Source of the DNA: Pyropia yezoensis
Taxonomy: Eukaryota; Rhodophyta; Bangiophyceae; Bangiales; Bangiaceae
Direction of reading: 5' to 3'
NCBI GenBank assembly: GCA_009829735.1
Contig: CM020619.1
Location: 5,782,083 to 5,846,082, forward strand
DNA length: 64,000 nt
Part shown: piece by piece, positions 1 to 64,000 of the stretch
Layout of the letters: every line of letters starts with the position of its first letter
Position numbering within the stretch: the first letter of the stretch is position 1
The notes under the pieces: model-generated
Database searches by the model: none
Seen by the model: the letters and a program-made list of their open reading frames with translations, nothing else
Told to the model about the DNA's origin: nothing
Position numbers and translations under genes: made by a program

Positions 1-1
1 C

Positions 2-2440
2 TGCCTGGTGTACTTGGACGACGTCATCGTCTTCTCGCGTAACATGGATGACCATGTGCAACACGTAGACGAGGTACTCACCCTCTTGCGGAACGCCGGG
101 GTAACCCTGCGCCTCAAGAAGTGCGCCTTCTTCCAGCAGACAGTCGAGTATCTGGGTCACCAGATCACACCAGGTAAACTGGGAGTGCTCGAAGCTAATA
201 CCCGGGCACTCCGGGATGCGCAATACCCAACCACCCAGACACAGCTGAAAAGCTTCCTGGGGATGTGCAACGTATACCGACGGTTCGTCAAGGACTTCGC
301 TCGTATAGCTGAACCGTTAACGGTTCTGACGAGCAGTGCCTTGCCAAAGGTACTCCAACCTCCCTCGCCCAGCGAGGGAGAGGCATTCAAGCTGCTCAAG
401 CAAGCTCTGCTAGTCCCACCCGTGCTTGCGTTGCCGCATAGACGCGGGACCTTCGTCATCGACGTCGACGCCTGCGACACCCAAGTGGGATGCACCCTGC
501 TACAGGGAGAGACCATCATCGGTACCGATAATGCTATCCCGGACCTACATCCGGTAGGGTACTTCAGCCGGACACTCAACCCGGCTGAGCGTAACTATAG
601 TGCCACCGAGCGCGAGTGCCTCGGAGTCATATGGGCAGTGCAACTGCTCCGGCCATACCTGGAAGGTTCCAGGTTCATCGTAAGGTCCGACCACGAACCT
701 TTACGATGGCTTCTCAACCTTGGTGACAAGGATTCCGACAGCCACGGTCGGCTAGCCCGGTGGAGGCTGAAGATGGCCGAGCACGACTACCGGACCATAT
801 ATAAGGCCGGCTCCACCCATCATCTGGGGGACGCGCTGTCGCGACTCGATACCCCAAGCGGGGATACCCGACAGGTGGACGAAGACATCCCGGTGGTACC
901 GGTGTGCATGGTGGGTAATGCTACCCAAGGTATGGTTGACCATACCATGGCACACCTTGCGTGCCCGTTGACCCTCGCGGACTTCCGCGAGGCACAGGCC
1001 AATGACGATGACTGTAAACGCCATCGTGCTAACCTCCTGGCCGGCACGGCCGGCATCTTCTCCGAGAACGAGGACGGACTCATATATCGGCGGGCACCCG
1101 CCGATGGACGGCATCAGGTCGTGGTTCCCGTGTCCTTACGGCAGGCCGTCATGGAACGAGAACACGAGAACCCCACAGCCGGACACCCGGGGGGTTCGCG
1201 CATGTTCGCAGCAATGCGAAGGTTCTTCTACTGGCCAGCAATGGCCGTCGACGTAATCGACCACGTGCGGGGATGCCACCCGTGCGCACGGAATCGCATG
1301 AGTCTTCATAGGCGGGCATCCGCTATGAAACTGTTCCCCCCGGATGGACCCAACGAGCAAGTCGCTATCGACATACTCGGACCGCTTCCGGTAACGGAAG
1401 AAGGGAACAGGTACATCCTGGTCATGTCGGACCGCTTTACTAAGCTGTCACGGGCAGTAGCAATCCCGGACGATACGGCCCACACCATCATGAACGCAGT
1501 GGTTGACCACTGGATCAGTGCTTACGGAGTAATGAAGCAACTTCTCTCCGATAACGGAGCAAACCTTACGTCAGCATTCTGCACTAAGGTCCTGGGCATG
1601 TTCGGTATCGAACCCCGTCGGGCATCCGACTACCACCCGCAGTCCAACGGGCAGGTGGAGCGGTTCAACCGCACCATCGTCAAGATGCTCCAATGCTATG
1701 TGGCGGAACACACGAAGACGTGGGACAGGCTTCTGTCCGTCTTGACCCTGACATACAATGCCAGGCCCCACCGGAGTACCACCATTGCCCCCCTGGAATG
1801 GGTCATGCCGATGGGCGTTGGTAACCTGACGCTGCCACCGGGCAGATGCACTCGGTATGATATACCAAAGGGCCGACCGGCCGAACGGATCCACTTAGCT
1901 TGGTTGGCCAAGCTATCGTGGATGATACCCAAGCTCAAGGGTGCCCTTGACCGTACACAACTTCGATACAAGAAGAACTTTGACGCCCGGCTACGGGTAC
2001 GCAACGCAACCCTGGCAACAGGTGACTGGGTCTATATCAGACACCAGAAGTTCCGCGGGAACAAGCTTATGCAACCGGTCAAGGGATCGTACCAGATCTT
2101 ACACAGAGATGATCACCCTGTAATCCTGCACTCCGATACGGAGATACAACGCATCAACCTCAACGATGTGACACCTGCTCCGAAGCCGGAACAGCCTCAG
2201 CCGGTACCGGCTGGGTTGCTACATGAAGCTCTTACAACCCACCGGTCAGATGACCCGGTGGGACCGGATGGGATTCCATACCAAGTAGAGAGCGTGGTCG
2301 GACACACCGACCCGGACCTATCAGGACCCTGGTACGTCAAGGTTATGTGGGTCGGATACGACTCACCCACCTGGGAACAGGCGGCGAATATACCCCGCCA
2401 ACTCCTCATGCCCTACATGAGGCGACGACGCCTACTGTAA
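2..2440 (+). CDS. pol: Family 1 pol polyprotein, C-terminal part (RT end, RNase H, integrase, chromodomain), partial
   Basis: A retrotransposon polyprotein entered at the reverse transcriptase active site (YLDD, nt 11-22). Order seen: RT thumb and connection, RNase H (FVIDVDACD near nt 450; RSDHEPLRWLL near nt 685), integrase HHCC zinc finger (EREH...GHPGG...CHPC, nt 1153-1290), integrase core with D (AIDILG), D (LSDNG) and E (NGQVERF), then a chromodomain-like tail (VKVMWVGYDSPTWE). It is open to TAA at 2438-2440. The reading frame is intact but the start lies outside the window. It converges with the antisense gene at 2892. Confidence 0.93.
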   Translation, partial: CLVYLDDVIVFSRNMDDHVQHVDEVLTLLRNAGVTLRLKKCAFFQQTVEYLGHQITPGKLGVLEANTRALRDAQYPTTQTQLKSFLGMCNVYRRFVKDFARIAEPLTVLTSSALPKVLQPPSPSEGEAFKLLKQALLVPPVLALPHRRGTFVIDVDACDTQVGCTLLQGETIIGTDNAIPDLHPVGYFSRTLNPAERNYSATERECLGVIWAVQLLRPYLEGSRFIVRSDHEPLRWLLNLGDKDSDSHGRLARWRLKMAEHDYRTIYKAGSTHHLGDALSRLDTPSGDTRQVDEDIPVVPVCMVGNATQGMVDHTMAHLACPLTLADFREAQANDDDCKRHRANLLAGTAGIFSENEDGLIYRRAPADGRHQVVVPVSLRQAVMEREHENPTAGHPGGSRMFAAMRRFFYWPAMAVDVIDHVRGCHPCARNRMSLHRRASAMKLFPPDGPNEQVAIDILGPLPVTEEGNRYILVMSDRFTKLSRAVAIPDDTAHTIMNAVVDHWISAYGVMKQLLSDNGANLTSAFCTKVLGMFGIEPRRASDYHPQSNGQVERFNRTIVKMLQCYVAEHTKTWDRLLSVLTLTYNARPHRSTTIAPLEWVMPMGVGNLTLPPGRCTRYDIPKGRPAERIHLAWLAKLSWMIPKLKGALDRTQLRYKKNFDARLRVRNATLATGDWVYIRHQKFRGNKLMQPVKGSYQILHRDDHPVILHSDTEIQRINLNDVTPAPKPEQPQPVPAGLLHEALTTHRSDDPVGPDGIPYQVESVVGHTDPDLSGPWYVKVMWVGYDSPTWEQAANIPRQLLMPYMRRRRLL

Positions 2441-2520
2441 CAACCCAACCGACACCGACTTCGGCTGTTGGGGGGTGAGGCTTATACCTACTAAGTAGGG
2501 CGTCACATAGAATCGGCAAG

Positions 2521-2562
2521 ACTTAGGTTCACTAAGTTGGAGCGGACTTAGGCAAACTAAGC
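2521..2562. repeat. Two palindromic ACTTAG..CTAAG repeats between pol and antisense gene (copy A)
   Basis: Two units, ACTTAGGTTCACTAAGT at 2521 and ACTTAGGCAAACTAAGC at 2546, are spaced 25 bp apart and can each fold into a short hairpin. They sit in the AT-richer spacer between the converging pol and antisense genes. The same pair is in copy B at 10741-10782, and a five-unit version is in copy C. Confidence 0.75.
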
Positions 2563-2891
2563 AAGCTACTGACTTTTACAAGTTTACTTGAAGGAGATGA
2601 CTAACTCCGAAAGTTTCAAACTAACCTGAGGCTTACACCAATGTAAACCTTCATGCATGCGACAAGTGACGGACCAAGGAAGGTTGACCTTCATGAGTAT
2701 TAACCAACCAGGATGGGTTGGGGGAGGCGGGAAAGAACCGAGGCAAGCCACGACTAAGTCAGACGGGGTACTCCCCAATGGCAGGCATTGGTATCATGCA
2801 AACGCCCCAGCGGGGGATGAGTTTATACTCACTACTACCCGGCCACCATAAGGGTCACCGGGGCCCTCTCCCTCACAAACAATAGCACTCC

Positions 2892-5168
2892 TCAGTGGGT
2901 AGACCCACTGCCCGAGGGAGGCCACTCACGCGTAAGCGCGTATACCTCCATGCTCCACCGGTCGGCAATCTCACGACGGTCAATCACCCGAGTTATCTCG
3001 GTGCATAGCTGGACGAGGGTGCTGCGGCCAGCCTCCACGTCCTCCAGAGCTGTCTGGAGGCGGTCAAGCACGCCACCGAAGCAACGCGCTGACCCAACCA
3101 GCGCAGCACCTGGGGGGATATCCCCCCAGCTAACAGAGAGACCCTCCCGCATTGCGCGGGTAACTAGGGCGTCAACGCCCTCATACCAGAGACGGGGACC
3201 CCCGTCATTCATGACAGGGGCGGGAGGTGACACTGGCGCAGCCAGAGGAGCCACAGGAGCCGACACGGCTACTACCGGAGCCGGTGGCACCTGATACGAG
3301 GCCCGGTAGGACCCTACTGAAGGGGCCCCACCGTACACCCGGCGGGGCTCGGCCCGACGACGGGACACCTCACGCTCCCCACCCGCAGAGCCCCACTCTC
3401 GGGGACGACGGCCAACCGCCGCCAGTATCGGGTTACCGAACCACGGGGCAAGGACCTGAAGAGGGTCATGGATAAACATGGGAATACCCAGGTCAGCAAC
3501 AGCCTCGGTGGACGCCCACCCATGGCAATTGGGCTCACCCGGCTGAGTACGCCGGATACGCAACGAGTGACGAGGCAAGGGGGAAGCCCCAGCCCGCGGG
3601 TCCCGGTACGGGGGAAGGGCCAACACCCCAGCCCAGTTCACGGCATCGTGAACAGCCAGCAGGGCCTCGAACTCCCGGGCCAACCCGGTCTTGGCGGCTA
3701 TCATGTCCACGCCCAACTGCGCGATGTGCCGACGGACACCCGTCGGAAGATGAAGCAGGCGCCCCTGCCGGCGGACGGGCAGCAAGAAGGAGGAAGCCTG
3801 CCCGAGGGTAACCTCAAGGGTGAAGGTACCTTGCAACGGGTGGACCGGCCGGGAGGCCAACACACTCCCGAAGTATCGGAGGCAGGAGCCGGTGTCAAAC
3901 CGGAAAGCAGGAGCGGGTTCCCACCCCTCCTGCCACAGAGGCGGGCGCACGGCAGTGTACACCGGCGCGCGACCGTTACCGGTCTGCAACGCACACGTTA
4001 TATCGGTGCGGAACGCATCCGCCATGAAGCCATGGCTGCGTCGCCAGCTCGACGCTGACTTCAAACCCGCCATAGGCGGGTACGGAGCCTTCAACGTCAG
4101 GTACGGGGATACCCCCGGGAAGTACTCGAACCCGGGATACCGGCCGGTATCACCCACCGTCTCCCCAAACGCAACCGGCTCCGCCGCCGCCGCAATCCCC
4201 CGAGCACTAGCCGGGTAGTCAACCTCCCGCGGCAACGCGGGGGCAATCAAGTTGCATATCCCGAAGGCGGAGTCGAGGTAGAACTCACCCCGCCCAATCC
4301 GGGTGCGCCAGAGCTGCGCATGCCGGTCGTCCGGCTGACTCAGGATCCAATGATGCTCCACTCGGACCGCGTTCGGCTGGTTGACCAGCCGCACCAACTC
4401 CCGCTCCCAACTCGGGTCCCAACCTTGACGCGCCGGGAGGTCTCTCCAGGGAGACGCGGCTGGTGGAAGTCCCCCCGCATCCGCCCGGCGGACTCCATCG
4501 ACTCTTGCACAGTCATGCCTCAAACCCGAGCCACCAAATTGGACATCGACATGGCGGGTTGACCCGCCGCCACGGCGACGCCGCCACCCAACGGGGCAAC
4601 TCGGGCAGGACCAGGAAGAATCGGGGGCGCCGGGGGATGCCCCGCCGGCAGATGGGCCGGTGCCGGAGGTGCACGGGGCCGAGGAGGAAGAAGAAGGGCG
4701 GGCGCCCGCCCGGAGTAGCTCCCGGAGTCCACTGCCATCGGGGTAGACATTTCTTAACCTTCAAGCGTCCGCGGCACCGCGGGCAGAGCATCGCCGCCAC
4801 CCGGGCCCGACGTGGGCACCACGGGGGCGGCAGGGGTAGACCCGTTACCCGCCGACGCGGACACACCCACCGGGCGGGCAACCGCGCCGTCTTGACCCGC
4901 CGGCTCGGCTGGGGTGCGGCCACGACCATCCGCCACGCCGGCGACGCAGTCTTGAGGTAGAGTCGCGCCGGCACCGGCGACAGAAGCCATCCTGGCCGCC
5001 GGAGGAGTAGCGGTAGAGGCCACCGCTGCACGCGGTGGTCCGCCACCCGACGGAGCCGTCGTGCCGCTGCACACGGACGACAATCCGCCCGGTGCTCCTT
5101 CCGGGGCCACACGAACGGTCACCTGGTCGTCCTCGTCCTCGGACGAGCTCGCCAAGAAGCACTCGGCA
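2892..5168 (-). pseudogene. Family 1 antisense accessory ORF (aORF1), copy A, frameshifted and truncated by the gap
   Basis: The 3' part of the antisense gene of family 1, which is intact in copy C (26511-28958). Reading from 5168 downward it passes the acidic N-terminal segment (DEDDQVTV), a TAA at the site equivalent to 12972, a TGA equivalent to 12738, and then the conserved region (HHWILSQPDD, FGSV, RLLHLP) to the stop at 2892. An extra CA at 4420-4421, absent from copy B, shifts the frame about 35 codons after the TGA. Function unknown. With two stops and a frameshift this copy is unlikely to make the full protein. Confidence 0.8.
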
Positions 5169-5668
5169 NNNNNNNNNNNNNNNNNNNNNNNNNNNNNNNN
5201 NNNNNNNNNNNNNNNNNNNNNNNNNNNNNNNNNNNNNNNNNNNNNNNNNNNNNNNNNNNNNNNNNNNNNNNNNNNNNNNNNNNNNNNNNNNNNNNNNNNN
5301 NNNNNNNNNNNNNNNNNNNNNNNNNNNNNNNNNNNNNNNNNNNNNNNNNNNNNNNNNNNNNNNNNNNNNNNNNNNNNNNNNNNNNNNNNNNNNNNNNNNN
5401 NNNNNNNNNNNNNNNNNNNNNNNNNNNNNNNNNNNNNNNNNNNNNNNNNNNNNNNNNNNNNNNNNNNNNNNNNNNNNNNNNNNNNNNNNNNNNNNNNNNN
5501 NNNNNNNNNNNNNNNNNNNNNNNNNNNNNNNNNNNNNNNNNNNNNNNNNNNNNNNNNNNNNNNNNNNNNNNNNNNNNNNNNNNNNNNNNNNNNNNNNNNN
5601 NNNNNNNNNNNNNNNNNNNNNNNNNNNNNNNNNNNNNNNNNNNNNNNNNNNNNNNNNNNNNNNNNNNN
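5169..5668. other. Assembly gap, exactly 500 N
   Basis: A run of exactly 500 N, a size typical of a scaffolding placeholder, so true length is unknown. It separates two nearly identical copies of the same element end and hides the start of copy B, including its 5' LTR and most of gag. Confidence 0.99.
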
Positions 5669-6484
5669 ATACGGCCCGGACGAGCTTTAGTCGACTGATG
5701 CATATGTGCAAGTCCCTAGGGGACGCCTACCGGGTGCTACACCCGGAATGCCTTGGCCCCGAAGCCCAAGGGTGAGGGAGGCAAGCCCAGTCTTACCCCG
5801 GTACCGAGGCAAGAGAAGGTGGAACGTAAGGCCGCACCAGTACTGGTGGCGACCGAACATCCCCCTACCGGTGAGGATGAACCTCTAGTCGACCAACAGG
5901 GCCACCTGTTGCTACCGGCGACGCCGGTGATTGATGAGTATGGTACGGTAGCGTACATCGCCCCGGCTGGGACCCAGTTCCAGGTCAACGAGGGAGCGGG
6001 TCGGCGCGTCCCGTATGTGCGGACTACGGGTATGCCCCGGTTACGGGTAACCCCAACCAGCCCCTGCCGACATGGGCAGTACGTACGGAGGCACCTCCGC
6101 ACATCGCTGGTAGAGCCAACCGGTTGGGGGAGTCCATGTTCCGGCTGGCACCGGGACCCAAGGCCTACCAAGGGGCGGGCACTCGGGCGCCCGAGGCAGG
6201 CAACCGGACCTATGGAGCCAACCCGACGCGGACGCCCGGGACGGCCGGCACGTCGGATGTATGTTGTGCGGAGACCCCAACACTGGGTGTCCGCATGCCC
6301 GCTCATCCCGGAGGAGTCTCGACGGGCAGCGGCGCAACGCAAGGCATCCATGGGTGGGTATCCCGCCCGAGGCCCGGCACCGGGTAGGCAGCAAGCTCCA
6401 GGAGGAGTACTGGCAGTCGAGGAGGCACCCCCTCCCTCGGATGCCCCGGAGGACAGTACCCGGCCGAGCACGGGAAACGAGTAA
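5669..6484 (+). pseudogene. gag: Family 1 gag remnant, several frame changes
   Basis: Residual gag just upstream of pol. Protein-like text moves between frames: one frame reads DAYRVLHPEC before 5753; the next runs MAPKPKGEGGKPS... to about 6050; another reads GRANRLGESMFRLAPG at 6110-6180; another holds CMLCG at 6259-6273; the first frame returns with HWVSACPLIPEESRR and runs to TAA at 6482-6484. The two halves of a CCHC zinc knuckle (CX2C, then HX4C) sit in different frames. The N-terminal part is in the gap. Decay or sequence error is likely; only the general gag identity and position are secure. Confidence 0.6.
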
Positions 6485-6682
6485 GAGGAAGGACGACACG
6501 GGGTCGCTGGGGTAACCCTAGCAAGCCACCCCGGACTGCCGCGGGGAAAGCCCCACGGAGAGCCGCGGTTGAGCCGACGCCGCATCAACCCCCGGGTACA
6601 CCTTCCGGCCCCGACGACACGGCGTCAGGGGATTGATGACCAAACTCCAAGGTTGGGAGGAGAGGACGGGAAGCCCCGTCAC

Positions 6683-9600
6683 ATGGAACCAGACAAGGGC
6701 CCTGTTCAGGATGCCCGAGCTACACCGGATATCGGTGTAGGCCACGTACTGTTCACCTTGGAGAACTTCAAGGTATCAGCCACACTGGGGGCTGACCCCC
6801 AGTCGACCCGGTCGTATTACCCCGTACTGGATACAGGGGCTGGACCTAACTTGATCCGGAAGGATACCCTCCCGGACAAGTGGCTCCCGCGAGTCAGAGT
6901 TGCTCGGGGACCCACGATCAAGGATGCGAATGGTCGTCTCATTCGTACGACCGCAGCGATGTCGCTGCAGGTCACCATCGGGGAGCTTACTACGGAAGTT
7001 GACTTCCTGGTATGTGAGACGCTATCTGTGCCCTGCATACTGGGGTGCACCTTCATCAACGGGCACGTTGATGCAATCCGGCCGGGCCGGAGGACCATCG
7101 AGCTGCAAGAGGCCGGCGGGACGAAGAGAGGACAGACAGCGATCGTCAGGGACCTAACGCTACAAGGGAGCCACGTTAACGTGGCTGAGGTATACGCAAG
7201 CGTAGAACCGAGGACACTCCGGCTGGCCAAGCGGACTCGCTTTGAGCCGCTGTCGGAGACCGTCCTCCCCGTTAACTGTGACCTCGCAGGCATCTGCAGA
7301 GTCCAGTTCAACCTACGAACCTACAAGCACCATGGGTTGACCATGGTCAATGGTATCACAGACCTCCCAGCAGGGGGGTCATCACTGCTGGTGATGGCGA
7401 ACTATCGCCGTAAGGCAGTCACCCTCCCGAAGGGAACTATCCTCGGGATTGCCGAACTCTACGAAGGAGATATCCTTACCCCTGGTAAGGAAGGTCAAGT
7501 GGAACCACTTGAAGTACTGGCGGTCGCCGAGACCACCGAGCGACAGCAACCCGATGACGGGAAGCCTAACCCATCGGCGGCTCCGGCGGACATGCCGCCA
7601 AAGGACCAAGAAGCCTTGAAGGCACTGGCCGAGGCTGACCTCAACCACCTTCCCCCTTCGGTAGCTGAAGGGGTACGACGGATGCTAAGAAAGCACGACG
7701 TCATGTGGACCGGCGGGTCGCTGGGTACCATTGGGGCAACCCAACACCGTATAGACCTGGTACCAGGTGCTCGACCAGCGCGGTCGCAACCGCATCGTGC
7801 GGGACCTATGCAACGAGAGATCGTTGATGGGGAAGTGAAGAGGATGAGTGAAGCTAAGGTGATCCGACCTTCGACGTCGGAGTGGGGTGCCCCAGTCGTT
7901 ATCGTACCGAAGAAGGATCAAACCCCTCGGTTTTGCATCGATTATCAACGCCTCAACTTGGTTACCAAGAAACACTCATACCCTTTACCAAGGATGGACG
8001 AGTGTATCGACTCGCTGGGGGAAGCCACAGTGTTTACCACTATCGACTGCAATGCCGGGTACTGGCAGATCCCAGTGGCGGAAGAGGATATCCCCAAGAC
8101 GGCGTTCGTCTGTCACAGTGGCGTGTACGAGTTCCTAAGGATGCCCTTCGGATTGTCCAACGCCCCCGCCACATTCCAACGGGCCATGGACATCATACTG
8201 TCGGGAGTCAAGTGGCGTAACTGCCTGGTGTACTTGGACGACGTCATCGTCTTCTCGCGTAACATGGATGACCATGTGCAACACGTAGACGAGGTACTCA
8301 CCCTCTTGCGGAACGCCGGGGTAACCCTGCGCCTCAAGAAGTGCGCCTTCTTCCAGCAGACAGTCGAGTATCTGGGTCACCAGATCACACCAGGTAAACT
8401 GGGAGTGCTCGAAGCTAATACCCGGGCACTCCGGGATGCGCAATACCCAACCACCCAGACACAGCTGAAAAGCTTCCTGGGGATGTGCAACGTATACCGA
8501 CGGTTCGTCAAGGACTTCGCTCGTATAGCTGAACCGTTAACGGTTCTGACGAGCAGTGCCTTGCCAAAGGTACTCCAACCTCCCTCGCCCAGCGAGGGAG
8601 AGGCATTCAAGCTGCTCAAGCAAGCTCTGCTAGTCCCACCCGTGCTTGCGTTGCCGCATAGACGCGGGACCTTCGTCATCGACGTCGACGCCTGCGACAC
8701 CCAAGTGGGATGCACCCTGCTACAGGGAGAGACCATCATCGGTACCGATAATGCTATCCCGGACCTACATCCGGTAGGGTACTTCAGCCGGACACTCAAC
8801 CCGGCTGAGCGTAACTATAGTGCCACCGAGCGCGAGTGCCTCGGAGTCATATGGGCAGTGCAACTGCTCCGGCCATACCTGGAAGGTTCCAGGTTCATCG
8901 TAAGGTCCGACCACGAACCTTTACGATGGCTTCTCAACCTTGGTGACAAGGATTCCGACAGCCACGGTCGGCTAGCCCGGTGGAGGCTGAAGATGGCCGA
9001 GCACGACTACCGGACCATATATAAGGCCGGCTCCACCCATCATCTGGGGGACGCGCTGTCGCGACTCGATACCCCAAGCGGGGATACCCGACAGGTGGAC
9101 GAAGACATCCCGGTGGTACCGGTGTGCATGGTGGGTAATGCTACCCAAGGTATGGTTGACCATACCATGGCACACCTTGCGTGCCCGTTGACCCTCGCGG
9201 ACTTCCGCGAGGCACAGGCCAATGACGATGACTGTAAACGCCATCGTGCTAACCTCCTGGCCGGCACGGCCGGCATCTTCTCCGAGAACGAGGACGGACT
9301 CATATATCGGCGGGCACCCGCCGATGGACGGCATCAGGTCGTGGTTCCCGTGTCCTTACGGCAGGCCGTCATGGAACGAGAACACGAGAACCCCACAGCC
9401 GGACACCCGGGGGGTTCGCGCATGTTCGCAGCAATGCGAAGGTTCTTCTACTGGCCAGCAATGGCCGTCGACGTAATCGACCACGTGCGGGGATGCCACC
9501 CGTGCGCACGGAATCGCATGAGTCTTCATAGGCGGGCATCCGCTATGAAACTGTTCCCCCCGGATGGACCCAACGAGCAAGTCGCTATCGACATACTCGG

Positions 9601-10660
9601 ACCGCTTCCGGTAACGGAAGAAGGGAACAGGTACATCCTGGTCATGTCGGACCGCTTTACTAAGCTGTCACGGGCAGTAGCAATCCCGGACGATACGGCC
9701 CACACCATCATGAACGCAGTGGTTGACCACTGGATCAGTGCTTACGGAGTAATGAAGCAACTTCTCTCCGATAACGGAGCAAACCTTACGTCAGCATTCT
9801 GCACTAAGGTCCTGGGCATGTTCGGTATCGAACCCCGTCGGGCATCCGACTACCACCCGCAGTCCAACGGGCAGGTGGAGCGGTTCAACCGCACCATCGT
9901 CAAGATGCTCCAATGCTATGTGGCGGAACACACGAAGACGTGGGACAGGCTTCTGTCCGTCTTGACCCTGACATACAATGCCAGGCCCCACCGGAGTACC
10001 ACCATTGCCCCCCTGGAATGGGTCATGCCGATGGGCGTTGGTAACCTGACGCTGCCACCGGGCAGATGCACTCGGTATGATATACCAAAGGGCCGACCGG
10101 CCGAACGGATCCACTTAGCTTGGTTGGCCAAGCTATCGTGGATGATACCCAAGCTCAAGGGTGCCCTTGACCGTACACAACTTCGATACAAGAAGAACTT
10201 TGACGCCCGGCTACGGGTACGCAACGCAACCCTGGCAACAGGTGACTGGGTCTATATCAGACACCAGAAGTTCCGCGGGAACAAGCTTATGCAACCGGTC
10301 AAGGGATCGTACCAGATCTTACACAGAGATGATCACCCTGTAATCCTGCACTCCGATACGGAGATACAACGCATCAACCTCAACGATGTGACACCTGCTC
10401 CGAAGCCGGAACAGCCTCAGCCGGTACCGGCTGGGTTGCTACATGAAGCTCTTACAACCCACCGGTCAGATGACCCGGTGGGACCGGATGGGATTCCATA
10501 CCAAGTAGAGAGCGTGGTCGGACACACCGACCCGGACCTATCAGGACCCTGGTACGTCAAGGTTATGTGGGTCGGATACGACTCACCCACCTGGGAACAG
10601 GCGGCGAATATACCCCGCCAACTCCTCATGCCCTACATGAGGCGACGACGCCTACTGTAA
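6683..10660 (+). CDS. pol: Family 1 Pol polyprotein (protease, RT, RNase H, integrase, chromodomain)
   Basis: An intact polyprotein that would copy and integrate the element. From the first ATG (6683) it is 1325 aa, but the frame is open from 6485, directly after and in frame with the gag TAA at 6482-6484. Seen in order: aspartic protease DTGAG (about residue 50), RT with FCIDYQRLN, LPRMDECIDSL and YLDD (about 517), RNase H (VIDVDACD, RSDHEPL), integrase HHCC finger (about 897-940), DDE core (AIDILG about 967, LSDNG about 1027, NGQVERF about 1065) and a chromodomain-like tail (about 1271-1325). Domain order is that of Ty3/gypsy chromoviruses. The in-frame stop before pol suggests readthrough or separate initiation, but the broken gag upstream weakens that reading. 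Confidence 0.93.
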   Translation: MEPDKGPVQDARATPDIGVGHVLFTLENFKVSATLGADPQSTRSYYPVLDTGAGPNLIRKDTLPDKWLPRVRVARGPTIKDANGRLIRTTAAMSLQVTIGELTTEVDFLVCETLSVPCILGCTFINGHVDAIRPGRRTIELQEAGGTKRGQTAIVRDLTLQGSHVNVAEVYASVEPRTLRLAKRTRFEPLSETVLPVNCDLAGICRVQFNLRTYKHHGLTMVNGITDLPAGGSSLLVMANYRRKAVTLPKGTILGIAELYEGDILTPGKEGQVEPLEVLAVAETTERQQPDDGKPNPSAAPADMPPKDQEALKALAEADLNHLPPSVAEGVRRMLRKHDVMWTGGSLGTIGATQHRIDLVPGARPARSQPHRAGPMQREIVDGEVKRMSEAKVIRPSTSEWGAPVVIVPKKDQTPRFCIDYQRLNLVTKKHSYPLPRMDECIDSLGEATVFTTIDCNAGYWQIPVAEEDIPKTAFVCHSGVYEFLRMPFGLSNAPATFQRAMDIILSGVKWRNCLVYLDDVIVFSRNMDDHVQHVDEVLTLLRNAGVTLRLKKCAFFQQTVEYLGHQITPGKLGVLEANTRALRDAQYPTTQTQLKSFLGMCNVYRRFVKDFARIAEPLTVLTSSALPKVLQPPSPSEGEAFKLLKQALLVPPVLALPHRRGTFVIDVDACDTQVGCTLLQGETIIGTDNAIPDLHPVGYFSRTLNPAERNYSATERECLGVIWAVQLLRPYLEGSRFIVRSDHEPLRWLLNLGDKDSDSHGRLARWRLKMAEHDYRTIYKAGSTHHLGDALSRLDTPSGDTRQVDEDIPVVPVCMVGNATQGMVDHTMAHLACPLTLADFREAQANDDDCKRHRANLLAGTAGIFSENEDGLIYRRAPADGRHQVVVPVSLRQAVMEREHENPTAGHPGGSRMFAAMRRFFYWPAMAVDVIDHVRGCHPCARNRMSLHRRASAMKLFPPDGPNEQVAIDILGPLPVTEEGNRYILVMSDRFTKLSRAVAIPDDTAHTIMNAVVDHWISAYGVMKQLLSDNGANLTSAFCTKVLGMFGIEPRRASDYHPQSNGQVERFNRTIVKMLQCYVAEHTKTWDRLLSVLTLTYNARPHRSTTIAPLEWVMPMGVGNLTLPPGRCTRYDIPKGRPAERIHLAWLAKLSWMIPKLKGALDRTQLRYKKNFDARLRVRNATLATGDWVYIRHQKFRGNKLMQPVKGSYQILHRDDHPVILHSDTEIQRINLNDVTPAPKPEQPQPVPAGLLHEALTTHRSDDPVGPDGIPYQVESVVGHTDPDLSGPWYVKVMWVGYDSPTWEQAANIPRQLLMPYMRRRRLL

Positions 10661-10740
10661 CAACCCAACCGACACCGACTTCGGCTGTTGGGGGGTGAGG
10701 CTTATACCTACTAAGTAGGGCGTCACATAGAATCGGCAAG

Positions 10741-10782
10741 ACTTAGGTTCACTAAGTTGGAGCGGACTTAGGCAAACTAAGC
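10741..10782. repeat. Two palindromic ACTTAG..CTAAG repeats between pol and antisense gene (copy B)
   Basis: Identical to the pair in copy A: 17-bp units at 10741 and 10766, 25 bp apart, each with self-complementary ends. The rest of the 450-bp spacer (10661-11111) has no gene I can support. Confidence 0.75.
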
Positions 10783-11111
10783 AAGCTACTGACTTTTACA
10801 AGTTTACTTGAAGGAGATGACTAACTCCGAAAGTTTCAAACTAACCTGAGGCTTACACCAATGTAAACCTTCATGCATGCGACAAGTGACGGACCAAGGA
10901 AGGTTGACCTTCATGAGTATTAACCAACCAGGATGGGTTGGGGGAGGCGGGAAAGAACCGAGGCAAGCCACGACTAAGTCAGACGGGGTACTCCCCAATG
11001 GCAGGCATTGGTATCATGCAAACGCCCCAGCGGGGGATGAGTTTATACTCACTACTACCCGGCCACCATAAGGGTCACCGGGGCCCTCTCCCTCACAAAC
11101 AATAGCACTCC

Positions 11112-13484
11112 TCAGTGGGTAGACCCACTGCCCGAGGGAGGCCACTCACGCGTAAGCGCGTATACCTCCATGCTCCACCGGTCGGCAATCTCACGACGGT
11201 CAATCACCCGAGTTATCTCGGTGCATAGCTGGACGAGGGTGCTGCGGCCAGCCTCCACGTCCTCCAGAGCTGTCTGGAGGCGGTCAAGCACGCCACCGAA
11301 GCAACGCGCTGACCCAACCAGCGCAGCACCTGGGGGGATATCCCCCCAGCTAACAGAGAGACCCTCCCGCATTGCGCGGGTAACTAGGGCGTCAACGCCC
11401 TCATACCAGAGACGGGGACCCCCGTCATTCATGACAGGGGCGGGAGGTGACACTGGCGCAGCCAGAGGAGCCACAGGAGCCGACACGGCTACTACCGGAG
11501 CCGGTGGCACCTGATACGAGGCCCGGTAGGACCCTACTGAAGGGGCCCCACCGTACACCCGGCGGGGCTCGGCCCGACGACGGGACACCTCACGCTCCCC
11601 ACCCGCAGAGCCCCACTCTCGGGGACGACGGCCAACCGCCGCCAGTATCGGGTTACCGAACCACGGGGCAAGGACCTGAAGAGGGTCATGGATAAACATG
11701 GGAATACCCAGGTCAGCAACAGCCTCGGTGGACGCCCACCCATGGCAATTGGGCTCACCCGGCTGAGTACGCCGGATACGCAACGAGTGACGAGGCAAGG
11801 GGGAAGCCCCAGCCCGCGGGTCCCGGTACGGGGGAAGGGCCAACACCCCAGCCCAGTTCACGGCATCGTGAACAGCCAGCAGGGCCTCGAACTCCCGGGC
11901 CAACCCGGTCTTGGCGGCTATCATGTCCACGCCCAACTGCGCGATGTGCCGACGGACACCCGTCGGAAGATGAAGCAGGCGCCCCTGCCGGCGGACGGGC
12001 AGCAAGAAGGAGGAAGCCTGCCCGAGGGTAACCTCAAGGGTGAAGGTACCTTGCAACGGGTGGACCGGCCGGGAGGCCAACACACTCCCGAAGTATCGGA
12101 GGCAGGAGCCGGTGTCAAACCGGAAAGCAGGAGCGGGTTCCCACCCCTCCTGCCACAGAGGCGGGCGCACGGCAGTGTACACCGGCGCGCGACCGTTACC
12201 GGTCTGCAACGCACACGTTATATCGGTGCGGAACGCATCCGCCATGAAGCCATGGCTGCGTCGCCAGCTCGACGCTGACTTCAAACCCGCCATAGGCGGG
12301 TACGGAGCCTTCAACGTCAGGTACGGGGATACCCCCGGGAAGTACTCGAACCCGGGATACCGGCCGGTATCACCCACCGTCTCCCCAAACGCAACCGGCT
12401 CCGCCGCCGCCGCAATCCCCCGAGCACTAGCCGGGTAGTCAACCTCCCGCGGCAACGCGGGGGCAATCAAGTTGCATATCCCGAAGGCGGAGTCGAGGTA
12501 GAACTCACCCCGCCCAATCCGGGTGCGCCAGAGCTGCGCATGCCGGTCGTCCGGCTGACTCAGGATCCAATGATGCTCCACTCGGACCGCGTTCGGCTGG
12601 TTGACCAGCCGCACCAACTCCCGCTCCCAACTCGGGTCCACCTTGACGCGCCGGGAGGTCTCTCCAGGGAGACGCGGCTGGTGGAAGTCCCCCCGCATCC
12701 GCCCGGCGGACTCCATCGACTCTTGCACAGTCATGCCTCAAACCCGAGCCACCAAATTGGACATCGACATGGCGGGTTGACCCGCCGCCACGGCGACGCC
12801 GCCACCCAACGGGGCAACTCGGGCAGGACCAGGAAGAATCGGGGGCGCCGGGGGATGCCCCGCCGGCAGATGGGCCGGTGCCGGAGGTGCACGGGGCCGA
12901 GGAGGAAGAAGAAGGGCGGGCGCCCGCCCGGAGTAGCTCCCGGAGTCCACTGCCATCGGGGTAGACATTTCTTAACCTTCAAGCGTCCGCGGCACCGCGG
13001 GCAGAGCATCGCCGCCACCCGGGCCCGACGTGGGCACCACGGGGGCGGCAGGGGTAGACCCGTTACCCGCCGACGCGGACACACCCACCGGGCGGGCAAC
13101 CGCGCCGTCTTGACCCGCCGGCTCGGCTGGGGTGCGGCCACGACCATCCGCCACGCCGGCGACGCAGTCTTGAGGTAGAGTCGCGCCGGCACCGGCGACA
13201 GAAGCCATCCTGGCCGCCGGAGGAGTAGCGGTAGAGGCCACCGCTGCACGCGGTGGTCCGCCACCCGACGGAGCCGTCGTGCCGCTGCACACGGACGACA
13301 ATCCGCCCGGTGCTCCTTCCGGGGCCACACGAACGGTCACCTGGTCGTCCTCGTCCTCGGACGAGCTCGCCAAGAAGCACTCGGCAGCGGTGGCGGAGAC
13401 GGGAACGTCGTCCTGCATCACCTCCTCCTCCTCCTCCTCAAGCAGGGGGTCGTCCTCGCCCCCGGGTACCAGGGGGTCCGACAT
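11112..13484 (-). pseudogene. Family 1 antisense accessory ORF (aORF1), copy B, two in-frame stops
   Basis: Starts at MSDPLVPGGEDD (ATG complement 13482-13484) and reads downward in a single frame to 11112. The N-terminal third is acidic and disordered (EEEEEEV, SSSEDEDDQV) followed by Ala/Gly/Pro-rich sequence. The C-terminal part is compact (HHWILSQPDD, WQEGWEPAPAF, FGSV, RLLHLP, LLAVHDAVNW). TAA at 12972-12974 and TGA at 12738-12740 interrupt the frame; copy C has sense codons at both places. Frame otherwise kept, so decay is recent. Function unknown. Confidence 0.8.
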
Positions 13485-13520
13485 GGTGAAACCGGGGTAG
13501 CAGGGGCGTCCCGTGCCAGA

Positions 13521-13989
13521 TGTGGCAGTATTGACCCCCAGGTAGGGGGACAACACGTGCCATGCAAGGGGCGGCAGGCCACTAGCCTGATCCGTTCCTC
13601 CCCCTGCATTTGGGTCCATATTCCCTAAGTTTGGGATAGTTAGCTTAGTAGTAAATCCAACTTGGATTTGAGGGTTTTCTGCATTTATCGTCTTGAATTT
13701 TCGTGTGGCCTGGTGGGCAGGTGCTGGGGTGGGAGATTCTGAGTGGCGAGATTCTGAGTGGACCCTGGGGGGATAAGGGGAGGGACAGCGGGGCTTGGCC
13801 CTGCGTCCCCGTCCCGACCAAGAAACTGTTGGACCACACACCATCCTCTTGTTTGTCCGTGGGGGGTTTGCCCCACAACAGGGACAGAGTGTGTGCGACT
13901 TGCACTTCTTCCGGTTCCCCCGACACGGGAGGCAGCCCTAGCACACCGCCACAACTTGGGTGCCGTGTGTGCTTGTGGTTTTTGCCACA
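13521..13989 (+). repeat. 5' LTR of family 2 element 2A
   Basis: 469 bp, matching 22429-22897 with two substitutions and 56359-56828 with a few. It starts TGTGGCA and ends TGCCACA, a perfect 7-bp terminal inverted repeat with the usual TG...CA ends. Directly followed by the primer-binding site. Confidence 0.95.
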
Positions 13990-13991
13990 TT

Positions 13992-14009
13992 TGGTGGAGC
14001 AGCAGGGGA
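13992..14009 (+). promoter_or_regulatory. Primer-binding site of element 2A
   Basis: TGGTGGAGCAGCAGGGGA starts 2 nt after the LTR CA end. Its reverse complement ends in CCACCA, as expected for a tRNA 3' end. The tRNA species cannot be named without a tRNA set. The same sequence follows the LTR of 2B at 56831. Confidence 0.8.
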
Positions 14010-14011
14010 CA

Positions 14012-14067
14012 GAGGTAAACTTTACCTCCGGGTGCACCCGGGTGTAGGGGGCCCTCTGTCTCAGAGG
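14012..14067 (+). promoter_or_regulatory. Leader palindromes between primer-binding site and gag (2A)
   Basis: Three self-complementary segments in a row: GAGGTAAACTTTACCTC at 14012-14028, the 14-bp palindrome CCGGGTGCACCCGG at 14028-14041, and CCTCTG-TCT-CAGAGG at 14053-14067. Position between PBS and gag is where retroelements keep dimerisation and packaging signals. The GTGCAC core palindrome is unchanged in 2B (56867-56880). Confidence 0.5.
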
Positions 14068-14108
14068 AACGGTGGACTTGGACCGTGTCATACGGATCGT
14101 CAGCCAAC

Positions 14109-16055
14109 ATGGCTAGCTCGGACCCCCCGTCGTCCGGGGAGTACACGGGTGACGCACGTACTTCAGTGCCTTTGAATACTGGTGAGACACAGGTGGGTTT
14201 ACCTGGGGTCGCAGAGGGACTAGAGGTCCCTCAAGCCAGCAGGACTGGAAGTGCGGGCGGGCAACAGGCCATCCCAACTCAGTCGGGAGTTCACTCGGGT
14301 GACACTTCTGATGTGGGTGGGCCGAAGTCTGGCCACCGTGTGGTATACTCAACGGGAACGTCCCAAGAGGTGAGGACTGTCCCCGCGGGTTCCACTCTGG
14401 TTGGAGCCAACCTTGGCTTGGAGCCGTCGCCAACTAGGCTTTCGGAGGACGGCGGACCTCCGTTGGTCGGCGATGGGCTCGCGCCCATGCCCCCGGTTGA
14501 GACCCCTGAGGAACGTGGTTACCCCTCAGGTGGACTCCCGGAGGCGGACCGAGACTCAACTGGAGTCGTCAATCCACTCCTCGCGGAAACTGTCCGTCGG
14601 GAGGCGACCAATGCGTTGCGGCAGACTTTGCCGGACCTGGTGGTCACGATGACGAATACTATTCTGAATCAGATTGTGGCGAGTTTGCCAGATGGCCTTA
14701 ATGTCCAAACCGGATTGGGGCTTTCGAGCCCGCAGGCGCAGGGGGAATCCCCCCTTACGCCTATCTCTGGTCGCCCCGAACTGGGGGCGACACCTGTGAC
14801 TCCCAACGAGGGAGCCACACCATACTCGGTGGGGCGTACGCCCTTCACGGGGGAGTTCCCCCCGGAAACGCCGGCGGCTACACCAAGCGCGCCGCGCCGG
14901 ACTACAGGCACTGAGGGTGAACTTACCCCAGTGCCACAACAGCTGTTCCCTCAACGTGAGGTGCCGCCCAAGATCCAGGTAGCCAACCCGGTCTACCAGA
15001 GGATCTTTGACTGTGAGACCTACGCCCTCCACAACAAGTCGGTGGCGTATGGTCCTGACCAGGCCCGAGCCATGGGCCGTGCCAAGAAGAATGCACTTCA
15101 TTCTTTTGGGCACAAAGCGGAGTGGGACGGAACTCCCCCCCTCCGTGTCTTTGAGTTCCTACGTCGTTTCACAAAAGCCTGTGACGACAATGCCATAAGT
15201 GAAGGCATGGCTTTTTACATGCTACAGGAGTTTACGAAGGGCGACCTACGGACAGAACTTATGTCCGTCATGCCCAGCTCCTCAAGTGGAGTCGCTGGGG
15301 AGGTGACGTCCTATTTGGAGCTCGTCAACTGGTTGTTGAGAGCCATGGTTGATGAGGCAGCGTTGGCTTCTCAAGTCGAGGAGTTTACGCAAGCCCATCA
15401 GGAAAAGGCGGAGGACGAGTTGTCCTTTGCGGAGCGAGTCCGTAAGCTCAACAATCTTTGTGGGTTTCTTCATCCACAAGCTGTGGTGAAGAGTCGGTTT
15501 GTGGAGGGACTCCCTTGGTCAGTCCGGATGGAGACCCGGGAGCATAACACTGCCCGGGCGACCCTGGCCGAGTTGGCCAGGTTCGCCTATCGCAGAGGTG
15601 AGGCCTACCGCAAGTTGCGGGAGGAACAACGCCAGGAGCGTCAGGCCGAGTTGGCCAAGGAACGTGCGGAGGCGCGCCAGGCCAGAGAGTTGAGAGAGGC
15701 ACGCCGAATCCGCAAGGAGAGGGTGGTAGCTGCCGTGGGAACTTCCCAGGGTATCCCTTCGTCTTCCCCAGTTGGGAAGATTCCTCCTGGAACGGACCAT
15801 CGGTGTTGGAACTGCAACTCCGATGGTCACTGGGCATATGATTGCCCCAAGTTGAGTAAACGCATCCAACAACTTGTTAGGAATGCGAGTAAGAAGTCGG
15901 CTACGAACGAAGTACGTTCACGCCGCGAGGGTGGGTCTCGACCGGTCGTCGCGGTCGCCACACCCTCGGCGGAGGAGGCGGACACGTCGTCCTCGGACTC
16001 GTCGTCTTCCTCCCCGCCCTCAGATTCGGACGCCAAGTCGGCGGGAAACGAATGA
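14109..16055 (+). CDS. gag: Family 2 Gag (capsid/nucleocapsid) of element 2A
   Basis: 648 aa; packages element RNA into particles. The start is the ATG at 14109 in a strong context (CAACATGG); the frame is open a little further upstream but without an ATG. The N-terminal half is Pro/Thr/Gly-rich. A helical capsid-like region follows at about residues 300-480 (FEFLRRFTKAC, YMLQEFTKGDL), then a charged coiled-coil-like stretch (about 500-540), a CCHC zinc knuckle CWNCNSDGHWAYDC (about 565-578) and an acidic/Ser-rich tail. The TGA stop overlaps the ATG of pol as ATGA, so pol lies in the -1 frame. Confidence 0.93.
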   Translation: MASSDPPSSGEYTGDARTSVPLNTGETQVGLPGVAEGLEVPQASRTGSAGGQQAIPTQSGVHSGDTSDVGGPKSGHRVVYSTGTSQEVRTVPAGSTLVGANLGLEPSPTRLSEDGGPPLVGDGLAPMPPVETPEERGYPSGGLPEADRDSTGVVNPLLAETVRREATNALRQTLPDLVVTMTNTILNQIVASLPDGLNVQTGLGLSSPQAQGESPLTPISGRPELGATPVTPNEGATPYSVGRTPFTGEFPPETPAATPSAPRRTTGTEGELTPVPQQLFPQREVPPKIQVANPVYQRIFDCETYALHNKSVAYGPDQARAMGRAKKNALHSFGHKAEWDGTPPLRVFEFLRRFTKACDDNAISEGMAFYMLQEFTKGDLRTELMSVMPSSSSGVAGEVTSYLELVNWLLRAMVDEAALASQVEEFTQAHQEKAEDELSFAERVRKLNNLCGFLHPQAVVKSRFVEGLPWSVRMETREHNTARATLAELARFAYRRGEAYRKLREEQRQERQAELAKERAEARQARELREARRIRKERVVAAVGTSQGIPSSSPVGKIPPGTDHRCWNCNSDGHWAYDCPKLSKRIQQLVRNASKKSATNEVRSRREGGSRPVVAVATPSAEEADTSSSDSSSSSPPSDSDAKSAGNE

Positions 16056-19000
16056 CCGTTGGGGCTGGTCGTCCGAAGCTCACAACGGCAGCCTCGGCCA
16101 AGTGGGCCAGGAGGACGAACCAACCGTGCCGGATACTGCGGCGACCTAAGGGAGTCCGCCCACCTCGGGTAGGACTCCCCAAGAACGTAAACCCACGTCG
16201 GGTCATCGCGGTGCTGACGGGTGAGAACTTCCAGGTGGCTAAACGGGTGCAACTTGCCCCCGGCCGCGCCTGTTGTGCCCGTATCGTACTTGATACCGGG
16301 TCAGGAGCCTCCTTGATACGCAAGTCGCTATTACCAAAGGAGGTGAAGCTCCAACGCTGGAGGTCCAAAGCTGACCATATGATTGACATCAATGGTGGGG
16401 TACTTCCCATCGTTGGTGCCGTGACCCTACCAACTAGGTTGGGGACCCATGAGGTCGACGTGACCTATGATGTAGTTGAGAATATATCGGTACCCCTGTT
16501 TCTGGGTACCCCTTATGTTGTTACACAAGTGCCTTTGATTTGTGGCCCTGAGTACTGGGTCAAGTTGATGAATGGGGAGACTATCCCCATCCTTGGTAAG
16601 GGAAAGTCTGTGGCTCCTGTGACAGTCTCACAGTCGAAGCCTGTTTGCTCTGTGAGGGAAGGGTTTACTGCTACCCTGCGTTTAGCCCCTGAAGTCACGT
16701 TGCCCCCCAACTCGGTGGCGCACGTTGACGTTGTAACTGATTTTTCGGGGAACGGGTTGGTGCACCCTTACCCCCGTCTTGCTCGCAAGCACCAAGTGCA
16801 TGTTGCCCTTGGCACGATGGACTCCAAAGCCGGAGTCCCGTGGAGGATACAGGTGATGAACCTGAGCTCGTCGCCCCAGTACTTCAAGTCGGGAGCCAAG
16901 TTCGGCTATATCGACCAACACGAGGGACCGGTAGTAGCGGTCACCCTCAATGCGGGCGCAAGTAGCGACCCGAAGTCCGGAAAGGAGAAGCATCAAGCCA
17001 AGTCGGCCGCCTCTCCTCGACCCCATGTGAACATGGAGGGTGTCCTCCCCAGGTTGAGGGTTCAAGTTGAACGCCTCTTGGACCAATATCACAAGTTGTG
17101 GGATGGTCAATTGGGACTCATGAGAGCTACCCAACACCGGATCGAGTTGAAGCCCGGTGCACCCCCTATACGCCAAAAACCGTATAGGGGAGGACCTCGT
17201 TCAAGGGCCCTCGTTAAGGAGCAAGTTGCTCGCATGGAGGCCCTCGATGTGATCGAGGCCAGCAACGCCGAGTGGGCGAGTCCGGTGGTTATCGTCCCCA
17301 AAGTTGATGGGACCCCCCGGTTTTGTATCGACTACCGTAAGCTCAACGAGAGCACGGTGAAGGACAGCTATCCCCTACCTAGGATGGATGACTGTCTGGA
17401 CTCTCTGGGGGAGGCAAACGTGTTCTCTACCCTGGACTGTAACGCGGGGTACTGGCAAATTCCCATTGCCCCGGAGGACAGGCATAAAACTACCTTTACC
17501 TGTCACTGTGGTACCTACCAGTGCAAGCGCCTACCGTTTGGTCTGTATAACGCGCCGGCAACTTTCCAGCGCGCTATGGACATGATTCTGGCCGGAGTAC
17601 GGTGGCAGATCTGTCTTGTGTACCTAGACGATATCATTGTGTTCTCCCGAAGTCCGGAGGAACACATTGGCCATCTTGGCCAGGTGTTCAAGCTACTTGC
17701 TGACGCCGGTGTGACGCCGAAGGCGAGTAAGTGCCACCTCTTCATTCAAGAGGTGGAGTACTTGGGACATGTTGTCCGTCCGGGGCGTCTCAGTGTTAAC
17801 GAGAAGAACTTGAGAGCCATTCGTAAGGCTCAGTACCCCCGGACCCAGACCCAGATGAGGAGCTTCCTCGGGATGTGTAACGTGTACCGACGTTTCACCA
17901 AGAGCTTCGCCAAGGTGGCGAAGCCGTTGAATGAGTTAGTGAGCTCAACGCTCCCGAAGAACCTACCTCCCCCAAGTCGGGTGGAGCAGGAATCCTTTGA
18001 GACTCTTCGGGACCTTCTGCTGAAGCCCCCCATCTTGGCTATTCCCAGGTTGGGAGGCCACTACATCCTGGATGTGGACGCTAGCTACGACCAACTTGGT
18101 TGTGTGTTGCTTCAGCAGCAGCCGGACAAGGAGTACTTGCCGGTGGGATACTTTTGTAAGGGGCTGAACTCGGCCGAGAAGAACTACGGAGTCACCGAGT
18201 TGGAAGGACTCGCAGTGGTGTGGGCGGTGACGTCACTTCGTCACTACCTGGAGGGTGAGAAGTTCCTCATCCGCTGTGACCACCGCGCGTTGCAGTTCAT
18301 CTTTAAGACGGACTGTACGAACACTCGTCTCAACCGGTGGAGGGTGCGACTGGCACCCTTCAACTTTGACATTGAATACCGACCTGGCAGGCAAAATGCC
18401 CTTGCCGACGGCCTCTCTCGGGTACCTACCGAGGGGCTGGACACTAACCCAGTCGATGAGGACATCCCCATCGGGGGGGTAGTCACGCGCTCGGGTCAGG
18501 CGTTGAACCCCGAGGCGCCAGGGAACAAGAAGTACTTGCCCCTGTCCCTGGACGAGGTGGTGAAGGCCCAGGCCGAGGATCCCTTCTGCAAGTCGCAGAA
18601 GGATATACTGGATACAGTGGTAGCGACGCGTTTCTTTCTGGGAGACGATGGCCTCCTCATGAGGAGGGGGGTATTCCAGGGGACCGAGCAACTTGTCGTC
18701 CCCGCATCCCTCAAGGACAGTATCCTTGAGAGGGAGCACAACGCTCCCACGGGTGGACACCTGGGGTCTAGTAAACTGTACCAGACCCTGAGGACCAGGT
18801 ACTACTGGCCGTCCATGGTGGTGGACATCTACAGTTGGGTGGCTGCCTGCACAAGTTGTGCACAGAACCGTCTGATGAAACGGCGGCCTAGTACGGCTAT
18901 GCTATTGTTCCCGGCCAAGGAGCCCTTCGCCGCGTTGGCGATGGACATCCTTGGGCCACTGCCAGTGACCGAGGAGGGCAACCAGTACCTCCTGGTCATC

Positions 19001-20035
19001 TGTGACCGCTTCACGAAACTTACGCGAGCGATCCCACTGGCAGAGATCACGGCCATGTCGGTCGTGTCAGCCTTCGTAGATCACTGGGTTGCCGCGTATG
19101 GCATCCCAGATAGTACACTATCGGACAATGGACCGCAATTTGCGTCTGTACTGTTTCAGGGAGTGCTGGATATGTTGGGGGTTAAGGCAAACTATGCCAC
19201 CCCCTACCACCCACAAACTAATGGGCGGGTGGAGCGCTTCAACAAAACTATTGTTAGGCAGCTGCGCCACTATGTGAGTGAGCACGTGAAGACGTGGGAC
19301 CAATACATTTCTATCCTTACTACTGCCTACAATTCGCAGGTTCACTCATCTACAGGGGAAGTACCCCTCGCTTTTGTGACCCCCCGTCGTGTGCGGTCTA
19401 CTGCCGTGCGGCGGTCGCTCCCAACTACGGAGGATGGTGGCAGTACGCCTACTCCTACTGAGAGTAAGGCGGAGTTCGCTGCTAGGCTTGAAAACCTCAT
19501 CCCTAAAGTCAGGGCTGAGATGGACAAAGCACAAAAGCGCTACAAGCGTACCTTTGACAAAAAGGTGCGCAATGCTAAGTACGTCCCCGAGCAGGGTGAC
19601 TGGGTGCTGGTACACTCGCACACCCCAACTGGGGGTAAGCTGGTATTCCAGACGAAGGGACCGTACCAGGTCCTTCGTACTGATGGGCGGCGCTTCACCA
19701 TCGAAAGTGACGATGGGGTCCGCACAGTGAACGGACAGGACGTGGTCAAAGTTGCACCACCGCCTGCAGGCGACCCAGCTTGGGCGCGTGCGTTGGAATC
19801 GTGGCGCCTCCCCTCACTGCCTGCGGCCAAGCAGGGCCCACAGGAGTACGTGTTCGATAAGTTCGTCGACCACGGATGGGATGAAGACACTGACCGCCTC
19901 ATGTTGAGGGTGCGTTGGTTTGGCTACAAAGCCAAGGATGATACGTGGGAGTATGTGGAGGACCTTCCCGCTGAGAAGGTCCGGGCGTACTGTGCCCGGA
20001 ATGCGATAGACCCTAACAGCCCTCCCTCAACGTGA
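16052..20035 (+). CDS. pol: Family 2 Pol polyprotein of element 2A (protease, RT, RNase H, integrase, chromodomain)
   Basis: 1327 aa, intact. Aspartic protease DTGSGAS (about residue 81); RT with FCIDYRKLN, LPRMDDCLDSL and YLDD (about 524); RNase H (ILDVDASYD, IRCDHRAL, LADGLSR); integrase HHCC finger (about 895-940) and DD35E core (AMDILG, LSDNG, NGRVERF) with exactly 35 residues between the second D and the E; chromodomain-like tail (LRVRWFGYKAKDDTWE). The start ATG overlaps the gag stop by four bases, so translation may rely on termination-reinitiation or -1 frameshifting. No key catalytic residue is missing. The NGQ of 2B is NGR here, next to but not at the catalytic E. Confidence 0.95.
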   Translation: MTVGAGRPKLTTAASAKWARRTNQPCRILRRPKGVRPPRVGLPKNVNPRRVIAVLTGENFQVAKRVQLAPGRACCARIVLDTGSGASLIRKSLLPKEVKLQRWRSKADHMIDINGGVLPIVGAVTLPTRLGTHEVDVTYDVVENISVPLFLGTPYVVTQVPLICGPEYWVKLMNGETIPILGKGKSVAPVTVSQSKPVCSVREGFTATLRLAPEVTLPPNSVAHVDVVTDFSGNGLVHPYPRLARKHQVHVALGTMDSKAGVPWRIQVMNLSSSPQYFKSGAKFGYIDQHEGPVVAVTLNAGASSDPKSGKEKHQAKSAASPRPHVNMEGVLPRLRVQVERLLDQYHKLWDGQLGLMRATQHRIELKPGAPPIRQKPYRGGPRSRALVKEQVARMEALDVIEASNAEWASPVVIVPKVDGTPRFCIDYRKLNESTVKDSYPLPRMDDCLDSLGEANVFSTLDCNAGYWQIPIAPEDRHKTTFTCHCGTYQCKRLPFGLYNAPATFQRAMDMILAGVRWQICLVYLDDIIVFSRSPEEHIGHLGQVFKLLADAGVTPKASKCHLFIQEVEYLGHVVRPGRLSVNEKNLRAIRKAQYPRTQTQMRSFLGMCNVYRRFTKSFAKVAKPLNELVSSTLPKNLPPPSRVEQESFETLRDLLLKPPILAIPRLGGHYILDVDASYDQLGCVLLQQQPDKEYLPVGYFCKGLNSAEKNYGVTELEGLAVVWAVTSLRHYLEGEKFLIRCDHRALQFIFKTDCTNTRLNRWRVRLAPFNFDIEYRPGRQNALADGLSRVPTEGLDTNPVDEDIPIGGVVTRSGQALNPEAPGNKKYLPLSLDEVVKAQAEDPFCKSQKDILDTVVATRFFLGDDGLLMRRGVFQGTEQLVVPASLKDSILEREHNAPTGGHLGSSKLYQTLRTRYYWPSMVVDIYSWVAACTSCAQNRLMKRRPSTAMLLFPAKEPFAALAMDILGPLPVTEEGNQYLLVICDRFTKLTRAIPLAEITAMSVVSAFVDHWVAAYGIPDSTLSDNGPQFASVLFQGVLDMLGVKANYATPYHPQTNGRVERFNKTIVRQLRHYVSEHVKTWDQYISILTTAYNSQVHSSTGEVPLAFVTPRRVRSTAVRRSLPTTEDGGSTPTPTESKAEFAARLENLIPKVRAEMDKAQKRYKRTFDKKVRNAKYVPEQGDWVLVHSHTPTGGKLVFQTKGPYQVLRTDGRRFTIESDDGVRTVNGQDVVKVAPPPAGDPAWARALESWRLPSLPAAKQGPQEYVFDKFVDHGWDEDTDRLMLRVRWFGYKAKDDTWEYVEDLPAEKVRAYCARNAIDPNSPPST

Positions 20036-20146
20036 GGGAAGGCCGAGCAACAGTGCCAAGAGAGTGCTTCAAGTCGAAGTGGTACGCAGAGTGGCTTTTA
20101 ACTACAGCCCTAACCCTCACACTCTCACAACAAAGGCAGCTGCCAA

Positions 20147-22090
20147 CTAGGCACGCATGCTAGACTCTCCCACTCCACGGCCCTCGCCCTCACGTGGAGG
20201 CGAGCGGCGAGACCCACGCCGATAACGTTCTCCACTCGTTGGAGGGGGCGGCGGCTCCAAGTCGGAACCGTCGCGCCCCTCACGGTCGCGCAAGTGGCGC
20301 CGACCGTGGCCACTCTTCTGCCTGGTCTTGCGCGCAAGTTTGCGACGCAGACGCTGGACAGACTCCGTCTCCGACGGGGTAGAGGACTCCGAAACGGAGT
20401 AAGACAACTCGTCTTCCGATACGGAGGGAGAGCGCCGCGAGTGTCGGCGACGACGGCGAGGAGGCGAGTATGCCCGGCTCGCGCGACGTTTGCCACGCCC
20501 AAGTGGGGCTGGCTGGGGCATAATAGCCCCAATGCGAGCCAACTCGGCTGTCATAAACTCCGCCACCGACTCGCAACTCGCGGTCGCCACTGCAGTACGA
20601 ATGCGCTCCTCAAGTTGAGGAGTCTCGGAACTCTGTAGGGTTGCGGTCGACGCGGCCAACCAGGAAATGGTGCGCACCAACGTGGTGATCATCATCTCTG
20701 AGGTTAGAGGCGTGGGCGGTAACACCAACTTGGGGTATACCGTCAGGAGGGTGGCCCCCAAGTTGGGGGACACCGGGGTGGAAGACTCCACGGCCACGCT
20801 GATCGGGATGTTCCCGTGAGGTTGGAAAGGAACAGGAGGAAGCCGAGGGGCCCGCCGAGGCGGCGGTACCCGGGTGTAACTGCGACCCCGACTTGGGGCC
20901 CCCGCAGTGGGTTGAGTCATATGGTCATCATAGGACGGCACGGCCATAACTATGGGCTTGTCCGGGGGTGGCGCAGTGTGGCGATCCACCCCCGGGGCAT
21001 ACGGGTAGTCCCCGATGCCCAACCCCTCTCGTAGGACCACACGGCCGTCGTGAAGTTCACGAGCGACCCACACGAACTGGCGAAGTGCGCCATCGTCCTT
21101 GGGCCCACGAGTGGGGCGGCGCAACTTGTGCTCAATGCTCTCCCACTCGATAAACTTATGGAGCCGGAGCATCTCATCAAGTAGAGTGAGTTGTCCTGAT
21201 GAGCACCCCTCAGCAACTAGCTGAGGGGTGAGCTGTTCCAAACCTTGGATGAGCCGAAGGGGGAGATGCCAGAGCATCCCCCGCCGCTGAACACAAGACA
21301 CCCAGGTCGACATGACCTCGAGGAGCCACTGGGTGGCCAACATGGCCCACACCAGGTGATCAGGGGCAGCCGTCAACATGACGGAGCCGAAGTGGTCAAG
21401 CAACCGTGGCAACAACGCCGGGAACCCGTAGGGGACCTCAACTTGAGGCCACCACTCGGGCTTCTTCGGATAGTACTGCTCCTGACTGGCAGCAGACTGT
21501 TGAGGAAACTCAAGTTGAGCCGAGGTCACCAAGTAGGGACCTCGCCGGAAGTCTTTCTCCATCCGCACATCAAAGTGATGAGTGTGCGGATCGGCCTCGT
21601 GGAGGTACGGGGGGCGAGTTGCCACCGCGTCCCAAGTAAAGGTCGGAAAGTCGCCGGGACCCGGGATAGTTCCCCCGCGGTCCACCATGGCCTTGGCCCG
21701 CTGAACGTCCTCAACCTCCTCATCGTCCAGGAAGGCAAACTGGTCCGTCCTGAAGCCGGCAGGGAACCCGACCCTACGGGGATACTTCTCCCGTAGGCGG
21801 TCCCATACCCGGCCCATCGCTGCGCCAAGTCGGCCACAGCGAAGAACAGTCAACCCCTCCTCATAAAGAGGCCAAGCGGGGTAAAACAACCGCCCCAAGG
21901 CCTCACGCGGGACAACTTGTCCCGCCTCCGGGGGAGACCCCGCCGTCAGCCCAAAGCCGGGTGACGCGGGAGTCCCATCCCCCGTAGCGATCGCGGAGCC
22001 CCCGCCTGAAGTCCCGGCGGGTGCTGCACCGTAGGAGGTGTCCTCCATGCGCTCGTCAAGAGAGTCCGTCTCCACTCCCGGAGTCGCCAT
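20147..22090 (-). CDS. Family 2 antisense accessory ORF (aORF2), intact
   Basis: 647 aa on the strand opposite to gag-pol, between pol and the 3' LTR. The chosen ATG (22088-22090) has a GCCATGG context; an upstream in-frame ATG at 22261 would add 57 Pro/Arg-rich residues. Layout: low-complexity N-terminus (1-60), a folded-looking region (60-430) with VWDRLREKYP, FTWDAVATRPPYL and a core at about 211-320 (WWPQVEVP, HFGSV, QRRGMLWHLP, LRLHKFIEW), then a basic Ser/Arg-rich tail (SPPRRRRRHSRRSPS, 540-647) resembling a nuclear or nucleic-acid-binding tail. The core is collinear with aORF1 of family 1. I do not recognise a known domain. Its 3' end lies 111 bp from the pol stop, and it could be driven by antisense transcription from the 3' LTR region. 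Confidence 0.8.
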   Translation of the reverse strand: MATPGVETDSLDERMEDTSYGAAPAGTSGGGSAIATGDGTPASPGFGLTAGSPPEAGQVVPREALGRLFYPAWPLYEEGLTVLRCGRLGAAMGRVWDRLREKYPRRVGFPAGFRTDQFAFLDDEEVEDVQRAKAMVDRGGTIPGPGDFPTFTWDAVATRPPYLHEADPHTHHFDVRMEKDFRRGPYLVTSAQLEFPQQSAASQEQYYPKKPEWWPQVEVPYGFPALLPRLLDHFGSVMLTAAPDHLVWAMLATQWLLEVMSTWVSCVQRRGMLWHLPLRLIQGLEQLTPQLVAEGCSSGQLTLLDEMLRLHKFIEWESIEHKLRRPTRGPKDDGALRQFVWVARELHDGRVVLREGLGIGDYPYAPGVDRHTAPPPDKPIVMAVPSYDDHMTQPTAGAPSRGRSYTRVPPPRRAPRLPPVPFQPHGNIPISVAVESSTPVSPNLGATLLTVYPKLVLPPTPLTSEMMITTLVRTISWLAASTATLQSSETPQLEERIRTAVATASCESVAEFMTAELARIGAIMPQPAPLGRGKRRASRAYSPPRRRRRHSRRSPSVSEDELSYSVSESSTPSETESVQRLRRKLARKTRQKSGHGRRHLRDREGRDGSDLEPPPPPTSGERYRRGSRRSPPREGEGRGVGESSMRA

Positions 22091-22411
22091 GGCTCTCCCC
22101 AAGTTGGGGAGAGACGCTCTGGCTATCGCGGCACGAGACCCGCCTCGAGTTGAGGGGGACTCGGATCGTGGGTATACGGGTGGCCTCCCCAGCGTGGGGC
22201 GGCCCAGTGGAAGGTGAAGGGGAGGTGGTGGTGATGGTGAAGTGTGAACTGAGGAGAGCAAGCTGCCGAGTGGGCAAGCTTGAGGAGAGGGGCGGTCAAC
22301 GTGACCGCCTCCACATCCGCGTTACGTACTCGAGGGGGGACAGCAAGTCGCGCCCCCAACGCCGAGACGTGCGTTTATGCACCCCCTCACAGGGCCGACC
22401 GGGTCGGTCGG

Positions 22412-22428
22412 AACTGAGGAGAGGGGAG
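22412..22428 (+). promoter_or_regulatory. Polypurine tract of element 2A
   Basis: Purine-rich AACTGAGGAGAGGGGAG abuts the first base of the 3' LTR, the normal position for plus-strand DNA priming. Confidence 0.75.
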
Positions 22429-22897
22429 TGTGGCAGTATTGACCCCCAGGTAGGGGGGCAACACGTGCCATGCAAGGGGCGGCAGGCCACTAGCCTGATC
22501 CGTTCCTCCCCCTGCATTTGGGTCCATATTCCCTAAGTTTGGGATAGTTAGCTTAGTAGTAAATCCAACTTGGATTTGAGGGTTTTCTGCATTTATCGTC
22601 TTGAATTTTCGTGTGGCCTGGTGGGCAGGTGCTGGGGTGGGAGATTCTGAGTGGCGAGATTCTGAGTGGACCCTGGGGGGATAAGGGGAGGGACAGCGGG
22701 GCTTGGCCCTGCGTCCCCGTCCCGACCAAGAAACTGTTGGACCACACACCATCCTCTTGTTTGTCCGTGGGGGGTTTGCCCCACAACAGGGACAGAGTGT
22801 GTGCGACTTGCACTTCTTCCGGTTCCCCCGACACGGGAGGCAGCCCTAGCACACCGCCCCAACTTGGGTGCCGTGTGTGCTTGTGGTTTTTGCCACA
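22429..22897 (+). repeat. 3' LTR of family 2 element 2A
   Basis: 469 bp, TGTGGCA...TGCCACA, two substitutions from the 5' LTR. It is joined directly to family 1 pol sequence (CCGATGACGGG), which gives copy C a fused left end. Confidence 0.95.
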
Positions 22898-25800
22898 CCG
22901 ATGACGGGAAGCCTAGTCGACCATCATTACCGGCGGATATTCCGCCGAAGGACCAAGAAGCATTGAAGGCACTGGCCGAGGCTGACCTCGACCACCTTCC
23001 CCCTTCGGTAGCCGAAGGGTTACGACGACTGTTAAGAAAGCATGACGTCATGTGGACAGGCGGAGCCTTGGGTACCATTGGGGCAACCCAACATCGTATT
23101 GACCTGGTACCAGGCGCACGCCCCGCCCGGTCACAACCGCACCGAGCGGGACCTATGCAACGAGAGATCGTTGATTGAGAAGTGAAGAGGATGAGTGAAG
23201 CTAAGGTGATCCGACCTTCGACGTCGGAGTGGGGTGCCCCAGTCGTTATCGTACCGAAGAAGGATCAAACCCCTCGGTTTTGCATCGATTATCGACGCCT
23301 CAACTTGGTTACCAAGAAGGACTCATACCCTTTACCAAGGATGGATGAATGCATCGACTCCCTGGGGGAAGCTACGGTGTTTACCACCATCGACTGCAAT
23401 GCCGGATACTGGCAGATCCCGGTGGCGGACGAGGATATCCCCAAGACGGCATTCGTCTGTCACAGAGGAGTGTACGAGTTCCTAAGGATGCCCTTCGGAT
23501 TGTCCAATGCCCCCGCTACATTCCAGCGGGCTATCGACATTATACTGTCGGGGGTGAAGTGGCGTAACTGCCTGGTGTACTTGGACGACGTCATCGTCTT
23601 CTCGCGTAACATGGATGACCATGTTCAACATGTTGACGAGGTACTCACCCTCTTGAGGAACGCCGGGGTAACCCTGCGTCTGAAGAAGTGCGCCTTCTTC
23701 CAACAGACGGTCGAGTATCTGGGCCACCAGATAGCCCCTGGTAAACTAGGGGTACTCGAAGCCAATACCCGGGAACTCCGGGATGCCCGGTTCCCTAACA
23801 CCCAGACGCAGCTCAAGAGCTTCCTGGGAATGTGCAATGTATACCGACCGTTCGTCAAGGACTTCGCTCGGATAGCTAAACCGTTAACGGTTCTTACGAG
23901 CAGTACCCTGCCCAAGGTACTCCAACCCCCTTCGCCTAGCGAAGAGGAGGCATTCGAGTCGCTGAAGCGAGCCCTACTATCCCCATCCGTCCTTGCGTTA
24001 CCGCACCGACGGGGTACCTTCGTCATCGATGTCGATGCGTGCGACACCCAAGTGGGATGCACCCTGCTACAGGGGGAGACGTTGATCGGTACCGATAACG
24101 TTATCCCGGACCTACGTCCGGTAGGATACTTCAGCCGGACACTCAACCCGGCTGAGCGTAACTATAGTGCCACCGAGCGTGAATGCCTCGGAGTTATATG
24201 GGCAGTGCAACTGCTCCGTCCATACCTGGAGGGCTCCAGGTTCATCGTGAGGTCCGACCACGAACCCCTACGATGGCTCCTCAACCTTGGTGACAAGGAT
24301 TCCGATAGCCATGGGAGGCTAGCCCGATGGAGGCTAAAACTGGCCGAGCACGACTACCGTACCGTGTATAAGGCTGGGTCAACCCACCATCTCGGAGACG
24401 CATTGTCTCGACTCGACACCCCGAGCGGGGATACCCGCCCGGTGGACAAGGACATCCCGGTGGTACCGGTCTGCATGGTAGGTAACGCTACCCAAGGTAT
24501 GGTTGACCATACCATGGCACACCGAGCATGCCCACTAACCCTCGCGGACTTCCGCGAGGCACACGCCAATGACGACGACTGTAGACGTCATCGCGCTAAC
24601 CTCCTGGCCGGTACGGCCGGCATCTTCTCCGAGAACGAAGACGGACTCATATACCGGCGGGCACCCGCCGATGGACGACATCAAGTCGTGGTTCCCGTGT
24701 CCTTACGGCAAGCCGTCATGGAACGAGAACACGAGAACCCCACAGCCGGACACTCGGGGGGTTCACGTATGTTCGCAGCAATGCGAAGGTTCTTCTACTG
24801 GCCAGCAATGGCCGTCGACGTGGTCGACCACGTAAGGGGATGCCACCCCTGTGCCCGTAACCGCATGAGTCTACATAGGCAGGCGTCTGCCATGAAACTA
24901 TTCCCACCCGATGGGCCCAACGAGCAAGTCGCTATCGACATACTCGGGCCACTTCCGGTAACGGAAGAAGGGAACAGGTACATCCTGGTCATGTCTGACC
25001 GCTTCACTAAGCTGTCACGAGCGGCAGCCATCCCGAATGATACGGCATACACCATCATGAACGCAGTGGTTGACCACTGGATCAGTGCATACGGAGTCAT
25101 GAAGCAACTCCTCTCCGACAACGGAGCAAAACTTACGTCAGCATTCTGCACTAAGGTCCTGGGCATGTTCGGCATCGAACCACGTCGGGCATCCGACTAC
25201 CACCCGCAAACCAACGGGCAGGTGGAGCGGTTCAACCGCACCATCGTCAAGATGCTACAGTGCTACGTGGCCGAGCACACGAACACTTGGGACAGGCTTC
25301 TGTCCGTACTCACCCTGGCATACAATGCCAGGCCATATCGGAGCACAAACATCGCTCCGCTGGAGTGGGTCATGCCACTAGGCGTCGGTAACCTGACGCT
25401 GCCACCAGGCAGGTGCACTCGGTATGATACACCGAAAGGCCGACCGGCCGAGCGTATCCACCTAGCTTGGTTGGCCAAGCTATCGTGGGTGATTCCTAAG
25501 CTTAAGGGTGCCCTTGACAGAACACAACTTCGATATAAGAAGAACTTCGACGCCCGGTTACGGGTGCGCAACGCAACCCTGATGACAGGTGACTGGGTCT
25601 ACATCAGACACCAGAAGTTCCGGGGCAATAAGCTCAGGCAACCGGTCAAGGGACCGTACCAGATTCTCCACAGAGATGACCACTCTGTTATCTTACACTC
25701 CGATACGGAGATCCAACGCATCAGTGTGAATGATGTCACACCTGCTCCGAAGCCGGAACAGCCTCAGCCGGTACCGGCTGGGTTGCTACATGAAGCTCTT

Positions 25801-26007
25801 ACAACCCACCGGTCAGATGACCCGGTGGGACCGGATGGGATCCCATACCAAGTAGAGAGCGTGGTCGGACACACCGACCCGGACCTACCAGGACCCTGGT
25901 ACGTCAAGGTTATGTGGGTCGGATACGACTCACCCACCTGGGAACAGGCGGCGAATATACCCCGCCAACTACTCATGCCTTACATGAGGCGACGACGCCT
26001 ACTGTAA
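22898..26007 (+). pseudogene. pol: Family 1 pol, copy C: 5' truncated with a nonsense codon
   Basis: Lacks the protease and the N-terminal RT part because it starts at the junction with the 2A LTR. A TGA at 23176-23178 replaces the GGG codon of copy B (GTT GAT GGG GAA). From 23182 the frame is open to the TAA at 26005-26007 and retains YLDD, RNase H, the integrase HHCC and DDE motifs and the chromodomain-like tail. It cannot make a complete Pol. Confidence 0.9.
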
Positions 26008-26086
26008 CAACCCAACCGACACCAACTTCGGCTGTTGGGGGGTGAGGCTTATACCTACTAAGTAGGGTGTGACATGGTTAGGGCAG

Positions 26087-26198
26087 ACTTAGGTTTCTAA
26101 GTCAAATCAGACTTAGGTTTCTAAGTCGAACCAAGCTTAGGTAACTAAGTCGAACCAAGCTTAGGTAACTAAGTAGAGCCAAGCTTAGGTAACTAAGT
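26087..26198. repeat. Five-unit 24-bp palindromic array between pol and antisense gene (copy C)
   Basis: Five units at 26087, 26111, 26135, 26159 and 26183, exactly 24 bp apart. Each has a core [AG]CTTAGGT(TT/AA)CTAAGT with 6-bp self-complementary ends. The first two carry the TT core and the last three the AA core. The array sits in the ~500-bp spacer between two converging genes, so it could act as a bidirectional 3'-end or pausing signal. Copies A and B have only two units. Confidence 0.85.
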
Positions 26199-26510
26199 AA
26201 AACCTGAACCTTAATAAGTTAACTTAAAGGTAAAGGCTAACCTCGATAATATCGAAGTAACTAGGGGGCTTACACGGGAGGATGACCTCCCAAGGCCAAG
26301 ACACAAAGTGAGGGAGGATAACCTCCCCAAGCATGAACCAACCGGAAGAAGTTGGACGGGAGGCAAGGCACCACTGAGCCAGAAGGGGTACTCCCCAGGG
26401 CAGCAAACAGAGGCAAGCAATGCCCCCAGCGGGGGATGAGTTCACACTCACTACTACCCGGCCACCATAAGGGCCACCGGGTCCCTCTCCCGTACAAACA
26501 ATAACACTCC

Positions 26511-28958
26511 TCAGTGGGTAGACCCACTGCCCGAGGGAGGCCACTCACGCGTAAGCGCGTATACCTCCGTGCTCCACCGGTCGGCAATGTCACGACGGTC
26601 GATCACCCGAGTTACATCGGTGCATAGCTGGGCGAGGGTGCTGCGGCCAGCCTCCACGTCCTCCAGAGCTTTCTGGAGGCGGTCAAGCACGCCACCGAAG
26701 CAACGCGCTGACCCAACCAGCGCAGCACCTGGGGGGATATCCCCCCAGCTAACAGAGAGACCCTCCCGCATTGCGCGGGTAACTAGGGCGTCAACGCCCT
26801 CATACCAGAGACGGGGACCCCCGTCATTCATGACAGGGGCGGGAGGTGACACTGGCGCAGCCAGAGGAGCCACAGGAGCCGACACGGCTACTACCGGAGC
26901 CGGTGGCACCTGATACGAGGCCCGGTAGAACCCTACCGAAGGGGCTCCACCGTAACCCCGGCGGGGCTCCGCCCGACGACGGGACACCTCACGCTCCCCA
27001 CCCGCAGAGCCCCACTCTCGGGGACGACGGACAACCGCCGCCGGTATCGGGTTACCGAACCACGGGGCAAGGACCTGAAGAGGGTCATGGATAACCATGG
27101 GAATACCCAGGTCAGCAACAGCCTCGGTGGACGCCCACCCATGGCAACTGGACTCACCCGGCTGAGTACGCCGGATACGCAACGAGTGACGAGGCAAGGG
27201 GGAAGCCCCAGCCTGCGGGTCCCGGTACGGGGGAAGGGCCAACACCCCAGCCCAGTCCACGGCATCGTGAACAGCCAGCAGGGCTTCGAACTCCCGGGCC
27301 AACCCGGTTCGGGCAGCGATCAGGTCCACGCCCAACTGCGCGATGTGCCGACGGACACCCGTCGGAAGATGGAACAGGCGCCCCTGCCGACGGACGGACA
27401 GCAGGAAGGAGGAAGCCTGCCCGAGGGTAACCGCAAGGGTAAAGATACCTTGCAACGGGTGGACCGGCCGGGAGGCCAACACACTCCCGAAGTATCGGAG
27501 ACAAGGGCCGGTGTCAAACCGGAAAGCAGGGGCGGGTTCCCACCCCTCCTGCCACAGAGGCGGGCGCACGGGAGTGTATACAGGCGCACGACCGTTGCCG
27601 GTCTGCAACGCACACGTTATATCGGTGCGGAACGCATCCGCCATGACACCATGGTTACGTCGCCAGCTCGACGCTGACTTCAAACCCGCCATAGGCGGGT
27701 AGGGAGCAGCCAACGACAGATACGGGGGTACCCCCGGGTAGTAGTCAAAGTCGGGATACCGACCGGTATCGCCCACCGTCTCCCCGAACGCAACCGGCGC
27801 CGCCGCCGCCGCAATCCCCCGAGCACTAGCCGGGTAGTCAACCTCCCGCGGCAACGCGGGAGCAATCAGGTCGCATACCCCGAAGTTGGGGTCAAGGTAG
27901 ACCTCACCCCGTCCCACCCGGGTGCGCCAGAGCTGCGCATGCCGGTCATCCGGCTGACTCAGTATCCAATGGTGTTCCACCCGGACCGCGTTCGGCTGGT
28001 TGACCAGCCGCACCAGCTCCCGCTCCCAACTCGGGTCCACCTTGACGCGCCGGGAGGACTCTCCACGGGGATGCGGCTGGTGGAAGTCCACCCGCATCCG
28101 CCCACCGGACTCCATTGACTCTTGCACAGTGAGGCCTCGAATCCGAGCCACCAGGTCGGACATCGACATGGCGGGTTGACACGCCGCCACGGCGACGCCG
28201 CCACCCAACGGGGCAACCCGGGCAGGACCAGGAAGAATCGGGGGCGCCGGGGGATGCCCCACCGGCAGAGGGGCCGACGCCGGAGGTGGACGAGGCCGAG
28301 GAGGAAGAAGAAGGGCGGGCGCCCGCCCGGAGTAGCTCCCGGTGTCAACCGCCATGGGGGAAGGAGCGTCTTGACCGCTCGACGCCCGCGGCACCGCGGG
28401 TAGGGTACCGGCGCCGGCACCACCCGTCGACGTAGCCCCCGCCTCGGAAGGGGAAGGCACTTGGACAGCCTCCGGAGCCGAAGCACCGGCCGTGCGGACA
28501 CCCGCACCGTCTTGACTCGCCGCACCGGGTGTCGCACCGCCACCACCACCCGCGTCAATGTCGGGACCGCCTTGAGGAGTCACCGCCCGGACACCCGGAC
28601 CACCTTGCCCAGCCGGACTCGGCCGGGAATCGCCACCTCCGCCGCAGGGCGGGCCATCTTGGGGTAGCTGCGGTGAGCCGGCACCGGCACCAGGCTCCAT
28701 CCGGGCAGCCGGCAGAGAGGGGGTAGAAGCCGCCACGCGCGGTTGACCGCCGGGTTGACCTCCGGCCGACGGCACCGTCGTGCCGCTGCACACGGACGAC
28801 AGTCCTCCGGCCGACAGACGGACGGACACAGCAGGCTCGTCGTCTTCAGACGAGCTCACCCCGTAACGCGCGGCGTCAGGACCGACAGGCGCGTCGTCCT
28901 CCATCTCCTCCCCGATCAGGAGGTCTTCCTCCTCTTCAAGCACCTGGGGATAGGACAT
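26511..28958 (-). CDS. Family 1 antisense accessory ORF (aORF1), intact copy C
   Basis: 815 aa from the ATG complement at 28956-28958 (MSYPQVLEEEED); the frame is open further upstream but that text is unlike copy B, where homology also starts at this Met. Layout: acidic N-terminus (1-60), Ala/Gly/Pro-rich linker (60-250), then a compact C-terminal half (HHWILSQPDDRHAQLW, a DYPASARGIAAAA block, core at about 465-575 with WQEGWEPAPAF, YFGSV, GRLFHLP and LLAVHDAVDW) and a helical end (LQKALEDVEAGRSTL). No known domain recognised. It is convergent with pol and homologous in its core to aORF2 of family 2. Unlike copies A and B it has no internal stop. Confidence 0.75.
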   Translation of the reverse strand: MSYPQVLEEEEDLLIGEEMEDDAPVGPDAARYGVSSSEDDEPAVSVRLSAGGLSSVCSGTTVPSAGGQPGGQPRVAASTPSLPAARMEPGAGAGSPQLPQDGPPCGGGGDSRPSPAGQGGPGVRAVTPQGGPDIDAGGGGGATPGAASQDGAGVRTAGASAPEAVQVPSPSEAGATSTGGAGAGTLPAVPRASSGQDAPSPMAVDTGSYSGRAPALLLPPRPRPPPASAPLPVGHPPAPPILPGPARVAPLGGGVAVAACQPAMSMSDLVARIRGLTVQESMESGGRMRVDFHQPHPRGESSRRVKVDPSWERELVRLVNQPNAVRVEHHWILSQPDDRHAQLWRTRVGRGEVYLDPNFGVCDLIAPALPREVDYPASARGIAAAAAPVAFGETVGDTGRYPDFDYYPGVPPYLSLAAPYPPMAGLKSASSWRRNHGVMADAFRTDITCALQTGNGRAPVYTPVRPPLWQEGWEPAPAFRFDTGPCLRYFGSVLASRPVHPLQGIFTLAVTLGQASSFLLSVRRQGRLFHLPTGVRRHIAQLGVDLIAARTGLAREFEALLAVHDAVDWAGVLALPPYRDPQAGASPLPRHSLRIRRTQPGESSCHGWASTEAVADLGIPMVIHDPLQVLAPWFGNPIPAAVVRRPREWGSAGGEREVSRRRAEPRRGYGGAPSVGFYRASYQVPPAPVVAVSAPVAPLAAPVSPPAPVMNDGGPRLWYEGVDALVTRAMREGLSVSWGDIPPGAALVGSARCFGGVLDRLQKALEDVEAGRSTLAQLCTDVTRVIDRRDIADRWSTEVYALTREWPPSGSGSTH

Positions 28959-29542
28959 GATAACGGGTACGGAGTCCCCCGCGCCCACAAGCCGTCGACG
29001 GCTACGACCCGGTACGAAGGGATAACCGGGACGAGCCAGGAAAGCGCGGACACCCGCGCTTATGACCACAAACGGCCACGAGAAGCGCCACAGGCACGCG
29101 GGTCGACCCACGCCCCACGGGGCTACGAACGCGCTCCACCCAGGCACCTGGGCGGGACGGGGCCACCCCCACTCACGGGGTAAGCAAGGGGGGTCACCCC
29201 CAACCGCCCCCACGCAACGCGGCCAGCCCCCGCCCCCCACTCAATCGTCCACACGAGAGGGGCCCCCCTACCGCCAGGCACCTGGTGGCGGATCCGCTTG
29301 CACCACCCCTCGGAAAGGGGGGTCGTGAACAGAAACCCGCATCGGGAATTTAACGGTCCGGAAAACGGATCGTGTGTGTGTACCGCACAAAGGGGGGCAC
29401 CCCCCTCAGACAACCTCGAAAAGTGGTGTCTGTCGCGACGGGGCGCAAAGCCCCACCCGACGGGTAAGCGGTCACGCGACCCACTTACATTCGGTAACCC
29501 GAATGCAACTCGACCCGGGGACGGGCCGAATCTAAGGGGGGG
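28959..29542. other. Non-coding stretch right of copy C; expected place of its 3' LTR
   Basis: No supportable gene. It is GC-rich, with a purine-rich patch (GGAAAGGGGGGTCGTGAAC) near 29315, and should hold the family 1 polypurine tract and LTR start. With no second family 1 LTR in the window the boundary cannot be fixed. Confidence 0.5.
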
Positions 29543-29756
29543 ATATGTATGGTACGTTGCAGAAAAAAGATACACGGAGCGTTCTTTTCTCTTTCCACCG
29601 AGAACCTTAGGGCCACAGACCTGAGCCAATCACGTGCCTTGACGGTATGCCCCGGTGTAATGCGCCCCACATGAGCGGTGGTGGGTCCGTTTCCGGAAAC
29701 CATGCCAGGACGCTCATCAACTGGAGAGCGAGTACGGCACGTAGGGAGGTCCACGA

Positions 29757-30615
29757 CACGGCGGGGGGGAGGGGGCGGTGCCGCCGCCGGCGTCGACGAC
29801 GGCAGCATCGTCGGCAGCATCGACGGCAGCATCGACGGCAGCATCGACGGCAGCATCGACGGCAGCATCGACGGCGGCGGCGACAGCGACAGCGGCGCGA
29901 CGGCGGCGGCAACGGCGGCGGCAACGGCAGCGGCAACGGCAGCGGAAACAGCAGCGGCGGCGGCAACGGCAGCGGCAACGGCAGCGGCAACGGCGGTAGC
30001 AACGGCGGCGGCGACGGCGGGGACCCCGGCGGCGTCAATGGCGGCGGCGAGGGCGGCGACACCGGCGGCGTCAACGGCAACGACGGCGGAAACGACAGCG
30101 ACGGCGACGTGGACGGCGATGGTGGCGACAACGTTGCGTTTGGGGGGGGGGAGGGCAGGGGGGGGGGGGGGGGGGCGCGCCGGTGACGGCGGCGGCGACG
30201 GCGCAAGTGGCGTCGGCTCCTGTGGCTGCGGGGGGGGGGGGGGGCGGCGCCGGTGACGGCGACGGCGACGGCGCAAGTGGCGTCGGCTCCTGTGGCTGCG
30301 GCCGGCGCGGCAGTCAAGAGTGTGGGAATGGACACCCCGCCTGTGCCGGTGCCCACGGTGGCGGCCACCTCGCCTGCCGCGGTGTCCGTGGTGACGGCTG
30401 CTACATCCGATGTGGCGGCAGTGGTGACCGCGGCGGTGGCGGTGGCGACGTCGGTCACGGCGGCGGCCGTCGACGCGGAGGCGGCGGTGGCTATCGACGA
30501 GGCGGCGGCCACGGCGGCCGCCGCGGCAGCCATCGAGGCGGTCGCAAAGACGGGCAGGCCACAGGCGGCTGTGGTAATGTGTTTGGGGGAGGGAGGAGGG
30601 GGGGACTGTGTTTGA
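29757..30615. other. Trinucleotide-rich low-complexity region, open in many frames
   Basis: GCN/GGN-type repeats leave long frames open on both strands (Ala-rich on +, Arg/His- or Pro-rich on -). Includes a 70-bp direct repeat (GCGCAAGTGG at 30201 and 30271) separated by G runs. Coding status cannot be decided. I see no conserved domain. Confidence 0.6.
29801..29872. repeat. 12-bp minisatellite, six units
   Basis: GGCAGCATCGAC repeated six times head to tail; the first unit reads GGCAGCATCGTC and the other five are exact. Confidence 0.9.
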
Positions 30616-32166
30616 GGGGGGGGGGGGAGGGGGCGGCGGGCAGACGGCCGTGTGGACTGGTGTTTTTGGTGAGCGTGAGGAACGCCACAGAGAGCCGTGG
30701 CTACGTCTTTTGGGGGAGCGGTGGTGCCGCCGCCGTTGTGGGGAAGGGGGAGGCGGGCGGCAGGCGACCGCGGGGACGGTGCGTAGGGGGAGGGTGGGGG
30801 GACGGTGGGGGCACTCTGTGAGGGGGTCCGGCAGGTCGCTGGGGATGGCGGGGTCGGTGTTTTGGCTGGGGGGTGTGGTGGCGGTGGCAGCACTAGGGGG
30901 TGGCGGGGGAGGGTTCCAAGGGCTGGTAGCTTCCCTTTTTTGGAGGGGGAGGGGAGGGGATGTTGATGGCTTCTGCGTTGGGTGCATTTAGGTGACGCAT
31001 GGCGGCGGGGTTCTTGTTTGAGCGAGGGCAGCTACGGCGATGGCGGGGGGCTTGATAGCTGCATGGGGGGGCGGGGGGAGGGTCCGTCGGCGCAAGGTGA
31101 AACGGGCAGGGTAAAGTCACTGTTTGAATTGGAGTGGAGTGGGTGACGGCGACACAGTGGCGATGGTGTTAGCCGCCGGCGCCGGCGCCCGCGTCAGCGC
31201 CGGCGCTCTTCTTTCCGTTGCGGGCGCAGGGGGGCTGGTGCGGTGGCTCCGCTGGGCAGAAGGGATAAGAGGGACTGGGTGGGTAAATTCTGGTGCAGCG
31301 GAAGAGGGAGGAAGGTGGTGTCGGGATGGTGCAGGGCGTCGAGATGGCCGAATTTTGGGGGGGCCTTGGGAAGGTCTGCCCGATAGGCCGAACAGCGACG
31401 AGGCACTTCGCGCACTAAGCACGAAGTGCCTTGATGCGATGTCGTGCACTTCCGCCCCTTCTTGAGGCATGACCCCCCCCCACGCCACGCACACAGGAGA
31501 CGCCTTCCCCCTTGCTTCCTGGGTTCGCGCACTGTCGGCGCCTGTGGAGAACCCACTCCACCTGGGCACGCCCCCCCGCACTGCACTCCACCTGGCAAAG
31601 GTAGAACCGCCAGAGGGAAGCTGGCTTGGGGGGGGTTGCCTCCCTGATGTGCCTGGTCAAGAAGAGGGGTCCACGAGGGGAAGGGGGAGGAGACGCCGCT
31701 CCGTCAGGAGCATGAGGGGCACCTGCCCGAGATGCCTCAATGAGCACTGGACACATACGGACCAGGCTTCTTCGTGGACCAACCAGGCGACCCCATGACA
31801 TGGAACATTTACCTCAAGAACGGCCATCTAAGAAACGGTGACCCGCACACGGAAAAAGGTCCTCAAAACAATGGCCTCCAGCCGTCCCTTGGCTCCTCTC
31901 TAAAATCGACTACCCCTCTTCCAAGCCTCAGTTAGCACATGGGCCCGGACCCACCCCCGAGCCGGGCAAATCAATGCGAAAAGGATGGCCCCATTTCATG
32001 TTCGACAGCAGCCGGTCCACCCAGGGTGTCCCTGAAAGCGGTACACCGTCCAGAGGGCCCAAGGACCTCATGAGTTCGCATGGGGCTATGTGATCCTTCT
32101 GTCAGCATGGCCACCGTGGACCCCGCCGCGGCCGGTGCGGAGCCCGGGCCCGAGCCGAGAAAAACA
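30616..32166. other. No supportable gene
   Basis: G-rich on + to about 31100, then mixed sequence. Short frames on both strands lack domains or plausible composition. The region ends at the right inverted-repeat arm at 32167. Confidence 0.5.
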
Positions 32167-32551
32167 TCCATGTATCTTTTTTGTGCAACGTACCATAGCA
32201 ATATGGTTGTCCGTATTGTGACCCTAATATGAGGGGGGCTACTTCTAACCCTTAACTTTCAATTTGATAGTTCGTACTGGTCACGGTATCTATAAGTTAC
32301 GTATGACCAGAGGGACTTGCATCTTGGGGTGGAGGGTAGTTAGTAGTGTCTCCGAGGGTTTATAACGTGGGGGCCGGCGGCGAATCCACCGCCGGCCAAG
32401 GTAGAACAACAAACCCCTCCCATTTGGGCTCCCATCTTGGTCCCGTGGCTTGCGCTCCAAGGACAACAACCTTGGCCTCCCGGTGACGTTGGTGCCGATC
32501 CCCCTTGGTGAGTGTTCCCTGAGAGTGGACGTGCGACGGATCCCTATTGTG

Positions 32552-33361
32552 CTACAGACCGCCACGCGAAGGGCTGCCGCCTGCACCTCCATCGCACACA
32601 GCATGAGCACCGCCGCCATCACCGCCGCCTCGGCGATAGCCGTCGCCTCCGTTGCCACCGCCACGAGCGTGACCGCCACGAGAATAGCTGCCGCCTGCAC
32701 CTCCAACACGCACAGGATGAGCACTGCCGCCATCACCGCCGCCACGGGAATAGCCGTCGCCTCCGTTGCCACCGCCACGAGCGTGACCGCCAAGCGGATA
32801 GCCGCCGCCTCCACCGCCGCCGCCACGAGCACTTCCGCCGTCGGCACGGCGTGCTCCACGAGCATCGACACCGCCGGCGTCATCGCCGCCGCCATTGCCA
32901 GCAGGACCAGCACTTCCGCCACTAGCGCCGCCGGCGTCGCCACCATTCTCGCCGGCCGAGCAACGGTGACTACAAGCATATGCCGCAGGGCCACGGCCGC
33001 CAGCGCGACCGTAGCCATCGCAGGGACGCTCTGCGGCACCGGCAATCGCACCACCTGCGCCGTCGGCACCACGAGCGAGGAGGCCGCCGTGAGCGGCAAC
33101 AGCCGGAGCGTCCTGGCCGCCTTCAGGGCGCCCTGCGCCACCCCCAATCACACTGGAACCCGCGTCATATCCGCTGACGAGCACATCATCACAATCTGCA
33201 GCTCTACTAGTCGCATCCGCGGGGTCGTTCATATCGCCACCGTGACGATGACGAAGGACAGCACCCCCCGGCGCGTTACTCGCATCACCTGCATCATAGA
33301 TGACACCGGTGGGGTCGGCGGCACTGGCCGGCCCCAGAGCCTCCGCGTGTCCAAACGGCAT
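32552..33361 (-). CDS. Hypothetical glycine-rich protein
   Basis: 269 aa from ATG complement 33359-33361 (MPFGHAEALG) to the stop at 32552; the frame is also open upstream. The C-terminal half is Gly-rich with Tyr/Arg/His (GGYPLGGHARGGGNGGDGYSRGGGDGG) and contains a 38-residue repeat that matches a 114-bp DNA repeat. Composition resembles structural or RNA-associated Gly-rich proteins. The opposite strand is also open (32450-33397, Ala/Thr-rich), so the coding strand is not certain. Confidence 0.35.
   Translation of the reverse strand: MPFGHAEALGPASAADPTGVIYDAGDASNAPGGAVLRHRHGGDMNDPADATSRAADCDDVLVSGYDAGSSVIGGGAGRPEGGQDAPAVAAHGGLLARGADGAGGAIAGAAERPCDGYGRAGGRGPAAYACSHRCSAGENGGDAGGASGGSAGPAGNGGGDDAGGVDARGARRADGGSARGGGGGGGGYPLGGHARGGGNGGDGYSRGGGDGGSAHPVRVGGAGGSYSRGGHARGGGNGGDGYRRGGGDGGGAHAVCDGGAGGSPSRGGL
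32574..32801. repeat. 114-bp tandem repeat, two units plus a partial
   Basis: The sequence starting GCTGCCGCCTGCACCTCC at 32574 recurs at 32688, and a diverged third start follows near 32802. The period is a multiple of three and keeps both possible reading frames open. Confidence 0.75.
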
Positions 33362-33802
33362 GACAGCTTTCCTGAACCGACAAGAGAAATAGTGTGACAC
33401 GGAAATACAGAACACATGATCCGTCAGACACAGCTTCTCAACAGAGCGCCGCGGACAGGCACCGCGCGCACCAGATCGCGCCCACACACAAGAGACGGGA
33501 AATGAGCCACCGAGGACACCGGACACGCGTACAGCTAGTTCTTGACTCGCAACTTCCGCGTGTGGCAAAGCGTCTTCGCAGCTCCGGTCCCAACGTCCCC
33601 AGCCGCACAACGAAGATGCACAATCCAAACAGGGCGATACATGCACACGACGCCAGCAAGAGGGTCGCGACCCTCCACGACCCTCCGTCGTGACCACTCA
33701 TCCAACCACGTGGGGGCCTCGCCTCGCGCGACCAGCAGACACGAACAAGTAGACCCTGTGCCTGTTCTTCATATCTGCCGCAATTTTTGCCTGACTGTCC
33801 AA

Positions 33803-35548
33803 TCAGAAGTGCCAAACGCGATTCTTCGATTCAACAGGGGTTGACCAAGGCGCTCGACAACTGACGTGAAAAATCGGAAATGCAGCGGAGAAAAGGCACG
33901 GCACCCATCCGCGACGATGGACGTCGGGCGTCCCTACCGAATTTGTTTTCAATTGCACTCGAGAGCCAGGGGCGGCGGATTGGTGCCCCCAGGCGACTTG
34001 GCCGCAAAATGCGGGCAGGTGCTTCAGGCACATGTTGCAGCACATGTGCCAAACCGCGCGCAGACACGAGGACGCTCGCGGCGCCGCCTTGTACCGGCTT
34101 TTGACTGACCGTGCAACTGCCGCAAACGCCGCCGCAGCGGTCGCGGCTTGCGTCCCCGGTCCGCTGCCCCCCCACTCACTCGACGGAGCCGGGGGGACCG
34201 TCGCGTTGTCAGCTTTGGTCGCCGCGGCGGCGACGGGGGCAACGCTGCTGTGGGAGGTCTCAGAGGGGGCGGTGGCGGTGGTCGCCGCCGCAGCAGCAGC
34301 GGCAGCGTTGTCCGCCGTGGCCACAGGGGCGTCGGTGCCGGAGTTCGCCGTCGCAGGCCCGGATGCGTCGTCAACGGCAGTGCTGGCCGCGGCGGCGGCT
34401 GTGCCGAAGTTGTTGACGGCGGTCGCCGTGGCGGGACAGCGGCAGCGGCGGCGATGTCGGTGGTGGTCGCCGCGACGGCGTGTGCGGCGGCATTGTGGCC
34501 GGCGGTCGCCACGGCGGTGGCGGCAGACATGGCCGCCGCGGCGACGGCGGCGGCGGCGTTGTGGTTGACAGAGGTCACTACGATGATGCCGGTAGAGGCC
34601 GCCGGGACTGCGGCAGCGGCGGCGATGTCGGTGGTGGTCGCCGCGACGGCGTGTGCGGCGGCATTGTGGCCGGCGGTCGCCACGGCGGTGGCGGCAGACA
34701 TGGCCGCCGCGGCGACGGCGGCGGCGGCGTTGTTGTTGACAGAGGTCACTACGATGATGCCGGTAGAGGCCGCCGGGACTGCGGCAGCGGCGGCGATGTC
34801 GGTGGTGGTCGCCGCGACGGCGTGTGCGGCGGCATTGTGGCCGGCGGTCGCCACAGCGGTGGCGGCAGAGATGGCCGCCGCCGCGGCTGCGGCGTCGTTG
34901 CTTGCCGTGGTCTCCGCGGCCACCGCGACGGCGGTTTTCTTCGCCGTGGTCGCCGAAGCAGCGGCAAGCGTGGCGTCGTTTGCGGTGGTCGCATCGGCGG
35001 CGGCCGCGGAGGCGTTGTCGGCGGTGGACGCCGACTGCGGCGGCAGCTGTGGCGACAATGTCGCCGGCGGTCGCCGCGCCGGCGCCAGTGATCGCCGCGG
35101 CGTTGTCGGCGGTGGTCGCCGCGGCGGTGGCGGCCGCGGGGTTTCGGGCGGTGATCCCCGCGGCGGCAGCTGTGGCGACAATGTCGCCGGCGGTCGCCGC
35201 GCCGGCGGCAGTGGTCGCCGCGGCGCTGCTCACTGTGGTTGCCGCGGTGGCGCCCGCTGTGGCGGCGGCGGCGGCGTCCCGGTGTGGGGTGGTTGTCGCG
35301 GCGGTCTTGACGGCGGAGGTGTTGGTAGTTGTCGCCGCCGCCGCGCCGGCAGTGGTCGCTGTGGCGGCGGCGGCGACGACTTTTGTGTGCGGTGGTCATC
35401 CTGGCCACCGGGACGACGGCGTTGTTGGCGGTGGTCGCCGCAATGGCGGTGGCGGCGTACAACGCGGTGGTCGCCGCGGTGGCGGCTGCGGCGGGGTTTT
35501 TGGCACGGCCGCCACCGGCATCCACGGCTGCGGCGGGTGTCGCAGTAG
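33803..35548. other. Alanine-rich low-complexity region, open in several frames on both strands
   Basis: GCG/GTC/GCC-rich DNA, open on - as an Ala/Thr-rich and an Arg/His-rich frame, and on + as Ala/Val-rich frames. A candidate + start is MLQHMCQTARRHEDARG at 34032, but its sensible text breaks near 34430. No domain is visible. It may hold a repetitive gene or merely repeat DNA; it includes the 171-bp tandem repeat. Confidence 0.5.
34439..34880. repeat. 171-bp tandem repeat, about 2.6 units
   Basis: Units start at 34439, 34610 and 34781 (GCGGCAGCGGCGGCGATG). Units 1 and 2 differ by a single base (GTGGTTGAC against GTTGTTGAC); unit 3 diverges after about 100 bp. The period equals 57 codons, so frames stay open. 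Confidence 0.85.
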
Positions 35549-35780
35549 AGATGAGAGCCTCGGGCGATGCAGAATGGGGATGTCTGCGAGCCGGGGGTGA
35601 GGGCGGAACTGTACGACGCCGGCTTCGACGCCGTCATTGGGAGCGGTGGCGGAGGATGCATGTGGGAGAGCAGGGAGTCAATCTGAATATGAGTGACAAG
35701 GGAAAAAGTTATGTTACGTTCACCGCGACGGGCAAGACCGATGCTCACCCACAGCCAGCACTCACAACGCCACCACAGAT

Positions 35781-36200
35781 TCAGTCGCGACGACCGCGAA
35801 TGCGCCGCGCCAGCATGATGTCCTTGAGGGTAACGGTGACGCGCTTGGCATGGGACGCGCACAGCACAGCGTCCTCAAAAAGCTGCACAACGTGCTGCTC
35901 CCCCACCTCCTGCAGCGCCGAGAAGGCGGCCTCCTGGAAGCGCATGCCAGGGGTGGCGACATTATCAGCTATCTCACGAACAAGGCGCTTGAAGGGCGCC
36001 TGAGGGATGAGAAGGCCGGGGTGCTTCTGAAAGTGACGAATCTCTCGCAAGGCCACGGTGCCAGGGCGATAATGACGCACAGGCATGCGAATGCCTGCGT
36101 TGGCATGAATGCGGCGCCGCGCGGCAGCGGTGGGCTTGCGCCTGGTCTTGGCGACGAAAGGCGGGCAGCGCTGCGGCGTCACATTCTTCACGCGGCCCAT
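35781..36200 (-). CDS. Centromere-type histone H3 variant (CenH3/CENP-A-like)
   Basis: 139 aa, intronless, start ATG complement 36198-36200. The histone fold is clear: [16 protein letters not shown] (alpha-N), [10 protein letters not shown] (alpha-1), a helix 2 ending in [17 protein letters not shown], then [11 protein letters not shown]. Two traits separate it from ordinary H3. The N-terminal tail lacks the ARTKQTARKS and KSAPATGG motifs and is instead Arg/Pro-rich ([14 protein letters not shown]). Loop 1 (DNVATPGMR) is one residue longer than in H3 (QDFKTDLR), a known hallmark of CenH3 proteins. It would replace H3 in centromeric nucleosomes and mark the kinetochore site. Another divergent H3 variant cannot be excluded. 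Confidence 0.88.
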
Positions 36201-36379
36201 GTCGGTGGGTGGGAAGGGGGAGACGGGTGGAGAGACGGGCGGGGAGGGAGGGGGGTATGAAAGAGGGGTGCGGACAGCGGTGTGCACGTACAGAGCGACA
36301 GTGTGCACGAATGGGTGGGCTCCTGGGGGATAGGTGCGACCACCAGGTTGGTTGGGGGAGGACAGTCGCCATCCTGGGC

Positions 36380-36387
36380 CTTTATAG
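36380..36387 (-). promoter_or_regulatory. Candidate TATA box of the CenH3-like gene
   Basis: CTATAAAG on the minus strand, about 180 bp upstream of the histone ATG, would give a 5' leader of about 150 nt. Position and sequence fit, but there is no transcript evidence. Confidence 0.4.
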
Positions 36388-37862
36388 CTGCAGCCAGAGG
36401 CCAGGGATGCCGACTGAGCCCGTCGGGCCGCAAAGACGACCGACAAACTCTGACGGTGGTCACCGCGGATGCCTCCTGCTTGCACAAAAACGCGGGAAAC
36501 GTGGCGTGCCAAAAGTTATGGGCTTCCTGTGAGATGAAGAAATAAATGATGCTGCGCAGCCCCCACGGCGCTTTCCCGCAAACACGAGGCGCAGTGGTCC
36601 CTGCTGGTGAGAATGCAGAGGACGACCAGTTGTGACACTGTGTGATTCGTACTCGTGGGGATCCTGTGCGCTGGTGGTGCCCACCGGTTGTGGGGATACG
36701 TTTGTGGGGATACACCCTTGCCACAGCGTGTGCCTGCCAACCAACACGAAAGCAGTGCGGAGTGCGTGTGGGAATGCATCCCGCTCGGACGCATGGCAAG
36801 GGGTAGGCCAGTGCAGCTCTTTTTGAGCCGCGGAGAGAGAGGTGCTCAGCGAGCCGTCTTTCGTGCGGAACCCCCATGAGAAGATCTCACTGTCGGACGT
36901 GTGACTGTGCCCGTGACTGCACACGCTCCACACGTTGTTCAATCACAACCATCCACGTCGCTTGGCAGCCCCCCAGGCAGCACTGACCAATGACAAGGAC
37001 GGAACGTGGTCCCTGTTTGCGGCAGCCGAGAACAACCCGGACTGGAAGACCCGCTCCGATTTCAGGGAATGGCCGCGGTCGGGCCGTCCGATTCACATCG
37101 CGAACAACCATGGCTCGCAAAGAGGTCGTGGGCCGCCATATTTAGCAAACAGGGACGTGCATTAGCAAACCGGACTGGAACCACCTCGCCCATTTCACCG
37201 GTCCTCACCAACCCACAGCAACCTGTGACACGGTTTGCGCAGTGGTCCCCGGAAGCCCGCGATCTGGCCATCGCGAAGCACGTGACCCCCACAACCAGCA
37301 CTACTTCCCAACACAATGGAGCTACACGAAAGTCCGGCGGACGTGTGACACGCCTGGAAGACCAGCCAGGGGCGGTGTCGAGGTCCCGTCAAAGGTTGCG
37401 TTCCACACCGATGTGGCCATTTTTGGGAAAAGCACCATAGTGCTGGGATGGGCGACATACAAAACGTTTGACGCTGTCTAACACTACTTTCTTCCTTCAT
37501 AGCACTGACTGTATGTGGCGGCGCGCTGTATTACGCACCTTCACGAACCGGCACCGTGCCCGTACGGAGGGCGCGCCGACCTCTCCCGCGTCGTGCAGGG
37601 AGCAGTCGCTCGCACGTGCGGGACAGGAAAAAAATACAGAGCAGAAAGAGCACGCGGTGCGTACGCTACCGCGTCGCGGCGGGCTCCCCGCTCCTCATCG
37701 GGGGGGGGGGGCGCCACCGTCATTGCCCCGCCGGGCCACCGCGGCCGCCCGGTGCGCCGCAGCGGCGGTCGCAGTCGGGCGCAGGGGGCGGGGCCCGGCG
37801 GCAGGCGGGGAAGAAAGAGCGAGTTCCTCCTCCACGAGCCCCCCCCCCCCCCCGCGCTCCCA
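36388..37862. other. Intergenic region upstream of the CenH3-like gene
   Basis: Mixed composition, less GC-rich than the flanking genes. No supportable gene or RNA seen. It should contain the rest of the CenH3 promoter and the 3' end of the next gene. Confidence 0.5.
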
Positions 37863-38828
37863 TCAGCGCCCACCCTCTGGCCGTCGCCGGCGCTTCTTGG
37901 TAAACGCGGCGCGGGGCTCGGGCATGCGATCCCCCCAGTGAATGACGCTCGCGCCCACCGCCGACCCGTCGGTGCCGTCTGGGCCCAGCAGCGGCTGCCC
38001 ACTGGCGAGCGTCGCCCGCAGCCGTAGGCGGCCGTCGAGTAGCGGGTCCTCCCGCCAGCCGTGCGCGTCAGCCCAGCCGCCAGCGCCGCGCCACGCCCAC
38101 GGCAGCGGCTCAGTATCCCACCCGTTTGTCATGATGGTGCCAGCGTCTAGCGCCGCGTCGAGGCGCCGCCAGAGGGCGTCCAAGAGCGCCTTGCCTTCGG
38201 CGGGAGGGAGGCCCTGTACTTCTGTAGTTACCCGATTCATCCACCTGTCAACGTGAGACGGCGTCGGCCTGGCGCCCATCCATGCCTTGACCCGCTCGCG
38301 GCTGGCGCGGATCTCTGCGCGTGTCGGGGGGGGGCGCGGGGGGGCGGGCGAGGGGGGGGGTGCGCCGCCGCCACCGCCGTCCACGTCCACGGCCGGGGCG
38401 GAAGGCGCCGCCGCCGCCGCAGCCGCCGCCGCCGCCGCCGCCGCGTCCGTGTCAGCGGCTTGCCCCGCCAGGGGCGTGGACGGCTCGGTGGCGGCCACGC
38501 CCGCCACAGGCGCCGCCTCCACCGCACCAAGAGCAGGTGCACCCCCAACCCCCCCGGCGGTGGGGGGCGCGGCGCCTGCGGCAAGCGCCCCCTGAAACGG
38601 CAGGGGTATGGCAAGGGGGGCGTAGGCCGCTTGCAGCTCCGCGTCGTCCAGGTCCTCCGTGGCTTGCAGCCGACGGTAGCGCTTCTTGTGGGGCTTGCCC
38701 GCTGTGTGCGTGATAAACGCATTCTCATCGTTGAGCCACCGCTCACAGACCTCGCAAAAGCGGGCGGTCTTGCGCGCTTGGCGCTCTGTCCGCTCGTCAA
38801 CGATGGCGGCGGCGGCGGTGGAACCAAT

Positions 38829-38864
<36 letters not shown>

Positions 38865-38866
38865 GC

Positions 38867-38902
<36 letters not shown>

Positions 38903-40463
38903 TACTGACACCCCCAACGCCGCGCCCGCCACCACCCCCATCCCCCACCCCTCCACCCCCATTGCCCCAACCACTGCCACCGTTGGAGTGCCAGGCGCGC
39001 TGGTTCCCACCGCGTAGTGGCTCCCCCCCCCCACCCCCAGCGCCCCCCGCATCAGCTGGCAACAACCCCTCATACCGGTACTTCGTTCGGTGGTCATAGA
39101 CGGGCACGACGGGCATGGGGGGCTCACGGAGCGGCTTGGGAGGGGGAAAACTGCGGAGGCCCCAGTGGGGCACGCGCTCCTCAGGTGGCAGCCGGTCGGG
39201 GTGGGCAGAGGGTGCCCTGCGAGGGTCGCCCTTCCCACGGCCGCCGCGGTTAGAATACTGGGATGCGGAGGGGGGGACCCTTGCCGGGCCGCCTCCGCCG
39301 CTGCCTCTGCGGTCGCCGCGGCCGCCGCTGCCGCCGCGGTCGCCGCCGCCGCCGCTGCCGCTGCGGTCGCCACGGCCGCCGCTGCCGCTGCGGTCGCCAC
39401 GGCCGCCGCTGCCGCTGCGGTCGCCACGGCCGCCGCTGCCGCCGCGGTCGCCGCCGCCGCCGCTGCCGCCTCGGTCGCCGCCGCCGCCGCTGCCGCCACG
39501 GTGGCCGCCACCACTACCCTCGCCACGGTCGCCGACGCCGTGGTCGTCACGGACGCCGCGCTGTCGGACGGGGTGGGCGTCGTACTTGTGGAACGGCGGC
39601 AGCTGGTGGCGACCGCCGTACGACAGAGGCGGCGGGCCATAGGCACCACCGTTTGCCCGGCCACCACGGTGGGCAGGCCGAGGTGGGGAAAGGGGAGCCC
39701 GCGGCGGGCCGCGGCCGCCATTGCTGCCGCGGTAGCCGCCGACATTGCTGCCGCGGTCGCCGCCGCGGTGGTCTCCTCGGACGCCGTAAAGATGGTCGAG
39801 GTGGGCACCGCACTCGTCCAAAGGCGGCAGCTGGCGGCGACCAGGGTGGGGGGGGGGCGATGGGCCGTGCGCACCGCCGTTTGACGAGCTGCCCCGGTGG
39901 GAAGGCTGGGGTGGGGATCGGGGCCATGTTTCGTCGCCATCACGGCCGCCGCCGCCGCCACCACCACCACCAGCGCCACCGCCACCGTCACCAATGACGT
40001 CACGGCGGCCGCCGCCGCGACCGCGACCGCCACCACCCCGGCCAACGTCGTCAATACCGACAAGGCCGCGACGAGTATCGCCGCCGTCCACAAGGCCATC
40101 ACCCCCGTCGCCACCGCTATTGACAGGGCCACCATCGCAGCCACCACCACCGCCATCGCCACCGCCACCGACACCGCCACCGTCGCCGCCACCGTCGCCG
40201 CCACCGCCGCCGCTGCCGCCGCCGTCGCCGTGACTGCCGCCGCCGTCGCTGTCATCGCTGCCGCCGCCACCGTCACCGTTGCTGCCATCGCTGTCGGAGC
40301 CGTCGGTGCTGGGCAACGGGGCGGTAAAGTAGCGCAGCGGACGCTCGCGGCGGGCGTCCGGGGCCGGCGACGCGTGAGGGGAGGTGCCACCCCTCGGGTA
40401 CCGCCCGCCGCCCCGCCCACCGTCACCGTCACCGCCGCCGCCGCCGCCGCCACCGCCGCCTCT

Positions 40464-40526
<63 letters not shown>

Positions 40527-41545
40527 ATGCCTGTACTCGCCGCCTCCCTTCGTGGCTCTCATGGACGGGCGGTCCTCGCCCTCTCGCTCCCGCCGACCGT
40601 CCCAGCCATCCCGGCCTCCCCAACCAGACGAGCGGTCACCGAAGCCGCCGTCGCCGCCGCCGCCGCCACCGCCGCCGGCAAGCCCCCCACCGGGGCCGTC
40701 GGCTGGGGGGTCCCGCTGGGACACCCACGGCGACGGCGGAACCCGATCACGCCCGACGCCATCGGAGGGGGAGCCCCCACGCCGCCACCCGTAGGGAAGC
40801 TGCAGCCCCGGCGGGGGCCCACCCCCGCCGGGGGCGGAGGGGGGGGCGCGGTGCCACCGCCGGGGCTGCCCGTCGGCGATCCACTCCCTGCTGTCACCGC
40901 CACCGCCTGCGGAATCATCCCGTCCGCCGCCGCCGCCGCCGCCGTCGACGCCACCACCCCACGGCCCAGCGTACCAGCGAGGGTCTGCAGACCCCGTTCC
41001 TCCCACCCCTGCCCCCCCCCCCCTCCCCCCGAACGATTGGCGGCTGGGGGTGAAGGGGAGTTGGGGTCCCCCACCTGCACCTTGTCCCGGTGACCACGCC
41101 AGCGGAGGGCGTCTCCGCCAACGTCGGCGCGCGAGGGGTCTTGGTGACCGCCGCCGCGGCGGCGCCACTCCCACTCCCCGCACCGGCCGTGGCGCGGGTC
41201 CCAGCCGCCGTCGCCACCGCCGCCGTCACCGCCGCTGCAGCCGTTGGGGTTGTCCCCCCAGTATCCGCCACCGCCAGCGTAATCGTCCCTTCCGCCACCA
41301 CCAGCGTAATCGTCCCTTCCGTCACCGCCAGCGTAATCGTCCCTTCCGACACCGCCACCGCCGCCGCCACCGCGGAGGTCCCCCCTGCTGCCACCACCGC
41401 CAGCGTAATCATCCCACCCGCCGTCTCCCCCGCCGCCGTCACCGACGCCGCCACCGCCACCATCACTGCGTCCGCCGCCGCGCCTCGACGGCTCCCCGCA
41501 ACTCAAGCCACGCCCCCCCCCGCCGCCGGGCGCCGTCGATGCCAT
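37863..41545 (-). CDS. RGG-rich protein with a C-terminal U1/matrin-type C2H2 zinc finger (one frame break)
   Basis: Probable RNA-binding protein of about 1,200 aa. The chosen start is MASTAPGGGGG at 41543-41545. The N-terminal part has 10-residue repeats RDDYAGGGG (30-bp period, 41275-41350). The middle is Gly/Arg-rich (DRGGSGGRGDRSGSGG blocks, 39290-39500) with Pro-rich linkers. A zinc finger FCEVCERWLNDENAFITH...H (CX2CX12HX5H) lies at about 38690-38760, followed by an acidic segment and a basic C-terminus (KKRRRRPEGGR). The N-terminal frame and the main frame (open from 41183) differ, and the switch falls at a 12-C run at 41012-41023, so a homopolymer error is likely. The finger is of the kind seen in U1-C and matrin-type RNA-associated proteins; the exact role is unknown. 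Confidence 0.7.
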
Positions 41546-42241
41546 CACAACCGACACGAGCGCGCGCCGCCGGGCGGTGCCCAACTCGGCGGCCAGGGGT
41601 CCTGGAGGCTTGGAAAACGCCGGGAGGGGGCACCTTGTTCGCTAGCAAGGGGGGCGAGGGAGCGGGTGGCAGCGCCCACCGCGCACGGCGGGCGTGCGCG
41701 CCGCCGTGGAAGGGCGCCGTGGGGGAACGCCACCCTCGCGCAGCGAAAATGTCGTCCGCGACTGCCCACGCGCCCCACACGCGAGTTGCGGTTAAGAATG
41801 CCCGCAGAGGAGCCACGTTGCTTTTGGCTGCGCTTCTGGATCCGTGCGTGGCCAATCCAAAAACAAAGGGTCGAGGTGCGGACTTGTATCGAAAGCTGAT
41901 TGAAAACACAATATTTTCACGTTTCCCTACACTTGACGGACATTAAGTTTATGTACTTGACTCGGGAAGTCGGTCTACACCTGGCGACCACAATTTCTGT
42001 CGGGAAGAACTGTCCCACGAGTGCCACGCGTGTCACCGCGGGAAACCCCCGACGGCGGGTGAGGGGCCGGTTTTGGACCTGCTGCGCGGACGGGTGCGGC
42101 CAGAGAGCTCGAGCACGGTCGCTTGCGACGTGTGCGTCTGCTTCGTCCACTGCCACGCCCTGTGTACGCTACCCGCATATTGCTTCTACTCGCCCCTCTC
42201 CTGCTCACCCCCCCACCCCACGGCCCCTCTTCCCTGGCACC
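41546..42241. promoter_or_regulatory. Shared upstream region between divergent zinc-finger and DUF1764 genes
   Basis: About 700 bp between two divergent start codons. It includes an AT-rich patch (AACACAATATTTTCACG near 41904) and a pyrimidine-rich stretch immediately before the + gene ATG. No further gene is supported. Confidence 0.4.
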
Positions 42242-43795
42242 ATGAAGTCCCGGCGGAACCTCCTCAAGCGCCAGAAGCGGCGGCATGCCGCCCCCGCCCA
42301 CCCCCAAGCGGCGGCGCGGATTAGCGCCCTCGTCGCTGCACGCCTGGCCGAGGTCGCGGCCGCCGAGGCGTCCCGTCGCCACCGGGAGGCGGCTATACGC
42401 CAGTGGGACAACGATGAACGGGCAGCGGCGGCGGCGCGGCGGGCGGCGGCTGCGGCGGCGGCGACCGCGGCGTCGGCGGGCGACGGCGCCGCGGCCACCG
42501 CCGCCACCCCCACCCGCCGGCGGGTAACCCACACGGGCGTGGCGGAGGTGTTTGTGCTTCCCACCGACGGTGAAGAAGCGGATGCAGTGGCCGCCGCGCG
42601 GCGGCAGCGGGCGGTGGCGGCGGCCGCAGCCGCTGCGAGCGCCCTGGCCGCCTGCCCGCGCCCGCTGGTCGCGACGCGGCGAGCGGCAGCGGTAGTAGCG
42701 GCGACGGCGACGGCGACGACGCCCACGGCGGCGCTGGCGGGGGGGGGGGCGCCGTCGTCGTCGGGCGGCTCGCCGTCGCCGTCGACTGGTGGGGCCTCGT
42801 CCAGCGGCGGGGGGGGCAGTGACGCGGCCGCGCCGTCGTCGGCAGCGGCGACTGAGGCTGACGCGACGCCCGCGTCCACGTCCCCATCGGCGTCAGCGTC
42901 GTCGTTGTCACCGCCACGGACGCCCATCGGGTCTCCCGAGCATGGGGCGGGGGCCAAAAAGGCGCCGCGGCCCGCCACCCCGGCCAAGCTGCCGCGGCCG
43001 GTCAAGGTGGCCAAGGCGTCCCGCGGGGCCAAGGCGGCGGCGAAGGCCGCCCGGGCGGCGGTCCAGGCTGCGAACGGGCGGCCACCGTCTGACGCCACCG
43101 CAGCGTCGTCGTCGTCCGCGGGGGCTGTGTCGACACTGCCAGTAGCGCCAATGTCATTGGCGGCGGTCCCGGCGACGTCGCCGCCGCAGCCGCGGGCGGG
43201 GTCAACCAAGCGTCGGGGTGGGGAGGGCGGGCTGCCGTCGGCCACAGCAGTGCCGGCGGCGGCTGCGCCTGCGACGGCGGCGCCAGCGACGGCTGTGCCA
43301 GCGACGGCGGCGCCCGCTGGGCGGTCTCCCAAGCGCCGGCGCGGGGAGGATGGGCACGCCGCCGCCCCGGTGAGCAAGCCAGAGGCCAAAAAGCGGCGGC
43401 GGGGAGTGGCAGCTGCTGGCGCTGCCCCCCCTGCCCTCCCCCCTACCCCTACCCCTCCCCCGCCCCCCCCCTCAGCCGTGGCCGCTGCCGAGATTGACGC
43501 CCTCTTTGCCGGCAAGCGCCGCAAGGCCCCCCCCGCGCCGCCGCCACGGCCGACGGCGTTGGCGGCCAAGCGTGGTGGGCGCGGCGGGCCGGGCGCCGAC
43601 GCGGACGGCGCGCCGGGGTGCACCTCGGCCGCCGCCACCGCGCCGCGGCATCCCGGCGCGGCGGCCGCGCCCTCTGCCATCCGCTACACTGACGACGGAC
43701 TGCGGATATACACGGAGGAGGACATTGCGAATGACCCGACGCAGCCGACGGGGCTCAATGGCGCGTGCCCGTTTGACTGCGGGTGCTGCTTTTAA
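42242..43795 (+). CDS. DUF1764 family protein with long Ala/Pro-rich region
   Basis: 517 aa, start ATG 42242 in the context GGCACCATGA. The N-terminus is basic (MKSRRNLLKRQKRRH) and helical, Ala/Arg-rich to about residue 75. The middle is disordered with Lys/Arg-rich patches (KAAAKAARAAV, KRRGGEGG, KKRRRGV) that look like nuclear/nucleolar signals. The C-terminus carries the family signature: EIDALFAGKRRK, then DGLRIYTEEDI and the terminal CPFDCGCCF. DUF1764 proteins are widespread in eukaryotes and usually much shorter; their role is not established. The extended disordered part is the oddity here. It is convergent with the complex I gene downstream. Confidence 0.85.
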   Translation: MKSRRNLLKRQKRRHAAPAHPQAAARISALVAARLAEVAAAEASRRHREAAIRQWDNDERAAAAARRAAAAAAATAASAGDGAAATAATPTRRRVTHTGVAEVFVLPTDGEEADAVAAARRQRAVAAAAAAASALAACPRPLVATRRAAAVVAATATATTPTAALAGGGAPSSSGGSPSPSTGGASSSGGGGSDAAAPSSAAATEADATPASTSPSASASSLSPPRTPIGSPEHGAGAKKAPRPATPAKLPRPVKVAKASRGAKAAAKAARAAVQAANGRPPSDATAASSSSAGAVSTLPVAPMSLAAVPATSPPQPRAGSTKRRGGEGGLPSATAVPAAAAPATAAPATAVPATAAPAGRSPKRRRGEDGHAAAPVSKPEAKKRRRGVAAAGAAPPALPPTPTPPPPPPSAVAAAEIDALFAGKRRKAPPAPPPRPTALAAKRGGRGGPGADADGAPGCTSAAATAPRHPGAAAAPSAIRYTDDGLRIYTEEDIANDPTQPTGLNGACPFDCGCCF

Positions 43796-44438
43796 GGCGA
43801 CTGGGGGAGGGGTGGGGGATGGGGGGGGGCGGATTGGGGACTGCGAGAGAGAACGGGGGAGCGTGTGCACGGCGGGGCTGCAGAAGGGGAAGGCGGAGGC
43901 GAGGGGGAGGAGAGGTGGCGATTGCAGAGACGACTGCACGGGCGTCGAGACGTGGGATTCAAACCACTTCTTTTTCCGTCGCTCTTCGCTCCGCTGCGCC
44001 GCCCCCACCACCTCCCCCCCCCGCCGGGCGCCGCCCTCTCCTCTCTCCCACGGCGGGGTCAGAACTTGCCGTCGGCCACGCGCCGTGCCGCGTCCTCGTC
44101 CACCGTACTCTGCGGGTCGGGCGGTGGACCACGAGCCCGCACAGAAATGGGATACGATCCCAAACGTCCACAGGGGCGCGCCCCAGAAAATAGGCAACGC
44201 ACCACAAAAAGAACAGCAGCTCACAAGGCGTCAGCACCCACACGTGACGTCCCCAACGGCGCCTGCGGCGGTGACCGTCCCGTGACGTCCCCGACGGCGC
44301 CTGCGGCAGTGACCGTGACCACCGCCACCGCTGCACCCCAGCGTGCCTGCCCTACGCCACCACCATCCTGCCCAGAGACCGTGCGGCAGCCTCCAGCCAC
44401 CCCTGCGCGGACCCCCCTACACCTTCCCCCCTTTCTCT
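43796..44438. other. Intergenic region between convergent genes
   Basis: No gene supported. It holds a directly repeated 29-bp sequence (GTGACGTCCCC-ACGGCGCCTGCGGC type at about 44243-44270 and 44282-44309). Confidence 0.5.
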
Positions 44439-45514
44439 CTACCCCCCACCGCTACGCGCCTGGCGCTCCAACAATCCCCCTTCTCGCTCGCAGAATCCAA
44501 AGTACTCCTGCCGCTGCGCGTGCTCCGACTGGGCGTCCGTGCCCCCGCCCAGGCTACACAACCTCCTCGCCACCCCCCCCCCCCCCCCCGCTCCCTCCCC
44601 GTACCTTGAAGCTCTTGCCCGGGCGGGAGCCCAGCCCCACCACCAGCAGCACCGTCGCCGTGGCGAGGCCCGCGTACTGCGCATACTCCCAGTCAAACCA
44701 GACGCGGCGCTCGCCGGGCGCACGGATGGGCTCCCCAAACAGCCGCCCGCCGGGCTCGCTCACGTCGTGCGCGTGACCTGTGTGGCACAGAGCGAGGGGG
44801 GGGGGGGGGGGGAGGGGGGGGATGACGTGGAAAAAAAAAGAAGAAAAATCAAGGAGTTGGTGATACAGGGGGAACGGAGGGATGGGATGACGACAGCAAC
44901 GACAACGCGGCGTTGGCCCAGCGGAAGAGGGGGTGGCCCGCGGCCAGTCGTGTGTCAGAGGGACGGCCACGTGAGGGGCGGTGCCGGGAAAGAACCGCCA
45001 TAGTGCGGCCCGAGGGTTGGTGGCGACAGCAAGGGGGGGTGGTCGCAGCACGCGTCCCCCTCGCACGGCCACCACGCACGGCCACAAGAGACAAAAAGCA
45101 GCGCCAAGGCCCAGCGTCGGGGCACCACCGCCCGCCCGCCCACCAGCCCACCCTACCGACCGCCCGCGGTGGCCACCGCGCGGCAACCACCACGCCAGTA
45201 CCGTGGCAGACGCGGGTCCACCACGCGACCATCCATTCCCACCCACCCACCCCCCTTCCCGTCCCACCCACCCACCTACCCCCCCGCTCGTCCCCACACA
45301 CACACACACACACCCACTCCCCCCCCCCCCACCCCCCCACAACGCGCTCTCCCTCAATGGCCGCCGCAAACGTACCCCCACCCGACAGTCCCGGCGGCGC
45401 CTCCCCCGCCGCCCCCCCCCCCCCCCCCCCCGCCGCCCGCCGGGCGGCCGGCGTCGGGGCGCCCGCACGGGCGGCGCGGGCGAGGCCGCCCGCAGCGGCG
45501 CGGAGGGCCGACAT
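44439..45514 (-). CDS. Mitochondrial complex I ESSS/NDUFB11-like subunit, three exons
   Basis: A membrane-arm accessory subunit of NADH:ubiquinone oxidoreductase. Proposed exons (minus strand): 45514-45376, 44777-44605, 44528-44439, joining in phase to 133 aa. Intron 1 has GTACGT...CACAG, intron 2 GTACGG...CCCAG. Exon 1 starts MSALRAAAGG and is Arg/Ala-rich without acids at first, like a mitochondrial presequence. Exon 2 has the family block HDVSEPGGRLFGEP, PGERRVWFDWEYAQY, one membrane segment (YAGLATATVLLVVGLG) and SRPGKSFK. Plant ESSS proteins show the same order: EPGG-LFGE, P-GE-R-W-WE, one helix, a short tail. Exon 3 (EHAQRQEYFGF) is the least certain part. The gene is divergent from the AAA gene. 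Confidence 0.8.
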
Positions 45515-46034
45515 GGTCGCCGACTGGGCCGGTGATGCGCGTGGGGATTGGGGCGTTGGGTGCGCGCGGAGCAAAGAGGAGGATAAAGAAGGAAGGGGAG
45601 GGAAACAGAGAGGGGGAGATGAGACAGGGGTGGGGGGGGGAAGGTGAGGCACAGATAGGCAGGAGGGAGGCGAAGGGGGGTACAGTAGGTACAGTACAGT
45701 ATGTATGTACAAGGTGCAGTCGTGGGCGAGAGCGGGAGGAGGACACGCGGAGAGGGCAAAGCGGGGGGTGACCCGGATCGCCGCGGCCCCCGTATCGATG
45801 CGAAAACGCCGCAAGCCAAAAATATTTCAGCCGTGCCCGTCGAAAGAAGTAGCCACGTGGAATCTGTGGGCGATGCCTGCCGTCGAGGACGCCTCGAAGC
45901 AGAGGCGTCCTCCCATCGGCGGCCTGGCATTCGCGGCAGCGGCGGCGCCCCCCCCCTCCCCCCTCGCTAACCCCCCCCCCCCCCCCCCATCAGCTGCTGT
46001 GCTGCCGTTCCCCACGGCCACCGCCCCCACCCGT
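45515..46034. promoter_or_regulatory. Shared upstream region of divergent complex I and AAA genes
   Basis: 520 bp between divergent starts. Contains an imperfect GTACAGTA repeat cluster (about 45681-45712) and long C runs near 45950-45985. An upstream ATG at 45798 (MRKRRKPKIFQP) is in frame with the AAA start used below, so its 5' end may lie further left. Confidence 0.35.
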
Positions 46035-48961
46035 ATGGGGGCACCGCCGCTGGGACCACGGCCGCGGGCAGCGGCCGTCGTCGGGGCGGCGTCCCCCCCC
46101 CCCCCCCCCCCCACCGCCGCCGTCGACGGCCCCGGCGGCGGCACCGCTAGCGGCGGCGGCGGCGGCAGCGGCTCCACTGGCACCGGCCGCGGCAGCGGCG
46201 GCGGCAGCGGCAGCTGCGGCAGCCGCGCCCCGCCACCACCCCCCCCCCTGGTGGTGCGGCGGCTGGTGGGCCCGCCGCCGCACCCCCCACCCGCGGTGGG
46301 CCGCCTCCTGTCGGCGCCCCTGCTCGCGGCGCAGCTGGCCGCGGCGGGGCCGTCGCCGCCGCCGCCGCTGGCGGCCGGTACCGTCCTGCGGGTGGCCCCG
46401 CTCGGGGGGGGGGGGTGGGCGGCGGGGGGGGCGGGGCGCCCGCGCTGCCGCCCGTCTCGGTTGTGGTGGTGCGCCCGCCGCCGCCGCCGCCTCCGCCGCC
46501 GCCACCCCTGCCGCCGCCACCCCACGGCCACGGCGGGGGCGCGGCGCCGGCCCCCGCCGCGGTCGGCCCCGTCGTGCTCCTCCCGCCGCTGCCCGTCGAT
46601 ACGCTCGTCGGTGGCGGCGGGCCAGTCCCGGTCGAGCCGCCACCGCCGCCGGCGCCGCCGTCGCTGCCGTCGCTGCCGCCGCTGCCGCCGCTGCCGCCGC
46701 CGCTACGGCCGTCCCCACCCCCACCGCCGCCGCTTCCCCTCCACGCGCCCGCCGCGGCGGCGCTGACGGCGGTGCTGACGGCGGCGCTGGCGACGGACGG
46801 CCCCCCCCTGGTGGGCACCCTCACCGGCCCGCCCGGGGGCGGCAAGAGCGCCACGCTCGCCCTGGCGCTGGCCGCCGCCGCCGCCGCCACCTCCCCCCCC
46901 GTGGTGGGGGTGGTCGTGCCCCCCGCCGAGGTGGTCGCCCGCCCCGGCGGGGACGCGCGCCGCGCGGGGGGGGGGCTGGCAGCTGCCCTCGCCGGCTGGG
47001 CGCGCGCCGCGGCGGCGGCGGCGCCCGCCGTGTGGGCGCTCGACGGGGCGGAGCTGCTCTTCCCCCGCGCCGACGAGCTGGTCGGCGGCGGCGGCGGCGC
47101 CGCGGCGCTGGCGCTGGCCGTCCACTCGGTCCTCCCCGCCGCGCTGGCCGCCCACTGGGGGGGTGCCGCCGGGGCGGTGGCGGCGCCGGCGCCGGCGCCG
47201 GCGGCACCGCCCGCCCCCCGCCGGCGGGTGGTGGTGCTGCTGGTCGTGGCGGGGGAGCCGGGGGTGGTGCTGGAGGGGGCGGTCGCCGCCGCCGCCGCCG
47301 ACTTTACCGTCCCCGTCCCGCCCGTCGGCGGCGGGCCCGGCGGCGCCGCCGCCGCCGCGCCCGCCGTTGCCGCCCTGGTTGGCCGCCTGACCGGCCGGCG
47401 GGTGGGGGCGGCGGGGGGGCGGCGCCTCGCCGCCGCCGCGTCGGGGCTCCCGCTGGGGGACGTGGCCGAGGCGGCCGCCGCGGTGGCCGGTGGGGGGGGG
47501 GGGGGGGGGGCGGCGGACCCCACCGACGAGGTGCTGCGGGAGCTCTGGCGGCTGCGGCTGGGGCGGCGGGCGGGGGAGGGGAGGGGGGGGGGGGGGGGCT
47601 GGTGCCGCCAGCCTCCACCGACGGCGCGTGGGCGGGGGGGCCGCCCCCTGCGGGCGGCGCTGTACCCCCGACGGGGGGGGGGAGCGGCGACGGCGGTGGC
47701 GGCAACGGCGGCGGCGGCGGCGGTGGCGGCGCCCCCGGCCCCCCCCCGTCTGCCTACACCCCCCCCCCCAACCTCTTTGCCGCCGTCGTGGGGATGGGGG
47801 CGACCAAGGCGGCGCTGCTGGCGGCGCCCTTCCCCCCCGCCCCCCCCCCCCGCTGCCGCCGCCGCCCCCCCCCGGGGTGCTGCTGTACGGCCCGCCCGGG
47901 ACGGGCAAGACCGCCCTCGCGCGGGCGCTCGCCGCCGCCCCCGGCGTCGCGTGGGCCTCCCTCTCCGCCGCGGGCCTGGCACGGTCGGCCGTAGGCGACG
48001 CTGAGGCGGCGCTCGCGGCTGCGTTTGCGGGCCTCCGCCGCCGCCCCCCGCCGGCGGTGCTCTTCCTCGACGAGCTGGACGCCCTCTTCCCCGCCGACGG
48101 CGCCGCCGCGGGTGGGGGGGGGGGGGGGGGTGCTCGGCGCTCCCGCGGCTGGCCGCCGCGCTGGGCGCCGGCCTCGACGCGGGGGGGGTGGCGGTGCTCG
48201 CCGCCACCAACCGCCCGTGGGCGGTCGCGCCGCCACTCCTCCGGCCGGGCCGGCTGGGCGTGCACCTGCACGTGGGGCTCCTGCGGGAGTACCCGGCGGG
48301 GGGGGGGGGCGGCGGCCAGGGGGGGGGGGAGGGCACCGAGGAGGTGGAGGAGGCGGCGGCGGCGGCGGTGGCGGCGGCGGCGGCGGCGGCCGACGTGGCG
48401 GTGGCCGCGGCGGTAGGGGCAAGTGGCGGCGGGGTGCGCCTCGCGCCGGCCGCCGCCGCCGACCTTGCCGCGGGCTTTCGTCGGTGGCCCGCGCTGACCG
48501 CCGCGGACGCGGCGGGCGTCGGCCGGCGTGCCCTGTTGGGCGCCCTCCGCCGCGTGCGGGGGGGCGGGGCGGCAGCGACCGCCGCGGCGCAAGGTGCCGC
48601 AGCGGCAGCGTCGGCGTCGTCGGCGTCGACGTCGTCGGTGGCCACATCGGTGACGGTGGCAACAATGGAGGCGGCGGCGGCGACGGAAGGCGGCGGCGGC
48701 GGCGGCGGCGGCCGCGCCCCCCCACTGGTCGTCTCCCGGTCCGACGTGGCGGCCGCGCTCGCCGCCACCGTCCCGTCCGTGACGGCGGCTGAGGCGGCGG
48801 CGCTGGCGGCTTGGAGACCCCCGCTCTTTGGCTGGCGCCGCGGGCGGGGGGGAGGCGGCTGGCGGTGCCGCACGGAGGGGGAGCCCCCGTCCGACGGGGA
48901 CTCGGATGGGGGGGGGACGACCGAGGAGGAAGAGGGCAACGGCGGCTGGCCTGAGCTTTAG
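46035..48961 (+). CDS. Two-domain AAA ATPase (type II), several homopolymer frame breaks
   Basis: First AAA domain: Walker A GPPGGGKSA (about 46829-46855) and a weak Walker B-like region (VWALDGAEL). Second domain: LFAAVVGMGATKAALL lead-in (47770-47820), Walker A GPPGTGKT (about 47888-47911), Walker B AVLFLDELDALF (48054-48090), then AATNRP and LLRPGRL (48203-48260), a small helical domain and an acidic tail. Such proteins unfold or extract substrates as hexamers (Cdc48, PEX1/PEX6, AFG2 groups); DELD is compatible with the PEX6/Cdc48 side but the subgroup is not settled. Consecutive parts lie in different frames, switching within G or C runs near 46395-46440, 47575-47600, 47836-47875 and 48111-48133. 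I read this as one gene with run-length errors; a pseudogene is the alternative. Start uncertain. Confidence 0.65.
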
Positions 48962-49921
48962 TGGCACGTGCTGACGCATCCCTCCGTGTGCGCCCGTCGT
49001 GGCCGCAGACCACCCTCGCTCCGTGCCCCCATCATGGGATGATCCCCCTGGTTCCCTCCTCCCTGCATCATGCATGAGGGTGATGGGGACTGGGCATAAC
49101 GGTGGGAATTGCTACCCTATTGTTCATTCTTCCCCCCTTTTTTTGTTGTACCGCTCCCCACGAGGCCAGGCGCACTCCTTCCAGGGAGGGTTGGGGGGGT
49201 AGAGGGGGGGGGATGTTGGGGGGCCGAGAGGGAGGGGGTGTCGTGGGGGGGGGGGCAGGGGCGCGAGCCTCGAGCCGTGGCCGCGGTCGCGAATGTGGCC
49301 TTCTTGGCGGCCGGGTCGCCGCCGCCCACACCGTCCACAAGTCCCCACGGTGGCCGCGGCAGGGCGGCCGCAGGGGGGATGGGCGGGGGCTGCCGCGACT
49401 GGTAGCGCGGGGGCGGCAGCCGCCGCCCACACCAGCACAGGCAGGAAGGAGGGCAGCGAAGGATCACCCCAGGCGAGAGCGCCCAGCGCCGGAGCCCCCC
49501 CCTGGTGTGCCGCCGCCTCGTTGCCATCGCCTGCGCGGCCGCCGCCGCGGCCACCGCCGCCCCTATCGCTGCCCCCATCGCCGCCACTGCCGCCGCCGCC
49601 ACCACCCCGGCTGACTCCCCGCCAGCCAGCCTACGAGCACGAAGACGACGGGGCGGGGCCACCACCCCCCCCCCCTCAGTGGCCAGAATGAACGATTGCA
49701 TGCCGCGGGGGGAGCGGTGTCTGGCGACCGGGCCTGTGCTCTGTTGGGCGTCTCGTGTGGTGGGTGGAGGCGGGTGACCGCGGCAGCGCGGCGGCGGCGG
49801 CCGCGCCCATGGCTTCGTCTCGTGTGCGCAAGAAGACGGAGGCTCCCGTGTGGTAGATTCCAAGAAAATGAGAGCCACAAACAAAGCACGCGCACAACGG
49901 CCACCAGCACAGGCAACACAG
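48962..49921. other. Intergenic region between convergent AAA and membrane-protein genes
   Basis: GC-rich, with G runs near 49190-49260. Open frames on both strands are short or low-complexity and have no domain. Confidence 0.5.
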
Positions 49922-52900
49922 TCAAAAATGAAAGTCCCCCCGCACTTCGCGCAAGAAACGAGTGAGGATGCTCTCCTCCTGTCTGTCGCTGTCATCGTCA
50001 GCGGATTCGTCCAGCCACGCGAGGGTGGGACGCACCTCAGCGCCGTCGCCACCCTCATCGAGCGTGATGGCGTAGCCGGTCAAGAGCACCGACGCCAAGG
50101 CGGTGGCGGCCTCCAAGGGCGCCGCCCCCGGCGGCAGCAGCGTTTACGTCCAGGCGGAGCAGCTCGCGGAAGCGGGCGCCCTCGGCCTCGGTCTGGGACA
50201 GCAGCACGGACGCCATCAGCCCAATCGGATGCGCCCTCGTGGGGTGCCACATGCACAGCTTGAGGCACGCGGCCACGGCGTGCAGGCGCGGCAGGATGGG
50301 CGCCGGCCAGCCGGGCACGACGTAACCACGTTGGGAGAGGTCGGCCGCCGCGAGCGGCTCCCAGTGCCCAGACAGCGCGTCGAGGGCCACCCGCATCGCG
50401 GGGTAAAAGCCGCGAAGGGGCACGTCCAGGACGGCGTCCCGTGCGACGTCGCCCACGCTATACAACTCGCACGCTTCGGCCAAGACCCCCCGCCACCGTT
50501 CGTGCCACACGTCCAGCAGGCTCTGGTGGTTGTAGTCGTCACCCGCGTCACCCCCCACAAGGGGCTTGTAGACGTTGTGCAGTGCCTGCGGAAGCTCGGC
50601 GCAAGGCACAAAGCGCCGCAGCGCGTCGAGCAGAGCTTGGTCCGCCCCCGCAGCAAGCGGCACGGTCTGCGGCGGCGCCGGGAGAACTCGCGGCCAGTCA
50701 CGCGTCGTCTCCTCGTCGACCGCAGATGAGGGCAGAGCCGATACGTCCCGCCCCGGCACCAGACGCGCAATCGACACGGCGGCGGCCAGCCGACGCTGCA
50801 GCACTTCCTCCAAGTTCTGCGCTGTTGCAGCACCAGCACCTCCTCCACCCAGAACCGACGATGCGCCGACTCCGTCGCCCCAGTCGAGCAAGTGACGTTC
50901 ACCAATCTGACTAGGCAGGCCCAACATGAGGTAGAGATCCCCCAGGTCGTCGATGCCTAGGTCCGCCACCACCATCCACGCCTGCAGACCAAACGCGGCA
51001 GCAGACGTCAGCCCCCCTGGGTCGGCGACAAGCTTATGCCACACCGGCGGCAGCAGGGTGTCGTTGGATCCCCAATCATCCCGCAGAGGCTGAGAGTAGT
51101 GGGGACTGCTCCGCCACAGCCGTCGGAGAGGATCAGCCGCGTCATCCGTTGCGCTTGGCCCCGCAGTTACCGGCTCGCTGGTATCGGTGTCGTGCGTAGC
51201 GCTCGCCCCGACGGCTCCTGGCTCGTTTCCTTCAGAGCGGCCAGCGGTGCTCGAATCGGCTGCTGCGAATGGGTGAGCAGCATCGTTGTGGGTGGTGACC
51301 GGCCCGACAGATCCTGACACGCCGGAAGCCGTGTCGCGGGTGGCACTCGTCCCGACAGAAGCCAGTACGTCGGCAGCCGCTTCGCCGGAGGGGCTCGACA
51401 CGACTGTTGCCGGCGCGCTCGCAGCGGCCTCGTGGACGGCCTCGGATCCGACCAGCGCCGACGCATCGGGAACCTCCATTGTAGGGCGGGCTGCTTCGGG
51501 GCTCACGCGCGTCCACCATTCAAACGCGTCAAACGCGCCGTTGTACATGCAGGAGCGCGCCCACCAGTAGCCGTGCTGCAACGGCGTCACGCCCGGCACC
51601 AATGCGCGGAGGCCAAACAGCAGAAGCGAAGCAAACCGCTCCGACGCCGCGCCCAGCCCCGTCCGCAGGCAGTGCACGCGAAAGCAGATGGTCGGGCACG
51701 CAGCTGGATTGATCACCAGCGTGTCCAAGGGCGCCCGCGCCGTCGCACTTGACCACATCCATTCCAGCCGCCGAATCTCCGCGCCCGAGTCCATCCTCTC
51801 GTAGCTGACACCAGCGCTGTACACCACATGGACGAGTGCCGGGAGGCGATGAGCACAGCCAAGCACTTGGTGCGCGACCGCCTCGTGCAGCCAGCCGGGA
51901 TGAGTCGACAGAATAAAGCGGGCGGTGGATGAACCGGAATGCGGCGCATAGTACTCTAGCGGGCTGGTGTCAGAAGTCCAGCACGCCGGGAGATGGTCCT
52001 CAAGAACGGCCACGGCGTCATCACCCTGATGACCGTTGAGGCAAACAAAGTGTGCATGAGCAAACGAGGAAAACCGAGGGAGTACGCGCAAGAAAAGGGG
52101 GACACGCACGTCGCTCGTCGGTTCTCGCGACCGCAAAAAGTCACGCGAACCACCAAATAATGCAAGGAAGACGTAGCTGCAAGCAATAGCCAATCCCCAG
52201 ATGGCACCGGTTGGCCCAGTCATGTACCCCTTGATAAACGTCCCCAAGCCGTCACTGACAAACTCGTGGTCGCGCACCAGCAACAGCAGTTGCCCGCGGA
52301 GGACGTACGGACCGCCAGCCGCGTCGTCGTTACGCACGCTCGTGCCCGTGAGCTCAGAAAATAAGCAAGTCGGAGGGGGTCCGCCTGCTGTGCGGTCGAC
52401 TCGCGAGCGCCGACTCCAGGCGAAGGATGGAATGGGAGGCCGATACATGCTGTCACATAACGTGCGCTCACACTCCTCAGCAACAGAAGTGACGTAGTCA
52501 CGGTACCAGAAGTTGAGCACTAGGGATGTATCAAGTGCAACAGCAATTGCCAGTAGACGCGTCTCCACCAGCTGAGAGGGGACGTTCCAAGCACGAGTCA
52601 GCTGCCATATTGAGACCACGACGATGGAGAGGCGGAGAAGCGAGCAGCACTGGGCCCAGGAGAGCATGCCCCCGACACTGCGGGAGCTTTCAGCCTTGTG
52701 GTCCCGCAGTGTGACCAGAAAGCGGGCGACCACCAGAAGCACGACCGCCAGGGCCAGACTCTCAGTCAAGGTGTCCTCAGCTTCAGCCTGGTCCAGCAGC
52801 CGCTCCAGGGCCTCGCACTTGTCTGGCATCGCCAGCGCCGGGCACACCGCCTGGCGCGACGCCATAGGGGGCACCCCCCTCGCAGCAGCAACGCGCCCCC

Positions 52901-52982
52901 GCGACGTGGGCACAGCGCCAGCCGGCGGCACGGCAAGCAGCACCACCACCACACAAACACGTACAACAAGAAAAGGCCTCAT
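49922..52982 (-). CDS. Orphan multi-pass membrane protein with signal peptide (one frame break near the end)
   Basis: About 1,020 aa from MRPFLVVRVCVVVVLLAVPPAGA (ATG complement 52980-52982), a good signal peptide; Met at 52997 is an alternative. Likely membrane segments lie at about residues 75-92, 109-129, 142-159 and 258-278. A compact region follows (CLNGHQGDDAV, EYYAPHSGSS, ILSTHPGWLHEAVAHQVLGC, DTLVINPAACPTICF), then a Ser/Thr/Ala-rich repetitive linker (VGTSATRDTAS, VGASATHDTDT) and a helical C-terminal part with an acidic end (WLDESADDDSDRQEE). The last 65 or so codons are in another frame, with the switch at 50117-50135 (GCCCCCGG), probably a one-base error. I recognise no family. 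Surface or endomembrane location is inferred. Confidence 0.65.
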
Positions 52983-53520
52983 GGCAGCCACGCACATGGC
53001 GGGCAGGAGCCGTGGCGCAGCGACGCCAAGCGGCAAACACGCCCGCCGGCGGGGCGCCCAAAAAAGGGCACCGCCGCCGCATCCGACCACCAGGACCACC
53101 GCCGCGCACGTACAAGTGGCCGCCACCACCGAGGGCGCACCTCCAACTGCCGGCGCAACAAGCCGGGGTGCGCACCCCAGCTGCAGGGGGAGGTCCCGCG
53201 AACAGACGCGCGCGCGACGACACCCACAGCCGTCGCGCGGGTACGCGATAGAAGAGCCGGTCCGCGGCGGCAACGCGTGCGCCCGGTGAGGGCGCGCACG
53301 GGGCCCGCCGGCCCCCAGGTCAACCGCCGCCTCAATCCAATCCGCATCCTGTGGGGTGCGGCTGCCAACCTGGCAGCCGGTCCAGCACACAGGCGCGCAC
53401 CGCCTTGGTCGGCGCGGGCGTGTTTCCCCGACTCGCGGCGGCCGTCCCGCTGTAGGTCATCTGTCAAAGAAGCGGAAGCGAGCCGCTCCTCAGTCCTCCG
53501 AGGTCAGTAGTAGGCTTGTG

Positions 53521-53549
53521 CTGCACGCCCCTTTTTCGGGGGCGTGCAG
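53521..53549. repeat. Perfect 11-bp hairpin followed by CACGCC repeats
   Basis: CTGCACGCCCC and GGGGCGTGCAG flank a 7-base loop. Over the next 65 bp the motif CACGCC recurs four times (ACACGCCCT, ACACGCCTT, GCACGCCCT, GCACGCCCC). It lies about 540 bp upstream of the orphan membrane-protein start. Could be regulatory; unproven. Confidence 0.5.
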
Positions 53550-53779
53550 GCGTGACACGCCCTAAACACGCCTTAAGCACGCCCTCAAAAGTTCATGCCG
53601 CCCTGCACGCCCCAAGAAATTAACACAATTTTACCACACGAGTGCAAATTATGCCTAGTCAGGAGGGCCGCCGCGCAGGCGACACGGTGTATTCATACAT
53701 CGTCAGAAAGTACCATTAGCTCATCGCCGGCCCTCTGCGCTGGCTCGACGACGTGCCCGCGATGTGGCCTCCAGACCCC

Positions 53780-54720
53780 GCGCAGCGGATCTAAAACCGT
53801 GTATCTTATTTTCCGTGCATCGGGCCCGGACAGGCGTGCACGGGATTGCAAGGGGGCGCCCAGGGGCCCCGTAAAGCCCGATTTCCGCGTGCAAGAGCGC
53901 GCACGGCCGCGTTATGACCGTGCTTCCTACTAGTTTTTTTTTCTCTCCTCGACGAACGTCATCAGGATGACAAGGCCTACCTTCTCATGTAAAGAACGGT
54001 CATATTCGTTCTGCAGCGGCCGAGATCGCCTCTTTTTTGCAGACTGTTGCAGGCCCTTTTTCACAAGATATGCGCCTGTTTCCGGGGTCGCGCATTTCGG
54101 CCTGCAGCGCATGACCAGCCCGCTGTCCCGTTCGTTTCAGGCACTGCTATCCGATACTCGTTCCTGTCGAAATTTCGCGCAACCCGTGCTCTCCACTTGT
54201 GCTTGCACGTGCAACGGAGCGCTATTTTTGCATTTCTTGACCACGTGCTGTGCAGGGTTTGTGCAACTCTCCCGTGCTGTGCGATCGTTTTCGTCGCACA
54301 GGCGCATGTTCCGACGTGCCCTCCCCCCTCAGAGTGCGTCCAGCGCACTTCCAAGGACTCACCGCCCAGTTGCGCGCGTCAGCTGATCCGTAGCACAGCG
54401 ATATGAGAATTGGGGCTGCTATTCTGCAGCACGTTTCTTGCACGAACGAGTTATGGTGTGCACGGCGCGGCTAATTGCATCCACGTGTTGTGCGGAGGCA
54501 GCCGCAGGCCCCATGATCTGCGCAGTTCGGGCCTCACCTCGAAATGTGCATGCCCTGCAGCGTTTTACATGACGCCAAGGCGTGCTATGCAGGCAATGTG
54601 AAATTTTGCGGCTTTCAGAAGCGGCGACGCCCGGGCCCGAGGGGTCTGCAAACACGCATTTGACAGTGCGCGCACGTGCCGGCACGGAAAATAAGATACA
54701 CGGTTTAAGACCCGCTGCGC
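53780..54720. mobile_element. MITE-like unit with 39-bp terminal inverted repeats
   Basis: The left end 53780-53818 (GCGCAGCGGATCTAAAACCG...) and right end 54682-54720 are inverted copies of equal length, differing at about two positions. The 941-bp unit has no transposase and no good open frame, as in non-autonomous DNA transposons. No flanking duplication is evident (ACCCC left, CGTCG right). The family is not identified. Confidence 0.6.
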
Positions 54721-56358
54721 CGTCGAGGGGGGTCCGCGATGCTGATAGATGTGTTGCCAGGACGAGGACGTGCGATCAGGCCCAATCACGCGCGATCACG
54801 TCGTATTGGAGACTTTCAGCAACGAGCATTCTCATCGAGGATTCTCGTATCTTGCTCGCTAAAGTGGCACACGGTCGTGGCGTATCCTATGACAGCAGAT
54901 GTGACTTTCAGCAGCCAAGATTATGATGTTCTCGTAATTATCTGACTACGCAAACGCACAGTCTCCCGAGGCCCATTCGACTTGAGCACAGTACGTTCCT
55001 CACGGTAGCACAGTACGTTCCTCACGGCGCAGCACTGCTCATCGCATGTCAAATATTTCTTGCTCTTTTTGGAAATTCTTGAGCAAAACCCTGCAAAAAC
55101 CTACATCGACCCCCCATCAAGGCATTATGGACACCGCTTTTACCCCCGATTCTTGCTCTCTGCGTGTAACAGCTCGGGCGATTGGTAGTCGCCACCTCCA
55201 TTGGTATGACCGGAAGCGCACTGGGCAGGAGAGCGCTCTCGAGAAGCGCAAAGAAGCGACCGACCATCGCTACGCTTTGGAGCAATGTTTACACAAACGC
55301 GCATAAAATACCGCGCAATCTCTCGCACTTGTTAAGCAAAAACCTGCGCGACCACAGCTTTCGAGGGTCTGCACGGAAAAATCTCTCCGCCTTGCTCGAC
55401 ATCTACAACGTGAATGATGACCAATGGAACGCTCCGTCCAGCAACAGCAGCGCCACCGCTGTTGTCATTGGTTGACCGAACACCGACAGCGGCCGTCATG
55501 TCGGTCGTCTTGGGGGAGATTCATTGGCCTCAGCCCATCGCCTTGATCAGAAAAGCGAAATGCTGCTCGAACTGTTCATTTTCGTGCTCGAGCAGGGCAA
55601 GAATTTGCACAACGAAGCAAGAGATCTGGCCATAATCGGGCTTGTAACTTGACAGGGGATAAGCAGTGCTGCGCGGTGTGGGCTTTTCTCTACTGCTCTT
55701 CTCTGTCAACGCCGCCGGCGCCACACCCTATACAAGGCGTCCAACGCCCCACGGCTCGCTCTCGCCGGCCGTCGTGCACATCACCTCCAATGCGGCCATT
55801 CACGGCAGCCACAAGTCTCCCGCTTGCCATTCTCCCACCCCCACTGTGTGACCTCTTTCTCCTCGGCCTGGATATTGCTTTGCCTTCCTCCCGGACTCTA
55901 TCTGTCTCTACGCTGTCTGGGTCGCCGCCCCCCCCACTCCTTTTCGTTGCAGGGTCGTCGCCCCTCGCCCCAACCCTTCTCCGCCCCCAAGTGGCGCTCA
56001 GCTCGCTGCTACCATTCCCCCTGTAGCATCCCTGGCCCCGACTTGGCGCCGACCCGGGATGGCGACCAGGGGGCACCAGGTGCCAGAACACGCCCGCCGT
56101 GTAAGGATGGTTGGCGGCCGTGGCCCGTGCCCGGCACTGGGATGCGGTGGACTACGCTATCCACACGTGAGAGAGGGACTCCTGATGGGTTTTGGCATAT
56201 TTGTGAGGGACTTGATTTGAGAGAATTTGAGTGTGAAATCAGTGAGTGGGAATAGAACTAGTAGTGATAGTGGCCCCCGGCCTGACGAGGTTAGACTCGG
56301 GTCGGGGCCACTCCGGGGTAGGGGGGGGCTACCTGGCCAGCGTGCCGAGGCTCCCCCA
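54721..56358. other. Gene-poor region with a small direct repeat
   Basis: Lower GC than the gene island. Contains two adjacent 22-bp copies of AGCACAGTACGTTCCTCACGG at 54985 and 55007, and an inverted AGTGGCCCC/GGGGCCACT pair near 56269 and 56304. No gene or RNA supported. Confidence 0.5.
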
Positions 56359-56828
56359 TGTGGCAGTATTGACCCCCAGGTAGGGGGGCAACACGTGCCA
56401 TGCAAGGGGCGGCAGGCCACTAGCCTGATCCGTTCCTCCCCCTGCATTTGGGTCCATATTCCCTAAGTTTGGGATAGTTAGCTTAGTAGTAAATCCAACT
56501 TGGATTTGAGGGTTTTCTGCATTTATCCTCTTGAATTTTCGTGTGGCCCGGTGGGCAGGTGCTGAGGTGGGAGATTCTGAGTGGCGAGATTCTGAGTGGA
56601 CCCTGGGGGGATAAGGGGAGGGACAGCGGGGCTTGGCCCTGCGTCCCCGTCCCGACCAAGAAACTGTTGGACCACACACCATCCTCTTGTTTGTCCGTGG
56701 GGGGGTTTGCCCCACAACAGGGACAGAGTGTGTGCGACTTGCACTTCTTCCGGTTCCCCCGACACGGGAGGCAGCCCTTGCACACCGCCCCAACTTGGGT
56801 GCCGTGTGTGCATGTGGTTTTTGCCACA
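56359..56828 (+). repeat. 5' LTR of family 2 element 2B
   Basis: 470 bp, same TGTGGCA/TGCCACA ends as in 2A, with one extra G in the run near 56700 and a few substitutions. PBS follows at 56831. Confidence 0.93.
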
Positions 56829-56830
56829 TT

Positions 56831-56906
56831 TGGTGGAGCAGCAGGGGACAGGGGTAAAATTTACCTCCGGGTGCACCCGGGTGTAGGGGGCCCTCTGTCT
56901 CAGAGG
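56831..56906 (+). promoter_or_regulatory. Primer-binding site and leader palindromes of element 2B
   Basis: TGGTGGAGCAGCAGGGGA at 56831, GGTAAAATTTACC near 56852, CCGGGTGCACCCGG at 56867-56880 and CCTCTG-TCT-CAGAGG near 56892. The GTGCAC palindrome is identical to 2A. Confidence 0.6.
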
Positions 56907-56947
56907 AACGGTGGACTTGGACCGTGTCATACGGATCGTCAGCCAAC

Positions 56948-58894
56948 ATGGCTAGCTCGGACCCCCCGTCGTCCGGGGAGTACACGGGTGACGCACGTAC
57001 TTCAGTGCCTTTGAATACTGGTGAGACACAGGTGGGTTTACCTGGGGTCGCAGAGGGACTAGAGGTCCCTCAAGCCAGCAGGACTGGAAGTGCGGGCGGG
57101 CAACAGGCCATCCCGACTCAGTCGGGAGTTCACTCGGGTGACACTTCTGATGTGGGTGGGCCGAAGTCTGGCCACCGTGTGGTATACTCAACGGGAACGT
57201 CCCAAGGGGTGAGGACTGTCCCCGCGGGTTCCACTCGGGTTGGAGCCAACTTTGGCTTGGAGCCGTCGCCAACTAGGCTTTCGGAGGACGGCGGACCTCC
57301 GTTGGTCGGCGATGGGCTCGCGCCCATGCCCCCGGTTGAGACCCCTGAGGAACGTGGTTACCCCCCAGGTGGACTCCCGGAGGCGGACCGAGACTCAACT
57401 GGAGTCGTCAATCCACTCCTCGCGGAAACTGTCCGTCGGGAGGCGACCAATGTGTTGCGGCAGACTTTGCCGGACCTGGTGGTCACGATGACGAATACTA
57501 TTCTGAATCAGATTGTGGCGAGTTTGCCAGATGGCCTTAATGTCCAGACCGGATTGGGGCTTTCGAGCCCGCAGGCGCAGGGGGAATCTCCCCTGACGCC
57601 TATTCCGGGTCGCCCCGAACAGGGGGGGACCCCTGTGACTCCCAACGTGGGAGCCGCACCATTCTCGGTGGGGCGTACGCCCTTCACGGGGGAGTTCCCC
57701 TCGGAAACGCCGGCGGCTACACCAAGCTCGCCGTACCAGACTACAGGCGCTGAGGGTCAACTTACCCCAGTGCCACAGCGGCTGTTCCCTCAACGTGAGG
57801 TGCCGCCCAAGATCCAGGTAGCCAACCCGGTCTACCAGCGGATCTTTGACTGTGAGACCTACGCCCTCCACAACAAGTCGGTGGCGTATGGTCCTGACCA
57901 GGCCCGAGCCATGGGCCGTGCCAAGAAGAATGCACTTCATTCTTTTGGGCACAAAGCGGAGTGGGATGGAACCCCCCCCCTCCGTGTCTTTGAGTTCCTA
58001 CGTCGTTTCACAAAAGCCTGTGACGACAATGCCATAAGTGAAGGCATGGCTTTTTACATGCTACAGGAGTTTACGAAGGGCGACCTGCGGACAGAACTTA
58101 TGTCCGTCATGCCCAGCTCCTCAAGTGGAGGCGCTGGGGAGGTGACGTCCTATTTGGAGCTCGTCAACTGGTTGTTGAGAGCCATGGTTGATGAGGCAGC
58201 GTTGGCTTCTCAAGTCGAGGAGTTTACGCAAGCCCATCACGAAGAGGCGGAGGACGAGTTGTCCTTTGCGGAGCGAGTCCGTAAGCTCAACAATCTTTGT
58301 GGGTTTCTTCATCCACAAGCTGTGGTGAAGAGTCGGTTTGTGGAGGGACTCCATTGGTCAGTCCGGATGGAGACCCGGGAGTATAACACTGCCCGGGCGA
58401 CCCTGGCCGAGTTGGCTAGGTTCGCCTATCGCAGAGGCGAGGCATACCGCAAGTTGCGGGAGGAACAACGCCAGGAGCGTCAGGCCGAGTTGGCCAAGGA
58501 ACGGGAGGAGGCGCGCGAGGCCAGAGAGTTGAGAGAGGCACGCCGAATCCGCAAGGGGAGGGTGGTAGCTGCCGTGGGAACTTCCCAGGGTATCCCTTCG
58601 TCTTCCCCAGTTGGGAAGACCCCTCCCGGAACAGACCATCGGTGTTGGAACTGCAACTCCGATGGACACTGGGCATATGATTGCCCCAAGTTGAGTAAAC
58701 GCATCCAACAACTTGTTAGGAATGCGAGTAAGAAGTCGGCTACGAACGAAGTACGTTCACGCCGCGAGGGTGGGTCTCGACCGGTCGTCGCGGTCGCCAC
58801 ACCCTCGGCGGAGGAGGCGGAAACGTCGTCCTCGGACTCGTCGTCTTCCTCCCCGCCCTCAGATTTGGACGCCAAGTCGGCGGGAAACGAATGA
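56948..58894 (+). CDS. gag: Family 2 Gag of element 2B
   Basis: 648 aa, start ATG 56948 (CAACATGG). Same layout as in 2A: Pro/Thr-rich N-terminus, capsid-like helices, charged coiled-coil-like segment and zinc knuckle CWNCNSDGHWAYDC. Differences from 2A are mostly conservative and cluster in the low-complexity part before the capsid region. Its TGA overlaps the pol ATG in the same ATGA. Confidence 0.92.
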   Translation: MASSDPPSSGEYTGDARTSVPLNTGETQVGLPGVAEGLEVPQASRTGSAGGQQAIPTQSGVHSGDTSDVGGPKSGHRVVYSTGTSQGVRTVPAGSTRVGANFGLEPSPTRLSEDGGPPLVGDGLAPMPPVETPEERGYPPGGLPEADRDSTGVVNPLLAETVRREATNVLRQTLPDLVVTMTNTILNQIVASLPDGLNVQTGLGLSSPQAQGESPLTPIPGRPEQGGTPVTPNVGAAPFSVGRTPFTGEFPSETPAATPSSPYQTTGAEGQLTPVPQRLFPQREVPPKIQVANPVYQRIFDCETYALHNKSVAYGPDQARAMGRAKKNALHSFGHKAEWDGTPPLRVFEFLRRFTKACDDNAISEGMAFYMLQEFTKGDLRTELMSVMPSSSSGGAGEVTSYLELVNWLLRAMVDEAALASQVEEFTQAHHEEAEDELSFAERVRKLNNLCGFLHPQAVVKSRFVEGLHWSVRMETREYNTARATLAELARFAYRRGEAYRKLREEQRQERQAELAKEREEAREARELREARRIRKGRVVAAVGTSQGIPSSSPVGKTPPGTDHRCWNCNSDGHWAYDCPKLSKRIQQLVRNASKKSATNEVRSRREGGSRPVVAVATPSAEEAETSSSDSSSSSPPSDLDAKSAGNE

Positions 58895-61800
58895 CCGTTG
58901 GGGCTGGTCGTCCGAAGCTCACAACGGCAGCCTCGGCCAAGTGTGCCAGGAGGACGAACCAACCGTGCCGGATGCTGCGGCGACCTAAGGGAGTCCGCCC
59001 ACCTCGGGTAGGACTCCCCAAGAACGTAAACCCACGTCGGGTCATCGCGGTGCTGACGGGTGAGAACTTCCAGGTGGCTGGACGGGTGCAACTTGCCCCC
59101 GGCCGCGCCTGTTGTGCCCGTATCGTACTTGATACCGGGTCAGGAGCCTCCTTGATACGCAAGTCGCTATTACCAAAGGAGGTGAAGCTCCAACGCTGGA
59201 GGTCCAAAGCTGACCATATGATTGACATCAATGGTGGGGTACTTCCCATCGTTGGTGCCGTGACCCTACCAACTAGGTTGGGGACCCATGAGGTCGACGT
59301 GACCTATGGTGTAGTTGAGAATATATCGGTACCCCTGCTTCTGGGTACCCCTTATGTTGTTACACAAGTGCCTTTGATTTGTGGCCCTGAGTACTGGGTC
59401 AAGTTGATGAATGGGGAGACTATCCCCATCCTTGGTAAGGGAAAGTCTGTGGCTCCTGTGACAGTCTCACAGTCGAAGCCTGTTTGCTCTGTGAGGGAAG
59501 GGTTTACTGCTACCCTGCGTCTAGCCCGTAAAGTCACGTTGCCCCCCAACTCGGTGGCGCACGTTGATGTTGTAACTGATTATACGGGGAACGGGTTGGT
59601 GCACCCTCACCCCCGTCTTGCTCGCAAGCACCAAGTGCATGTTGCCCTTGGCACGATGGACTCCAAAGCCGGAGTCCCAAGGAGGATACAGGTGATGAAC
59701 CTGAGCTCGTCGCCCCAGTACTTCAAGTCGGGAGCCAAGTTCGGCTATATCGACCAACACGAGGGACCGGTAGTAGCGGTCACCCTCAACGCGGGCGCAA
59801 GTAGCGACCCAAAGTCCGGAAAGGAGAAGCATCAAGCCAAGTCGGCCGCCTCTCCTCGGCCCCATGTGAACATGGAGGGTGTCCCCCCCAGGTTGAGGGT
59901 TCAAGTTGAACACCTCTTGGACCAATATCACAAGTTGTGGGATGGTCAATTGGGACTCATGAGAGCCACCCAACACCGGATCGAGTTGAAGCCCGGTGCA
60001 CCCCCTATACGCCAACAACCGTATAGGGGAGGACCTCGTTCAAGGGCCCTCGTTAAGGAGCAAGTTGCTCGCATGGAGGCCCTCGATGTGATCGAGGCGA
60101 GCAACGCCGAGTGGGCGAGTCCGGTGGTTATCGTCCCCAAAGTTGATGGGACCCCCCGGTTTTGTATCGACTACCGTAAGCTCAACGAGAGCACGGTGAA
60201 GGACAGCTATCCCCTGCCTAGGATGGACGACTGTCTGGACTCTCTGGGGGAGGCAAACGTGTTCTCTACCCTGGACTGTAACGCGGGGTACTGGCAAATT
60301 CCCATTGCCCCGGAGGACAGGCATAAAACTACCTTTACCTGTCACTGTGGTACCTACCAGTGCAAGCGTCTACCGTTTGGTCTGTGTAACGCGCCGGCAA
60401 CTTTCCAGCGCGCTATGGACATGATTCTGGCCGGAGTACGGTGGCAGATCTGTCTTGTGTACCTAGACGATATCATTGTGTTCTCCCGAAGTCCGGAGGA
60501 ACACATTGGCCATCTTGGCCAGGTGTTCAAGCTACTTGCTGACGCCGGTGTGTCACTGAAGGCGAGTAAGTGCCACCTCTTCACTCAAGAGGTGGAGTAC
60601 TTGGGACATGTGGTCCGTCCGGGGCGTCTCAGTGTTAACGAGAAGAACTTGAGGGCCATCCGTAAGGCTCAGTACCCCCGGACCCAGACCCAGATGAGGA
60701 GCTTCCTCGGGATGTGTAACGTGTACCGACGTTTCACCAAGGGCTTCGCCAAGGTGGCGAAGCCGTTGAATGAGCTAGTGAGCTCAACGCTACCGAAGAA
60801 CCTGCCTCCCCCAAGTCGGGTGGAGCAGGAATCCTTTGAGACTCTTAGGGACCTTCTGCTGAAGCCCCCCATCTTGACTATTCCCAGGTTGGGAGGCCAC
60901 TACATCCTGGATGTGGACGCTAGCTACGACCAACTTGGTTGTGTGTTGCTTCAGCAGCAGCCGGACAAGGAGTACTTGCCGGTGGGATACTTCAGTAAGG
61001 GGCTGAACTCGGCCGAGAAGAACTACGGAGTCACCGAGTTGGAAGGACTCTCAGTGGTGTGGGCGGTGACGTCACTTCGTCACTACCTAGAGGGTGAGAA
61101 GTTCCTCATCCGCTGTGACCACCGCGCGTTGCAGTTCATCTTCAAGACGGACTGTACGAACACTCGTCTCAACCGGTGGAGGGTGCGACTGGCACCCTTC
61201 AACTTTGACATTGAGTACCGACCTGGCAGGCAACATGCCCTTGCCGACGGCCTCTCTCGGGTACCTACCGAGGGGCTGGACACTAAACCAGTCGATGAGG
61301 ACATCCCCATCGTGGGGGTAGTCACGCGCTCGGGTCAGGCGTTGAACCCCGAGGCGCCAGGGAACAAGAAGTACTTGCCCCTGTCCCTGGACGAGGTGGT
61401 GAAGGCCCAGGCCGAGGATCCCTTCTGCAAGTCTCAGAGGGATACACTGGATACAGTGGTGGAGACGCGTTTCTTTCTGGGGGACGATGGCCTCCTCATG
61501 AGGAGGGGGGTATTCCATGGGACTGAACAACTTGTCGTCCCCGCATCCCTCAAGGACAGTATCCTTGAGAGGGAGCACAACGCTCCCACGGGTGGACACC
61601 TGGGGTCTAGTAAACTGTACCAGACCCTGAGGACCAGGTACTACTGCCCGTCCATGGTGGTGGACATCTACAGTTGGGTGGCTGCCTGCACAAGTTGTGC
61701 ACAGAACCGTCTGATGGAACGGCGGCCTAGTACGGCTATGCTATTGTTCCCGGCCAAGGAGCCCTTCGCCGCGTTGGCGATGGACATCCTTGGGCCACTG

Positions 61801-62844
61801 CCAGTGACCGAGGAGGGCAACCAGTACCTCCTGGTCATCTGTGACCGTTTCACGAAACTTACGCGAGCGATCCCACTGGTAGAGATCACGGCCATGTCGG
61901 TCGTGTCAGCCTTCCTAGATCACTGGGTTGCCGCGTATGGCATCCCAGATAGTACACTATCGGACAATGGACCGCAATTTGCGTCTGTACTGTTTCAGGG
62001 AGTGCTGGATATGTTGGGGGTTAAGGCAAACTATGCCACCCCCTACCACCCACAAACTAATGGGCAGGTGGAGCGCTTCAACAAAACTATTGTTAGGCAG
62101 CTGCGCCACTATGTGAGTGAGCACGTGAAGACGTGGGACCAATACATTTCTATTCTCACTACCGCCTACAATTCGCAGGTTCACTCATCTACCGGGGAAG
62201 TACCCCTCGCTTTTGTGACCCCCCGTCGTGTGCGGTCTATTGCCGTGCGGCGGTCGCTCCCAACTAGGGAGGATGGTGGCAGTACGCCTACTCCTACTGA
62301 GAGTAAGGCGGAGTTCGCTGCTAGGCTTGAAAACCTCATCCCTAAAGTCAGGGCTGAGATGGACAAAGCACAAAAGCGCTACAAGCGTACCTTTGACAAA
62401 AAGGTGCGCAATGCTAAGCATGTCCCCGAGCAGGGTGACTGGGTGCTGGTACACTCGCACACCCCAACTGGGGGTAAGCTGGTATTCCAGACGAAGGGAC
62501 CGTACCAGGTCCTTCGTACTGATGGGCGGCGCTTCACCATCGAAAGTGACGATGGGGTCCGCACAGTGAACGGAGAGGACGTGGTCAAAGTTGCACCACC
62601 GCCTGCAGGCGACCCAGCTTGGGCGCGTGCTTTGGAAGCGTGGCGCCTCCCCTCACTGCCTGCGGCCAAACAGGGCCCGCAGGAGTACGTGTTCGATAAG
62701 TTCATCGACCACGGATGGGATGAAGACACTGACCGCCTCATGTTGAGGGTGCGTTGGTTTGGCTACAAAGCCAAGGACGATACGTGGGAGTATGTGGAGG
62801 ACCTTCCCGCTGAGAAGGTCCGGGCGTACTGTGCCCCGGAATGA
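58891..62844 (+). CDS. pol: Family 2 Pol of element 2B, altered C-terminus
   Basis: 1317 aa with protease DTGSGAS, RT YLDD, RNase H, integrase HHCC and DD35E (NGQVERF) and the chromodomain-like tail. An extra C near 62836 changes the last residues to CAPE and stops 10 residues earlier than in 2A, outside the core domains. A Trp in the integrase N-terminal segment (RYYWPSM in 2A) is Cys here (RYYCPSM), which may weaken function. Confidence 0.92.
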   Translation: MTVGAGRPKLTTAASAKCARRTNQPCRMLRRPKGVRPPRVGLPKNVNPRRVIAVLTGENFQVAGRVQLAPGRACCARIVLDTGSGASLIRKSLLPKEVKLQRWRSKADHMIDINGGVLPIVGAVTLPTRLGTHEVDVTYGVVENISVPLLLGTPYVVTQVPLICGPEYWVKLMNGETIPILGKGKSVAPVTVSQSKPVCSVREGFTATLRLARKVTLPPNSVAHVDVVTDYTGNGLVHPHPRLARKHQVHVALGTMDSKAGVPRRIQVMNLSSSPQYFKSGAKFGYIDQHEGPVVAVTLNAGASSDPKSGKEKHQAKSAASPRPHVNMEGVPPRLRVQVEHLLDQYHKLWDGQLGLMRATQHRIELKPGAPPIRQQPYRGGPRSRALVKEQVARMEALDVIEASNAEWASPVVIVPKVDGTPRFCIDYRKLNESTVKDSYPLPRMDDCLDSLGEANVFSTLDCNAGYWQIPIAPEDRHKTTFTCHCGTYQCKRLPFGLCNAPATFQRAMDMILAGVRWQICLVYLDDIIVFSRSPEEHIGHLGQVFKLLADAGVSLKASKCHLFTQEVEYLGHVVRPGRLSVNEKNLRAIRKAQYPRTQTQMRSFLGMCNVYRRFTKGFAKVAKPLNELVSSTLPKNLPPPSRVEQESFETLRDLLLKPPILTIPRLGGHYILDVDASYDQLGCVLLQQQPDKEYLPVGYFSKGLNSAEKNYGVTELEGLSVVWAVTSLRHYLEGEKFLIRCDHRALQFIFKTDCTNTRLNRWRVRLAPFNFDIEYRPGRQHALADGLSRVPTEGLDTKPVDEDIPIVGVVTRSGQALNPEAPGNKKYLPLSLDEVVKAQAEDPFCKSQRDTLDTVVETRFFLGDDGLLMRRGVFHGTEQLVVPASLKDSILEREHNAPTGGHLGSSKLYQTLRTRYYCPSMVVDIYSWVAACTSCAQNRLMERRPSTAMLLFPAKEPFAALAMDILGPLPVTEEGNQYLLVICDRFTKLTRAIPLVEITAMSVVSAFLDHWVAAYGIPDSTLSDNGPQFASVLFQGVLDMLGVKANYATPYHPQTNGQVERFNKTIVRQLRHYVSEHVKTWDQYISILTTAYNSQVHSSTGEVPLAFVTPRRVRSIAVRRSLPTREDGGSTPTPTESKAEFAARLENLIPKVRAEMDKAQKRYKRTFDKKVRNAKHVPEQGDWVLVHSHTPTGGKLVFQTKGPYQVLRTDGRRFTIESDDGVRTVNGEDVVKVAPPPAGDPAWARALEAWRLPSLPAAKQGPQEYVFDKFIDHGWDEDTDRLMLRVRWFGYKAKDDTWEYVEDLPAEKVRAYCAPE

Positions 62845-62986
62845 GATAGACCCTAACAGCCCTCCCTCAACGTGAGGGAAGGCCGAGCAACAGTGCCAAG
62901 AGAGTGCTTCAAGTCGAAGTGGTACGCAGAGTGGCTTTTAACTACAGCCCTAACCCTCACACTCTCACAACAAAGGCAGCTGCCAA

Positions 62987-63738
62987 CTAGGCACGCATGC
63001 TAGACTCTCCCACTCCACGGCCCTCGCCCTCACGTGGAGGCGAGCGGCGAGACCCACGCCGATAACGGTCTCCCACTGGTTGGGAGGGGCGGTGGCTCCA
63101 AGTCGGAACCGTCGCGCCCTTCACGGTCGCGCAAGTGGCGCCGACCGTGGCTACTCTTCTGCCTGGTCTTGCGCGCAAGTTTGCGACGCAGACGCTGGAC
63201 AGACTCCGTCTCCGACGGGGCAGAGGACTCCGAGACGGAGTAAGACAACTTGTCTTCCGACACGGAGGGAGAGCGCGCGCGAGTGTCGGCGACGACGGCG
63301 AGGAGGCGAGTATGCCCGGCTCGCGCGACGTTTGCCACGCCCAAGTGGGGCTGGCTGGGCATAATAGCCCCCAATGCGAGCCAACTCGGCTGTCATAAAC
63401 TCCGCCACCGACTCGCAACTCGCGGTCGCCACTGCAGTACGAACGTGCTCCTCAAGTTGAGGAGTCTCGGAACTTTGGAGGGTTGCGGTCGACGCGGCCA
63501 ACCAGGAAATGGTGCGCACCAACGTGGTGATCATCATCTCTGAGGTTAGAGGCGTGGGCGGTAACACCAACTTGGGGTATACCGTCAGGAGGGTGGCCCC
63601 CAAGTTGGGGACACCGGGTGGATGACTCCACGGCCACGCTGATCGGGATGTTCCCGTGAGGCTGGAAAGGAACAGGAGGAAGCGGAGGGCACGCCAAGGT
63701 GGGCGGTACCCGGGTGTAACTGCGACCCCGACTTGGGG
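62987..63738 (-). pseudogene. Family 2 antisense ORF (aORF2), copy 2B, frameshifted and cut by the gap
   Basis: C-terminal part of aORF2. The end (YRRGSRRSPPREGEGRG) and the Ser/Arg-rich segment (SVSEDKLSYSVSES) lie in different frames because of small indels near 63065-63120, 63275 and 63358. Intact in 2A. The N-terminal two thirds fall in the N run. Confidence 0.75.
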
Positions 63739-64000
63739 NNNNNNNNNNNNNNNNNNNNNNNNNNNNNNNNNNNNNNNNNNNNNNNNNNNNNNNNNNNNNN
63801 NNNNNNNNNNNNNNNNNNNNNNNNNNNNNNNNNNNNNNNNNNNNNNNNNNNNNNNNNNNNNNNNNNNNNNNNNNNNNNNNNNNNNNNNNNNNNNNNNNNN
63901 NNNNNNNNNNNNNNNNNNNNNNNNNNNNNNNNNNNNNNNNNNNNNNNNNNNNNNNNNNNNNNNNNNNNNNNNNNNNNNNNNNNNNNNNNNNNNNNNNNNN
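63739..64000. other. Assembly gap, N run to the window end
   Basis: At least 262 N; continues past the window. Hides the rest of element 2B including its 3' LTR. Confidence 0.99.

Follow-up and report, generated by a model that had tools for sequence, protein, structure and literature searches.

Antisense genes of LTR retrotransposons are known mainly from flowering plants, and the sections of PMC7264820 and PMC11963269 drawn on here give them no established function. Open reading frames on the opposite strand between pol and the 3′ LTR, the arrangement that marks the aORF-3R class, are reported there for Grande, RIRE2, Retand, PvRetro13, and the fungal element Boty (PMC7264820, in part). The same sections already describe antisense ORFs common to several families in grasses, and state that the Grande product is nuclear and that its gene has its own antisense promoter. 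In Retand, antisense coding regions occur in all clusters, with TRP28 in 97%, and the TRP28 protein is proposed to be a DNA-binding regulator (PMC11963269, in part).

Antisense genes of this kind in red algae were not reported in the titles and opening abstract lines searched, which covered few subscription journals and included papers that mention Rhodophyta elements, such as PMC8282616. The window described here is a stretch of 64,000 nucleotides from Pyropia yezoensis (assembly GCA_009829735.1, contig CM020619.1, positions 5,782,083 to 5,846,082, forward strand) with a GC content of 64.4%. It holds elements of two families, of which family 1 carries the antisense gene aORF2 and family 2 carries aORF1. 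Their features are as follows.

13521 to 13989, plus strand: 5′ LTR of family 1, a 469-bp direct repeat with the ends TGTGGCA...TGCCACA
14085 to 16055, plus strand: gag of family 1, 656 amino acids from the listed GTG; open frame with a CCHC zinc knuckle (Pfam, E=2.3e-5)
16052 to 20035, plus strand: pol of family 1, PR-RT-RNaseH-INT with a chromodomain-like C-terminus
20147 to 22090, minus strand: aORF2, 647 amino acids and stop, ATG at 22090; open frame with variation dominated by third positions
20150 to 20488, minus strand: Arg/Ser-rich basic tail of aORF2, with clusters at residues 545, 582, and 624
21071 to 21745, minus strand: shared core of aORF2, about residues 116-340 (PPYL ... FGSV ... 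HLP ... H...[DE]W)
22429 to 22897, plus strand: 3′ LTR of family 1, 99.6% identical to the 5′ LTR
62987 to 63738, minus strand: 3′ part of aORF2 in another family 1 element, broken up among several frames, with N after 63738
2892 to 4523, minus strand: aORF1 of family 2 copy A
6485 to 10660, plus strand: pol of family 2 copy B, stop-to-stop frame; RVT_1 (9.4e-36), RT_RNaseH, Integrase_H2C2, and rve (Pfam)
11112 to 12734, minus strand: aORF1 of copy B; core and C-terminal part open, preceding part broken by stop codons
23179 to 26007, plus strand: pol of family 2 copy C, truncated at its 5′ end; DNA 90% identical to copy B
26511 to 28958, minus strand: aORF1 of copy C, 815 amino acids, antisense behind the copy C pol
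27159 to 27818, minus strand: shared core of aORF1 in copy C, about residues 381-600

The family 1 element spans 13521-22897 and is a Ty3/gypsy LTR retrotransposon: its LTRs flank gag and a pol in the order PR-RT-RNaseH-INT, with matches to RVT_1 (5.8e-34), RT_RNaseH, Integrase_H2C2, and rve, and a protease that at 12.6 bits lies under the Pfam cut-off. For the chromodomain at the integrase C-terminus, which marks the chromovirus branch, the Chromo match stays under the 25.1-bit cut-off in both families (19.1 bits for family 1, 12.8 bits for family 2). Pol and aORF2 are convergent, with about 110 bp from stop to stop, and roughly 340 bp separate the ATG of aORF2 from the 3′ LTR. The element edges (13510-13521 and 22897-22905) show no perfect 5-bp target duplication. 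The flanks correspond to different places of family 2, the N-terminal side of aORF1 as in copy B and the middle of pol as in copy C, and these observations suggest recombination or an assembly join.

Family 2 copies A and B (window 1-13386) are spaced 8220 bp apart, with a run of 500 N at 5169-5668 separating them, and match over 5168 bp at 99.96% identity. This near-identity may represent a very recent tandem duplication, a product of LTR recombination, or an assembly effect. The LTR side of copy C was judged by its matches to a genomic locus, L021 (G000:C2 9878561-9883987). The LTR region of copy C (29164-32557) is apparently split, with matches at 29164-29549 and 32196-32557 and about 2.6 kb between. 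The region G000:C2 9880061-9892954, part of which L021 covers, has four aORF1 copies at a spacing of 3489 bp. In L021, LTR-like sequence is followed directly by the next unit, which starts at the 3′ end of aORF1; the region looks, from this order, like an array of repeated aORF1 and LTR units without gag-pol. A further tandem repeat, with a 171-bp unit in three copies at 100, 99, and 79%, occupies window positions 34432-34944.

The original prediction of a long antisense gene between pol and the 3′ LTR is borne out in both families, which gives both the position and strand of the aORF-3R class. Both genes are also conserved over the copies of their family as other element genes are, the copies having been found through the aORF itself. 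The red algal genes thus look like a further case of a class described so far from plants and one fungus. They share place, strand, conservation over copies, homology between families, and the lack of an assigned function with the plant aORF-3R genes (Grande gene23, RIRE2, and PvRetro13, as given in the consulted part of PMC7264820). Unlike these, they have a red algal host and a chromodomain-like pol, a comparison in which the sequences themselves were set against each other through Pfam only. Boty of Botrytis likewise has an antisense ORF between pol and the 3′ LTR outside plants (PMC7264820, in part), although its host is fungal and the likeness is one of description. HBZ and APH-2 of HTLV-1 and HTLV-2 are antisense-encoded nuclear accessory proteins (PMC11963269, in part); they differ in gene layout, and serve as an analogy for the mode of working with no homology claimed.

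As had been predicted, the two antisense proteins have a core in common, collinear here over about 200 residues. The main BLASTP block between aORF2 and aORF1 has 48 of 189 residues identical (E=9e-10), while the other blocks listed have E > 4. Smith-Waterman alignment of the two cores scores 127, against a mean of 32.8, a standard deviation of 4.9, and a maximum of 51 for 500 shuffles; with the narrower cores first proposed, the score is 91 against a shuffle maximum of 50. FGSV lies at residue 234 of aORF2 and 490 of aORF1, and G-x-L-x-HLP follows after 33 and 32 residues, exactly as claimed. The motif L-x-x-H-x-x-x-[DE]W is present in both proteins, at a spacing of 30 residues in aORF2 and 28 in aORF1, where about 27-29 had been given. 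Its [DE] position is N in P0005 and P0006, two relatives from P. vietnamensis. Profile-profile comparison, proposed as a check, also recovers this block, although with a probability of 35% (E=4e-4) and on alignments that hold very little sequence diversity (Neff 1.1 and 1.4). The divergent aORF2-like sequences P0008 and L062 are marginal against aORF1, with scores of 53 and 58 for shuffle maxima of 57 and 61 (n=300). Judged by these alignments, the cores of aORF1 and aORF2 are homologous, and the two probably make up one family of element-encoded accessory proteins with an apparently undescribed domain.

The carriers were said to have clearly different pol proteins. This holds with a qualification: 533 of 1256 aligned residues are identical (42%) and the RT is 67% identical (106/159), which makes the families related. 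In local alignments, the end of RT with RNaseH has 106/194 identical residues, INT 113/222, PR with the N-terminus 108/349 (31%), the pol C-terminus 50/174 (29%), and the aORF 58/207 (28%); gag is 27% identical in a global alignment, so the divergence of the aORF is about that of gag. The family 2 gag in this comparison is L061:3473-4999, so assigned because copy B has a matching, frame-broken stretch (by eye). In the same locus, the pol of a different family ends at base 467, and family 1-like LTR sequence at L061:840-1300, about 370 bp behind that end, masks what lies beyond; it is another nested insertion.

Since the families are related, an antisense gene common to both needs no special explanation. 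Descent of aORF1 and aORF2 with one ancestral element appears simplest from these comparisons: the ancestor of both Ty3/gypsy families would already have had an opposite-strand gene between pol and the 3′ LTR, and both would have inherited it. Exchange of the gene between families by recombination (template switching), apart from pol, is rather unlikely. It would fit the block from aORF2 to the LTR in family 1, which mostly diverges less (0.003-0.05 per 75-bp bin) than the neighbouring pol C-terminus (0.014-0.094), but the copies for these bins were picked by aORF2 similarity, and that choice alone makes the aORF2 block more uniform. It would also fit the 16 private matches that aORF2 shares with aORF1 over 204 columns, compared with 5 for the aORF2-like P0008. 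Against it, the identities between families are alike for aORF (28%), gag (27%), PR with the N-terminus (31%), and the pol C-terminus (29%), as expected under joint descent. The family 1 LTRs (L031-L060, window equivalent 22473-22847) diverge by 0.003-0.018 per 75-bp bin, well under the aORF2 dS of about 0.08, and for this reason look homogenised or constrained.

Both genes are present in many copies. Only the best-scoring of 38299 (aORF1) and 3469 (aORF2) first-look candidates in the genome were scored. Among the matches listed, aORF1 has at least 56, including the window copy, with 48 of the 56 free of internal stops in the matched part; aORF2 has at least 92, all 92 free of such stops, and 83 of these lie in a 724-codon stop-to-stop frame (read by eye from the table). 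Divergent aORF2-like copies exist as well, among further matches listed, with 45-68% identity over part of P0002. Pattern matches in IMG/VR viral contigs numbered 21 and 41, none of which was confirmed. In P. vietnamensis, the relatives P0005, P0006, and P0007 are 48, 43, and 47% identical to aORF1, and 59-61% in the aligned core region. P0005 as a query gives at least 67 scored matches at 50-53% identity, and by this measure looks like a cousin of aORF1.

Eight protein relatives were found in all, none with an informative name, among the 8000 or so candidates scored in each search. Three of them are listed as P. vietnamensis hypothetical proteins, so ORFs of this kind may be mistaken for host genes. 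Derivation of the antisense gene from a captured host gene is very unlikely. Nothing speaks for it directly, even if an antisense position with a separate promoter would suit capture. Neither protein matches a PDB sequence (E<=1) or a Pfam family above the cut-off, and the uninformative names of the eight relatives also weigh against it, although a host relative could be missed among the candidates scored.

Changes at third codon positions dominate in both cores, which indicates purifying selection on the protein and agrees with the original prediction. A first pass with 30 copies each gave dN/dS values of 0.32 for aORF1 and 0.048 for the query part of aORF2; gag and pol of the two family 1 elements in the window give 0.50 and 0.34. 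All of these figures, and those that follow, come from related copies and not from independent events. The aORF2 set comprises 29 family 1 copies of the 92 listed, with the window copy omitted. Residues 1-460 served as the search query, which biases the copies towards similar proteins and lowers dN; in this part, 25, 11, and 104 of 460 columns vary at codon positions 1, 2, and 3. The core value of 0.042 is likewise a biased minimum, as the copies were chosen by protein similarity. Outside the query, residues 461-573 have a dN/dS of 0.115 and, among 113 columns per codon position, 10/11/27 variable ones (chi-square p=0.0034); counting only columns whose minor base is seen twice or more leaves 2/0/13 (p=5.5e-5). 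Codon periodicity is absent from residues 574-647 (p 0.95) and from the open sequence before the ATG (p 0.47, column counts). The last 73 residues (574-646), which hold two of the three basic clusters, are nearly neutral at 0.66.

The aORF1 set comprises 29 of the 56 listed family 2 copies, and the matched protein lies nearly all within the query. Here dN/dS is 0.158 in the core (residues 301-655), against 0.58 in residues 1-300, 0.52 in residues 656-815, and 1.35 in the sequence upstream of the ATG. As a yardstick, the pol C-terminus has 119/127/135 variable columns in family 1 (20/7/45 with the minor base at least twice) and 39/27/80 in family 2 (10/4/42); that of family 1 gives a dN/dS of 0.46 with 203 codon pairs containing a stop. 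The aORF cores are thus constrained at least as strongly as the adjoining pol C-termini. In a frame control for aORF2, four of the five other frames have dN/dS values of 1.6-7.3 and one sense frame has 0.14. Coding of the aORF2 region on the sense strand was rejected: its three frames (1.6, 0.14, and 7.3) contain 4134 to 9423 stop-holding codon pairs each, and the frame with 0.14 has the most stops (9423). Codon usage does not single out the coding frame: in aORF1 the +1 frame scores higher (0.111) than the true frame (0.089).

These patterns bear on a self-limiting or silencing module, in which antisense transcription or the protein restrains the copy number of the element and the RNA matters as much as the protein. 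The convergence of pol and aORF2 with about 110 bp between the stops would suit such a module, and regulation by dsRNA is proposed for plant antisense ORFs in the sections cited from PMC7264820. The codon-level constraint in both families points instead to a selected protein, as a role of the RNA alone would not produce codon periodicity, and silencing is accordingly judged quite improbable. The antisense genes are real, conserved, and protein-coding, and probably useful to the element. The homologous cores, the P. vietnamensis relatives, and the third-position-dominated changes in the cores uphold the predicted old, retained function at the level of the protein.

The proteins themselves have few recognisable features. 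In Pfam (E<=10), neither aORF1 nor aORF2 has a match except for a sub-threshold DUF6214 (E=0.045) in aORF1 copy B. Membership in TRP28 (PF04195) was rejected, with no match at E<=10 in the proteins or in the genome, the latter searched without a plant-genome positive control. A duplicate of Gag would be a control of the Ty1 p22 type; a relation to Gag was rejected at hhalign probabilities of 0.4% and 0.1% (alignments of 3 to 7 sequences). An Env-like protein was also rejected, the genes being antisense and the highest 19-residue Kyte-Doolittle means 1.23 and 1.54, where the customary threshold for a transmembrane segment is 1.6. Structure prediction of both proteins, which had been put forward as a check, gained nothing: mean pLDDT values are 37.6 and 34.1 and both models are unusable. 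They are loosely alike in a long helix, HLP, and several helices, and as no residue reaches a pLDDT of 70, nothing was drawn from this.

The N-terminal low-complexity part is long in aORF1 and short in aORF2. Both N-termini are acidic, with net charges of -5 and -11 over 30 residues. aORF1, P0004, and P0007 keep an N-terminal [DE]DLL with a Glu run, which we take to resemble acidic activation segments. Three basic clusters are found in aORF2 and none in aORF1 by the same pattern, so nuclear targeting is not common to both at the sequence level. The basic clusters of aORF2 and the acidic N-termini nevertheless favour, with modest confidence, a nuclear regulatory role over a role in the particle. 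The alternative is a cytoplasmic partner of Gag that joins virus-like particles or chaperones the element RNA, with the aORF2 tail binding RNA. The Arg/Ser-rich basic tail and the selection on the gene are consistent with such a partner. The alignments show no similarity to Gag (0.4% and 0.1%), though a partner need not resemble it, and antisense expression would be an odd route to a structural protein made in step with Gag; we consider this partner role unlikely.

An inherited, antisense-transcribed accessory gene whose protein is most likely nuclear is the reading we consider somewhat probable. Transcription of the gene would start from an antisense promoter in the stretch of about 340 bp before the ATG or in the 3′ LTR, and would be independent of the gag-pol RNA. 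The Arg/Ser-rich tail of aORF2 in family 1 would be suited to nuclear entry and nucleic-acid binding. In the nucleus, the protein would regulate transcription of the element, the handling of its RNA, or the integration complex, in line with proposals for the antisense ORFs of plants.

A very diverged relative of TRP28 would make this one ancient antisense gene common to plants and red algae. Position and strand are alike, and there is a loose likeness of spacing, an impression by eye, between L...P near FGSV and L34/P46 of TRP28 (PMC11963269, in part). The proteins and genome differ from Retand in having no PF04195 match (E<=10), and Retand belongs to a non-chromovirus lineage; such a common origin seems very improbable. 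A tentative proposal, possible though short of probable, is that a separate class of antisense-coded nuclear regulator, whose conserved domain is undescribed, evolved independently in the Ty3/gypsy elements of red algae.

The red algal family, with its many copies, a conserved core that can be measured, and relatives in another species, provides an independent case for testing whether antisense genes of retrotransposons share a mode of working, and adds a protein core unrecognised by the Pfam version searched. Should the genes of plants, fungi, and red algae prove unrelated, accessory genes in antisense would have arisen three times or more, as a common way of controlling a retrotransposon from its 3′ end.
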